NCBI GenBank assembly: GCA_027563935.2
Contig: JANVAS020000203.1
Location: forward strand, 124,001 to 188,000
DNA: 64,000 bases
Direction: 5' to 3'
Source: Costus lasius
Taxonomy: Eukaryota > Streptophyta > Magnoliopsida > Zingiberales > Costaceae
The notes under the pieces are model-generated. The model saw only the letters and a program-made list of their open reading frames with translations, was not told the DNA's origin and made no database searches. Shown piece by piece: positions 1 through 64,000 of this stretch. Every line of letters starts with the position of its first letter. Positions within the stretch are counted from its first letter, which is position 1. The position numbers and the translations under genes were made by a program.

Positions 1-946
1 GTTTGGTCCTCTTATTGCTTATGTTACAAATAGAACTTTCCATATCCAAGATATATAGACCATTGCACAAAGTACCCTTCCCATAGAACATATTTGCAAA
101 TGAAAAAGAACAGGAGTTCTTATTTATTTCAAATTTAAATCCTTTCCTCGCCAAGCAAGGAATGGATACAATGTTCTTTGTTAGCGAAGGTACACAAAAG
201 CAATTGTCTAGTTCTAATTGAAGTCCAGAAGGCAAGGAGAGAGTCAAAACGCCTACAGCAACAGCAGCAACCTGTGCCCCGTTTCCAACGCGTAGGTCAA
301 TCTCTCCAGGCCGCACCGATCTACTTTTCTTGAGCCCCTGCATATTTGTACAAATATGAGCTCCACATGCGGTATCCAATACCCATGACATAGAAGTAGA
401 AAGGTTGACTTCTGTAACATAAATACCTGAGCATGAAGACGAAGCCTTGCCTCTCTTCTTCTCATTCTGAAGTCGTACTATGTCCTTTATCATGTGAGGT
501 GGTCCTCCACATGAGTAGCACTTATTATTCCTTACTCTTTCCATCTTTGTTTTCAATGTATTAGTTAAGCCTTTGGGCTCAACGCACTGAATGTTTACTT
601 TGGGAGGGTTGAGCTCAACCAATGCATCAAAGAGCTGCCTTAGATTAGAAATAATTTCAGAGGCACTCTTAGATTCATATTGCCCTCTAAGCTCGGGCGA
701 CATGTTGGTTAGCATCAATTGTGCAACCTCCGAAGTATCAGCTTGATGCTTATCATAAGCATCCTTGTCAGCCGCCGAGGCCAAGCATGGAAGTGGTTCA
801 GGAATTGGCTTCTCAAGGACATATAGCTTCCTCTCGAGCTTGAGCACAATTCTCAAATTCATATACCAATCCTTTAAGTTGGATCCAACCAACTTATCCC
901 TTTCCAGGGTAGATCGCAGTGACCATCTGCCATTGTTCACAGCCAT
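1..946 (-). CDS. gag-pol: Copia gag-protease polyprotein, N-terminal 315 codons, runs off left edge
   Basis: I translated this frame by hand from the ATG at 946-944. It stays open for 315 codons to the window edge with no stop or frameshift. The N-terminus is a Copia gag (UBN2-like, with SNLKDWY and LERKLYVLE motifs). A CCHC-type zinc knuckle follows near residue 140, but its fourth ligand is Ile instead of Cys (CYSCGGPPHMIKDI). The aspartic protease motif SWVLDTACG lies near residue 190, followed by the RVGNGAQVAAVAVG block typical of Angela/BARE elements. Gag packages the RNA in virus-like particles and the protease cuts the polyprotein. The start follows a TTGTTGTAG sequence conserved in related elements. 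The degenerate knuckle is shared with the copy at 28709-30552, so it is probably a lineage trait, not decay. Confidence 0.85.
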   Translation of the reverse strand, partial: MAVNNGRWSLRSTLERDKLVGSNLKDWYMNLRIVLKLERKLYVLEKPIPEPLPCLASAADKDAYDKHQADTSEVAQLMLTNMSPELRGQYESKSASEIISNLRQLFDALVELNPPKVNIQCVEPKGLTNTLKTKMERVRNNKCYSCGGPPHMIKDIVRLQNEKKRGKASSSCSGIYVTEVNLSTSMSWVLDTACGAHICTNMQGLKKSRSVRPGEIDLRVGNGAQVAAVAVGVLTLSLPSGLQLELDNCFCVPSLTKNIVSIPCLARKGFKFEINKNSCSFSFANMFYGKGTLCNGLYILDMESSICNISNKRTK

Positions 947-2579
947 TGTTCTACAACAACCAAGAAACAGCAGATTAGTACTACTTCGAGTCATTTAAAA
1001 TGGACTTGTTTTAAATGACCATGGCTCCCACTATTTTATATTCGAATTGACAACCCACAAAGTCAATCGGGAAGTTTAAAACTTCCTAGTGAGATGGGAT
1101 CCTTATTTCACATGAGGGTTTGCGTCCCACGAGGGTGGGATGAGATGCACAAAGTAACCCATGCTTCCTAAGGTGGGCGCGCCGGCCGGTTGCTCCAAGC
1201 AACTCCCCTTGTCGAGACAGTCTGGGCATTTCATGTCCAGCGAGGGCTGGATACAACATGAAACCTTTACCTCTCAACGATGCCTCTAGACTTTCACCAT
1301 GTGCCCAGCACATGTGAACTTCCAGTCAAGTCCATTCCTAACCGTTATGCCCAGGGCCAATGAGTTTCCTTGCGAAGGCACGCCCAGGTTAAAACTGGAC
1401 TGGGGAAACCATTGCCACCACGCACTTTCTAAAGATAAGTGGGCGTGTCCCACGAGGGTGGGAAACAATTCACAACTCCACTGATCGATAGCTTAGTGAG
1501 GGCTACGCGTTAGAAGGCTACCAGACTTGATATTTTAATTGAGGGTTTTTGTTTAAGGTCTCATCATCTCAGTTTTATCTTATGTCTATCATTACAGGCA
1601 TGCAATCCTATAGTGATAACATAACGGTAAAACATTTCAGGTATGCTTCTGCAGATAATAATAAAAGCAGTAAAGGATGATGTGATCATATCCTATACAA
1701 GACATTGAACCAATCCATGCCATGAAATAGGTTCAACTCTTGTCCTAGAACTCAAGCCCGAAAAATAGACCTAACCTAGCCGACCTCTAGCTTGAACTTC
1801 AAGGTTGGCTCCAAGGTCCTTCTCTCATGGTTTAGCTCTCAAACCCTAGAGGTACACTTTAAAAGTTCCCCATAGGTTCGGCCAATGCCATGGTCTTCCT
1901 CCAAGGAAGGTGCGCCACCATGCAAGGGGCCAAGATTTCTTGCGCCACCAAGCAACCAAGCACCAGCTTGCATGCATCACCTTGCATGCTTGCGCCATCA
2001 AGCAAGATGCGAGCATCAAGGTCCAAGAAGGATGCGCCTAGCCCTTAATCTTCCTCTTAATAATAAAAAAAAATGGCACGCAGGCCGCACAAGGATACAT
2101 CGCAGGCATACAAGAGGGGCTTGACTCATGATCACAACATTATGCACAATCAAGGTATTTACTCATGCAATTCTACATGCTCATGAAAAACATAAAATCT
2201 GAAATTTTACTTTTTCATAAAACCAGTTTCTTTTTCTCATCTTCTTCTCACAAGTCTTTTGGTTTATTGCGATTTATTTTTCATGATGATTTTATAGATC
2301 CTTTCGGCTGGCAATTTTGTCAGATCAAGAGACTTGGCCAGTCCGAAGACACAATGCCCGTCCTACTTGACAAAATTACGTGCGCCTTTGATCTTTAAAT
2401 CAAACAAGAAAAATAGTCCAAAAATTCCAAAAGAGATTGAGAGGATGATAGAAACAAGAAACCCTAATTTTTCTACTTTCAGAAAAACGATTGCCATGCA
2501 TCATGCTATTTACGAAAATAGAGATATGGCATGTGAGCATGGAAGAAAAGCATAAAACATCGTTCGAGTCTTGCAAGTC
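947..2579 (-). other. 5' untranslated leader of element A
   Basis: This 1.6-kb stretch lies between the PBS and gag and has no credible coding frame. It contains three palindromic hairpins (listed separately) and, next to gag, a pyrimidine-rich tract ending TTGTTGTAG on the sense strand, which resembles a plant 3' splice site. Similar leaders occur in the copies at 7222-7941, 50239-51317 and 55570-57349. Confidence 0.7.
1119..1476 (-). other. Three-hairpin leader module, element A
   Basis: Three inverted repeats lie at 1119-1153, 1229-1263 and 1443-1476. On the sense strand the inner stems are TCCCAC/GTGGGA, TCCAGC/GCTGGA and TCCCAC/GTGGGA, each around loop CCTC. The first two have an outer stem (TTTGTG/CGCAAA and TTTCATG/CATGAAA) set off by a bulge on the 5' side. 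The outer stem of the third is weak. The same three-part module recurs at 7410-7777, 50425-50784 and 56823-57183. Confidence 0.7.
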
Positions 2580-2591
2580 GCTCTGATACCA
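2580..2591 (-). other. Primer-binding site (initiator Met-tRNA), element A
   Basis: The reverse complement reads TGGTATCAGAGC, the standard plant PBS complementary to the 3' end of initiator Met-tRNA. It abuts the inner end of the LTR at 2593. Confidence 0.9.
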
Positions 2592-3722
2592 CTATTGGGA
2601 AACCCCAGGGACATTTTACAATTTTCAGAGTTATGGACATACATTTTTTGCAGCGGAAGAATGTCCCCGAAACAGGCCAGTCGCAAAAACCCAGTGAAGA
2701 CCGCAAGCAAGGGAGTCGACACGATGAGTTAGGAAATACCTTAAGAGCAATATGGAGCGATGCCGATATAGGCGTCCAAGTGTGCGCCCTCTGCAGTCTC
2801 GCACACACGGATCTCTTGAGTTCTCTTCTTCCACGCCCGGTGCTAGCCTCGGGAAGAAGATCCAAGCCTTAGGGAGATGTTTTACTTCTCTTGCGCCACT
2901 CAGAGAAAAGATGCGCCAAGTGAAGAGGGAAAACCGCCCAAGCCGCCAAGCCCTAGATCTCCTTGCGCCAAGAGGAAAGGAGGAAGAGGGTTGCGGTTAT
3001 GGAAGATGCGCCCTTGCTCCAAGCACTCGCCCCTCTCCTTGTGTTCACGCCTTCAAGGATTAATTACACTCAAGAGGGGGCAACCAGGGTCATATTTATA
3101 GGGCAAGAGGCAGTTAGGGTAATGGCTAGGATCATGACAAGTGTAGGGCTAGGATGAGGAGGTTTGAAATAAGGAAAGTCTCCAAGACATTTCCATAATT
3201 CTCATTCAACCTTACCTTTTGTTCCCACGCCTTTCCTTGTGCGCCAAGGCCTTGCCTTGCGCCTCAAGCAATGCCAAAGAGGCATGCATTCCATCCTAGG
3301 AAGAGAGGGAGAAGTGCCCTTTACTTCCATAATGAAGCAAAGGCGCCAACATGACCTCATTATGCCCCTAGGCGCCTAATGGTTCATGTTTCTCCGCATT
3401 ATACCCTTTTAGCCTCTCATCTCTTCATGAGAACTTGTTATTGGGCCTCATTGGATAATGAGCTAGCCCAAACATCATTGCATAGGTTGATTAAGCACTT
3501 AGATCCAATCCAATGCAACCCTAATCCAAATGTGACCAACCATGGTCAAATACGGGTCAACCTGCCAAAAATGAAGTTTGGCTCCAATAACATTCTTCCA
3601 TCTCATCAGGCCCATTGGCGCTGATGAAATCTCCCAATTAGATCAGAGTTATCCAATAACTCGATCATAAGGCTTCCCGATCAATACGAGAACTCAAGTA
3701 TCAAGGTGTGCGACCCTGTAGG

Positions 3723-3811
3723 TTCCTCTGACGCTGGCAGTGCTGACCAAAGGTCATCACAAGCAGTGAGTGGCACCTAGCAGTGCATCGCTGCTACCCA
3801 GGTCGTTGGAA
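3723..3811 (-). other. LTR three-way-junction RNA-like motif, element A copy
   Basis: In plus orientation the outer stem has TTCC/GGAA, TGAC/GTCG and CTGG/CCAG. The second arm is TGACC-AAA-GGTCA and the third is GCAGTGA/TCGCTGC. CTGG/CCAG here replaces TTGG/CCAA of sister copies, a compensated change. The motif is described fully under 54636-54726. Confidence 0.7.
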
Positions 3812-4469
3812 TGGATATCGACATCGACATCCCCATCATCGCAACTAGGTACAGATGCATTACAGTCTCTTTGCCGTACTGATATCCGATTGGACAAGTG
3901 TGTCACCACTTGTTTTCATCCAATCACATGGCTATGACTAAAACAGGTTCTTACCTGGGTATGGCCATACACTCTCAGTCATAGAACCATAAAGGAGCTC
4001 CATGGATATCATACTTCCTTAGGGAAGGGGCAAATCCTATGTCTGTCCATTGATCTTCTCATATGGGTCGTGACATGCTCAATAACAACCGTTATGACCT
4101 CCCAGCTACGGCAAGGTGTTAGGTTGTATCAAAGCAAGTCCCTAACCATATAGAATGATCAATGACCTCAAGTCAAGGGATCAATGCATCTCCTGTCACT
4201 TATGAGGATAACTCATGACACCAAGTCGTAGCTTCATAGCGGGTCTATCCAGTATATCCCCAATGATATACCCATGTGTCTGCGTTAGCACCACGTGCCT
4301 AACCAGCCCACATACCAGTCTCTCAAGTACCATAGCTATCCCATATCCACTAAGGTACATCGACTGGGGATTATAATTCGAGCACAGATCCAATCTGTCT
4401 CCAGGGACATTATCATGTAAGTACACAATCGCAGGTGTAGTCAAACAATGATAATGACAATGCCAGAAT

Positions 4470-4480
4470 GATATATAAAT
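4470..4480 (-). promoter_or_regulatory. TATA-like box in LTR of element A
   Basis: The sense strand reads TTTATATATC about 65 bp inside the LTR. All Copia LTRs here have a TATA-like sequence at a similar offset, which would place most of the LTR, including its structured part, in the transcript leader. Confidence 0.5.
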
Positions 4481-4540
4481 ATCAGTGTCAAGTAGTACAT
4501 AAGTTGACCAAAACTAGGTCCTAGGGCATATACACCAACA

Positions 4541-5029
4541 GATTAAGCACCAAGGACGCTTGATGGCACATCCAAGCAAAGGGGGCACACCTCTAGGCAG
4601 CGCACCTTGCAAGGGATGTGGTGTATCAAGCAAAGAGGTGAGATACTAAGAGAGGATGGCACATGGATGTTTGGCCGAATCCTAGGAGGAGCCTAGGATT
4701 TGCGAGCTAGCTTCCTGGTGGAGATCTGAGTTGGCAAAACCCTAGGAGGAGCCTAGGGTTTGCGAGCTAGCTCATGGAGAAGACTTGGGCTGGCTAAATC
4801 TAAAGGGGATCTAGGGTTTTCCTGAATGGTGCCTTTAGGGTTCGCGAGCTGACCCATGGAGCTGAAGTCCTAGGTGGCACACCTCGGGGCCTTGGAGTAG
4901 AGCCCTTAGGGCACTCAGGGATGAGCTAAGGACTTGTTGGCATGAGCCCATGGCTCAGAATCCTTGGTAGTGCTAGGTGGCTAGGACTAGGTCTAGGGGT
5001 TTGTTACCCATGTTTTGGGCTTTGATCAC
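4541..5029. other. Unassigned spacer with short direct repeats
   Basis: About 490 bp between the head-to-head LTRs of A and A2. It holds imperfect direct repeats built on CCTAGGAGGAGCCTAGG and TTTGCGAGCTAGCT (about 4680-4860). I see no coding frame, and the parent sequence (host or older transposon) is not recognisable. Confidence 0.45.
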
Positions 5030-5111
5030 TGTTGGTGTATATGCCCTAAAGACCAATGTATGGACATGGTCAGGCATTGTTTGAATGTACTTTGATAGAA
5101 CTATTACTCTT

Positions 5112-5118
5112 TATATAG
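5112..5118 (+). promoter_or_regulatory. TATA-like box in LTR of A2
   Basis: TATATAG about 82 bp into the LTR, at the offset seen in the other Copia LTRs. Confidence 0.45.
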
Positions 5119-5768
5119 GCATGGTCGTTATTTTGCAGACTTCTCTACCTGCGTTGATGTATTGAGTTGCATAAATAATGTCCCAGGAGTTTGGATTGGA
5201 TCCATTCTCATAAGCTATCCCCAGACAAGGTACCTTAGCAAATATGGGACAGCTTTGGTACATGTGAGACTGGTGTATGGGCTGGTTAGGTGCGGGGCAC
5301 AGTAACACAGACATACAGGTGCATTGGATGCACTGGAGTGATCCACTGTGAGGATTGACTTGTCTAGTCAACAAGTCAATCTCACATGCAAGAGGTTTGC
5401 ATTGATCCTTAGACTTGAGGTATTCATGTCTAGACTTGATGATGGGTATGCTCTAATACAGTCTTACGTCTCTCCGTAATTGGGAGATCAAAACGACTGT
5501 CATTGGGCATGTCATAAGTCATGTAGAGACATGGATGACCAATAGTAGGATTTGCCCCTTCCTTATTGGAAGCATGATATCCACTCGGGGCGCCCCACCT
5601 TATTGGTGCATGACAGGAAAGTGTGGCCACACTTGTTGAGTCATGACCAATGCATTGGATAATAAACTTGAGACTAATCCAATGGCAGGATATCAGTTTA
5701 GGCAAAGGGGTCTATAATGCAATGGGAATCCTCGTTGCTTGTTAGGAGTTGTTGCCATAATGACTTAA

Positions 5769-5855
5769 GTCCTATGATATGGGTAGTAGTGATGTGTTGC
5801 TAGATACCCCTCACTACTTATGATGTTTACATCATTGCCATCATCATATGGATCC
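5769..5855 (+). other. LTR three-way-junction RNA-like motif, A2 copy
   Basis: Outer stem ATGAT+ATGG pairs with CCAT+ATCAT. The first arm is AGTAGTGA/TCACTACT with an inner GTGT-TGCTAG-ATAC hairpin, and the second arm is TGATG-TTTA-CATCA. The stem sequences differ from the other families but pairing is kept. Confidence 0.68.
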
Positions 5856-7221
5856 TACGGGGTCACACGCAATAGACTCTTGACGTTGCTTTAATCAGAA
5901 GCCTTAGGATCAAGTTATTGGATAACTTGGATCCATTTGGAAGATTTCATCAGCGCCAATGGGCCTGATGAGTTGGAAGAAAGTTATTGGGGCCAAACTT
6001 CATTTTTGGCAGGTTGACCCGAAATTGACCTAGATTGGTCACATTTGGATTAGGGTTGCATTGGATTGGATCCAATGGCTTAATCAACCTATGCCATGAA
6101 GTTTGGGCTAGCTCATTATCTAATGAGGCCCAATTATAAGTTGTCATGAAGAGGGAATTGGCTTAAAAGGGTATAATGGGGAGAAACCCAACCCCATTGG
6201 CGCCTAGGGGCATAATGGGGTGAGGGTGGCATAAAGTGCTTCCTTTGGAAGGAAGTGGCGCCTCCCCCTTCATTCTTTGATGGTATCTTGCCTCTATGGT
6301 AAGTATGGGGGCTGATATGGCTTGAGGACTCTTTTGGAAAGAGCTTGGGCGCATATGAGAAGTAAGAAGATGTTTATGGTAAAGTCTTGGAGACTTTCCT
6401 TATCTCATGAACCCTACATGCACCCAAATCCTTACACTAGCCGAATTCCTCTTGTTGCGCCTAGCCCTTCTCCTTGGATGGAAAGAATGCCTCTAAGGCA
6501 TGTCTTAGGTTGATATGGCTATTGGGCAAATAAGGATAGGTTGAATGAGGTTTATGGCAAAGTCTTGGAGACTTTCCTTACAATAAACCCCTATCATCCT
6601 AGCCGCCCACTTGGCATGATCTTGGCTCTCCCTTCCTCGCCTCTTGGCTTATAAAAGGGACCCTAGCTGCCTCCTCTCATGGTTTGAATGCTTAGTGGCG
6701 TGAACACAGATAGAGGGGCGAGAGCAAGGGCAAAGGGCGACAACATCAAAGTGGCCGCAAGTCTTCTCCTTCCTCTCCTCTTGGCGCGACTTGGAGAAGG
6801 ACTTGGTGGCGCAACTTCCTCTTAATCTTCCTCAAGGCCGAAACTCTTCTTCTCCCTCTTCTCTTGGAGTGAAGAGCATAAGGAGTTGGCGGCATCTTCC
6901 TTGCACTTGGCGCATGAACCTTAGAGGTGGCGCAAGAATAGTGAAGGAACACTAAGGCTTGATTCTCTTCCCGAGGCTAGCACCAAGCGTGGAAGGGAGC
7001 AACGATCAAGGAGTCGACGCGTGGATACTTGTAGAGGGCGAACACTTGCGCGCCTTCAACATGGCTTCGACATCTAGACAAGCAAAAGAGGTACATCTCT
7101 AACACATCCTTTTGTCTTCTCTCTCGCATGGATCCTTCGGAACGGAATATGTTTCGGGTGTAATGATTCTTCCGCTGCGTCCTGGGACTACAAAATTTTA
7201 AATTACACCCGGTATTCCCAT

Positions 7222-7941
7222 ATTTACTGTTTCTATTCCAGCATGCCATTACTGCTTTTTGGTTTTATTCCACCATAGGATTGCATGCCTGTATTGGTAG
7301 AATAAGATAAAAGCCCATGGTGCCAAGACCACAAAAATCCTCAATAAATCATATCAAGTCTCGTTACTTAGCCTTCTGACGCATAACTCTCATCAAATTA
7401 TCGATCGATGGTGCTGTGCACTGTTTCCCACCCTCGTGGGACACACCCATCTATCTTTAGGAGGCGTGTGGTGACAATAATTTCCCTAGTCCAGTTAAAA
7501 CTCTGGACGCGCCTTTTCTCAAGGAAATTGTTGGCCCTGGGTATAACAGTAAGGTCGGACTTGACTAGGATTTTTCATATGTGGTGGTTCACATGATGAA
7601 ATTTCTAGAGGCAGCCTCAAGAGGTTAAGACTTTGTGCTGTATCCAGCCCTCGTTGGACACAAAGTACCTAAACGGTCTTGAGAAGGGTAATTGCCGAGT
7701 AGCAATTGGCCGGCGAGCTTACCTCAGAAAGCATGCGTCTCCTTGTGCAGTACATCCCACCCTCGTGGGACACAAGGCCGTGTACGAAATGAGGATCCCA
7801 TCTCACTAAGGAAGTTGGGTGACTTCTCGATCAATTTTTGAGGAATATCGATTCAAATAAAATAGTGAGAAACAATCATTTATAAAATGCCAAAATAAAT
7901 GATTGATTTGTGATACTTATCTGCTCTTATCTTTGTTGTAG
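7222..7941 (+). other. Leader of A2, PBS region deleted
   Basis: Matches the inner part of the element A leader, but about 900 bp of sequence next to the LTR, including the PBS, is missing. The first recognisable common segment is the stretch around ATAGGATTGCATGCCTGTA. It ends with CTTTGTTGTAG directly before the gag ATG at 7942. Confidence 0.65.
7410..7777 (+). other. Three-hairpin leader module, A2
   Basis: Hairpins at 7410-7447, 7630-7666 and 7741-7777. Inner stems are TCCCAC/GTGGGA, TCCAGC/GTTGGA (one G-U wobble) and TCCCAC/GTGGGA with CCTC loops. Outer stems of the second and third are ACTTTGTG/CACAAAGT and CCTTGTG/CACAAGG. These are the clearest examples of the two-tier shape. Confidence 0.75.
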
Positions 7942-8139
7942 ATGGTGATACAAGCAATAATGATAGCAGACTGTCATTCCATTCCTTCTTGAGGAAGGAG
8001 AAGTTGGTTGTAACCAACTTCGAGGACTGGTACCATACTTGAGGATTGCCCTCAAGCTCGAGGAAAAGCTGTGTCTCCTTGGGCAGCCTTTTCCTGAACC
8101 CATCTCTTCTACAGCCTTGTTGACTGAAGAGGATACTTA
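7942..8139 (+). pseudogene. gag: Copia gag N-terminal remnant of A2
   Basis: Similar to the gag of element A (NFEDWY and a KLEEKLCLLGQPFPEP stretch). The frame from the conserved start position is broken by early stops and by a small deletion after the DWY motif, so the fragment reads in two frames. It stops at 8139, where the C1 LTR inserted. Confidence 0.7.
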
Positions 8140-9816
8140 TGTTGGGAATCCCCGAACCTCAAAAAAACATAAATACAGTGGAAGCAGAGGTCTGAAACAG
8201 AATTCTAGAAACACCAGGATCACTTACGAGAGAAAACCGAAGGATGTGAAGAGCAGTGCCTTATCAAGCAATTTTAGGAGCAGCCGATGATGGAGACGCA
8301 CAAGGGCCCGTCCTCTGCAATCGCACACACATGGACTCCTCGAAATCTCTCCAACCTCCATGTGTGGTGCTAGCCTCAGGAGATGAGATCCACGCCTCTG
8401 GCCTTCTCAACTTGCGCCAATGCCAAGGAGAAGAAGGGGTGTTGGCAACAAGGAGTGGATAGCACTGCCACTTGTCTCAACCCTTGATGCCGAAAAACTT
8501 TTATTATCATCACCTCCCAGACCCTCATGCTAAGGAGCAGAGGGGAGGCAACAACTAGAGACAAGAGAAGAGTCCGGTACAAAGCAATCTCCCAAGTGGG
8601 CCTCTCTATTTATAATAGCAGAGCCAGATGCACACTAGAGATTTTTCCCATGTGGGATAATGAGCATAGAAGCCTACTCACAATTAAGCGTCATGGGTTC
8701 GAATCCCCGCAGACGCAATTAATTGTAAATTGCGCCCAAGCTTATTAATTAGCCAAGAGAAAAATTCTCTTGCCAATTAATAATTTTATTTTAGTCATGT
8801 GACTAAAGTGCCAAGCCCAAACTTGCACAAAGACCCTTGTTTGACTCATTTTGACAACACAGGTCAATAGAGGTCAAACGTGGTCTACTAGAGTCAACTA
8901 GTGGTCAAACATGAACTAAAATAAAATATCATCTCTTCAATAAAAGTATCAATGCACCAGTTCCCCAAAAAGATCCGTATCACACAATGATTCGATCAGA
9001 GGCTAAACGATCAGTATGAGAACACAAGTATCTAGGTGTGCGACCCTGTAGGTTCTTCAGACGTTGGCAGTGATGACTAAATCATCACAAGCAATGAGTG
9101 GCACCTAGCAGTACATCATTGCTACCCAAGTCATCAGAATGATGTCATCATCGACATCCCCAAAAACTGTGACAAAGTACAAGTGCAGCTTTGTCCATTT
9201 GCCAATTGATGTACAGAATGATGTACCTGGGTATGGCCATACACTTTCAGTCATCAATATAAGGGCGCAATGGACAATCAAGCTTCCCTGAAAGGAAGGG
9301 GCAAATCCTCTATTAGCACATTGAATCCCTCATACGGCTTATGACATACCCAATGACAACCGTTATGACTTCCCTTTCACGGCGAAACGTTAGGTTGCAT
9401 GAAAGTACATCAACCACTGTATAGAGATACCAATGCCCTCAAGTCTAGGACAAGTGCAACTATGTCACTGTGATATTCATCTCGTGACATGGAGATGAAT
9501 CCTCACGGCGGGTCAGTCCAGTATATCTCCCTTGATATACCCATATGCTTGCGTTAGTAACCCGTGCTCAACCAGTGCATATATCGGTCTCAAGTGAATT
9601 ATAGCTGTCCCATATCCACTATGATTCTCGACCAGGGATAAACACAGAGACTAGATTAAATCTATCTCTTAGGGACATTGTATATGCAAATGTACATATG
9701 CGCAGATGTACAAACTTGCATAACAACGACAATGCCAGGATAACTCATCTATCAACTAGATGTGATACACATATCCCAATGGACCATCCTGAGGTCCTAG
9801 GGCATAAACACTAATA
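8140..9816 (-). repeat. 3' LTR of Copia remnant C1 (family 3)
   Basis: Plus orientation starts TGTTGGGAATCCCC and ends CATAAACACTAATA, followed at once by ATCTCCCACTTGCAC, the reverse complement of the polypurine tract. That fixes it as a 3' LTR of a minus-strand element. About 310 bp around 8660-8965 are absent from the sister LTR at 15405. This extra part holds a tRNA T-arm-like sequence (GGGTTCGAATCCC) near 8695-8707. Confidence 0.8.
9053..9139 (-). other. LTR three-way-junction RNA-like motif, C1 copy
   Basis: In plus orientation: outer stem TTCT/AGAA, GAC/GTC and TTGG/CCAA; arms TGATGA-CTAAA-TCATCA and GCAATGA/TCATTGC. GCAATGA/TCATTGC replaces GCAGTGA/TCGCTGC of family 1 with pairing kept. 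Confidence 0.7.
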
Positions 9817-11558
9817 ATCTCCCACTTGCACTAGGACCTTGCATCGAGCAACCTCAACACCATGTCCTAAGCATGACCTGCCACGCTCCTGCTATGCCAG
9901 AGCATCGGTCTATGGGCCTATCACGATTGTATCAGTGTTCATATATGCTATATCTCAAGTACCTCTGTCCCCAAGACAAGGTATAAGCATCAGAGTACGT
10001 CTGCGAAGTTCAACAAAGAACTTCCACTGCTTCCCAAGAGCACTTGCATACTCTACTTTCATGTAGCTTGCTCTAAAGCTCTCAAAGCTTCTAGCACCGC
10101 TACAGGAACAGCTAGACTATCACTGGTCTAACTGGAACAAGCTGCCAAGTGAATCCACTGAGCATTTCCTATCATTACTGACCAAGAACCACCCCTTAGT
10201 TCTTTATAGAACCTAAGTGTGTTCTTCATTCCTTATCCAGTGCCATGCACCTGGATTGGGCCTAGTATCCATTGGTTATGCTCTCGGTACAAACTACATC
10301 TGGTCTATAACATACCATCATCGATGTATGTTATCTGACTTAGCACTTGGAGTTTCTTGGACTTATCCAAAAACTCTCACACCTACCCCATAGGTGATGT
10401 TCACTAAGTCATTCATCATAAGATATTTCCCAATCATTTATTCATCGAGTGAAGGATCGGGATATCGTCTTTGATGATCTGTATGTCCCCAACATACAAG
10501 ACCCAAGATGTCATCAAGCTCCCACTAAACTTAGGTACTATAAGGTGAAGACTCATTGTCCAAGTTAGGAGTTACCCTTAACACTAGCACACATGAATAG
10601 ATTTAGCCTTTTTCCCACATTTTCTGAACCTAGGTTGCCCCACAACCTATATACGAGGCTCAGATTTCATCTTTGACCATCTGTGCTAGGTGGCTGACCT
10701 TGGACTGAATCCAAGTCACAATTTCCTCCCACTTTCCATTTTCAAGGAAATACATTTCCAAGAAAAATAGCATCAAGAGCAACAATCGCTTGTTCTCCTA
10801 TGTGTCTATGGAAATTAGTATCCCTAAGCCAATTTAGGATACTCCACTTACACTTATCAGATATTGATTCCATGTCACTATATTCAGATGTATGACCCCC
10901 AAAGTCTCACATCTATAGATCTTGATAATTAGTCATGTCATCTCCTTACCCGGAGATACATTTTAGATGAAATAGTTAGTGTCGAAGAAACTATTAGCAT
11001 AACCTTAGTAGAGATATGGTTGACTTTCAATTCCTCCCACTAGAACCACCTTCCAAGGTGTTATCCAGGAGTTATGAGCTATGAGCAGACCTCATACTCA
11101 CTATGATAGTCACCTGTGGCTCAAGTACTCTTCATCCAACTTGGACTGAAGATCACTTATGAATTTTGATAAGCTGGTTCCATAAATATTTTGGTAATTT
11201 CATGAATTACTATTTTTTGGGCTTTCCACTTCACCTCACATGGTGAAAAACATTTATCAGCAAACAAGTCTTTGCCCATCTATCACATCTCGAAAGAGGT
11301 TAAGATTGTCAATCTCCTAGAAGGAGTTCGAATCCAAGAATTCATGTGCATGAAGTCAGTGGATGCAGTACTTGTTTATGATAAAATATCTGAGTTAGAA
11401 GACTGGCATTAAATTTGAACCACTTATTAAATTCAAGTTATTTTATTACCTCATTATTTTGCACAATGTAATGACAAGAGATTTGCAAATGAAAAGAATG
11501 TCAAATTCCTTTTATTCCAAAAACTCTACTCCAAAGGAATAGATACAATGTCAATTAC
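9817..11558 (-). pseudogene. pol: Decayed, internally deleted Copia pol of C1
   Basis: Starts with the reversed PPT (9817-9831), then a pol tail aligning by eye with the RNase H end of related elements, RT and integrase remnants, and near 11460-11558 a protease-like stretch. About 1.7 kb spans what takes about 4 kb in intact relatives, so large parts are missing. No frame longer than about 75 codons survives. The same shortened arrangement is present in C2 (16815-18696). Confidence 0.65.
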
Positions 11559-11947
11559 ATGTTGGATGTAGGGATCAACTCATTAGCTTTTGATAATTGA
11601 TCCCATGTTGTGAAAGTATTGGGTTGACAAGAATGCAACCAAGTTCGTGCTTGATCCCTGAGAGAAAAAGGGAACAATATCAGTTTTAGTGCATCATCAG
11701 CAATTCCATGAATTCTTATGGTATCACAATATTCAAGAAAGGTATATAAATGTGAATAAGGATCTTCGATTGATGATCCTCCGAGCTGATTTTGTTGGAT
11801 CATAGTCATGAAGGCAGGATTAATTTCAAAGTTGGAGGCCTCAATTGTAGGTCTAGCAATGCTGAAGTGTATCCCCTGAGGATTAGGGGCAGCATAGTCC
11901 CTTAGTGATCTTTGATCAGCCATTAGAAATGAATGTCCTGTGCACAC
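11559..11947 (-). pseudogene. gag: Athila/Tat-type Gypsy gag, N-terminal fragment
   Basis: About 130 codons are open on the minus strand (11555-11947). They match the start of plant Athila-type gag: a LRDYAAPNPQGIHFSI block, FEINPAFMTMIQQNQ, EDPYSHLYTFLEYCDTI and ARTWLHSC...TWDQLSK. The match stops at LSK, and the last few residues come from the junction with the C1 remnant. The start is the ATG at 11947 or, more like the family, the internal MADQRSLRD. The PBS and LTR lie just upstream, as expected. Confidence 0.8.
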
Positions 11948-12061
11948 TAGAGAAAACTAATCAAATGATGTAAGTAAACAGAAAAGAATAAAAAGATAAA
12001 ACATAAATGAAACCTAGTCTAGCAATACTCTCAACGTCTCTAATATCGACAAAAACTAAGG

Positions 12062-12079
12062 TCCCCGGCAACGGCGCCA
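12062..12079 (-). other. Primer-binding site (Asp-tRNA type), Athila remnant
   Basis: The reverse complement reads TGGCGCCGTTGCCGGGGA, complementary to the 3' end of plant Asp-tRNA, the usual primer of Athila-type elements. A decayed second copy sits at 12142-12155. Confidence 0.85.
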
Positions 12080-12085
12080 AAAACT

Positions 12086-14065
12086 TGATAGCCCGAAAGG
12101 GAACATAACAAATCAGGCACGCATGTACCTTGGACTAATCCTTGGTAACAGCACCAAAAACTTGTTGTTAAACTGCAAGTACACGGGTATACGAAGTAAT
12201 AAAAAAGTATCGAATCCACAGAGACCTACGTTGTCGAATACTAAATAGTTGATTTCTTACTAACTAGGCAAAACGAAATCGTGAGAATAGCAATCGGTAA
12301 CTAAATGCGGGATTATCAGAGAGAAAAGCTGGGACTAGAGTTTCGTTCACTTAAACTTTTATGACTAGACATGAATAAGGATTTTGTTGATTCAATTTCA
12401 TCATGAAGAAGATATTATCAAAGGATGAACTCAAGGATCACTTTCGTGTATCCGAGCTCTAGAATCTCTAGTGGAGTCTCAAGGATCACTTTCGTGCATT
12501 CGAGTCTCACAACTAGTTTTGCTCAAGGACCTCCAACGTTCCGATCTTTACTTTCGCACAAGATCTCCACGTTTGACAAATAGACTCGATCTATGGATTC
12601 ATGTTATAATCATGGCAATTATTTTACTAGAAAAGATCAAGATGGATCTAACCTAAGGAAGGGATCCTAACATGCAATTCTAGGGTTCCAAATTCTCAAG
12701 CAATTACCTTTCAGTCTCAAGCGAAAATTCTAAGAACATAATTAATAATATGAACTTAAAGAGAGTCTAAGCACAATTATCACATGAGCAAAATCATCAT
12801 GCAAAAATCAAACTCAACGAAATATTGAAAAAGAAGTTATCTAATCATTAAAAGTCAAGTGAACTACTCCCCCATGTCCCAAGAGTAGTTTAAGCTAGCA
12901 TGGCGAAGGAAATACAATATTCCATAATTTCAGAAAATCGGAAATCAACAAAAGGAAGAGTTTTTAGAAAATACGGCACGGCTGTGAAGTATTTCACAAC
13001 CGTATTTTACAAAAGAAGGCGTGAACAGTGATGGCGATCCTTCTTCCCTTGATTTCTCCTCCAATTTGTCTCTTTTCGATCTGAAACTTCTGGTACGTTG
13101 TCTCCTTCACTAGGCGATGCTTCGGTAGAAAAATCGTGGCTGGAAGTTGTCTGAATCGAGCGCGACAGCGAAACCCTCCATGGCGGCGTGGATCGTGATT
13201 TCTCCCTCCACGGTCAATCAAAATTGGGGCCTTTTGTCTCTCTGTAATCCTCTCGTGAAAAGCTCCCCTTTTTCTTCTTATGGCATCGAATATAAACTTC
13301 TGGATCGTCCGTAATCATCTCCGCAAAAATTGGGTGTTGAAATTGACCTGGGAGTCGGGTTCAAAAACGAAAATACGGCAGTGTAATATCTTACGACACT
13401 GCCGTAAAATCCATCGATCATTCTGTTCTGAAATTGCTGAAACATACGGCACCGTAATTTGGTTTACAGTAGTGCCGTAAAATCGGCTGAACTCTCTGGT
13501 CGAATTCGTCTGGAAAATACGGCCCGTGTAAATGTTTACAGCAGTGCCGTAATTTCGGGGCAACTTTCTGTTCTGAAGACATTTGGAAAATACGGCCCGT
13601 AAACTGGTTTACGGCCGTGCCGTAAAATCGGCTAAGGTTTCTGTTCCGAAAGCGCCCCAAAATACGGCCGTGTAAATTCTTCCGGCGGTACCGTATTTTC
13701 GCGAAAACCTTATGTTTGGAAAATCACCAAAATACGGCCATGATCTCGATAATACGGTAGCCGTGAAAAATACAGTACCGTAAAATCCTTTACGGCCTTG
13801 CTGTATTTTTAGTTATTTGCCTCGATTTGCGTGAAATTTTTTGGGTGCCTTATTCTTGATGATGAGAACTCTTCCATGTATTTGATTTTGCTTGAAAACG
13901 CCTAAAATAGCGTCTTTTTGCCTGAAAAACATGAAAAACCAAAACATAAGTAGACTTTTGCAATATTTGATGGGTTTAGCTTGGAAACAAGTAAAATATC
14001 CTCAATTTAGCTTGAAAAGGTATCTGAAATGATGCAAAATATACTACATATTTTGGTGTCATCAG
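12086..14065 (-). repeat. 5' LTR of Athila-type remnant
   Basis: Bounded by the PBS on the left and GGTGTCATCA on the right. TGAT and ATCA form short terminal inverted repeats. Alternatively the true inner end is 12164 (TGTTGTTAAACTGCAAG), next to the decayed second PBS. The CTGCAAGTACACGGG...AAAGTATCGAATCCACAG region is characteristic of plant Athila/Tat LTRs. A palindrome array fills 12960-13830. A closely similar partial copy lies at 18697-20209. Confidence 0.75.
12960..13830. repeat. Array of imperfect palindromes (TACGGC / GCCGTA) in Athila LTR
   Basis: At least seven inverted repeats with arms like AAATACGGC and GCCGTAAAAT. From about 13370 on they are spaced roughly every 70 bp, for example 13373-13415, 13443-13486, 13513-13555, 13587-13630, 13658-13700 and 13729-13806. 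Each could fold into a hairpin. The copy at 19130-19960 has the same array. Confidence 0.7.
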
Positions 14066-14261
14066 TATGGCACTAAGTATCTTCCACCTATTGTAGCACA
14101 ATCATTTCTGGTATCAGATGAGTTGCATGTTTGATTCTTATCATTTGCACTATCCAACTCTGTTGCATAGCATATTTTAGCACGACGTTCTGCATTTTCA
14201 GCATCCTGCGCTTAGTTTATTTTAGCCTTGTTTGTGCATGGTGACTACAAGGTCATAAGTC
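14066..14261 (+). other. Possible leader of Gypsy remnant with PBS-like site
   Basis: Short AT-rich stretch between the Athila LTR and the Gypsy gag. TGGTATCAGAT at 14109-14119 resembles a Met-tRNA PBS, which would make 14066-14108 the last bases of a Gypsy LTR cut off by the Athila insertion. Weak evidence. Confidence 0.35.
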
Positions 14262-15404
14262 ATGTCGTTCCAATTCCCCGACACCATCCCGGAAACCCAG
14301 AAATTGGCTCAACCCTCGGAAGGGATTAGCACACCATTAGACTGGCTAGCTGCACTCGCCGCGTGAGTTCACGCACTATCCGCGTGGTTTGATGCCCATG
14401 TGGGTAAGACGGACACCGCTGTCTAGCAACTTACGGCGATGATCCGAGACCTAGTTGATCATCTAGATGCGTCGGAGCGTAGGCGCCTGAACCCAGTTTA
14501 ACCCCCTCCTTCCGCCAACCTGCTCCAACTAGGGAGTTCCCCCTCTAGTCGCACCCGTTAGGCACCAACCCTTTGAATCCGAACCCGACCGTCATAGGCC
14601 TTACATGGCCCATGATGACCCAGATTATGGAGATGAACCTTTTGATGAAGAGAATGTTTGGGCTGCACAGAGGCCTCCAGCCCAACCCCGTTATGGGTGC
14701 GCCCGCATAGACAATGACTTGCGACTTCTCGCCTGAACACACCCCTCACCCTTCGCAGATGGCCTCAACCCACTAAGTTCCTAGATTTGGTCGCCTCCGT
14801 TGACTCACACTTCGACCAACTTGCTTACCCTCAGCACCATACTGGACCCACATTTCGACCTACTTGCTTACCCTCAGCACCATCTTGTCCGGTATGTGCG
14901 CACTTTGCTCGAAGGACCCGCACGTCTGCATTGGCAGAATGTGGAGTGCCAAAACGAGGAACTCATGCTTCCTCCCATCACTCGTTGGGAGGAAATGAAG
15001 TATCGCCTCCGCGGGCGATATGTGCCTCCCTCGTATAGGCAGCGACTCCTAGACCAATATAGTAGTCCCCAACAAGGGTCAAATTCCATTGTGGAGTACC
15101 GCTTGACTTTTGACACGTTGCAACTCCATTGCAACTTGCAAGAGGATCTAGAGTTGGTTTTGTCCGAGTTCAAGAACGGGCTCCGTTCGGATATCCGGTA
15201 TGCCTTACCTATGTATGGGTCCGAGTCTCTTGACCAAACCTACTAGTGTGCATTAGATATCGAGCAAGACCTTTGCGTAGTGACCCGACGTAGTGCGTTT
15301 GTCCCACTGCGGTGCCCCTACTCTCGCGGGCCCTCGCACACCCACCCTCGGGTTGAACGACCCGAACCTCGATCCGACTCGCATCCTACACCCAAGGCCC
15401 ATGG
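14262..15404 (+). pseudogene. gag: Ty3/Gypsy gag remnant
   Basis: A candidate start at 14262 (MSFQFPDTIPE) is followed by stops. The best conserved part is 14830-15246, which reads like a Retrotrans_gag domain (LLEGPARLHWQNVE, WEEMKYRLRGRYVPPSYRQR, EFKNGLRSDIRYAL). It ends at a TAG (15244-15246) after which the gag continues in the same frame (CALDIEQDL), so this is a point nonsense mutation. About 45 bp around 14810-14880 are tandemly duplicated. Copia LTR C2 interrupts the remnant at 15405. Confidence 0.75.
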
Positions 15405-16814
15405 TGTTGGGAATCTCCAGACCTCAAAAAAACTTTAAACATAGCGGAAGCGAAGGTCCGAAATAGAATTCCAGAAACACCAGGATCACTTACCAGAAAG
15501 ACCCGAAGGATGTGAAGAGTAGTACCTTATCAAGCAATTCTAGGAGCTGCCAACGATGAAGACGCACAGGTGTCCGTCCTCTATAATCGTGCACACACGG
15601 ACTGACTCGAGATTCCTCCACTCCACGCACGTGCTAGCTTCGGGAGAGGAGATCCACGCCTCTTGATCTTCTCAACTTGCACCAATGCCAAGGAGAAGAG
15701 GGAACGTTAGCGACAAGGAGTGGATAGCACTACCACTTGTCCCAACCCTTGATGCAAAATCTTTTTATTGTCGTCACCTCGAAAACCCTCACGCCAAGCA
15801 GTAGAAGGGAGGCGACAATAAGAGACAAGAGAAGAGTCTGGTGCAAAAATCTCCCAGGTGGGCCTCTCTATTTATAATAGCAGAGCCAGACACACTTTGG
15901 AGATTTTTCCCATGTGGGATCCGAATCACACAATGATTCGATCAGAGGCTAAATGATTAGTACAGAATCTCTGATGTCTAGGTGTGCGACCCTATAGGTT
16001 CTTCAGACGTTGGCAGTGATGACTAAATCATCACAAGCAATGAGTGGCACCTAGCAGTACATCATTGCTACCCAAGTCATCAGAATGGTGTCATCATCAA
16101 CATCCCCAGAAACTGCGACAAAGTACAAGTACAGCTTTGTCCTTTTACAAACTGATGTCCAGATTGGGCAACTGTGTCACACTTGTTAATCCTAATAATA
16201 TGGCATGACTAAATCAGGTTCTCACCTGGGTATGACCATACACTTGTAGTCATCCATAATGGGGCACCATGGACAATCAAGCTTTCCTGCAAGGAAGGGG
16301 CAAATCCTCTATTGGCACATTGAATCCCTCATACGGCTTGTGACATACCCAATGACAACTGTTATGACTCCCCTTTTATGGCGTAGCGTTAGGTTGCATC
16401 AAAGTACATCAATCACTATATAGAGATACCAATGCCCTCAAGTCTAGGACAAGCGCAACTCTATCACTGTGATATTCATCTCGTGACACCGAGATGAATC
16501 CTCACGGCGGGTCGATCCAGTATATCTTCCTTGATATACCCATATGCCTGCGTTAGCAACCCGTGCTCAACCAGCGCATATACCAGTCTCAAGTGAATCA
16601 TAGCTGTCCCATATCCACTATGATTCTCGACTAGGGATAAACACAAAGACTAGATAAAATCTATCTCTTAGGGGCATTGTATATGCAAATGTACATATGC
16701 ACAGATGTACAAACTTGCATAACAACGACAATGCCAGGATGACTCTTCTATCAACTAGATGTGATACATATATCCAATGGACCATCCTAAGGTCCGAGGG
16801 CATAAACACTAACA
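15405..16814 (-). repeat. 3' LTR of Copia remnant C2 (family 3)
   Basis: TGTTGGGAATCTCC...ATAAACACTAACA, followed by the reversed PPT. Clearly the same family as 8140-9816 but about 310 bp shorter in the middle. Confidence 0.82.
15999..16085 (-). other. LTR three-way-junction RNA-like motif, C2 copy
   Basis: Same stems as the C1 copy: TTCT/AGAA, GAC/GTC, TTGG/CCAA, TGATGA/TCATCA and GCAATGA/TCATTGC. Confidence 0.7.
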
Positions 16815-18696
16815 ATCTCCCACTTGCACTAGGACCTTGTATTGAGCAACCTCAACACCATGTCCTAAGCACGACCTGCCATGCTCCTGCTGCGCCAGAG
16901 CCTCAGTCTATGGGCCTATCACAATTGTATCAGTGTTCATATATGATATATCTTAAGTACCTCTATCCCTAGACAAGGTATAAGCATCTGAGTATGCTTG
17001 CGAGGTTCAATAAAGAACTTCCACTATTTCCCAAAAGCATTTGCATACTCTGCTTTCAAGTAGTTTGCTCTGAAGCTCCCAAAGCTTGAAGCACCACTAC
17101 AGGAACAGCTAAACTGTCCCTAGTCTAACTGGAACAAGCTGCCAAGCGAATACACTGAGCTTTTCCTGTTATTGATGACCAAGAATCACCCCTTAGTTCT
17201 TTGCAGAACCTAAGGATGTTCCTTTCCCTTTATCCAATTCCATGCACCTGGATTGGACCTAGTATCCTTTGGTTATACTCTCAGCACAAACCACATCTGG
17301 TCTATAACATAACATCATCAATGTATGTTATCTGACTTAGTACTCAGAGTTTCTTGGACCTATCTGAAAACTCTCACACCTACCCCATAGGTGATGTCCA
17401 CTAAGTCATTCATCACAAGACATTTCCCAATCATCTATTCACCAAGTGAAGGATCGGGATATCGTCTTTGATGATCTGTATGTCCCCAACATACAAGACT
17501 AGAGATGTCATCAAGCTCCCACTACACTCAGGCACCATCGAATGAAGATTATCTGGATTGAGTTAGGAGTTACCCATAAGTCAAAAGTAGACGAATCTAT
17601 TCGACCTGTACAGCCTGAGTGTTCTGAGACTCAGGTTACCCACAACCTATATAACTGGCTCAGATTCCATCTTTGACCAAGTGTGTCAAATGACTGACCT
17701 TGGACTACATCCAAGTCAGACTTCCTCCCACTAGCCTTTTTCAAGAGAAAAACTTTTCCAAGAAAATTAGCACTCTGAGCAGTAACCAAGTTGCTCTCCT
17801 GTGGGATCATGGAAATACTATTCCCAAAGGATACTCCATACACATATGCATCAGATATGGAACATCTATCAGTGTTCAGGAAAAACTGTTCATTTTTGCA
17901 CAACCTTTAACAAGGAGTTACACGACTTATCTTGTATCGAATCATGCCAAGCACGACTTGATTCCTCCGTTTAGACACTCACCCTTTAAAAAAGGAGTTC
18001 TAGAAGGAGTGAGCTATGAAGAATCTCATACTCATCAGGATAATCATAAACTATGGCTCAAGTGCTTTCCAACAAGTCAGAAAGCTCTTTATGGATCTAT
18101 TAAGCTAGTTTCCTTTATTCATATCTTTCAGATATGTCTGTAAAGGACTAGTACCCTATCTTTGGCTTACTTATTAGACCTGTCCACACACACTAACGTG
18201 TATGAGGTCCAACAAGTCTCCTAATCTTACACTTCTAAAAAAGTGAAGAGCATCACTATTGTTGTCCTTAGCAAACAAGGCCCGTGCGAGTCTAGCTCTC
18301 GAAAGAGGTAGATCTAACTCATTCTCTAGAAAAGAGATTGAATCCACAAATCCATTCGCATGGAGATAGTAAATGAGGTTCTTATTTTACAAGGTCCAAA
18401 CAATAGTGCCAAAGATATGTACAACACCATTTAATTTAATCCATATATTGTGTTACTCATACAACTTCACATACAGATAGAACATGAAGATATTAAAGTT
18501 CTAACAAAGTCTTGACCCCAGAGAGAGTGAGGTTTCCAACAGCTATGGCAGCAATAGATGCTCCAACTAGTAGGTCAGTCTCTCTGCATCAACACTGCCC
18601 TATTTCTATTGAGCACCAAGACACTTTTGCAAGTATTAGTCTCATCATGTGGTAGGACATACCCATGTGTCAAAAATAGACAACTAGCCTGAGTGT
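16815..18696 (-). pseudogene. pol: Decayed, internally deleted Copia pol of C2
   Basis: Reversed PPT at 16815-16829, then pol remnants collinear with C1: RNase H tail, RT region near 17440-17560, integrase pieces around 17640-18360, and protease (a GCTATGGCAGCAA region equivalent to the VAAVAVG block) near 18540-18680. No long frame survives. It ends abruptly in Athila LTR sequence at about 18697. Confidence 0.65.
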
Positions 18697-20209
18697 GATC
18701 AAGATGGATCTTTGCTTTCGCACAAGATCTCCACGTTTGACAAATAGACTCGATCTATGGATTCATGTTATAATCATGGCAATAATTTTACTAGAAAAGA
18801 TCAAGATGGATCTAACCTAAGGAAGGGATCCTAACATGCAATTCTAGGGTTCCAAATTCTCAAGCAATTACCTTTCAGTCTCAAGAGAAAATTCTAAGAA
18901 CATAATTAATAATATGAACTTAAAGAGAGTCTAAGCACAATTATCACATGAGCAAAATCATCATGCTAAAATCAAACTCAACGAAATATTGAAAAAGAAG
19001 TTATCTAATCATTAAAAGTCAAGTGAACTACTCCCCCATGTCCCAAGAATAGTTTAAGCTAGCATGGTGAAGGAAATACAATATTCCATAATTTCAAAAA
19101 ATCAGAAATCAACAAAAGGAAGAGTTTTTAGAAAATACGGCACGGCTGTGAAGTATTTCACAGCCGTATTTTACAAAAGAAGGCGTGAACAGTGGTGGCG
19201 ATCCTTCTTCCCTTGATTTCTCCTCCAATTTGTCTCTTTTCGATCTGTAACTTCTGGTACGTTGTCTCCTTCACCAGGCGATGATTCGGTAGAAAAATCG
19301 CGGCCGGAGGTCGTTTGAATCGAGTGCGGCGGCGTGGATCGCGATTTCTCCCTCCACGGTCAATCAAAATTGGGGCCTTTTGTCTCTCTGTGATCCTCTC
19401 GTGAAAAGCTCCCCTTTTTCTTCTTACGGCATCGAATATAAACTTCTGGATCGTCCGCAATCATCTCCGCAAAAATCGGGCGTTGAAATTGACCTGGGAG
19501 TCGCGTTCAAAAACTGAAATACGGCAGTGTAATATCTTACGACACTGCCGTAAAATCCATCGATCATTCTATTCTGAAATTGCTGAAACATATGGCACCG
19601 TAATTTGGTTTACGGCAGTATCATAAAATCGGCTGAACTCTCTGGTCGAATTCGTCTGGAAAATACGGCCCGTGTAAATGTTTACGGCAGTGCCGTAATT
19701 TCAGGGTAACTTTCTGTTTTGAAGACATCTGGAAAATACAGCCCGTAAACTGGTTTACGGCCGTGCCGTAAAATCGGCTAAGGTTTCTGTTCTGAAAGCG
19801 CCCCAAAATACGGCCGTGTAAATTCTTCCAGCGGTACCGTATTTTCGCGAAAACCTTCTGTTTGGAAAATCACCAAAATACGGTCGTGATCTCGATAATA
19901 CGGTAGCCGTGAAAAATATGGTACCGTAAAATCCTTTACGGCCCTGCCGTATTTTTGGTTCTTTGCCTCAATTTGCGTGAAATTTCTTGGGTGCCTTCTT
20001 CTTGATGATGATAACTCTTCCATGTATTTGATTTTGCTTGAAAACACCTAAAATAGCGTCTTTTTGCCTAAAAAATATGAAAAACCAAAACAGAAGTAGA
20101 CTTTGCAATATTTGATGGGTTTAGCATGGAAACAAGTAAAAGATCCACAATTTAGCTTGAAAAGGTATCTAAAATGATGCAAAATATACTACATATTTTG
20201 GTGTCATCA
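18697..20209 (-). repeat. Partial Athila-type LTR, second copy
   Basis: Nearly identical to 12545-14065, including the palindrome array, and ends at the same GGTGTCATCA. The first part of the LTR and the PBS/gag side are missing at the junction with C2. Confidence 0.8.
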
Positions 20210-21315
20210 CATACTCTACGGTGTTACACAATGCACGAAGAAGCGAGAGAGGGTCTTCAGACGAGTGAAGTAAAAAAACGCTTAAGAAATGCAGCAAGAA
20301 ACAATATAAAATTAGCGTCGTGCTCGATCGGGGCAACACAAATGCGTGAGGAGAACAACGACACTCAGAACTATAAAATTTCCCACTATCCTTGTAGCAA
20401 ATTTTAAGCACAGCACGCCATCTTAGGGGTGGTAGCAGGGTCGTGGGGTTCAGCTCGCGCGACTATGAACCTGAAATATACCAAGGAGCGAGAATCGTCT
20501 ACACCTCTTATGCATGGATGCTCGTGGGTGAAGAGTGAGGGAAGAAGATGGAAATCACAGCGAACAAGATCACAAGCAACTTAGGAAAAACAGGCAAACC
20601 TGACCCACCAGAGGCGGTGGGATTTACTTCTTATAATGCAGGAAATAACTTCGGAGTCAAGGCAGCGACCTCAACCCGTATAAACTTTGAAGGCGAAGCA
20701 CCAATTTCAACTTCCACACGCACTGGAGATTCTTAGCTCACCAGGAGAACTCTATCATTTACTAGAGAACTGAAAAACACAGTAGCCCAACCTCCTCTTT
20801 TATTGAGTAAGAGGGGAGGGGAACAAGACAAAGCACACAAGACAAAAGATTCTAACTATTACTAACTCCTACAGGCCACAAAAGTGGTCAATCTGCAGCT
20901 ACAAGACAAAATAAAATAAACTTCTACCAAATATTCTTGAAGCTAGTGCATGTCCTTCTATCCTTCGCGATAGAAGTGGCTGGGGCGGTTAGACACGTTC
21001 GGAACACACTGCGACGAAGCAACCGAACTTGGAAGTCGTGGGCTGGGTTACAACGGACGCGGCGCGCTCTTGGGCCGTGTTGCTGAGGTGATTGCATGGT
21101 TTGTCTGGAGTAGGGCCTTTAGGTGAATAGCTTGTAATGCCCTTTGGCTGAAGAACTTCGGTGTGGATTGATAGCAGGCTTATGACTTCTACGAAACGAT
21201 CTGGTCATTGAGAAGTGCGTTGAGAATGTCGTATTACTTCCTTGTTGGGCTCCCTTTGATCATCCTTGGATGGATGAACATGGTATGGAGGGTTGTGCAC
21301 GTCGAAACGAGGTCA
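20210..21315. other. Unassigned region
   Basis: About 1.1 kb with no recognisable gene. The stretch 20740-20950 (CTCTTTTATTGAG, then TTCTAACTATTACTAACTCC) looks like the transcribed end of a minus-strand LTR, but I could not find its borders. The only frame is 20548-20736 (62 codons), with no domain I recognise. A perfect hairpin CTTCTATC-CTTCGC-GATAGAAG lies at 20954-20975. Confidence 0.4.
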
Positions 21316-21735
21316 TCGGGGTGAGACAGCTTCAGTCAAGGTTATCACGGCCTAGCCGTGCATGTCATCACGGCCGTGATCAGTTTCACTAGAATCTGCC
21401 GCATCGAACATCGCCTGACCGTGAAGGTCATCATAGGGGTGACCGCGCTCGCGTCCGAAATCATCGGTTTTTACATTTGCGCCAAGATGTTCATGGCCTG
21501 GCCATGCATGTCATCACAACCATGCTTAAGTCCTCCGAGTTTTGCTGAGCTTGTCACCGGCTGGGCACTTGGGTGGTGATGGCGGGCACGGCTGTGCCCA
21601 GGCTCCTCCAATCCTATCACGCCCATGACGGGGGTCACAACATGGCCGTGATGGCTTCGCAACAGAAATTTTTGAGGCACCTTCTGGTCCAGATTTTCAC
21701 TTTCTTCCGTTTTGTCTTCTCCTGTGTCAGAAATG
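21316..21735. repeat. Palindrome-rich stretch (CACGGCCGTG type), probable LTR fragment
   Basis: Repeated short palindromes such as ATCACGGCCGTGAT and CATGGCCTGGCCATG with the spacer GCATGTCATCAC occurring twice. The style resembles the palindrome arrays of the Athila LTRs, and it abuts Athila pol, so an LTR fragment of a related family is likely. No coding content. Confidence 0.45.
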
Positions 21736-23549
21736 GACCCATAAAGTCAATGCCCCAGACATCAAAGATCTCTATCTCAAGAATGGTATTAAGAGGTATC
21801 TCATCCCATAGCGATATACCACCCATCCTCTGGCAGCGATCACAAGATTGGACATAATTCCTCACATCCCTGAACAGGGTCGGCCATAAGAATATGCATT
21901 GGAGGACTTTATATGCCATTTTCGCACCACTGCAATGGCCTCCATAAGAAGAATAATAACATTGAAATAGGACATCCGCTATCTCCTCTTCTGATAAGCA
22001 TCTATGGAAGATACAATTTGCACAACGTTTGAACAAAAGTGGTTTTTCTGAATAATAGTATTTCACATCTGAAATAAACTTATTCCGTCATTGGTACGGG
22101 AATTTTGGAGGTATGATACCGGCTACCAAGTAATTTATCAAATCAGCATACCATGGTATCTTCATTGTGGTAACGGCTTGCAAGTTTTCATCGAGAAATG
22201 AATCATCGATCTCGTTTTCTGGGTTACTTTCCAAAGTGGAGGTTAAGCGAGATAGATGGTCTACCACTAGATTATCAGCACCCTTCTTGTCCTTGATTTG
22301 AATATCAAATTCTTACAATAACAATATCCATCTAATTAACCGTGGCTTTGCATCCTTCTTTGTCATAAGGTACCGAATCACCGCATGATCTATATACACA
22401 ATAACACGTGAATCGATTAAATAGGATCGAAACTTATCAAATGCGAAAACTATAGCTAAAAGTTCTTTTTCTATCGTGGCATAATTGTTTTATGCTCCAT
22501 CAAGCGTTCGGCTAGCGTAATAAATGGTGTGTGTCTGGTTGTCCTTCCTCTGCCCCAAACTGGCTCCCACCGCATAGTCATTGGCATCACACATAACTTC
22601 GAAATGTAGCGACCAATCCGGGGGTTGCATTATGGGAGCAGAAATCAACACTTTCTTTAGTTGCTGAAATGCATTCGTGCAATCCTAGCCAAAAATAAAT
22701 GGAATATCCTTAGCAAGTAGAGATGTTAAAGGCCTAGCAATTTTAGAGAAATTCTCAATGAAGCGTCCGTAAAAGCCTGTGTGTCCTAGGAAACTCCTTT
22801 TTACTCTGACAGAGTTTGGGGGTGGCATTCTTTCCATCACATCAATTTTTGCTTTGTCGACTTCGATGCCACGCTCTGATATCAAATGACCAAGTACGAT
22901 CCCTTCTTTTACCATAAAATGACATTTCTCCCAATTAAGCACTAGGTTTGTTTCTTCACAATGCTGCAAAATGCTGGTCAGGTTAGATAAACAAGAATCG
23001 TAGCTAGACCCGTATACCGAAAAGTCATCCTTAAAGACATCCATAATGTTTTCGATGAAATCTGAGAATATTGCCATCATCTGATGCATTACATAGACCG
23101 AATGGCATACACCGATAGGCGAAAGTACCAAAGGGACATGTGAATGTATTTTTCTCTTGGTCTTCTGGATGTATCGGTATTTGGAAAAAAAACCTGAGTA
23201 CCCATCAAAAAAGCAAAAATAAGAATTAGTGGCTAATCTCTCAAGCATTTGATCAAAAAATAAGAGAAGAAAATGGTCTTTGCAGGTGGTCTTATTTAGT
23301 TATCGATAGTCGATACACATGCGCCACCCGGTAACGATTCTTGTTGGGATCAACTCATTATCTTCGTTCTTTACTACCATTACTCCTCCTTTCATTGGTA
23401 CCATGTGTACTGGACTTACCCACGGGCTATCTGAAATAGGGTAAATAACCCCTGCATCAAATAGTTTTAGAATTTCCTTTTTTACTACTTCGTTCAGGTT
23501 CGAATTTAATCGTCTTTGGTATTCAATAGAAGGTTTGCTACTATCTTCG
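21736..23549 (-). pseudogene. pol: Athila-type Gypsy pol fragment: RT, RNase H, integrase N-terminus
   Basis: Reading right to left: RT (open frame 22685-23248, with FFDGYSGF and DDFSVYGSSYDSC), RNase H with stops (22100-22680), then the integrase zinc-binding part (open frame 21635-22066, with YGGHCSGAKMA, CDRCQRMGGIS and the catalytic-core start IFDVWGIDFMGPF). Beyond MGPF the match is lost. The RT active site normally read F-M-D-D in this lineage is F-K-D-D here (23021-23038): both aspartates are kept but the residue before them is changed. Copia B interrupts it at 23550. Confidence 0.8.
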
Positions 23550-24227
23550 TGTTGGGAAACCCCGGGGATATTTTACAAATTTTTCAGAAACAAATACAAT
23601 GCACCGCGGAATAATATCCCCGAAACAGGCCAGTCCCAAAAAACCAATGCAGATCGCATGCGAGAGAGTCGACAAGATGAGATAGAAAATACCTTGAGCA
23701 AGGCAAGGTTGATGTCGTAGTAGGTGCCTAAGCGTGCGCCCTCTGCAGTCTCACATACACGGACCACCTCGAGTCCTCTTCTTCCACGCCCGGTGCTAGC
23801 CTTGGGAAGAAGATCCAAGCCTTGTGCTCCTTCTACGCCACTTGCGCCACCTTCAAAGCATGGAGCGCCAAGAGGAAGGACGAAGAAGGAGATGAAGACA
23901 AGCCGCCAAGACACCAATGCTCCTTGCGTCAAGAGTAAAGGAGGAAGAGGTGCTCTTGGCCTTTGATGGAAGAAGATGCACCACTAGCCCTTAAGTTGTC
24001 GCCCCTCACTTGTGGTTCACACCTCCAAGAGTTGTCTCTCTCATAAGAGGGGCGGCTAGGGTCTCTTTTATAGAGACCATGGGCGGTTTAGGGATGGCTA
24101 CAATTAAGCCAAGTGGGCGGCTAGGAGAATAAGTAGGAAATTGAATTATTTTAATAATTAATCAAGTCTTAATCGAATTAGGACTCTAATTAATTATTTA
24201 AATAATCAAGTCCTAATCCAATTAGAA

Positions 24228-24260
24228 CTCTAATTAATTATTTAATTAATTAATTAATTA
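24228..24260. repeat. AATT-type microsatellite
   Basis: Runs of TTAATTAATTAA inside the LTR, absent at this length from the element A LTR. Confidence 0.7.
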
Positions 24261-24660
24261 GCCCACAAATGATTAAATCAACTTAGATTAACCATATGTA
24301 TCATAGGTGCCAACCCTAATCTAACTAGGGTTAAACATGCGCCAACACATTCTTCTCCTTAAGCCCATTTAACTTATTAATAAGCCCAATTATAGAATGG
24401 GCCTAGCCCAAGGTCCATTAGGCATGTCAATCAACCCATTGGATCTAATCCAATTTAACCCAAGGTCAAACTAGGTCAACCATGGTTAGTTTGGTCAATA
24501 TGTCAAAAATGGAAGTTGGCCCTAATAAGTTTCTTCCATCTCATTAGGCCCATCGGCGCTGATGAAATCTCACAAATAGATCCGAGTCATCCAATAACTC
24601 GATCATAAGGCTTCTCGATCAATACGAGAGCTTGAGTATCAAGGTGTGCGACCCTGTAGG

Positions 24661-24749
24661 TTCCTCTGACGTTGGCAGTGCTGACCTAAGGTCACCACAA
24701 GCAGTGAGTGGCACCTAACAGTGCATCGCTGCTACCCAAGTCATCGGAA
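24661..24749 (-). other. LTR three-way-junction RNA-like motif, B copy
   Basis: Plus orientation: outer stem TTCC/GGAA, TGAC/GTCA and TTGG/CCAA; arms TGACC-TAA-GGTCA and GCAGTGA/TCGCTGC. This is the clearest family 1 example. Confidence 0.72.
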
Positions 24750-25480
24750 TGGATATCGACATCGACATCCCCATCATCGCAATTAGGTACAGATGCATTA
24801 CAGTCTCTTTGCCAAATTGATATCCGATTGGACAAGTGTGTCATCACTTGTTTTTATCCAATCTCATGGTTATGACTAAATCAGGTCTCACCTGGGTATG
24901 GTCATACATTTTCAGCCATAGAACCATAGAGGAGCTCCATGGATATCATGCTTCCCTTATGAAGGGGCAAATCCTATGTCTGTCTATTGACCTTCTCCTA
25001 TGGGTCGTGACATCCTCAATGACAACCATTATTACCTCCCAACTACGGCAAGGTGTTAGGTTGTATCAAAGCATGTCCCTAACCATATAGAATAGCCAAT
25101 GACCTCAAGTCAAGGGATCAATGCATCTCCTATCACTTGTGAGGATAACTCGTGACACCAAGTCATTGCCTCATAGCGAGTCGGTCTAGTGTATCCACCA
25201 CTGATATACCCATATGTCTGCATTAGCATCTCGTGCCTAACCAGCCCATATACCAGTCTCACAAGTACTAGAGTTGTCCCATATCCACTCTGGTACATCG
25301 ATTAGGGACGATCATTTGAGCACAGATCCAATCTGTCTCCAGGGACATTATCATGTAAGTACATAATCGCAAATGTAGACAAACATTGACAATGACAATG
25401 CCAGAATGATATATATAAATATCAAAGTCAGGTAGTACAATAATGGACCAAAACTAGGTCCTAGGGCATATACACCAACA

Positions 25481-25754
25481 ATCTCCCACTTGCACTAAGA
25501 CCTAGAGGTTGAGGAATCTCAACCCCATATCTCTAGCGTGACAGTCATGCTTCTGCTGCACCAAAGCCTTGGTCAATGGGTCTACCACATTGTTCTCTGT
25601 GTCAACTCTGCTAATCTTTACATCACCTCTGTCTATGATCTCTCTGATCAGGTGAAATTTTCTGAGTATATGTTTGGATCTTTGATGAGACAGTGGTTCT
25701 TTGGCTTGTGCAATTGCTCCATTGTTATCATAGTAGATTTCAATGGGATCCACT
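25481..25754 (-). pseudogene. pol: Copia B polypurine tract and RNase H C-terminus
   Basis: The PPT (sense GTGCAAGTGGGAGAT) occupies 25481-25495. The frame 25502-25753 then encodes the last 83 residues of RNase H: DNNGAIAQAKEP, KHI.RKFHLIREIIDRGD and DPLTKALVQQKH, ending MGLRFLNL. It is separated from the rest of RNase H by the solo LTR that begins at 25755. Confidence 0.85.
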
Positions 25755-27433
25755 TGAAAGTTCCCTAAAGGGGGCGAAACCCTAATAGGCGCATATCAGA
25801 GGTTTTGCATTGAGCGGAAGCTAGGGTTTCTAAAATCGCATGCATGATATATGATCAACTTAATAACATGTATAGATCGAGAAGGGATCATACCATAGCC
25901 ATTGCTTGGATGGCGACTTGGAAGCAGAGAACGAAGTAGCTCTCCTCCAAAGCGTGCGCACACAAGATGATTGATCGCCTACTCCTTGTCGTTCCTTGTG
26001 CTAGCAAGGATCTCCAAGTCTCCTGATCGCTTGAAGGGAAGATGAGATGATCTCTTGGCTTTGTCAAGTCCTCTCCTTGGCGTCAAAACTCACCACACGA
26101 GAGAGGAGAGGCGACAAGAGGTGAAGAGGCGAGAATAGGGCGTGACAACTTCGAACGTGCAGGCGTTCCCCATTTTGGAAAACCAATTTCCAAAAATAGC
26201 AAGCCACTTCTTCAACGCAAGATACGTTTACCCCAATCGCAACTTCCTCCCTTGACTTGAACCATGCGCTCACACTAAGTGAACCGGTTCAATTACATTT
26301 GGTTCAAAGACCAAATTAAACCAAGCATTGGTCTAGATCAAATTAAACCATAAGGCTCAAGATCTAACCATTCATCTCTTGATGCTCTTGATCTCATCGA
26401 TCTAGCATCAATTCTCTCGATCGAAGCTTACCAATCTCAAGCTCTGATCAATCAAACATGATCAGACCAGATCTCACTTACAATCAGAGTTTAAATCCCA
26501 TTAAACTGAACCAAAACAATTCAGTCCACACGATCTGACTCAAGTAAGCTATATCATCAAATTGTGCGACCCTAAGGGTTTCCTTTAAATGTCGGTAACG
26601 ATAACTTACGTTATCACGATCAGTGAGGGGTATCTAGCAACACATCACTGTCTCCCGATATAAAGGAAAGAGTCTTCCAAGACTACACCCAAACCACAGC
26701 ACAAGTGTGAACCCAAGTCACTTGACATATGTGTTTCCTTTGCCACTGGATGTTCTTATTGGACAAGCGTGTCAAGCCTGTAATTCCAATATGATGAGAA
26801 TGATTAGATCAGATGAACATAGTCATCTGGGTATGGCCATACACTTTCTCAATCATCTCATCCAGGGGGCCCCTTCAGAACATCACACTCCAAACAAGGA
26901 GACGGCAATCCTATATCTATCACTAGTGCCCTAACATGACTCATGCTCATTATCCAAGATAGTCTACAACCATTATGTTTCAAATGATATTGAACTACCT
27001 CAAAACAATGCCAATCATCATTTAGAAACACAAGTGATCTCAAGTCAGAGGAAATATGCCACTTGTTTGCATATAAGGATTATTCACATTGTGACAAGCA
27101 ATTGAATATCCTAAGTAGGGTCTGTCCAGTACATCCAATGTACCCATGAGTCTACATCTTATTCCATGCTCGAAGCATCCTATAAGATTAGAACACATAT
27201 TAGTCTCAATCATATCAAGGCTGTCTCATGTTCACCAAGATATCTCGACTAAGGACAATACTGCATGTCAGCCAAGCTGAACAGCATTGAGACATTATTC
27301 AGAAGTATACATATTGCAGCAGATGATGTAACAACCTGAATAACAACCATTGCCTTTATAAACATTAAGTTTATACATGATACTGATATAATCCCAAGGC
27401 CTCAAACATTAGCCTTAAGGGAATACCCCAACA
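25755..27433 (-). repeat. Solo LTR, Copia family 2, in element B
   Basis: TGAAAG...CCCCAACA, 1679 bp, flanked by the perfect TSD CCACT (25750-25754 and 27434-27438). No PBS, PPT or internal sequence is attached, so it is a solo LTR left by recombination between the two LTRs of a family 2 element such as D or G. It has the palindrome GTATGGCCATAC at 26831-26842. Confidence 0.92.
26579..26669 (-). other. LTR three-way-junction RNA-like motif, solo-LTR copy
   Basis: Plus orientation: outer stem TTTCCTTTA/TAAAGGAAA and TCGG/CCGA; arms GATAAC-TTAC-GTTATC and CAGTGA/TCACTG. All stems are intact. Confidence 0.72.
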
Positions 27434-30400
27434 CCACTGCACTGGGAACCACCTGAAGTTCAGAAATGAACTTTCTTATCCAAACAGCTTCTTTGGCTGC
27501 CTCAGAAGCGGCCACATACTCAGCTTCAGTTGTAGAATCGGCAATAGTGGATTGCTTGAAGCTCTTCCAGCAAACAGTGCCTCCATTCATCTTAAACACA
27601 TAGCCAGCCTGCGATTTAAAGTCATCAGGGTCAGACTAGAAAGACGCATCAGTGTAGCCCTGCATACTGAGCTCTTCCTATCCCCCATAAACTAGGAACA
27701 AATCCTTAGTTCTTCTCAAATACTTCAAGATGTTCTTTACAGCCACCCAGTGCTATAAACCAGGATTGGATTGGTATCGGCTGGTTATGCTCACAGCATA
27801 AGCCACATTTGGTCTAGTGCACAATATTGCATACATGATCGATCCCACTGCCGAAGCATAAAGCACTCGACTCATGTCATCCCTCTCAGCCTGTGTGGTG
27901 GGACACTGGCTCGTTGAGAGAGTAAGGCCATGTCTCACTGGAAGGTACCTTTCTTGGATTACTCCAAGCTAAACCTCTCCAGGACCTTATCAATGTAAGT
28001 ACTTTGACTAAGGGCTAGGAGCCTCTTGCATCTATCCCTATAGATCCTCACGCCTAGGATATAGGTGGCCTCCCCTAAGTCCTTCATCTCAAAACACTTC
28101 TCTAACCATGTCTTCACAGCTTGAAGACTAGGGATGTCGTTCCCGATGAGTAGTATGTCATCGACATATAAGACCAGAAAAGTCACCAAGCTCCCACTAA
28201 ATTTTCTGTATACACAGGCGTTATCTTCTCTTTTGATAAAGCCATAATCTCTCACAACTTCATCAAATCAAAGATTCCAACTTTGAGATGCTTGCTTTAA
28301 TCTATAGATGGATCTCTTTAGCCTGCAGACCGTATTGGCCTTTGCAGGATAGTTGAAGCCATTAGGTTGTGTCATATACACATCCTCGGTTAGTTTCCCA
28401 TTAAGGAAAGTTGTCTTTACATCCATCTATCATATCTCATAATCATGATATGCAGCTATAGCAAGCAGAATCCTAATGGATTTGAACATACATCCATCAT
28501 AGTCAACCCCGTGGACTTGTTTGAATCCCTTAGCCACTAGTCTACCTTTATAGGTAGCCACGTTGCCATCCATGTTTGTCTTCTTCTTGAAGACACATTT
28601 ACACCCTATGGGTTTTACCCCCATCAGGTAATTCAACCGAATCCCAGACTTGGTTAGCTGACATGGAATCCATTTTGGATCTCATGGCGTCAAGCCATCT
28701 CTCGGAGTCTAGTCCACTGACCACCTCATCATAAGTCTTGGGTTCATCCTCAATGATGAATATCCCGTCGTGTTGGGTCGGCAGCGACCCATACCTCTCA
28801 GGTGCACGATGAATCCACCCAGATCTACGTGGGCCTGTGTCTGAGCCTCAGGTTGCCCATCAACCGGTGCAGGTGGCTCAGGTTCCATCTCTACATTTTG
28901 TGGTTGCTCTTGAACCTCGTCTAAGTCAAACCTCCTCCCACTAACTCTTTTCATGAGAAACTCTTTCTCTAGAAAGACAGCATTTCGAGCAACAAATACT
29001 TTGTTCTCGGTGGGATTATAGAAGTAGTATCTCTTAGTTTCCTTAGGGTACCCCACAAATATACATTTATCAGATCTAGGTTCTAGCTTGCTAGAATCCT
29101 GATGCTTGACATAAACCTCACCTCCCCAAATCTTGATAAAAGATAAATTAGGGCGTCTCCCACTCCATACCTCATATGGTATTTTGGAGACACTTTTAGA
29201 TGGAACGTTATTCAGTATTAGAGAAGCTGTATTAAGCGCATGTCCCCAGAATGAGGGAGGTTGAGATGCATGACTCATCATACATCGAACAATGTCCAAC
29301 AAAGTTCGATTTCTCCTTTCAAACACACCATTGCATTGGGGTGTTCCAGGAGGAGTGAGTTGGGATAAAATCCCACACTCTCTCAGATAGTCAAGAAACT
29401 CACCACTCAGGTACTCTCCACCACGATCTGATCGAAGAGCCTTAATGGATCTACCAAGTTGGTTCTCTACTTCATGTCTAAACTCTTTGAATTTCTCAAA
29501 CGATTCAGACTTATGTCTCATTAGGTAGACATAACCATATCTACTGAAATCATCAGTAAATGTGATGAAGTAGTTGTGGCCTCCTCTGGCTTGCTTATTG
29601 AATGGCCCACACACATCGCTATGTATGAGATCCAACAAACCTCCTGCCCTTTCACCAATCTTGGTGAAAGGCATCTTTGTCATTTTCCCTAACAAACAAG
29701 GCTCACATGTATCAAATTCCTCCAAGGAACTTGAACCAAACAACCCATTTGCATGGAGTTGTTGAATGCGATTCTTGTTTATATGGGCTAATCGACAATG
29801 CCATAGGAAAACACCAACTGAACTACTCAGTTTGGTCCTTTTATTATTTATGTTACAAATAGAGCTATCCATGTCCAAGACATATAAACCATTGCATAAA
29901 GTACCCTTCCCATAGAACACATTTGCAATTGAAAAAGAACAAGAGTTCTTATTTATTTCAAATTTAAATCCCTTATTTGCTAAGCAAGGAATGGATACAA
30001 TGTTCTTAGTAAGTGAAGGTACATAATAGCAACTATCTAGCTCTAACAGAAGTCCAGAAGGCAGTGAGAGAGTCAAAACTCCTACAGCAACAGCAGCAAC
30101 CTGTGCCCCGTTTCCAACCCGTAGGTCAATCTCTCCAGGCCGCACTGATCTACTTTTCTTAAGCCCCTGCATATTTTTACAAATATGAGCTCCACAAGCG
30201 GTATCCAATACCCATGACATAGAAGTAGAAAGATTGACTTCAGTAAGATAAATACCTGAGCTTGAAGACGAAGCCTTGCCTCTCTTCTTCTCATTCGGAA
30301 GTCGCACCATGTCCTTTATTATGTGAGGTGGTCCTCCACATGAGTAGCATTTGTTATTCCTGATCCTTTTCATTTTTAATTTCAGTTCCTTGGTCAAACC

Positions 30401-30552
30401 TTTCGGCTCAACACACTGAATATTAACTTTAGGAGGATTGAGCTTAACCAATTCATCAAAGAGCTGCCTTAGACTAGAAATAATCTCAGAGGCACTCTTA
30501 GATTCATATTGCCCTCTAAATTCAGGCGACATGTTGGCTAGCATCAAGTTGG
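27434..30552 (-). pseudogene. gag-pol: Copia B gag (C-terminal part), protease, integrase, RT, RNase H start
   Basis: The frame 28709-30547 (612 codons) runs gag tail, degenerate zinc knuckle (CYSCGGPPHIIKDM, last Cys replaced by Met), protease SWVLDTACG, integrase (HSDVCGPF, TDDFSRYGYVY, NGVFERRNRT: the catalytic D, D and E are present). It shifts frame near 28810. The RT N-terminus (28430-28636) has lost residues between VDYD and MFKSI, and the next codons carry stops where relatives have WQMDV. The RT active site YVDD is intact in the frame 27959-28255. The RNase H start is at 27439-27599. Not functional as it stands. Confidence 0.88.
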
Positions 30553-31208
30553 TGTTGGGAAACCCCGGCGATATTTTACAATTTTCAGAGTTTTATCAAC
30601 ACAAATACATATCACAGCGGAAGAATATCCCCGAAATAGGCCAGTCCCAAAAAAAACCCAGTGAAGATCGTCAAGCGAGAGAGTCGACACGATGAGATAG
30701 AAAATACCTTAAAGCAAGATGAGGCCGATGTCAAGGTAGGCGCCCAAGCGTGTGCCCTCTACAGTCTCACACACACGGATGCCTCAAGCCTCTTCTTCCA
30801 CACCCGGTGCTAGCCTCGGGAAGAGGATCCAAGCCTTGGGAGAGCCCTCCAAGAGACTTGCGCCACCACCAAAGGGAGATGCGCCAAGAACAAGGAGGAA
30901 GAAGGAGATGCCGCCAAGAACAAGTTCACCTTTCGCCAAGGAGAAGGGAAGATGAACACTTGTGGTTTGATGGAAAGGATGGAGCCACTCGCCCTCACTT
31001 GATGGCCCTCTCAATTGATCACGCCTTCAAGAGAAATTAGTGTGTTGAGAGGGGCGGCCAAGGTCTTTATTTATAGAGACCATAGGCGGTTTACTTGTGG
31101 CCTCAATTCAAACAAATTGGGTGGCTAGGAGAAGAAGTAGGAATTTAAATCCTAATCTAATTAGGACTCATGTGGGCGCCTTGATCATGTCCTAATCCTA
31201 TTAGGATT
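30553..31208 (-). repeat. Copia family 1 LTR (I), first 656 bp, cut by element F
   Basis: Begins exactly at TGTTGGGAAACCCC inside B's gag, so it looks like an insertion (left TSD candidate GTTGG, 30548-30552). It carries the AGCGGAAG motif and is interrupted at 31209 by F. Its remainder must lie to the right of the window, so solo LTR versus full element is undecidable here. Confidence 0.82.
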
Positions 31209-32871
31209 TGATGGGGGCAGCAGCCCTACTCTGAAGAGACATGCTTGGGCTCGGAGGAAACCTCCTCAACTTGGGTTCACCTAGAGCTCACTTGCTTTCT
31301 ATTGTTTTACATTGCATTTCATGGCATTTAGGCTAGTTTAAGTTTTCAAATAAAGCCATGCATCATATAGTCAATTATGGCAAGTCCAATTGTAGTAGGT
31401 TGTGCATTGTAATGCATGTAGCTCTTATGTACTTTTGCATCATGGTAGGATAGTGCATCCTTGCATTGGTTATATTTTTGGCAGGTCATTTAAGCTAAAG
31501 GTTATCTCAAGCTCCACTCCAATGTCAGCTCAAGTTCCACTCAACAAGTTCAGCTCAAGAAAGGAAAGAAGACTTCAACTCCTTCAACTGAAAGTGCAAC
31601 TCAAAGTGTTGATGAGCTCACTTGCCAACTCAGCTTCTATCTTTGTTGGGCGCCCCCTCCTTGATATAATCAGCCACCTCAACTATCCATCCAAGGAATA
31701 GGCACCAACACACCAGCCCAAACAAGGGAAGATTTCGAAATTATCATCCATCAAGATCCAAAATCAAAGGAAGACATTTATGAAGACTTACCATCTTACC
31801 TTGCCGCCCAAGCATTTATGGAAGGGATTCAAATTTTGAATTCTTCATTCATGCGCCCACAACCATCATGGAAAGAAGCCATCTCGCCAACACAAAGGAG
31901 CATTGAAGACACTATTCGAAATTCAAAGAATTCCCATAAGAGCATCACCAAAGAAAGGAAGAATTTCCACACTTAATTGCATTCACACCTTGAATTAAAT
32001 GCTGAATTTTTCTCTCCTATTTTGTAAGTGGCCCCTAAGGGGAAAATGACCACCTTGCCCACCCTCTATCTCACCTATAAATGTAACCCCCTCTCATGTA
32101 TTTTCGTTAGCTTGGATGAAATGAGATTGTCCATTAGTTTCCTAGGTAAATGCTAGTGTAGCCATTAGTAGTAGTAATATTTCTTCCAAGGCCGAGCCTA
32201 CCTTCTTCCTCTCTCCCCTTCTCCACCGAAATCCCAAGAAGGACTCCCCCCTTTGATGGGCACAACTACAAGGAGGCCCATTTTTCTTCATCTCGGTTTG
32301 GAACAAGAAGAAGACACCTCTTCCTCACAACAACATGGAAGCATCATCATATTCGGCTAAGTCTCTTCTCATAGTCTCTTCACTTTATTTTAAGAACTCT
32401 TTCCTACACTAATCTTGAGTTGTCTACTTGTAGCTTGCGTTTGGTGTGGATCTAGGAGTGGCGCCCCTCTCCTTCTTCCCTCCCCTTTCTCTAGATAACT
32501 TAGGATTAACAAGGGAATTTGTAAGGCTTAACCTCCCCCTTGGTCTTTATTTGTGTATTAAACCTGTGACTTGTACGGATCTCTGTGTTTGCTTGTAAGC
32601 TCCACCTCTACACCTTCCATCAGAGTAGGACCAGTGAAGAACGGGATGGTACGATCCTTCAATCCTCAAGGGTCGCTCTGTAAGTTTAATTCCAGCATTT
32701 ACTGCTTTCAGTAGTTGTAATCTCGGGTTTCCTTTATTATTATAAAATACAAAAAAATTAGTTTCTCAAAATCTCGTTAGTTTAAATCCGGTTTTCCCTT
32801 ATTATCTACTTATCTATCAAAACGGGTTTCAAAATCGTTGTTTGAATGTTTTAGATCCCCGTCCTACATCA
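31209..32871 (+). repeat. 5' LTR of element F
   Basis: 1663 bp, TGATGGGGGCAGC...CCTACATCA, directly followed by GT and the PBS. The stretch CACCTATAAATGTAACC near 32070 is a plausible TATA box region. Confidence 0.88.
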
Positions 32872-32873
32872 GT

Positions 32874-32885
32874 TGGTATCAGAGC
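32874..32885 (+). other. Primer-binding site (initiator Met-tRNA), element F
   Basis: TGGTATCAGAGC two bases after the LTR end. The following leader (CTCCTAGTTTAGA...AAACTTTATTTTC) is clearly related to the leader of element E. Confidence 0.9.
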
Positions 32886-33093
32886 ATAGGCTCCTAGTTT
32901 AGATTTTTTAAAGACTCAAAACTTTATTTTCTAACTCCTAGGCGATCTTTGGAATTAGGTGTTTGAAAGAATTTGGATCCATAATAGACTACTTATCTAT
33001 CTATCACTTTGCCCTATTTTGAAAACTTATATTTTTTCAAAACACCCATGCAAACCCGGTCTAAAACTCAACAACAAGAACAAGACCCCCACA

Positions 33094-34803
33094 ATGGATA
33101 ATACTACTTTGAATGAGAAGATTGACCTTCTGATTGAACAAGTAGGAACCATCACTCAGAGTCTTAACTAGTTTCACATTTTGGCTGCTCAAATAGAAAC
33201 CATCAACCAAAACCTCAACCAGCTTAACAATACTAGAGGTAGATCTCCAAGCCAAGCTAGTGAACCACCCCATACCCCAACCCATGTGGAAGTTCAACAA
33301 CCACCTATGTGGAATGGACATCAAACTCCAAACCATATAGGATCCCAACCAACCCCTATGTGGAATGGACAACAAGTTCCAACCCATGTAGGAACTCAAC
33401 CCCCACCTATGTGGAATGGGCATCAAACCCCAACCCATGTAGGATCCCAACCACCCCCTATGTGGAATGGACAACAAGTTCCAACCCATATAGGAACTCA
33501 ACCCCCACCTATGTGGAATGGGCATCAAACCCCAACCCATGTAGGAAGCCAACCACCCCCTATGTGGAATGGATATCCCAATCCGAACCATGTAGGAACC
33601 CAACAACCACTTATGTGGAATGGACACCCAGCTCCAACTCCACTTCAACCTAGATTTAGGGCGGATGATGTGCACCGCGCCATCAAACTCAATCCCCCAA
33701 CCTTCAATGGATCCTTAGATCCCCGTGACTTCCTAGATTGGTCAACCAAACTTGAACAGTACTTTGAATGGAGCATGATACCTGACCATAGCAAAGTTCG
33801 GTTTGCCAAATGCCTCCTAGAAGGGAATGCTAGGTTGTACTGGACCAACATAGAAAACAACCTAGAGAGATCCAACTGACCTCCCATAGACAATTGGATA
33901 GAGATGCATCAATAGCTCAAAATGAAGTATGTTCCCTCATAATTTCAAAACAAGTTGTATGACCAAGCTAGCAGCCTAACCCAAGGAGCCATGACTGTAG
34001 ACCAATACACTGCTAGTTTTGAAGAGTTGCTCCTTAGAGGTAACATAAGGGAAGAACCCCAATTTTCCCTTAGTAGGTATAAGAATGGCCTCAGATCTGA
34101 AATTAGGAAAGGCCTTACCAACTACGAAATAGACTCTATAGAGGTCGCCCATCTTAGAGCTAAGGAAATAGAACAAGAAATTAAGAATGCCTTTAGGAAA
34201 GAAGTTAGTACCCCTAACCCAAGTCCTAAACCCACCAATCCCTCTAGCTCTAGCACTCCCAAACCCAAGCCCTCTAGCTATCAAGAACTATCTAGGGTCA
34301 CATGTCATGCTTGTAGGCAACCTGGACATTTTATGAAAGATTGCCCTAAAAAGGTCTTGTACTTAGGAGAAGAAACCCAAACTCCTAGCCTTGAAGCCCT
34401 TAATGACCCTGACTCTGAATGTCAAGTCTTTGAAGAACTAGAGTATGATAGTAATGAAGAATTAGCCCAAAACACCTTAGGAGTCATTAGGTGTAACTTG
34501 ATCCAACCCTCACCCACTGATGACTGGCGAAGAACTAGTATCTTCCATACTTACACGAAATGCAATGGAAACATGTTTAAAGTAGTGATAGATGGGGGTA
34601 GCAGCCTCAACGCAGTCTCCCACTCTGCTGCCACCAAGTTCAAGCTTAAGGTAGAGGCTCACCCTATACCTTACAATATCTCTTGGGTCAATCAAACAAA
34701 TGTGCCTATAACCCATAGGAGTCTTGTCCCATTACAGTTTGGTAGCTATGAAGGACAAGTCTGGTGTGACATCATCACTATGGATGTTGCACATGTCCAC
34801 TAG
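33094..34803 (+). pseudogene. gag: Gypsy gag-protease of element F, interrupted by stops
   Basis: One reading frame (33094 on) with stops at 33169-33171, 33877-33879 and two more before 33955, then open to 34803. Order: short coil-like N-terminus; a 17-residue tandem repeat (MWNGHQTPTHVGSQPPP type) at 33295-33640; Retrotrans_gag domain about 33660-34200 (FNGSLDPRDFLDW, LLEGNARLYW, RYKNGLRSEIRK); zinc knuckle CHACRQPGHFMKDC at 34303-34344; and an aspartic-protease-like domain with DGGSSLNAVS from 34591. The frame is lost after the protease by a small deletion near 34800 and resumes in another frame at 34824. No RT follows. Confidence 0.85.
33295..33640 (+). repeat. 51-bp tandem repeat in gag of element F
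   Basis: Seven units of 51 bp (17 codons), each starting at MWNG. Two unit types alternate (HQTPTHVGSQ and QQVPTHVGTQ), giving a 102-bp higher-order period. Confidence 0.9.
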
Positions 34804-34823
34804 GCAGACCTTGGCTATATGAC

Positions 34824-35834
34824 ATGAATGTAGTCCACTATGCCCGGACTAACACTTATGTCTTCAGCCACTCAGGTCAGAAGATCAAACTAAAACCATC
34901 CATGCCTAGAGAACTTAGAGCTTCAACTAACAAGGGAGTCATAGCTGAGTCTAAACCAACCCAAACAACCCTCCAACTGATGATACCTCAAGAATTACCT
35001 AGGGACACCCAACTTGATCAACCCTTATGTTCCTTAGTCCTTACGGAGACCGACCTAGGTGAGCAACACAAACCAAAGCCACCCCTTGAGATAGAGCCTC
35101 CTAAGGAAACCCTCATACCCTACTTAGACCTTTATGAGTTTCCAAAGCTAGGAGTTGACTTAAACCCTAAGTCCTTGAAACAATCTCTTAACTTAAGAAT
35201 TTTATATCCTCGTCCTTTGAACTTTAGAGCATGCCTTACTGAACCCAATCCCAAAATTTTAGGGTTATATAATACTGTTTTACCTTCTTTTGAGAATATT
35301 GAACACATTGATTTTGTTATACCAAGCCATTTTAGTAGCACTATGAAACTCTATCCCAAGTGTACTAATAGGCATGGCCGAGGAAGGTATTTAAATGTAG
35401 GATACCCTGATCAAATTGAGCAACTTAGGATTTGGGAATTGGACAAACAGACTAGTTGCTTTGAGGACTCAGCGCCACTAGAAATAGGGATCCCCACCAC
35501 TGCCCATGTGGAGGATCTCGCTCTCTACCCAGAGCCTTTCTCCATCCCTAATGACAACCACGACCTGGATATTGAGGCTATCCTTGGGGATCAAACCCGA
35601 CTTACCACTGAAGGAATACAAGTGAATTACAAAGTTAGATTCCTCAATGGTGAGGAGGAATGGCTCCTTGAGGTAGAGCTTGCTAAGGCCGCCCCTATGT
35701 TACTCCAAGGGTACAGGGACAATTCTCCAGAGGAGAATTTTTTCAACCCGGGGAGAGCTGATGGAGGCAGCACCCCTGCTCTGAAGAGACATGCTTGGGC
35801 TCGGAGGAAACCTCCTCAACTTGGGTTCACCTAG
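34824..35834 (+). pseudogene. C-terminal protein segment of element F with chromodomain-like tail
   Basis: A 336-codon frame continuing the F polyprotein in a shifted frame (TNTYVFSHSGQKIKL directly follows the protease). The middle is Pro/Leu-rich. From about residue 155 it aligns with the E protein (IDFVIPSHFS, NRHGRGRYLNVG). Residues ~247-300 (IEAILGDQTRLTTEG...EEEWLLEVEL...LL) resemble a chromodomain or the integrase tail of chromoviruses, although the aromatic after the YxV strand is Phe and not Trp. The frame continues as SPEENFFNPGRAD across the PPT and 75 bases into the 3' LTR. No enzymatic domain is present. Confidence 0.6.
35747..35758 (+). other. Polypurine tract of element F
   Basis: CCCGGGGAGAGC immediately before the 3' LTR. 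It lies inside the coding frame, and element E uses the same sequence. Confidence 0.85.
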
Positions 35835-36919
35835 AGCTCACTTGCTTTCTATTGTCTTACATTGCATTTCATGGCATTTAGGTTAGTTTAAGTTTTCAAA
35901 TAAAGCCATGCATCATATAGTCAATTATGGCAAGTCCAATTGTAGTAGGTTGTGCATTGTAATGCATGTAGCTCTTATGTACTTTTGCATCATGGTAGGA
36001 TAGTGCATCCTTGCATTGGTTATATTTTTGGCAGGTCATTTAAGCTAAAGGTTATCTCAAGCTCCACTCCAAGGTCAGCTCAAGTTCCACTCAACAAGTT
36101 CAGCTCAAGAAAGGAAAGAAGACTTCAACTCCTTCAACTCAAAGTGCAACTCAAAGTGTTGACGAGCTCACTTGCCAACTCAGCTTCTATCTTTGTTGGG
36201 CGCCCCCTCCTTGATATAATCAGTCACCTCAACTATCCATCCAAGGAATAGATGCCAACACACCAGCCCAGACAAGGGAAGATTTCAAAATTATCATCCA
36301 TCAAGATCCAAAATCAAAGGAAGACATTTATGAAGACTTACCATCTTACCTTGCCACCCAAGCTTTTATGGAAGGGATTCAAATTTTGAATTCTCCATTC
36401 ATGCGCCCACAACCATCATGGAAAGAAGCCATCTTGCCAACACAAAGGAGCATTGAAGACACTATTCGAAATTCAAAGAATTCCCATAAGAGCATCACCA
36501 AAGAAAGGAAGAATTTCCACACTTAATTGCATTCACACCTTGAATTAAATGCTGAATTTTTCTCTCCTATTTTGTAAGTGGCGTCTAAGGGGCAAATGAC
36601 CACCTTGTCCACCCTCTATCTCACCTATAAATGTAACCCCCTCTCATGTATTTTTGTTAGCTTGGATTAAATGAGATTGTCCATTAGTTTCCTAGGTAAA
36701 TGCTAGTGTAGACATTAGTAGTAGTAATATTTCTTCCAAGGTCGAGCCTACCTTCTTCCTCTCTCCCCTTCTCCACCAAAATCCCAAGAAGGACTCCCCC
36801 CTTTGATGGGCGCAACTACAAGGAGGCCCCTTTTTCTTCATCTCGGTTTGGAACAAGAAGAAGACACCTCTTCCTCACAACAACATGGAAGCATCATCAT
36901 ATTCGGCTAAGTCTTTTCT
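35759..36919 (+). repeat. 3' LTR of element F, first part
   Basis: TGATGGAGGCAGC..., collinear with 31209-32371. Interrupted by Copia D, which duplicated TTTCT (36915-36919 and 53012-53016). Confidence 0.9.
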
Positions 36920-38599
36920 TGAAAGTCCCCAGAAGGGGGCGAAACCCTAAAGCATGGCGCGTATAAAATTTTTAAGCAGCGGAAGAGGGTTTCTAGGGGA
37001 TCGGATTCATGCATAACATATGATCAACTTGTTAAACCGATTGCAAACATAGAAGATGTCATACCGATGCCATTTCTAGATGGCGACTTAGAAGCAGAGA
37101 GCGATAGGGATCTCCTCCAAAGGATGCGCACACAAGATGAAGAAGTCGCCTACTCCGATGGTGCTCCTTGTGCTAGCAAGGTTCCAAGAGGTCCTTGTCG
37201 TATGGAAGGGAAGAGAGAACCTTTTCTTTGCTTGGCGATTTGCTTCTTGTCGTCAACCCCAAAAACACTCGAATGAGAGAGCCACGCGAGGAAGGAGCGA
37301 CAATAGGCGTGAAGAGAAGCTATCGTGAGGCGTGGTCACGATTTGGAAACATGGTTTCTAAAAATAGTAAACCACTCTCTTCATGCGACCATGGGATTAC
37401 CCCAAGCGCATACTCCTCTCCACTTGAACCATGCGCTCACTTGATGAGCTGGTTCAATTTCAGTTTGGTCCAAGACCAATTAACCCAAGCGATTTGGTCT
37501 AGATCACAATTAAACCCTAAGGCTCCAGATCCAACCGTTCATCTCTTGATGCTCCTGATCTCACCGATCTAGCATCCATTCTCTCGATCGAAGCTTACCG
37601 ATCTCAAGCCCTAATCAATCAAACAAGATCAGACCAGATCTCACTTACAATCAGAGACTAAATCCCTTTAAACTGAACCCAAACAATTCAATCCATACGA
37701 TCTGACTTAAGTAAGCCATATCATCAAATTGTGCGACCCTGAGGGTTTCCTTTAAATGTCGGTAACGATAACTCACGTTATCACGATCAGTGAGGGGTAT
37801 CTAGCAACACATCACTGTCTCCCGATATAAAGAAAAGAGTCTTCCAAGACTACACCCAAACCACAGCACAAGTGTGAATCCACTTCACAAGGCATGCAAG
37901 TTTCCTTTGCCACTGGATGTTCTTATTGGACAAGCGTGTCAAGCTTGTAACTCCAATATGATGAGCATGATTAGATCAGATGATCATAGTCACCTGGGTA
38001 TGGCCATACACTTTCTCAATCATCTCATCCAGGGGGGCCCCTTTAGAACATCACACTCCAATCAAGGAGACGGCAATCCTATATCTATCACTAGCGCCCT
38101 AACATGACTCAAGTTCACCATCCAAGATAGTCTATAACCATTATGTTTCAAATGATATTGAACTACCTCAAAACAATGACAATCATCATTTAGAAACACA
38201 AGTGATCTCAAGTCAGAGGAAATGTGCCACTTGTTGCAATCAAGGATTATTCACATTGTGACAAGCAATTGAATATCCTAGTAGGGTCTGTCCAGTACAT
38301 CCAATGTACCCATGAGTCTACATCTTATTCCATGCTCGAAGCATCCTATAAGATTAGAACACATATTAGTCTCAATCATATCAAGGTTGTCTCATGTTCA
38401 CCAAGATATCTCGACTAAGGACATAAGGCATGTCAGCCTAGCTGAACACCATTGAGACATTATTCAGAAGTATATGTATTGCAGCAGATAATATAACAAA
38501 CTGAATAACAACCATTGCCTTTATAAACATAAGAGTTTATACATGATACTGTTACAATCCCAAGGCCTCAAACATTAGCCTTAAGGGCATACCCCAACA
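36920..38599 (-). repeat. 3' LTR of Copia D
   Basis: 1680 bp, TGAAAGTCCCC...CCCCAACA, followed by the PPT. It contains AGCGGAAG at 36978-36985 and the palindrome GTATGGCCATAC at 37998-38009. Confidence 0.93.
37746..37836 (-). other. LTR three-way-junction RNA-like motif, D 3' LTR
   Basis: Arms GATAAC-TCAC-GTTATC (sense loop GTGA, still GNRA type) and CAGTGA/TCACTG. The outer stem TTTCCTTTA/TAAAGAAAA has one broken pair. Confidence 0.68.
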
Positions 38600-38614
38600 A
38601 TCTCCCACTTGCAC
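38600..38614 (-). other. Polypurine tract of Copia D
   Basis: Sense strand GTGCAAGTGGGAGAT directly before the 3' LTR; identical to that of B and G. Confidence 0.85.
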
Positions 38615-38619
38615 TTAAT

Positions 38620-39139
38620 CTAATGGTTGAGAAATCTCAAACCCATATTATTACAGTGCTTCTCATGCTTCTGCTGCGCCAGAGGCTTAGTAAGCGGGTC
38701 TGCCAGATTGTCATCTGTATGAACCTTGCTGACTTTGATCTCACCACGATCTATGATCTCCCTGATCAAGTGAAACCGTCTCTGTATGTGCTTGGACTTC
38801 TGGTGCGACCGTGGTTCCTTTGCTTGTGCGATTGCTCCAGTGTTATCACAGAAGATAACCAAAGGATCTGCACTCGAAGGAACAACACCAAGTTCTTGAA
38901 CGAACTTACGAATCCACACTGCCTCCTTGGATGCTTCCGAGGCTGCTACATACTCGGCTTCTGTGGTAGAATCAGCAACAATTGACTGTTTGAAACTTTT
39001 CCACACCACTGCTCCTCCATTCAAGCTAAAAACATAGCCTGATTGCGATCGAAAATCATCCTGGTCAGACTGGAATGAAGCGTCAGTATATCCTTCTATA
39101 CTGAGTTCTTCCTGACCACCATATATCAAGAAAATATCT
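38620..39139 (-). pseudogene. pol: Copia D RNase H, C-terminal piece of pol
   Basis: Frame 38620-39129 encodes RNase H: YTDASFQSDQDD, SIVADSTTEAEYVAASEAS, IFCDNTGAIAQAKEP, DDNLADPLTKPLAQQKH and the end MGLRFLNH. The catalytic D, E and D positions are present. Element E separates it from the rest of pol, with the TSD TATCT at 39135-39139. Confidence 0.88.
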
Positions 39140-40983
39140 TGATGGGGTCACCAAGCATGCAACATTCAAACAACGCGCTTCGAAAACATTTTGATAATTA
39201 AGTATAGCTTCATAAACCCCTTAAGCTAACGTAGTTTGAAATTAGTTTGATTATGGTATATAGTAGAGAAAACCGAAACTATTTATCAAGTGAATCCTAG
39301 CATGCACTTCTAGACAAGATGAATTTGACAAAGCTTAGCATGCGGTTCTACAACATCAAATAGACCTAAGCATGCGATTCTACCATAAAGAATAGAGCTA
39401 CTCTAAGGGAGGAACTCACCTTGCACCCTTTGAGAATAGAAAGGGTGACCTTCCCGTTCTTCACCGGTCCAATGGTGGAATCTCACGAAGTAGGGCCCTA
39501 TGAGCTTACACACATGGCATTGCAGCATTCCCACACATGCGTGGGTGAGTAGTGACAAATATTAAGAGGCCTTTTACAATCACAACCAAGGGGGAGACTA
39601 GTTCTCCAAGTTCCCTTGCTAACAATCTAGAGACTAGCTATTAGAGGGGGAGAGGGGGGGGGGGGGGAAATGACGCCTTGCATATCTTCTGAGCCTTGCG
39701 CAACCTTCATGGAATAGATGTATATAAGTGTAGATGGATGCTCAAGAACATCAAGACAAACAACAACCAAAGAAGAAGGGAGGAACTTAGCTAACTCGGG
39801 TGGATGTTTGCTCTTGACATGGTGGTTGACACCTTCTTGAGTCTCGGTTATGTCCTGCACCTCTTCTTGGCTGAGAACTCTCCAAGGCTAAAGGGAGGAA
39901 GTGGCGTGAGCTCCCAACTTCATGACAAGCGCAAATGGTGGAGGAAGGTTGAAGAGCATGAGGGATGGAAGGGAACTCTCGGCAATGAGGGGAGGGAAAG
40001 GTGACACACACCTTGAGAAGACTAACTTCTGAAATTTGAAATTGTATTCAACTCTAACTTGAGGTTTACAAGTGGTTACAACATATAGGAGACTTCCAAC
40101 GGTTGTCTCCCTTCTCTAAGCGCAAAGACAAGTCACAAAAGTCAGCAGGATGTAGACAACTCAATGGGCTGATTTCTTTCCTCAAATGGGCAGATTGCTT
40201 TGAGGTTTAGCTTGAAGTTTTCTTCAGGATGGCAGGTTCAAACGCTGAGGTGATGATGGACTGAAGAGGCTGCAAAAGGCTGGCATTGTGCAGGCTGCAG
40301 ATTGGTATGGGCGGCTGGCACTTGAAGGGACTGAAGTTGCTGCAAAGGCTGACATAGTTCAGCTGCTCCTTGACCTTGGTGGCTGGCGCATGGTGGACTG
40401 AAATGGGACATTGTGCAGCTGCCTCTTGACTTTGGTGGCTGGCGCATGATGGGCTGAAGTAGGACTTTGTGCAGGCTGCTTCTTGTCTTGGTTGGAGATG
40501 AAGGCAAACTCCACATGGCTGCCAACTAGGATGGTGGAAGTTGAGGTACTTGTGGTGTTGCTCCATTAGGTTGGGGTGGGCTGATTTCCTCATGAGTTGG
40601 GCTGATGGCCCATGGCATCTCTTGGAGTTGTCTTGACCTGATTTTGACTTGCATCCCAAAAATGGAGTTGACCTATACTATTACATCAATTTCATGCACT
40701 AACCTACTATACATAAGTGGCGGATCCTAGGGATGTAACTACATGGTGTAATTGGTGGGTGGATCTAACCTACCATATGATGCAAGTTATGCTAGGAGAT
40801 CTAACTTAAAGGATGCATGCAATGCAAGGAATGAAAATCTAACTTAAAGATGCATGCAATGCAAGGAATGAAAATCTAACTTAAAGATGCATGCAATGCA
40901 AGAGATGGAAATTTAGGTGCCCTAGCTAGGGTAACCTTAAACTCCATTTGTATTTCCGTGGGTCATGTTGCCTCCCCACATCA
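39140..40983 (-). repeat. 3' LTR of element E
   Basis: 1844 bp. It contains a run of 14 Gs at 39654-39667 and a 37-38-bp tandem repeat (three units around GATGCATGCAATGCAAG) at 40799-40910. Small frames inside it are not conserved genes. Confidence 0.93.
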
Positions 40984-43127
40984 GCTCTCCCCGGGTGAGA
41001 AAAATTCTTCTCCGGAGAATTGTCCTTATCCATGAGGAGCTTTGAGGTAGTAAGGGTGAGTTCTTCCTCGGGGAGCCAACCCTCTTCACCATGGTCATAT
41101 CCAACTAAGTAGAGTAACTCTACCTCATTACGGGTGAAATGGGTTTGGTCCTCAAGGATGGACTCAATCATATGCTCACAAGTGGGGTCATAGTATGGGG
41201 TGGAATGATGCTTATGCAATATGAAGTCATCCACATCAAAAGTGATGGGGGTCCAAAAATCAGTGTCAACAGCTTCACAGCAATCAATCTCTTCATCCCA
41301 ATCTTCATGCTCCTTAAATTCAGGGTCTCCTACACAGAATGTCCTTTCTCGGCCATATTCATTAGTATGTTTGTAGTATACAGGCCTACTAAAAGATTTA
41401 GGTATAACAAAATCAAAGTGTTCAAGTTCTGGTAGGGAAAGAAAATCATTATTCAATTCTATTTTCTTTAACCCTGGAGTACTAAGGCTAGGCTCCTCGA
41501 AGCAAGACTCAAGGTCTAAAGGAGAGATGGATGATGTTGCCAACTCAGATAAGTTAGGTTCTAAATCATATCCTAGCATGGGAATCTCAAGAGGATCTAA
41601 AGTGAATCCTACATCATATTCAGGTGAGCTAATGTCTAACTCGAGAAGGGTGAGGGGCGCCTGTAGGATTGGACTTCCTAAGGAAAAAAGAAATGGCTCT
41701 CCCATATCTGGAGTAAGATCCACAAAGCTAAACTGGGGAAGCTCTATCATGTCATAAGGAGAAGGTTGATATAGGTCAGTCCCTATGGGGTCAACTTGAG
41801 TAGGGTCATCCCTAGAGTCTTGGGTTATAAGCCCATGTTCAATTGGTCCTAAATGTGGCTTAGGAGCGTGGATGGCAAGACCTAAGAGATATGTTTCATG
41901 GGTCATTGGATCAAAGGTCAAGTCTTCTAGGCCTTGAAGTTGAGGTTCTCCTAATGTTTGGGACTTAGGATCTTGGTCAATGAGAAAAGGATCTAGCATG
42001 GGTTCCATCTTAGGCAAAGTAAGGGATCTTAACTCATGTTGGTTGATATCTAAAGGTGAAGGATCCTCTATTTCTAAAAGTTTTGGCTCTAGGGGTGGGT
42101 TTAGACCTAAGTTGTAAAGTTTAGTGCTAGATGGCTCAGAAGTGGTCAAAGAAGGGCCTAGACAAGATGGTATGTCTACCTTAATCTCTAAATATGGTTG
42201 AGTAAGATACTTAGGCAGATCATCCATAGAGAAAGGTTCAAACTTAGGTTGAGTCAAGCCTAAAGTGTGATGGTCCTCTAATTGAAGGTGTTGGATTTCT
42301 AAAGTGTCTAGAGGCTCATCTAAACTTTCACTAAGGTCAAGTGGCTTGGAACCTAATTGTGCACAACCTATTGAAGAGTTCTCTAAAGTCTGCCCTATGT
42401 CATGAAGAGTAGGTTCACATGGTTCAAGCACTTGATCTAAACATGGGAGCCCTAAAGGGTGAGGCAAACTAGTCTCACAGGTCACTAAGGGTAGGATAGC
42501 TTCCACTAAGTCCAGCCTAATATGATTGGGTTCAAGTTCTTCCATAGGCTTAGGTGAGATTGTTCTTAAAGGTGTGGACTTAGTATGACCTATGTGGATG
42601 TCAAGAGAGTTTTCCTTAAGTTGGTGGAGTTCTTGTTTGGGTTTTATGGACAACATGATTTGACATGGAGGTAAGTCTTCAATGGGTTCCCTAGACTTGA
42701 TTTGAGATTGGCTTTGGGAGGGTAGCTTTGGTTCTAAGGCTTGATTGAGCTCCATGGTTTGATTAACTACCTTAGGGGCTTTGGGTCTTGGATGGTCAAT
42801 TTTCCTTTTATAAAATCTCTTAAGATTTTGCTCCACCTCACTAGCTATTTGAAAAGCATCTTCTATTGTGTATATGGGGTAGTAGGTGAGACCTCTCTTA
42901 ATCTCAAAGCTAAGACCATCTCTAAACCGGTTAAGCATAACCCTAGGAGCTTCTCTAGTACTATGGTAGAGGGTTTTGAACTTTAGTATATATTCAGCTA
43001 CATTCATGTTCTCTTGGGTAAGCAATTTTTCATTGAGAGATGTAGGGTCATATATTTCTTTTATCATGTCATCCCATCTCTTGATGGGTTGTCTATTGCC
43101 TCTTAGGGGATTGAATCTAGTAGTCAT
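40926..43127 (-). CDS. Element E protein: partial gag plus chromodomain-like C-terminus, intact
   Basis: A 733-codon uninterrupted frame; the start at 43127 lies about 150 bp after the PBS. Residues ~15-105 match the second half of a Gypsy Retrotrans_gag domain (RWDDMIKEIY, LNRFRDGLSFEIKRGL, TIEDAFQIASEVEQNL). The first half of gag, a zinc knuckle and a protease are absent. A long acidic, Pro/Leu-rich, probably disordered middle follows. Residues ~575-640 share FDFVIPKSFS, TNEYGRER and a D/E-rich block with element F. Residues ~652-700 (IESILEDQTHFTRNEVELLYLVGYDHGEEGWLPEEEL region) look like a chromodomain, which in chromoviruses directs integration into chosen chromatin. The frame crosses the PPT and ends 58 bases inside the LTR. 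Chromodomain identity is inferred from pattern only. Confidence 0.7.
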   Translation of the reverse strand: MTTRFNPLRGNRQPIKRWDDMIKEIYDPTSLNEKLLTQENMNVAEYILKFKTLYHSTREAPRVMLNRFRDGLSFEIKRGLTYYPIYTIEDAFQIASEVEQNLKRFYKRKIDHPRPKAPKVVNQTMELNQALEPKLPSQSQSQIKSREPIEDLPPCQIMLSIKPKQELHQLKENSLDIHIGHTKSTPLRTISPKPMEELEPNHIRLDLVEAILPLVTCETSLPHPLGLPCLDQVLEPCEPTLHDIGQTLENSSIGCAQLGSKPLDLSESLDEPLDTLEIQHLQLEDHHTLGLTQPKFEPFSMDDLPKYLTQPYLEIKVDIPSCLGPSLTTSEPSSTKLYNLGLNPPLEPKLLEIEDPSPLDINQHELRSLTLPKMEPMLDPFLIDQDPKSQTLGEPQLQGLEDLTFDPMTHETYLLGLAIHAPKPHLGPIEHGLITQDSRDDPTQVDPIGTDLYQPSPYDMIELPQFSFVDLTPDMGEPFLFSLGSPILQAPLTLLELDISSPEYDVGFTLDPLEIPMLGYDLEPNLSELATSSISPLDLESCFEEPSLSTPGLKKIELNNDFLSLPELEHFDFVIPKSFSRPVYYKHTNEYGRERTFCVGDPEFKEHEDWDEEIDCCEAVDTDFWTPITFDVDDFILHKHHSTPYYDPTCEHMIESILEDQTHFTRNEVELLYLVGYDHGEEGWLPEEELTLTTSKLLMDKDNSPEKNFSHPGRADVGRQHDPRKYKWSLRLP
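40984..40997 (-). other. Polypurine tract of element E
   Basis: Sense strand CACCCGGGGAGAGC abutting the 3' LTR; it shares CCGGGGAGAGC with element F. Confidence 0.85.
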
Positions 43128-43273
43128 TTTCGAAATGAGTAAGGTTTTGAAAATAAACCCTAAGGTGATAAAATATAGCTAATCAAATTCTTTCAAGCAC
43201 CTAGGTCCAAAAATCGCCTTAGTAGTAGGAAAATAAAGTTTTGGTCTTATAAAATCCTACTCTAAGAGCCTAA

Positions 43274-43285
43274 GCTCTGATACCA
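43274..43285 (-). other. Primer-binding site (initiator Met-tRNA), element E
   Basis: Reverse complement TGGTATCAGAGC, three bases from the LTR at 43289. The 146-bp leader to the ATG resembles that of F. Confidence 0.9.
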
Positions 43286-43288
43286 AGA

Positions 43289-45129
43289 TGATGGGGTCAC
43301 CAAGCATGCAACATTCAAACAACGCGCTTCGAAAACATTTTGATAATTAAGTATAGCTTCATAAACCCCTTAAGCTAACGTAGTTTGAAATTAGTTTGAT
43401 TATGGTATATAGTAGAGAAAACCGAAACTATTTATCAAGTGAATCCTAGCATGCACTTCTAGACAAGATGAATTTGACAAAGCTTAGCATGCGGTTCTAC
43501 AACATCAAATAGACCTAAGCATGCGATTCTACCATAAAGAATAGAGCTACTCTAAGGGAGGAACTCACCTTGCACCCTTTGAGAATAGAAAGGGTGACCT
43601 TCCCGTTCTTCACCGGTCCAATGGTGGAATCTCACGAAGTAGGGCCCTATGAGCTTACACACATGGCATTGCAGCATTCCCACACATGCGTGGGTGAGTA
43701 GTGACAAATATTAAGAGGCCTTTTACAATCACAACCAAGGGGGAGACTAGTTCTCCAAGTTCCCTTGCTAACAATCTAGAGACTAGCTATTAGAGGGGGA
43801 GAGGGGGGGGGGGAAATGACGCCTTGCATATCTTCTGAGCCTTGCGCAACCTTCATGGAATAGATGTATATAAGTGTAGATGGATGCTCAAGAACATCAA
43901 GACAAACAACAACCAAAGAAGAAGGGAGGAACTTAGCTAACTCGGGTGGATGTTTGCTCTTGACATGGTGGTTGACACCTTCTTGAGTCTCGGTTGTGTC
44001 CTGCACCTCTTCTTGGCTGAGAACTCTCCAAGGCTAAAGGGAGGAAGTGGCGTGAGCTCCCAACTTCATGACAAGCGCAAATGGTGGAGGAAGGTTGAAG
44101 AGCATGAGGGATGGAAGGGAACTCTCGGCAATGAGGGGAGGGAAAGGTGACACACACCTTGAGAAGACTAACTTCTGAAATTTGAAATTGTATTCAACTC
44201 TAACTTGAGGTTTACAAGTGGTTACAACATATAGGAGACTTCCAACGGTTGTCTCCCTTCTCTAAGCGCAAAGACAAGTCACAAAAGTCAGCAGGATGTA
44301 GACAACTCAATGGGCTGATTTCTTTCCTCAAATGGGCAGATTGCTTTGAGGTTTAGCTTGAAGTTTTCTTCAGGATGGCAGGTTCAAACTCTGAGGTGAT
44401 GATGGACTGAAGAGGCTACAAAAGGCTGGCATTGTGCAGGCTGCAGATTGGTATGGGCGGCTGGCACTTGAAGGGACTGAAGTTGCTGCAAAGGCTGACA
44501 TAGTTCAGCTGCTCCTTGACCTTGGTGGCTGGCGCATGGTGGACTGAAATGGGACATTGTGCAGCTGCCTCTTGACTTTGGTGGCTGGCGCATGATGGGC
44601 TGAAGTAGGACTTTGTGCAGGCTGCTTCTTGTCTTGGTTGGAGATGAAGGCAAACTCCACATGGCTGCCAACTAGGATGGTGGAAGTTGAGGTACTTGTG
44701 GTGTTGCTCCATTAGGTTGGGGTGGGCTGTTTTCCTCATGAGTTGGGCTGATGGCCCATGGCATCTCTTGGAGTTGTCTTGACCTGATTTTGACTTGCAT
44801 CCCAAAAATGGAGTTGACCTATACTATTACATCAATTTCATGCACTAACCTACTATACATAAGTGGCGGATCCTAGGGATGTAACTACATGGTGTAATTG
44901 GTGGGTGGATCTAACCTACCATATGATGCAAGTTATGCTAGGAGATCTAACTTAAAGGATGCATGCAATGCAAGGAATGAAAATCTAACTTAAAGATGCA
45001 TGCAATGCAAGGAATGAAAATCTAACTTAAAGATGCATGCAATGCAAGAGATGGAAATTTAGGTGCCCTAGCTAGGGTAACCTTAAACTCCATTTGTATT
45101 TCCGTGGGTCATGTCGCCTCCCCACATCA
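43289..45129 (-). repeat. 5' LTR of element E
   Basis: 1841 bp, G-run of 11 at 43803-43813, tandem repeat at 44945-45056. The TSD TATCT follows at 45130-45134. Confidence 0.93.
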
Positions 45130-48100
45130 TATCTTTGGTCCTCCGCAGATATTTTAAAATGTTCTTGACTGCAATCCAGTGCGCCATACCTGGATTACTT
45201 TGGAACCGACTGGTCACGCTTAACCCGTAAGCGACGTCTGGGCGAGTACACAACATCGCATACATAATGGATCCAATAGCCGAAGCATAAGGTGTATTGT
45301 CCATTTCATCTTTCTCAGTCTGTGTTTGTGGACACTGACTCTTCGAAAGATTCAGACCATGTCTGACTAGAAGATATCCTCTTTTAGAATTCTCTAAATG
45401 AAATCTCTCTAGGACTTTATCGATGTAAGTACTCTGGCACAGCCCGAGAAGCCTCTTAGATCTATCCCTGTAGATCTTCACACCTAATACATAGGCTGCT
45501 TCTCCTAAATCTTTTATCTGGAAACATTTCCTTAACCATGCCTTAACCGCATGCAGTTCAGGAATATCATTTCCAATGATTAAGATATCATCGACGTAGA
45601 GGACTAGGAAAGTAATCACGCTCCCACTAAACCTCTTATATACACACGGGTCATCCTCGTTCTTGATGAAACCAAATTCAGAGATTGATTCATCAAAACG
45701 AATATTCCAGCTTCTCGATGCTTGTTTAAGTCCATAAATAGACTTCTTTAACTTGCATATTTTATGACGATCTGATGGATTAGTGAAACCTTCTGGTTGT
45801 GTCATATACACATCCTCCTGCAAATTTCCATTAAGGAAAGCAGTCTTCACATCCATTTGCCAGATCTCATAATCATAATATGCAGCTATCGCGAAAAGAA
45901 TCCGAATAGACTTAAACATAGCTACAGGTGAGAAAGTTTCATCATAATCTATCCCGTAGATTTGTTTGAAACCTTTCGCAACTAGCCTGCCTTTATAGGT
46001 AACCACGTTACCATCCATGTCAATCTTCTTCTTGAAGATCCATTTACAGCCTATAGGGATAACTCCCGGAGGCGGATCAACCAAATCCCAGACTTGGTTA
46101 TCTGACATGGAGTCCATCTCGGCGCGCATAGCTTCAAGCCATCTCGCTGAATCCGGTCCACTGACCGCATCCGCATAAGTGAGGGGTTCATCATTATCAA
46201 TGATGTAGACTCCGTCATAGCGCTCAGGCTGTCGACGCATCCTTCCCGATCTTCGCGGTTCCCGTGATATCTGAGCCTCAGGTTGTTCAATAACCTGTTC
46301 TACCGGCTCAGGCTCATCCAACTGTGCTTGACCACTTTGTCCTTCCTCTGGATTCTCATCCAGCTTTATTTCTCTCCCACTGGCCTCTTGCAGAAGAAAC
46401 TCCTTCTCAAGAAATATGGCCGTCCGAGCAACAAACACCTTGTTCTCTTTGGGATCGTAGAAATAATAACCCTTAGTTTCCTTAGGGTAACCGACAAAGA
46501 TACATTTCTCAGATCTGCTCTCTAGTTTTCCAGAGGCGAGCTTTTTGACATAAGCCTCGCAGCCCCAGATCCTGATAAATGTCAAGCTAGGCTGTTTCCC
46601 ATACCATAATTCATATGGGGTCTTTGAAACTGCCTTGGATGGCACTCGGTTTAGTACCTTTGCAGCTGTCTCCAGTGCAAATCCCCAAAAGGAGTAAGGT
46701 AGAGTAGCTTGACTCATCATAGAACGAACCATATCCAATAAGGTTCTGTTCCTCCTCTCAGACACACCATTCCATTGCGGTGTTCCTGGTGGAGTGAGCT
46801 GTGAGATAATCCCACACTCCTTTAGATAGTCAGTAAACTCTCGACTTAGGTATTCTCCACCTCGATCAGAACGAAGTGCCTTGATATTTCGGCCAAGCTG
46901 ATTCTGTACTTCATTCTTGAACTCTTTGAACTTGTCAAAAGATTCACTTTTATGTCTCATAAGATAGACATACCCATATCTACTGAAATCATCAGTGAAG
47001 GTAATGAAGTACTGATAGCCACCTCTGGCATGTTTACTAAAAGGCCCACACACATCACTGTGTATAAGGTCAAGTAAACCTGAAGTCCTTTGACCTTTAT
47101 GAAGAAAAGGCGACTTCGTCATTTTGCCCATCAAACAAGCTTTGCATGTATCAATCTCCTCATAGGAGAATGATCCCAGCAGTCCATAATCATGCAACCG
47201 CTTAATGCGTTTCTTGTTAATATGACCTAAATGACTATGCCATAGCAAGGTGCTGTCATCAGCATATTTGGCTTTCTTATTATCAATATTATGTATAGAA
47301 CATTCCATGTCCAACATGAATAACCCATTGTTAATTGAACCAGTAGCATAAACAATATTATCTAAAGAAAGAACACACTTTGAAATATTGCATTCAAAGG
47401 AAAACCCCTTCCTGACAAGAGCAGGAATGGAGATAATATTTTTAGTAATGCTGGGAACAAAGTAACAATTGTCAAGTTCCAATACAAGTCCAGATGGTAA
47501 AGAGATGAAATAGTCTCCTACAGCAACAGCAGCAACCCGTTCCCCGTTTCCAACTCGTAGGTCCACCTCATGCTGTCCCACCTGTCTTCTTCTCTTGAGT
47601 TCCTGTACATTCGAACAAATGTGAACTCCATATGCAGTGTCCAACACCCATGAAATAGAAGAAGATGAAACCATGACTTCCGTCACGTATATACCTGAGC
47701 CAAAAGCGATGCTTCCACTCTTGTCTCCTTGGAGCGCTTTACAGTCCTTTTTCTAGTGACCCAGCTGGCCACAGTGGAAACATCTGTATTCCTTCGACCG
47801 CTTGACCTTTTGCTTCAGAGCCTTGCTGTAGCTCTTGACAGGGGTCTTGCCCTTCTTCCCCTTCTTCTTGTTCCTTGAAGGAAACATCAAGACAGAGGTT
47901 GAAGGCTTTCCCTTCAGAGTCTCCTCAGTAGTCAAGAGCATATTCAGCAGCTCTGCCGGAGTACAATCGATTTTGTTCATATTAAAGTTAATGATGAACG
48001 CATCGAAAGAGGGCGGGAGAGACTGCAGAATAATGTCTACAGCAAGCTCCTGATTGATGGTATGCCCCAGTTTCTCTAGACCCTCCTTGTGCCCAATCAT

Positions 48101-48431
48101 CTTGAGCACGTGAGCTCCCACTGGGCTCCCTTCAGCCAGTTTGCTCTGAAAGAACAGCTTAGTCAAATTATAGCGCTCAGTCCTCGCCTGCGCAGCATAC
48201 AGCATCTTGAGGTTTGCTATAATTTCTATAGCCGACATATCCTCATGCTGACGCTGCAGCGGTGGCGTCATAGACGCTAGCATCAGGCAAGCGACATCAA
48301 TGCTATCATTGACATGCTTTTCATAGGCTTCCCGAACCGCCCTTGCGGCGTTCAGAGCGGGCTGAGGCGGTATAGCCGTCTTGAGGATATACAGTTTCCT
48401 CTCTGCCTTAAGAACAATCTTAAGGTGTCCG
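45130..48431 (-). pseudogene. gag-pol: Copia D gag-protease-integrase-RT, one nonsense codon
   Basis: A single frame with frames 47753-48502 and 45083-47686 in phase. Gag (AERKLYIL, NDSIDVACLMLASM, KLAEGSPVGAHVLKM), basic stretch, zinc knuckle CFHCGQLGH-stop-KKDC: the Trp codon is TAG at 47753-47755. Protease SWVLDTAYG has Tyr where relatives have Cys. Integrase has LWHSHLGH, the CKACLMGKM zinc part and HSDVCGPF / TDDFSRYGY / NGVSERRNRT with D, D, E. RT has MDVKTAFLNG and YVDD at 45587-45598. It ends at the E insertion. Apart from the stop and the two insertions it looks recently functional. Confidence 0.92.
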
Positions 48432-50165
48432 TGATGGAACCCTTTCAGGAGGGGAGCGCAAAACCTATTGTGAGAAGAACCCCTTTCATGAGGGGGGCGC
48501 AAGTCATATGTTTCTTTCTCATAGCAGCGGAATTAGGGTTTCCACATAAGATCGCATTCTATACTTTCATATAATCAACTTGAATAACAAGTGAGAGATT
48601 CATTACCATGGCCATGGGAAGGTGCGGCTTGGAAGAAGAAAGATCGAAGGGATCTTCTCCAAAGAAATCACACACAAGGGATGAAAGCTTCCTCCTTGCG
48701 CAACTCTTGTGCTAGCAAGATTGCCAAGCTTTTCCAACCGTGTGTAGGAGATTAGATGAAAAGGGCTTCCTTCTTTTCGAGAGCTCTTCTTCCTTGGCGC
48801 AAGAACGATGCCTTCCACACGAGCAAGCCGTTCCCAAAACCACGTCCAAGAAGCAAAACCGAAAAACATTAGAGAGACATCAAGCCATGAACGCATATGC
48901 GTTATGCTTTTGGAACTTTCCAAAATTGGCAACGATTAAGAGTTGGCGTTCACGTTCCCATGAACCAAACGCAACCTCTTCTCCCTCTTGAACCAAGCGC
49001 TCAACCCATGAGCCGGTTCAATATCCTTGGTTCAATAGCGAAACCAAATCAGCCCATAAATTAAGTCTAGATCAAATTAGACCCCAAGGTCCTAGATCTG
49101 ACCATTCATCATCTGACGCTTCTGATCGCATCGATCTAGCATCATCTCTCTCGATCGAAGCTTACCGATCTAAAGCTCTAATCAATCAAACATGATCAGA
49201 CCAGATCTCACTTACAATCAGAGATTAAATCTCTTTAAACTGAACCAAAACAATTCAGTCCACACGATCTGACTTAAGGAAGCCATATCACCAAATTGTG
49301 CGACCCTGAGGGTTTCCTTTAAATGTCGGTAACGATAACTTACGTTATCACGATCAGTGAGGGGTATCTAGCAACACATCACTGTCTCCCGATATAAAGG
49401 AAAGAGTCTTCCAAGACTACTCCCAAACCATAGCACAAGTGTGACTCAATTCACAAGGCATACATGTGTCCTTTGCCACTGGATGTTCTTATTGGACAAG
49501 CGGGTCAAGCTTGTAACTCCAATACGATGAGCATGATTAGATCAGATGCACATAGTCATCTGGGTATGGCCATACACTATCTCAATCATCTCATATAGGG
49601 GGGCCCTTAGAACACTACACTCCTTAAACAAGGAGACGGCAATCCTATGTCTATCACTAGTGCCCTAACCTGATTCAAGCTCACCATCCAAGATAGTCTA
49701 TAATCATTATGTTTCAAATGATATTGAACTACCTCAAGACAATGACAATCATCATTCAGAAACACAAGTGATCTCAAGTCAGAGGACATGTGCCACTTGC
49801 TGCTTACAAGGATCATTCACATTGTGACAAGCAATGGAATATCCCAGTAGGGTCTGTCCAGTACATCCAATGTACCCATGAGTCTACATCTTATTCCATG
49901 CTCGAAGCATCCTATAAGATTAGCACTCATATTAGTCTCAATCATATCAAGGCTGTCTCATGTTCACCAAGATATCTCGACTAAGGACATATAGCCTGTC
50001 AGCCTAGCTGAACAGCTTTGAGACAGTATTCAGAAGTACACTTATTACAGCAGACAAGGTAACAACCTGAATAATAACCATGCCTTTATAAACTTAAGAG
50101 TTTATTACATGATACTAATACAATCCCAAGGCCTCAAACATTAGCCTTAAGGGCATACCCCAACA
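48432..50165 (-). repeat. Solo LTR (Copia family 2 relative) in gag of D
   Basis: TGATGGAACC...CCCCAACA, 1734 bp, TSD GTCCG (48427-48431 and 50166-50170). Downstream parts match the family 2 LTRs, but its first ~60 bp differ and contain a near-duplication (CCTTTCAGGAGGGG, CCTTTCATGAGGGG). Palindrome at 49564-49575. Confidence 0.9.
49313..49403 (-). other. LTR three-way-junction RNA-like motif, solo LTR in D
   Basis: All stems intact: TTTCCTTTA/TAAAGGAAA, TCGG/CCGA, GATAAC/GTTATC and CAGTGA/TCACTG. Confidence 0.7.
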
Positions 50166-50238
50166 GTCCGTACCAGTCTGAGAAGTTTGGTCCAGCAAAC
50201 TTCTCCCTTTCCAGTAGGGATCGCACATTGAAGCTCAT
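50166..50238 (-). pseudogene. gag: Copia D gag, first 24 codons
   Basis: ATG at 50238 (MSFNVRSLLEREKFAGPNFS), separated from the rest of gag by the solo LTR. The start follows CATTGTTGTAG and a short segment conserved in G, where this ATG is changed. Confidence 0.85.
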
Positions 50239-51317
50239 GGTGTTCGTTGCTGCAGGAATCTACAACAATGCAAGAACAGCAAGGTCAGTATCAATGTTCA
50301 GAATCAATCCAGGACTTAAGAAAGATTCTTTTCTCACTATTTTATCTGGCTGAAAAATCCAGCAAAAACAGCCCGAAAGAGTAGAACTCTTTTAGTGAGA
50401 TGGGATCCAGATTTCATACTTGGTCTCCGCGTCCCGCTCAGGCGAGATAAGATGCACAGAGAGTACAAGCACTAGTCTCTGGTAGGCTGTCCCAGCCAAT
50501 CGCCAACCCGTGAGATTCCCCTTCATCTGGGCAATCCAGCTGACTGTGCCAACTGAGTTGGTACAACACAGTCTCTGATCCCACAGATGGCTGCCTCCAT
50601 GTGCTACCATATGCGCCACATATGTAGCCTACATGGTCAAGCTGACCCGACCTACTCCCTGGACCACCACGTGCTATGCTGAGCAACGAGAAGCGATAAA
50701 TCCCTTCTCTGTAACACGCAGGTGTAATCCCGCACCGTCTGAAGATAGATGGACGTGCCCACTGAGTGGGTACAACACGGCTCCAACGATAATCAGAACA
50801 GTGAGGTTTCGCGTCAGAAGGCTTACGAGCTTGATATTTTAGCGTTGGATTTTAACGGTCTTTTATCTTCTTGACTATCATGCAATTCCTATGGTGATAG
50901 CAGAAGATAAACTCATGCAATTCTAATTATAAAAGCAATAAATAGAAAGCATGCTGATCTTATGTGGTAAAAGCCCATTAAGCCTAAGTTAGACCTTAAA
51001 TTAAACTTAAGTCTTCACTTGCTTTTCTTCATGGGTCTTTTGCTTCTCATCTGGCCCAACCCAGGGCCTAAGCGCCATCTGCAGCTCAGGTGCGCCTACC
51101 AGGGAAAATGCGCCTGGTCCCAGAGTCGAACCCTGGACCTCCCACCTGGTCAAGCCTCTGCTGCAAGCACCTCTGCCAAGTGTGCTCTGTGCTCTTGTCT
51201 GACTATCATACTTCATGTAGTTTTCGCATGAATAACTTTCGCATGTAGTTTAGATCTAAGGTGTTGCGCAAACATGGATCACTAAAGTTAAGCAATCATA
51301 CAAACATGCATATAACC
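50239..51317 (-). other. 5' leader of Copia D
   Basis: About 1.1 kb without coding potential. It holds the three-hairpin module (50425-50784) and a tRNA-like stretch with box A and box B sequences (51121-51197, see G at 56434-56489). It is shorter than the leader of G. Confidence 0.75.
50425..50784 (-). other. Three-hairpin leader module, Copia D
   Basis: Hairpins at 50425-50461 (outer CTCTGTG/CGCGGAG on the sense strand with wobbles), 50542-50573 (outer GACTGTG/CACAGTC, inner CCAAC/GTTGG) and 50751-50784 (inner CCCAC/GTGGG). Loops are CTCAG-like instead of the CCTC of A and A2. Confidence 0.72.
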
Positions 51318-51330
51318 GGCTCTGATACCA
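51318..51330 (-). other. Primer-binding site (initiator Met-tRNA), Copia D
   Basis: Reverse complement TGGTATCAGAGCC, two bases from the LTR. Confidence 0.93.
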
Positions 51331-51332
51331 AA

Positions 51333-53011
51333 TGAAAGTCCCCAGAAGGGGGCGAAACCCTAAAGCATGGCGCGTATAAAATTTTTAAGCAGCGGAAGAG
51401 GGTTTCTAGGGGATCGGATTCATGCATAACATATGATCAACTTGTTAAACCGATTGCAAACATAGAAGATGTCATACCGATGCCATTTCTAGATGGCGAC
51501 TTGGAAGCAGAGAGCGATAGGGATCTCCTCCAAAGGATGCGCACACAAGATGAAGAAGTCGCCTACTCCGATGGTGCTCCTTGTGCTAGCAAGGTTCCAA
51601 GAGGTCCTTGTCGTATGGAAGGGAAGAGAGAACCTTTTCTTTGCTTGGCGATTTGCTTCTTGTCGTCAACCCCAAAAACACTCGAATGAGAGAGCCACAC
51701 GAGGAAGGAGCGACAATAGGCGTGAAGAGAAGCTATCGTGAGGCGTGGTCACGATTTGGAAACATGGTTTCTAAAAATAGTAAACCACTCTCTTCATGCG
51801 ACCATGGGATTACCCCAAGCGCATACTCCTCTCCACTTGAACCATGCGCTCACTTGATGAGCTGGTTCAATTTCAGTTTGGTCCAAGACCAATTAACCCA
51901 AGCTATTTGGTCTAGATCACAATTAAACCCTAAGGCTCCAGATCCAACCGTTCATCTCTTGATGCTCCTGATCTCACCGATCTAGGATCCATTCTCTCGA
52001 TCAAAGCTTACCGATCTCAAGCCCTAATCAATCAAACATGATCAGACCAGATCTCACTTACAATCAGAGACTAAATCCCTTTAAACTGAACCCAAACAAT
52101 TCAGTCCATACGATCTGACTTAAGTAAGCCATATCATCAAATTGTGCGACCCTGAGGGTTTCCTTTAAATGTCGGTAACGATAACTCACGTTATCACGAT
52201 CAGTGAGGGGTATCTAGCAACACATCACTGTCTCCCGATATAAAGAAAAGAGTCTTCCAAGACTACACCCAAACCACAGCACAAGTGTGAATCCACTTCA
52301 CAAGGCATGCAAGTTTCCTTTGCCACTGGATGTTCTTATTGGACAAGCGTGTCAAGCTTGTAGCTCCAATATGATGAGCATGATTAGATCAGATGATCAT
52401 AGTCACCTGGGTATGGCCATACACTTTCTCAATCATCTCATCCAGGGAGGCCCCTTTAGAACATCACACTCCAATCAAGGAGACGGCAATCCTATATTTA
52501 TCACTAGCGCCCTAACATGACTCAAGTTCACCATCCAAGATAGTCTATAACCATTATGTTTCAAATGATATTGAACTACCTCAAAACAATGACAATCATC
52601 ATTTAGAAACACAAGTGATCTCAAGTCAGAGGAAATGTGCCACTTGTTGCAATCAAGGATTATTCACATTGTGACAAGCAATTGAATATCCTAGTAGGGT
52701 CTGTCCAGTACATCCAATGTACCCATGAGTCTACATCTTATTCCATGCTCGAAGCATCCTATAAGATTAGAACACATATTAGTCTCAATCATATCAAGGT
52801 TGTCTCATGTTCACCAAGATATCTCGACTAAGGACATAAGGCATGTCAGCCTAGCTGAACACCATTGAGACATTATTCAGAAGTATATGTATTGCAGCAG
52901 ATAATATAACAAACTGAATAACAACCATTGCCTTTATAAACATAAGAGTTTATACATGATACTGTTCAATCCCAAGGCCTCAAACATTAGCCTTAAGGGC
53001 ATACCCCAACA
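51333..53011 (-). repeat. 5' LTR of Copia D
   Basis: 1679 bp, nearly identical to 36920-38599. The sense-strand TATA box TTTATAAAGG is at 52931-52940 and the palindrome at 52411-52422. Confidence 0.95.
52159..52249 (-). other. LTR three-way-junction RNA-like motif, D 5' LTR
   Basis: Same as the D 3' LTR copy: second arm loop GTGA on the sense strand, outer stem with one mismatch. Confidence 0.68.
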
Positions 53012-53383
53012 TTTCTCATAGTCTCTTCACTTAATTTTAAGAACTCTTTCCTACACTAATCTTGAGTTGTCTACTTGTAGCTTGCGTTTGGTGTGGATCT
53101 AGGAGTGGTGCCCCTCTCCTTCTTCCCTCCCCTTTCTCTATATAACTTAGGATTAACAAGGGAATTTGTGAGGCTTAACCTCCCCCTTGATCTTTATTTG
53201 TGTATTAAATCTGTGACTTGTACGGATCTCGGTGTTTTCTTGTAAGCTCCACCTCTACAACTTCCATCAGAGAAGGACCGGTGAAGAACGGGATGGTACG
53301 ATCCTTCAATCCTCAAGGGTCGCTCTGTAAGTTTAATTTCAGCATTTACTGCTTTCAGTAGTTGTAATCTTGGGTTTCCTTTA
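53012..53383 (+). repeat. 3' LTR of element F, second part
   Basis: Collinear with 32367-32743 of the 5' LTR. It resumes after D's TSD and is cut at 53384 by LTR H. Confidence 0.9.
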
Positions 53384-53871
53384 TGTTGGGAAACCCTGGG
53401 GATATTTTACAATTTTCAGAGATAGAGATTACAAAATACATTGCACAGTGGAAGCAATATCCCCGAAATAGGCCGGTCCCAAAAACCCAGTGAAGATCAC
53501 AAGCAAGAGAGTCGACACGATGAGTTAGGAAATACCTTAGAGCAAGATGAGGTCGATGTCGTGATAGGCGCCCAAGTGTGCGCCCTCTGCAGTCTCACAC
53601 ACACGGACCCCTCGAGTCCTCTTCTTCCACGCTCGGTGCCAGCCTCGGGAAGAAGATCCAAGCCTTGTGCTCCTTCTTCAAAATATGCGCCACCTCCAAG
53701 GTAGATGCGCCAAAGATGAAGAAGGATGAGGGAGAGGGAAACCGCCAAGCACCAAGTTCCTTACGTCAAGAGTGAAGGAAGAGGCTTGTGGCTAGGGTTT
53801 GGAAGGAAGAAGAAGATGCACCACTTCTTGGTGTTGTCGCCCTTCAAGCCCTTGCTTTTGCCCCTCCTCTT
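53384..53871 (-). repeat. Copia family 1 LTR (H), first part
   Basis: Starts TGTTGGGAAACCCTGGGG inside F's LTR (left TSD candidate CTTTA). Continues at 62950 after element G. Minus orientation. Confidence 0.85.
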
Positions 53872-53944
53872 TGTTGGGGTATGCCCTTAAGGCTAATGTT
53901 TGAGGCCTTGGGATTATATCAGTATCATGTATAAACTCTATGTT

Positions 53945-53950
53945 TATAAA
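53945..53950 (+). promoter_or_regulatory. TATA box of the G 5' LTR
   Basis: TATAAA in TGTTTATAAAGGC, 74 bp into the LTR. A second TATAAA lies just upstream at 53928-53933. Transcription from here would carry the structured motif at 54636 in the leader. Confidence 0.55.
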
Positions 53951-54635
53951 GGCAATGGTTGTTATTCAGGTTGTTACATTATCTGCTGCAATGTGTATAC
54001 TTCTGAATAATGTCTCAATGATGTTCAGCTAGTCTGACATGCAGTGTAGTCCTTAGTCGAAATATCTTGGTGAACATGAGACAACCTTGATATGATTGAG
54101 ACTAATATGTGTTCTAATCTTATAGGATGCTTTGAGCATGGAATAAGATGTAGACTCATGGGTACATTGGATGTACTGGACAGACCCTACATAGGATGTT
54201 CAATTGCTTGTCACAATGTGAATAATCCTTGTATGCGAACAAGTGGCATACATCCTCTGACTTGAGATCATTTGTGTTTCTAAATGATGATTGGCATTGT
54301 TTTGAGATAGTTCGATATCATTTGAAACATAATGGTTATATACTATCTTGGATGGTGAGCATGAGTCATGTTAGGGCGTTAGTGATAGACATAGGATTGC
54401 CATCTCCTTCATTGGAGTGTGATGTTCTAAAGGGGCCCCCTGGATGAGATGATTGAGAAAGTGTATGGCCATACCCAGATGACTATGTTCATCTGATCTA
54501 ATCATTCTCATCATATTGGAGTTACAGGCTTGACACGCTTGTCCAATAAGAACATCCAGTGGCAAAGGAAACATGTATGTCTAGTGAAATGGATTCACAC
54601 TTGTGCTGTGGTTTGGGTGTAGTCTTGGAAGACTC

Positions 54636-54726
54636 TTTCCTTTATATCGGGAGACAGTGATGTGTTGCTAGATACCCCTCACTGATTGTGATAACGTAAG
54701 TTATCGTTACCGACGTTTAAAGGAAA
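54636..54726 (+). other. LTR three-way-junction RNA-like motif, reference copy (G 5' LTR)
   Basis: Sense-strand fold: closing stem TTTCCTTTA/TAAAGGAAA plus TCGG/CCGA; arm 1 CAGTGA/TCACTG carrying an inner hairpin GTGT-TGCTAG-ATAC; arm 2 GATAAC-GTAA-GTTATC with a GNRA-type loop. AGGGTCGCAC follows within 8 bases in most copies. Families 1, 3 and A2 keep every stem with other sequences (arm 1 GCAGTGA/TCGCTGC, GCAATGA/TCATTGC, AGTAGTGA/TCACTACT in plus coordinates or sense), and the TGCTAG loop is near-invariant. The inner hairpin pairs fully only on the sense strand (GTGT/ATAC and GTAC/GTGC need G-U), which argues for RNA. Confidence 0.75.
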
Positions 54727-55556
54727 CCCTTAGGGTCGCACAATTTGATGATATGGCTTACTTAAGTCAGATCGTGTGGACTGAATTGTTTGGGTTCAGT
54801 TTAAAGGGATTTAATCTCTGATTGTAAGTGAGATCTGGTCTGATCATATTTGATTGATTAGGGCTTGAGATCGGTAAGCTTCGATCGAGAGAGTTGATGC
54901 TAGATCGGTGAGATCAGGAGCATCAGGAGATGAACGGTTAGATCTGGAGCCTTAGGGTTTAATTGTGATCTAGACCAAATGCTTGGGTTAATTGGTCTTT
55001 GAACCAAACCAAAATGAACCGGCTCATCATATGAGCGCATGGTTCAATGGGAAGAGAAAAATGTGATGGTTCACAAGGAGTGAACGCATCACACGTTGAG
55101 GGGGTTTTTCTATTTTGGGAAACCATGTTTCCAAAACATGGTCACGCCTCACGTTCGCTCCTCTCACGCCTATTGTCGCCTCTTCCTCTCTATGCTCTCT
55201 CAACTCTCGTGTGTTGAAGGAGTTGACGACAAGGAGGTCTCAGCCAAGCAAGACATCTCTTCTTCCCTTCCATTCGATCAGGAGACTTGAAGGTCTTTGC
55301 TAGCACAAGGATCAACAAGGAGTAGGCGATCTTCTTCTTGTGTGCGCATCTTCTGGAGGAGATCCCTTTCGCTCTCTTCTTCCAAGGCACCATCCAAGCA
55401 ATGGCGATGGTATGACTCTTATCAATGTATACAAGTTTTAATAGTTGATCATATGACATGCATGCAACCGATCATCTAGAAACCCTTATTTCCGCTGCCC
55501 AAAATTTTATATGCGCCACTTTAGGGTTTCGCCCCCTTTATAGGGGACTTTCAATT

Positions 55557-55569
55557 TGGTATCAGAGCC
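55557..55569 (+). other. Primer-binding site (initiator Met-tRNA), Copia G
   Basis: TGGTATCAGAGCC, three bases after the LTR. Confidence 0.95.
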
Positions 55570-56433
55570 TGGTTATAAGCATGTTTTTATGATTTCTTGA
55601 GGCTTTGTGATCCATGTTTGCGCTTGTATGCTTAGATCTAAACTACATGCGAAAATTACATGTTAAGTTGTTCATGCGAAAACTTGATGAACATGTTTTC
55701 TAGTTGGCGCATGTTGTAGTTTTTCTTCAAAACTTGTTAACTTGCGCGCCTCACTTAGATCTATAGCCGCCTACTGTAAAACCTTAGACGGGTTATTAGG
55801 GTTGAAATCATAGTCGAGTCTAGATCCAACCAGTCTGATCAGACTATCTGACAGCCTAGAAGGGTCGACCAGATGGCATCTGTGCGCAAGCACAAGGTGG
55901 CTATAGGTTGACTGCAGACAGGCGTGTAGCGATGTCTGGTTGAGACAACCAATGAACGCTCTTGAGTCAGGCCCGGGCTCACACCCGCTTGCCAGAACTC
56001 ATGAGGCTCGTTCAGCCCAACGCATGCATTGTTGGCCACTGGGTCAACTCAAGTCAGTTAGGACTTGGTGCATGCAAGGGCAGTGGGTCTGACTAGGTCT
56101 GATGAGTGAATCCCTATTAATGAACCGTTGTAAGGTAGTAGGGCACATAAGGAAAATAAAATTGATGCCTATGGGTTTTCGAAAACTTTATTTTCTTATT
56201 GTTGGATCACATGTTGATTGTATACCATGATGATTGTCTATTTAATCTTATGTGGGCTGCCTATTTTAATGTGTGCTGTGCTGGGGCCTATGTGCCTGGA
56301 TTAAACTGTAAATTATTATAATTGTGATCTGCGCATCACATTTTAATTAATTTATTGTGTAATTGACCTGCGTGTCAATCTTGTCTAGATAGATTAAATT
56401 GTATTTTAATCAGACAAGAGCACAGAGCACACT

Positions 56434-56489
56434 TGGCAGAGGCGCATGCAGCAGTGGCTTGACCAGGTGGGAGGTCCAGGGTTCGACTC
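56434..56489 (+). promoter_or_regulatory. Pol III-like box A and box B in the leader of G
   Basis: TGGCAGAGGCG (56434-56444) resembles box A and GGTTCGACTC (56480-56489) resembles box B, with the box starts 46 bases apart as in tRNA genes. Copia D keeps the segment, with a longer stem around box B. It may be a fossil tRNA-derived SINE captured by the element. No full cloverleaf was found. Confidence 0.4.
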
Positions 56490-56822
56490 TAGGACAGGCG
56501 CATTTACCTGGTGGGCACACCTGAGCTGCAGTGGGCGCTTGGGCCCTGGGTTGGGCCAGATGAGATGCAAAAGACCCATCAACAGCTCAAGTGAAGACTT
56601 AAGTTAAATTAAGGTCTTACCTAGGCTTAATGGGCTTTTACAAATAAGATCAGCATGCTTTCTATTTATTGTTTATATAATTAGAATTGCATGATTTAAT
56701 CTTCTGCTATCACCATAGGGTTTGCATGATAGTTAAGAAGATAAAAGACCGTTAAAATCCAATGCTAAAATATCAAGCTCGTAAGCCTTCTAGCGCGAAA
56801 CCTCACTGTTCTGACTATCGTT

Positions 56823-57183
56823 GGGGCCGTGTTGTACCCACTCAGTGAGCACGCCCATCTATCTTCAGACGGTGTGTGATTACACCTGCGTGTTACAGGG
56901 AAGGGATTTATCGCTTCTCGTTGCTCAGCATAGCACGTGGTGGTCCAGGGAGTAGGTCGGGTCAGCTTGACCATGTAGGCTACATATGTGGCGCATATGG
57001 TAGCTATATGGAGGCAGCCATCTGTGGGATCAGAGACTGTGTTGTACCAACTCAGTTGGCACAGTCTGCTGGATTGCCCAGATGAAGGGGAATCGCACGG
57101 GTTGGCGATTGGCAGGGATTGCCTACCAGAGATTAGTGCTTGTACTCTCTGTGCATCTTATCTCGCCTGAGCGGGACGCGGAG
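56823..57183 (+). other. Three-hairpin leader module, Copia G
   Basis: 56823-56856 (outer GGGC-GTG/CACGCCC), 57034-57067 (outer AGACTGTG/CACAGTCT, inner CCAAC-TCA-GTTGG) and 57147-57183 (outer CTCTGTG/CGCGGAG, inner TCTCGC/GCGGGA). Each has a GTTGTA- or CATCTTA-type bulge only on the 5' side. Confidence 0.75.
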
Positions 57184-57379
57184 ACCAAGTATGAAATCTG
57201 GATCCCATCTCACTAAAAGAGTTTTACTCTTTTGGGCTGTTTTGCTGGATTTTTCAGCCAGATAAAATAGTGAGAAAAGAATCATTCTTAAGTCCTGAAT
57301 TGATTCTCACATTGATACTGACCTTGCTGTTCTTGCATTGTTGTAGATTACTGCAGCAACGAACACCACAAATTTCAAT

Positions 57380-60300
57380 GTGCGATCCCTACTGGAAAGG
57401 GAGAATTTTGCTGGACCAAACTTCTCAGACTGGTACGGACACCTTAAGATTGTTCTTAAGGCAGAGAGGAAGCTGTATGTCCTCGAGATGGCTATACCGC
57501 CTCAACCCGCTGCGAACGCCGCAAGGGCGGTTCAGGATGCCTATGAGAAGCATGTCAATGATAGCATTGATGTCGCTTGCCTGATGCTTGCGTCTATGAC
57601 GCCAGAGCTGCAGCGTCAGCATGAGGATCTATCTGCTATACAAATTATAGCAAACCTCAAGTTGCTGTATGCTGCACAGGCTAGGACTGAATGCTACAAT
57701 TTGACTAAGCTTTTCTTTCAGAGCAAACTGGCTGAAGGAAGTCCAGTGGGAGCTCACGTACTCAAGATGATTGGGTACAAGGAAGCTCTAGAGAAACTGG
57801 GACATACCATCAATTAGGAGCTTGCTGTAGACATCATATTGCAGTCTCTCCCGACCTCTTTCGATCCGTTCATCATTAACTTTAATATGAACAAGATCGA
57901 CTGTACGCCGGCAGAGTTACTGAATATGCTCTTGACTACAGAGTTGACTCTAAAGGGAAAGCCTGTATCCTCTGTCTTAATGGTTCCTTCTAGGAACAAG
58001 AAGAAAGGGAAGAAAGGCAAAGCCCCTGTTAAGAGCTACAGCAAGGCTCTGAAACAAAAGGTTAAGCGGTCGAAGGAATACAGATGTTTCCACTGTGGCC
58101 AGCTGGGTCACTGGAAAAAGGACTGTAAAGCGCTCCAAGGAGACAAGAAGGGAAGTTTCGCTTCTGGCTCAGGTATTTTTGTGACTGAGGTCATGGTTTC
58201 TTCTTCCATATCATGGGTGTTGGACACTGCATGTGGAGTTCACATTTGTTCAAATGTACAGGAACTCAAGAGAAGAAGACAGGTGGGACAGCATGAGGTG
58301 GACCTACGAGTTGGAAACGGGGCACGGGTTGCTGCTGTTGCTGTAGGCGTTTATTACATCTCATTACCATCTGGACTTGTATTGGAACTGGACAATTGTT
58401 ATTTTGTACCAAGCATAACGAAAAATATTATCTCTATTCCTGCTCTTGTCAGGAAAGGGTTTTCCTTTGAATGCAATATTTCAAAGTGTATTATTTCTTT
58501 TGATAATATTGTTTATGCTACTGGGTCGATTAACAATGGGTTATTCATGTTGGACATGGAATGTTCTATACAACAAATTGATAACAAGAAAGCTAAGTAT
58601 GCTGATAACAGCACCTTGCTATGGCATAGTCGTTTAGGCCATATTAACAAGAAGCGCATTAAGCGGTTGCATGATCATGGACTGCTGGGATCATTCTCCT
58701 ATGAGGAGATTGATACATGCAAAGCTTGTTTAATGGGTAAAATGACGAAAGCTCCTTTTCTTAAGAAAGGTCAAAGGGCTTCAGGTTTACTTGACCTTAT
58801 ACACAGTGATGTGTGTGGGCCTTTTAGTAAACATGCCAGAGGTGGCTATCTATACTTCATTACCTTTACTGATGATTTCAGTAGATATGGGTATGTCTAT
58901 CTAATGAGACATAAAAGTGAATCTTTTGACAAGTTCAAAGAGTTCAAGAATGAAGTACAGAATCAGCTAGGCCGAAATATCAAGGCACTTCGTTCAGATC
59001 GAGGTGGTGAATACTTGAGTCGAGAGTTTACTGACTATCTGAAGGAGTGTGGGATTATCTCACAGCTCACTCCGCCAGGAACACCGCAATGGAATGGTGT
59101 GTCCGAGAGGAGGAACATAACCTTACTGGATATGGTTCGTTCTATGATGAGTCAGGCTACTCTGCCTTACTCCTTTTGGGGATTTGCACTGGAAACAGCT
59201 GCAAAGGTACTAAACTGAGTGCCATCCAAGGCAGTTTCAAAGACGCCATATGAGTTATGGTATGGGAAACAGCCAAGCTTGACGTTTATCAAGATCTGGA
59301 GTTGCGAGGCTTATGTCAAAAAGCTCGCATCTGGGAAACTAGAGAGCAGATCAGAGAAATGTATCTTTGTCGGTTACCCTAAGGAAACTAAGGGTTATTA
59401 TTTCTACGATCCCAAAGAGAACAAGGTGTTTGTTGCTCGGACGGCTATTTTTCTTGAGAAGGAATTTCTTCTGCAAGAGGCCAGTGGGAGAGAAATAAAG
59501 CTGGATGAAAATCCAGAAGTAGGACAAAGTAGTCAAGCACAGTTGGATGAGCCTGAGCCAGTAGATCAGGTTACTGAACAACCTGAGGCTCAGATATCAC
59601 GGGAACCGCGAAGATCGGGAAGGATCCGTCGACAGCCTGAGCGCTATGACGGAATCTACATCATTGATGATGAACCCCTCACTTATGCGGATGCGGTCAG
59701 TGGACCGGAATCAGCGAGATGGCTTGAAGCTATGCGAGCCGAGATGGACTCCATGTCAGATAACCAAGTCTGGGATTTGGTTGATTTGCCTCCGGGAGTA
59801 ATCCCTATAGGCTGTAAATGGATCTTCAAGAAGAAGATTGACATGGATGGTAACGTGGTTACCTATAAAGGCAGGCTAGTTGCGAAAGGTTTCAAACAAA
59901 TCTACGGGATAGATTATGATGAAACTTTCTCTCCTGTAGCTATGTTTAAGTCTATTCGGATTATTCTCGCGATAACAGCATATTATGATTATGAGATCTG
60001 GCAGATGGATGTGAAGACTGCTTTCCTTAATGGAAAACTGGATGAGGATGTGTATATGACACAACCTGAAGGTTTCACTAATCCATCAGATCGTCATAAA
60101 ATATGCAAGTTAAGGAAGTCCATTTATGGACTTAAGCAAGCATCAAGAAGCTGGAATATTCATTTTGATGAATCAATCTGTGAGTTTGGTTTCATCAAGA
60201 ATGAAGATGACCTGTGTGTATATAAGAGGTTTAGTGGGAGCGTAATCACTTTCCTAGTCCTCTACATCGATGATATCTTAATCATTGGAAACGATATTCC

Positions 60301-61246
60301 TGAACTGCATGTGGTTAAGGCATGGTTAAGAAAATGTTTCCAGATGAAAGATTTAGGAGAAGCAGCCTATGTATTAGGTGTGAAGATCTACAGAGATAGA
60401 TCTAAGAGGCTTCTCAGGCTGTGCCAGAGTACTTACATCGATAAAGTCCTGGAGAGATTCCATTTAAAAAATTCTAAAAGAGGATATCTTCCAGTCAGAC
60501 ATGGTCTGAATCTTTCAAAGAGTCAGTGTCCACAAACATAGACTCAGAAAGATGAAATGGACAATACGCCTTATGCTTCGGCTATTGGGTCCATTATGTA
60601 TGCGATGTTATGTACTCGCCCAGACGTCGCTTACGGGTTAAGCGTGACCAGTCGGTTCCAAAGTAATCCAGGTCAGGCGCACTAGATTGTAGTCAAGAAC
60701 ATTTTGAAATATCTGCGGAGGACCAAAGATATGTTCTTGGTGTATGGTGGTCAGGAAGAACTCAGAATTGAAGGATATACTGACGCTTCGTTCCAATCTG
60801 ACCAGGATGATTTCCGATCGCAATCAGGCTATGTTTTTAGCTTGAATGGAGGTGCAGTGGTGTGGAAAAGTTTCAAACAATCTATTGTTGCTGATTCCAC
60901 AATAGAAGCCGAGTATGTTGCAGCCTCAGAAGCATCTAAGGAGGCAGTGTGGATTCGTAAGTTCGTTCAGGAACTTGGTGTTGTTCCTTCGAGTGCAGAT
61001 CCATTGGTTATCTTCTGTGATAACACTGGAGCAATAGCACAGGCAAAGGAACCACGGTCGCACCAGAAGTCCAAGCACATACAGAGACGGTTTCACTTGA
61101 TCCGGGACATCATTGATCGTGGCGAGATCAAAGTCTGCAAGGTTCATACAGATGACAATCTGGCTGACCCGCTTACAAAGCCTCTGGCGCAGCAGAAGCA
61201 TGAGAAGCACTGTAATAATATGGGTTTGAGATTTCTCAACCATTAG
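57380..61246 (+). pseudogene. gag-pol: Copia G gag-pol polyprotein, four nonsense codons
   Basis: One frame throughout. The ATG used by D is ACA here (about 57368), so no proper start remains. Gag ends with zinc knuckle CFHCGQLGHWKKDC (58085-58126). Protease SWVLDTACG has its Asp at 58223. Integrase has LWHSRLGH, CKACLMGKM and HSDVCGPF / TDDFSRYGY / NGVSERRN (D, D, E kept; Arg to Ile follows in RRNIT). The RT has MDVKTAFLNG and an active site YIDD (60263-60274) where D has YVDD. RNase H keeps YTDAS, AEYVAASEAS, CDNTGAIAQ, and the end MGLRFLNH. Stops are TAG 57815-57817, TGA 59216-59218, TAG 60539-60541 and TAG 60683-60685. Against D these were Gln, Arg, Gln and Trp codons. Confidence 0.95.
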
Positions 61247-61251
61247 ATTAA

Positions 61252-61266
61252 GTGCAAGTGGGAGAT
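61252..61266 (+). other. Polypurine tract of Copia G
   Basis: GTGCAAGTGGGAGAT immediately before the 3' LTR. Confidence 0.9.
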
Positions 61267-62949
61267 TGTTGGGGTATGCCCTTAAGGCTAATGTTTAAGG
61301 CCTTGGGATTATATCAGTATCATGTATAAACTCTATGTTTATAAAGGCAATGGTTGTTATTCAGGTTGTTACATTATCTGCTGCAATGTGTATACTTCTG
61401 AATAATGTCTCAATGATGTTCAGCTAGTCTGACATGCAGTGTAGTCCTTAGTCGAAATATCTTGGTGAACATGAGACAACCTTGATATGATTGAGACTAA
61501 TATGTGTTCTAATCTTATAGGATGCTTTGAGCATGGAATAAGATGTAGACTCATGGGTACATTGGATGTACTGGACAGACCCTACATAGGATGTTCAATT
61601 GCTTGTCACAATGTGAATAATCCTTGTATGCGAACAAGTGGCATACTTCCTCTGACTTGAGATCACTTGTGTTTCTAAATGATGATTGGCATTGTTTTGA
61701 GATAGTTCGATATCATTTGAAACATAATGGTTATATACTATCTTGGATGGTGAGCATGAGTCATGTTAGGGCGCTAGTGATAGACATAGGATTGTCATCT
61801 CCTTCATTGGAGTGTGATGTTCTAAAGGGGCCCCCTGGATGAGATGATTGAGAAAGTGTATGGCCATAGCCAGATGACTATGTTCATCTGATCTAATCAT
61901 TCTCATCATATTGGAGTTACAGGCTTGACACGCTTGTCCAATAAGAACATCCAGTGGCAAAGGAAACATGTATGTCTAGTGAAATGGATTCACACTTGTG
62001 CTGTGGTTTGGGTGTAGTCTTGGAAGACTCTTTCCTTTATATCGGGAGACAGTGATGTGTTGCTAGATACCCCTCACTGATTGTGATAACGTAAGTTATC
62101 GTTACCGACGTTTAAAGGAAACCCTTAGGGTCGCACAATTTGATGATATGGCTTACTTAAGTCAGATCGTGTGGACTGAATTGTTTGGGTTCAGTTCAAA
62201 GGGATTTAATCTCTGATTGTAAGTGAGATCTGGTCTGATCATGTTTGATTGATTAGGGCTTGAGATCGGTAAGCTTCGATCGAGAGAATTGATGCTAGAT
62301 CGGTGAGATCAGGAGCATCAGGAGATGAACGGTTAGATCTGGAGCCTTAGGGTTTAATTGTGATCTAGACCAAATGCTTGGGTTAATTGGTCTTTGAACC
62401 AAACCAAAATGAACCGGCTCATCATATGAGCGCATGGTTCAATGGGAAGAGAAAAATGCGATGGTTCACAAGGAGTGAACGCATCACACGTTGAGGGGGT
62501 TTTTTCTATTTTGGGAAACCATGTTTCCAAAACATGGTCACGCCTCACGTTCGCTCCTCTCACGCCTATTGTCGCCTCTTCCTCTCTATGCTCTCTCAAC
62601 TCTCGTGTGTTGAAGGAGTTGACGACAAGGAGGTCTCGGCCAAGCAAGACATCTCTTCTTCCCTTCCATTCGATCAGGAGACTTGAAGGTCTTTGCTAGC
62701 ACAAGGATCAATAAGGAGTAGGCGATCTTCTTCTTGTGTGCGCATCTTCTGGAGGAGATCCCTTTCGCTCTCTTCTTCCAAGGCACCATCCAAGCAATGG
62801 CGATGGTATGACTCTTATCAATGTATACAAGTTTTAATAGTTGATCATATGACATGCATGCAACTGATCATCTAGAAACCCTTATTTCCGCTGCCCAATA
62901 TTTTATATGCGCCACTTTGGGGTTTCGCCCCCTTTATAGGGGACTTTCA
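61267..62949 (+). repeat. 3' LTR of Copia G
   Basis: 1683 bp, TGTTGGGGTATGCCC...GGACTTTCA, TATAAA at 61340-61345. The palindrome has decayed to GTATGGCCATAG (61858-61869). Confidence 0.96.
62031..62121 (+). other. LTR three-way-junction RNA-like motif, G 3' LTR
   Basis: Identical in all stems to the 5' LTR copy. Confidence 0.72.
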
Positions 62950-64000
62950 CTCTTGTTGTCACGCCTCTAAGGAATATGCATCATAACAAGAGGGGGGTGG
63001 CTAGGGTCACTTATAAAGAGCTAGAGGCGGTTAGGGTAAGGGTTGAGATCATGACAAGTGTATGGCTTGGATGAGAAGGTTTGAGGTAAGGAAAGTCTCC
63101 AAGACTTTACCATAAACCTCTTTCAACCTTTCCATAAGCTACCAAGCCTTGCCTTGTGCGCAAAGGCCTAGCCTTGCGCCCCAAGCAATGCCTTAATGCA
63201 TTCACACTATCAATGGGAGAGGGCTAGGCACATAAAGCTTCCTTAATGAAGCAAATTTGCCATCCAAACCCCATTATGCCCCTTAGGCGCCAATGGGCTT
63301 GGCTTCCTCCCCATTATACCCTTTTAACCTATTGCCTCTTCATGACAACTTATTTTTGGGCCTCATTGGATAATGAGCTAGCCCAAACTTCATTACATGG
63401 CTTGATTAAGCACTTGGATCCAATCCAATGCAACCCTAATCCAAATGTGGCCAACCATGGTCAATTTCGGGTCAACCTGCCATAAATGGAGTATGGCTCC
63501 AATAACATCCTTCCATCTCATCAGGCCTATTGGCACTGATGAAATCTCCAAAATAGATTCGAGTTATCCAATAACTCGATCATAAGGCTTCCCGATCAAT
63601 ACGAGAACTGGAGTATCAAGGTGTGCGACCCTGTAGGTCCCTCTGACGTTGGCAGTGTTGACCAAATGTCACCACAAGCAGTGAGTAGCACCTAGCAGTG
63701 CATCGCTGCTACCCAAGTCATCAGAATGGATATCGACATCGACATCCCCATCATTGCAACAAGGTACAGATGCATTACAGTCTCTTTGCCGAACTGATAT
63801 CCGATTGGACAAGTGTGTCACCACTTGTTTTCACCCAATCACATGGTTATGACTAAGTCAGGTTCTCACCTGGGTATGGCCATTCACTTTCAGTCATAGA
63901 ACCATAGAGGAGCTCTATGGATATCATACTTCCCTTAGGAAGGGGCAAATCCTATGTCTATCCATTGACCTTCTCATATGGGTCGTGACATGCTCAATGA
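62950..64000 (-). repeat. Copia family 1 LTR (H), second part, runs off right edge
   Basis: Resumes with CTCTT (TSD of G) and is collinear with about 3090-4090 of the element A LTR, leaving roughly 450 bp beyond the window. The region 63246-63485 has a small frame that is LTR sequence, not a gene. Confidence 0.85.
63638..63726 (-). other. LTR three-way-junction RNA-like motif, H copy
   Basis: Plus orientation: TGAC/GTCA and TTGG/CCAA closing stems, GCAGTGA/TCGCTGC arm intact; the TGACC arm has one mutated base and the outermost stem has changes on both sides (TCCC, AGAA). A partly decayed copy. Confidence 0.6.

Follow-up and report, generated by a model that had tools for sequence, protein, structure and literature searches.

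A three-way-junction RNA fold on the sense strand, kept by compensatory change across several families of Copia retrotransposons in Costus lasius, is confirmed as real; it displays a near-invariant hexaloop, UGCUAG, and its exact complement, CUAGCA, forms the loop of a second hairpin further down the same LTR. The original prediction described the fold and missed the complementary loop downstream, which probably gives the near-invariant UGCUAG its function. Our favoured explanation, held with moderate confidence, is that junction and partner are the two halves of an RNA clasp closed by a UGCUAG:CUAGCA kissing interaction, which would join the ends of the RNA in those families that have a TATA box between junction and partner. 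The two hairpins, the covariation in each, the complementarity of their loops across families and the intervening TATA box in most of the non-F1 copies examined were read from the sequence of one genome, F1 being the most abundant family in the window, by which we mean the whole 64,000-nucleotide stretch of DNA that was analysed.

A large part of many plant genomes consists of LTR retrotransposons, yet only a few of the RNA signals that serve them are known. In a survey of LTRs the U3 region was described as poorly conserved, with few recognisable motifs besides the TATA box (PMC3601003). If our interpretation is correct, these elements would have an undescribed way of joining distant parts of their RNA, perhaps both ends, and a directly testable interaction between two RNA sites would be at hand as a candidate mechanism for end-to-end contact in plant Copia RNAs. 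The junction and its partner also provide a handle for finding the same system in other plants.

The three-way junction in Copia LTRs

The junction occurs in both LTRs of a Copia element, here called E-A, which occupies positions 53872-62949 (+) of the window. The LTRs of E-A (1,682-1,683 bp, with 15 differences over 1,682 aligned bases) start with TGTTGG and end with TTTCA and are flanked on both sides by the TSD CTCTT, so that the TG...CA ends, short TSD, PBS and polypurine tract of a Ty1/Copia LTR element are all present; the PBS presumably suits initiator-Met tRNA. Pfam matches place integrase before reverse transcriptase in pol, the order of Ty1/Copia elements, with gag_pre-integrs and rve in the ORF at 57839-59218 and RVT_2 in the ORF at 59219-60541. 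Among the best matches of a 248-residue piece of the reverse transcriptase (best 7,996 candidates scored) most were plant proteins, those of Hibiscus sabdariffa being 68-76% identical. The 12 junction copies of the window, nine of them on the minus strand, belong to families F1 (six copies), F2 (three), F3 (two) and F5 (one); these labels, like F7 below, were assigned in the present analysis. The features are as follows.

53872..55553, plus strand: 5' LTR of E-A (TSD CTCTT at 53867-53871; PBS TGGTATCAGAGCC at 55557-55569)
61267..62949, plus strand: 3' LTR of E-A (TSD CTCTT at 62950-62954; polypurine tract GTGGGAGA at 61258-61265, directly upstream)
54636..54726, plus strand: F1 three-way junction in the 5' LTR of E-A (hexaloop TGCTAG at 54666-54671; tail AGGGTCGCAC at 54732-54741)
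55295..55310, plus strand: F1 partner hairpin CTTTG[CTAGCA]CAAGG in the 5' LTR of E-A (loop at 55300-55305, complementary to the junction hexaloop)
55340-55346, plus strand: possible second contact GTGTGCG in the 5' LTR of E-A, downstream of the partner hairpin at 55295..55310
62031..62121, plus strand: F1 three-way junction in the 3' LTR of E-A (hexaloop at 62061-62066; tail at 62127-62136; partner CTAGCA at 62696-62701)
5769..5855, plus strand: F5 three-way junction (hexaloop at 5798-5803; tail at 5859-5868)
6650..6657, plus strand: F5 TATA box between the junction at 5769..5855 and its partner
6977..6982, plus strand: F5 partner loop CTAGCA
24661..24749, minus strand: F2 three-way junction (hexaloop TGTTAG at 24715-24720, with a U-G wobble to the partner)
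24065..24072, minus strand: F2 TATA box between the junction at 24661..24749 and its partner
23794..23799, minus strand: F2 partner loop CTAGCA for the junction at 24661..24749
3723..3811, minus strand: F2 three-way junction (hexaloop at 3777-3782; TATA box at 3093-3100; partner loop at 2841-2846)
9053..9139, minus strand: F3 three-way junction (hexaloop at 9105-9110; TATA box at 8607-8614; partner loop at 8368-8373)
15999..16085, minus strand: F3 three-way junction (hexaloop at 16051-16056; TATA box at 15869-15876; partner loop at 15632-15637)
26579..26669, minus strand: F1 three-way junction (hexaloop at 26634-26639; partner loop at 25999-26004)
37746..37836, minus strand: F1 three-way junction (hexaloop at 37801-37806; partner loop at 37171-37176)
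49313..49403, minus strand: F1 three-way junction (hexaloop at 49368-49373; partner loop at 48710-48715)
52159..52249, minus strand: F1 three-way junction (hexaloop at 52214-52219; partner loop at 51584-51589)
63638..63726, minus strand: F2 three-way junction in the LTR split by E-A (hexaloop at 63692-63697)
53635-53646, minus strand: likely partner of the junction at 63638..63726, beyond E-A (reads CTGGCA; CUGGCA would still pair by U-G)

E-A itself (53867-62954 with its TSD CTCTT) sits inside an older F2 LTR, the halves of which lie at and above 62955 and at and below 53866, and its insertion parts the junction of that LTR from its partner. Elsewhere in the window, a pair of LTRs at 39140-40983 and 43289-45129 (99.6% identical), with a 733-aa ORF without Pfam match between them at 40926-43127 (-), is nested in an F1 element at 36920-53011, and a 51-base tandem array at 33277-33638 lies between repeats at 31209-32369 and 35759-36919 that are 97.4% identical.

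The motif had been predicted at 12 places in one common layout, and it is present and folds on the sense strand at all of them: a closing stem, an arm 1 with an inner hairpin and the hexaloop (UGCUAG in 11 copies, UGUUAG in one), an arm 2, and a tail reading AGGGUCGCAC (GGGGUCACAC in F5). The further claim that the stems differ between families yet pair was also borne out. In an alignment of nine distinct rows from the window, pairing is kept in 94.6% of 240 cells and nine of 27 pairs show double-sided change (a level reached in 3 of 500 shuffles); the covariation score, 0.376 compared with 0.248 after shuffling (0 of 500), falls to 0.084-0.149 when the columns are slid by 1-3. The stem sequences quoted in support of the prediction do pair, but some of those given for minus-strand copies are the antisense letters. 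A covariance-model search had been proposed as a check; the model, R1, returned 54 matches in 285 kb (the window together with 27 of 28 loci, L003 being left out) with E-values from 5e-28 to 7e-18, and no further matches up to E = 1. These 54 matches comprise 45 distinct rows, and in their alignment, which was fitted to the model, pairing is kept in 93.4% of 1,202 cells, with 12 of 27 pairs double-changed (24 of 500 shuffles) and 111 double-change cells against 35.7 after shuffling (0 of 500), the shuffle controls here and for the nine rows ignoring relatedness among copies. Counts of further pair types did not rise above the shuffles (498 of 500 for the nine rows, 500 of 500 for the 54 matches).

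Selection had been thought to act on the sense RNA, and sense-strand G-U cells do outnumber A-C cells by 85 to 44; the main exception, a C-A mismatch in arm 1 of F2 (16 rows), would be G-U on the opposite strand. The GNRA loop described for arm 2 is found in the F1 copies of the window, but L008 has ACAA there. Ensemble folding of stretches of about 300-350 nt leaves the junction loop unpaired at 0.65 in F1 and 0.60 in the others, the background being 0.34-0.35. In the 1.28 Gb host genome, arm 1 and its loop, written as a degenerate 31-base pattern, have 77,298 matches against 0 for the reversed pattern, and the tail word TAGGGTCGCACA occurs 33,621 times against 15 reversed; these figures count copies, not independent families. 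The original prediction named no known motif of this shape in plant LTRs. An Rfam scan of the window, self-cleaving ribozymes among the families, produced nothing that reached a gathering score, and loose Rfam scans of two copies came to only 8.6 bits of 50 and 15.3 of 73, so that described RNA families and ribozymes were set aside as candidates. A 26-base pattern had 0 matches in viral_contigs.

The partner hairpin and its loop

The hairpin with the loop CUAGCA lies 419-1,244 nt downstream of the junction loop, and GCTAGCA(C) recurs at a hairpin tip in this position in most of the LTRs that bear the fold. Its F1 form is CCUUG[CUAGCA]CAAGG and variants of this, and F2, F3 and F5 have a longer stem, for example UCUUCUUCC...GGAAGAAG, with the tip GG[CUAGCA]CC. 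CTAGCA is found downstream of 11 of the 12 window copies, the exception being the F2 copy split by E-A. When 20 further copies were fetched by their junction only, the partner was present in 18, and the other two break off right past the junction. Altogether, 83 junction hits in all fetched DNA yielded 64 records of junction, tail and partner, 36 of them distinct; the 19 hits dropped comprise seven without a tail by the pattern used and 12 without a partner, of which four run off the fetched stretch and the others are decayed (L009, for example) or interrupted. The 36 distinct records combine UGCUAG with CUAGCA in 33 cases, UGCUAG with UUAGCA in two and UGUUAG with CUAGCA in one, and the three variants keep their pairing by G-U.

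An unbiased test asked, for each of the 4,096 hexamers, in what share of copies it forms a loop with two or more closing pairs at a distance of 350-1,300 nt downstream. CTAGCA ranked first, with shares of 0.96, 0.76, 0.50 and 0.77 in F1, F2, F3 and F5, and the next best hexamer reached 0.15 in its worst family, for 77 of 82 junction hits and with family labels assigned by simple patterns that misplace a few old copies. In F7, which stood outside the ranking, the share was 0.25. By mere presence CTAGCA came sixth of 4,096, after pyrimidine-rich words and its own neighbours GCTAGC and TAGCAC. Only two 8-mers, GCTAGCAC and GACTTGAG, are common to 11 divergent LTRs, which were picked after the partner had been noticed, and none is common to any of five control sets. 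In the 11 LTRs GACTTGAG lies 335-412 nt upstream of the junction hexaloop (at 54259 of the window in E-A), in variable folds.

The partner stems covary in their own right, in rows chosen by a regular expression that fixes letters including the 5' side of the apical stem. All of 80 cells pair in F1 (16 rows), three of five pairs being double-changed (14 of 500 shuffles), with a covariation score of 0.318 against 0.211 shuffled (0 of 500). For F2, F3 and F5 together with L015 (19 rows), 96.6% of 208 cells pair and five of 11 pairs are double-changed (50 of 500), with 27 double-change cells against 8.4 (0 of 500) and a score of 0.488 against 0.278 (0 of 500); pair-type counts in this set were not above shuffles. 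The row for L006 in alignment A4 was chosen by hand (L006:920-964), the scripted pick being a stray match. Partner-stem cells are G-U in 29 cases and A-C in one. In ensemble folds the partner loop is unpaired at 0.78 in F1 and 0.52 in the others against a background of 0.40, and the pair closing CUAGCA has a mean probability of 0.57 in F1 and 0.16 in non-F1 copies, a weakness which means that the six bases may sit within a larger apical loop in the latter.

Two cases bear on how loop variants behave, both pairing by G-U and each with its variant in the two LTRs of what looks like one element: in L018 the variant is UUAGCA, and L058 and L059, which lie on one strand at a distance of 6.6 kb, share UGUUAG, L058 keeping CUAGCA and the partner stretch of L059 aligning with that of L058. 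A hoped-for preference for keeping the wobble among genome-wide variants was contradicted, TGTTAG, which pairs, being counted 207 times against 1,181 for TACTAG, which breaks the pair. Decay following insertion is the likelier cause of the excess of TACTAG; many of these copies belong to F2, in which the mutated base would lie in a CHG context on the opposite strand. Same-strand pairs 6-9 kb apart numbered two among 100 TGTTAG places listed and none, by eye, among 100 TACTAG places listed. One of the two TGTTAG pairs, L060/L061, looks like a segmental duplication because an F1 copy lies at the same spot in both. A family with a fully exchanged loop pair was not found in this one genome. Patterns with an exchanged inner stem were drawn up for flipped pair 30-37, flipped pair 29-38 and a third flip, GATGRNNTGCTAGNNYCNNCTCNNT, with results for the first two: the former gave one unrelated-looking match, and the latter gave 16 scattered genome matches that represent an old family, F7 (L050-L057), with the inner stem GCTT[TGCTAG]AGGC. 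In F7 the partner is recognisable in three of eight fetched copies (L050, L053 and L054) and not in the other five, and a TATA box, GTATAAATAAG, stands at +730 to +760 in four of the eight.

The tail AGGGTCGCAC may make a second contact in F1-F3, a suggestion we regard as tentative. Its CGCACA complements a UGUGCG about 38-45 nt past the partner loop, and tail positions t5-t10 pair in 27, 27, 28, 28, 26 and 27 of 28 distinct F1-F3 records. In F5 and F7 five positions can pair with a bulge, t10-u2 being G-C or G-U in five of eight. Shuffled duplexes as good as the native one amount to 2.8% in F1, 5.5% in F2/F3 and 18% in F5/F7, F5/F7 tails pair better with the U5 of F1 than with their own (-11.9 against -8.3 kcal/mol), and the association of t6 with u6 is not significant (p 0.60). 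With energies that are moderate in F1-F3 and unsupportive in F5/F7, the contact of the tail with GUGUGCG was demoted from an equal partner of the loop pairing.

Promoter position and the proposed clasp

The original prediction placed the fold in a long leader. This does not fit most non-F1 copies: past the junction and 145-352 nt before the partner, a TATA box is found in 28 of 38 distinct copies, against one of 38 in a control stretch, and in F3 AATAAA follows about 110 nt after it. With such a late TATA box between the parts, the junction would belong to U3 and the partner to R/U5, so that in non-F1 families the former would lie at the 3' end of the RNA and the latter at the 5' end. Transcripts of the barley Copia element BARE start late in a long LTR. 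In the deposited sequence their starts are placed at about nt 1,350 and 1,686 (PMC3735527).

F1 is arranged differently, with a TATAAA about 74 nt into the LTR in 19 of 19 copies tested and, by the patterns used, a late TATA box in none of 28 distinct copies. If the early TATAAA is the promoter, both hairpins would be in the leader and the clasp would not join the ends. This lends some weight to an explanation that we nonetheless consider unlikely in general, namely that an early promoter operates and the hairpins pair within the 5' leader only, controlling translation start, packaging or primer placement; against it, TATAAA is found in the early stretch of none of 17 F2/F3 copies, the late TATA box separates the parts in most non-F1 copies, and F5 has a late TATA box as well as an early TATA-like stretch. 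F1 may instead have a TATA-less late promoter at CTATTTTTGG, a stretch placed much as the late TATA of the other families, or it may have the early one. An early word of F1, TTTATAAAGGCAATGG (window 53945), and the similar TTTATATAGGCATGG of F5 may be an alternative promoter or an unrelated conserved word.

Two differently built, covarying hairpins with complementary hexaloops occur in all families examined, and kissing is the simplest account of this. In the clasp that we favour, the junction would present UGCUAG on the sense RNA, a separate, unrelated-looking hairpin further down the LTR would present CUAGCA, and the two loops would pair in a kissing complex; this pairing in the cell, the transcript ends and the function we infer from sequence. 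In families with the intervening TATA box, a U3 junction would be present in the genomic RNA only towards its 3' end and an R/U5 partner towards its 5' end (with a further copy in the 3' R should the partner lie within R), and the clasp would then join the two ends of one RNA. Its likeliest job would be to keep the RNA in a ring while reverse transcription starts and the first strand is transferred, as Ty1 CYC5:CYC3 does, with translation of the 3'-CITE kind as the second candidate. The clasp might also open unaided behind first-strand synthesis, since the partner would be lost when U5 is copied. A fuller version of this idea is possible, although we hold it with less than even confidence: a class of clasps, in which a U3 three-way junction kisses an R/U5 hairpin and a AGGGUCGCACA tail:GUGUGCG contact is possibly added, would have been kept through at least six LTR families (F1, F2, F3, F5, the L015 lineage and F7), its ring licensing full-length RNA for reverse transcription in that only RNAs with a proper 5' and a proper 3' part would close.

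The other explanations that we considered each account for part of these observations. Were the junction a Y-shaped 3' cap-independent translation enhancer in the 3' UTR, reaching the 5' leader by a kissing loop, its shape would be expected, as Y-shaped 3'-CITEs have the same anatomy and contact 5' hairpins through kissing loops (PMC5712577), MNSV provides a dual contact (PMC5954562), and the packaged RNAs of barley BARE, a plant Copia element, are uncapped and not polyadenylated (PMC3735527). We think this improbable, since translated BARE RNAs are capped and the authors of that paper regard cap-independent translation as seemingly unused (PMC3735527); the junction itself was compared with Rfam. 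A dimerisation signal, with the palindrome CUAG of each loop pairing with the same loop on a second RNA, has precedents in Ty1 and retroviral RNAs, which dimerise via palindromes or kissing loops (PMC4974528; PMC5454406), and CUAG is present in both loops. However, self-pairing would give four base pairs against six for the hetero pair, the few loop variants (three distinct records) break CUAG yet keep the hetero pair, and dimerisation needs no two separate conserved hairpins with complementary six-base loops; we consider this reading very unlikely.

We attach equally little credence to an RNA export or stability element like MusD MTE, IAP RTE or Evade ENE, in which the fold would matter and the kissing pair would not. 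Structured elements are known near the 3' end of other LTR elements, the MTE has a kissing loop (PMC12786077) and the ENE of Evade, a plant Copia element, is located in the 3' UTR (PMC12501189), but the repeated U-rich internal loops next to G-C pairs that are the hallmark of the ENE (PMC12501189) are absent from the folded copies, and a partner hairpin hundreds of bases away is left unexplained. Finally, both stretches could be bound as DNA through a shared GCTAG core, the hairpins being incidental; GCTAG is indeed in both, and GCTAGCAC is in all 11 LTRs tested, but the covariation in the stems of junction and partner and the bias of G-U towards the sense strand render this extremely improbable.

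Comparison with known systems

The kissing clasp would draw on a known principle, 5'-3' kissing, and as far as we have searched there is no description of the present element, of where in the LTR it lies or of how widely it is spread: no plant LTR kissing pair and no such three-way junction were found in a literature from which most subscription papers fell outside the search. In the HIV-1 TAR-TAR* kissing complex two fully complementary six-base hairpin loops pair, TAR* being artificial. The complementary hexaloops are alike in the two cases, but both partners here are natural and conserved. The Evade (Copia93) ENE, too, is a structured element of a plant Copia RNA, situated in its 3' region, and differs in that it is a U-rich triplex former in the spacer before the LTR (PMC12501189), whereas ours is a three-way junction of the LTR without U-rich loops. 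MusD MTE and IAP RTE are likewise structured RNAs of LTR retrotransposons, in this case from animals, and the MTE contains a kissing loop and a pseudoknot (PMC12786077); their contacts are made within one compact element, unlike the two sites hundreds of bases apart described here. The proposed clasp would have in common with the YSS type of 3'-CITE a Y-shaped fold towards the 3' end, in contact with a 5' hairpin through a kissing loop (PMC5712577), the 3' position being in our case a predicted one. The genomes and sequences are other ones, the junction is inside an LTR copied at both ends of the DNA, and a role in translation is hypothetical.

The closest parallel is in Ty1, where CYC5:CYC3 pairing is needed for the initiation of reverse transcription, as proved by compensatory mutations (PMC4974528). 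Ty1 differs in that its CYC5 lies downstream of the PBS, and the interaction proposed here is a six-base loop-to-loop contact, one loop being displayed by the three-way junction of the LTR and the other by a hairpin of its own. The Ty1-like feature that we observe is a pair of complementary, conserved sequences, and their placement at the RNA ends rests on the non-F1 TATA boxes; the clasp would thus resemble CYC5:CYC3 (PMC4974528) as a direct 5'-3' pairing of a Copia-type genomic RNA, recognised in our case from its sequence.
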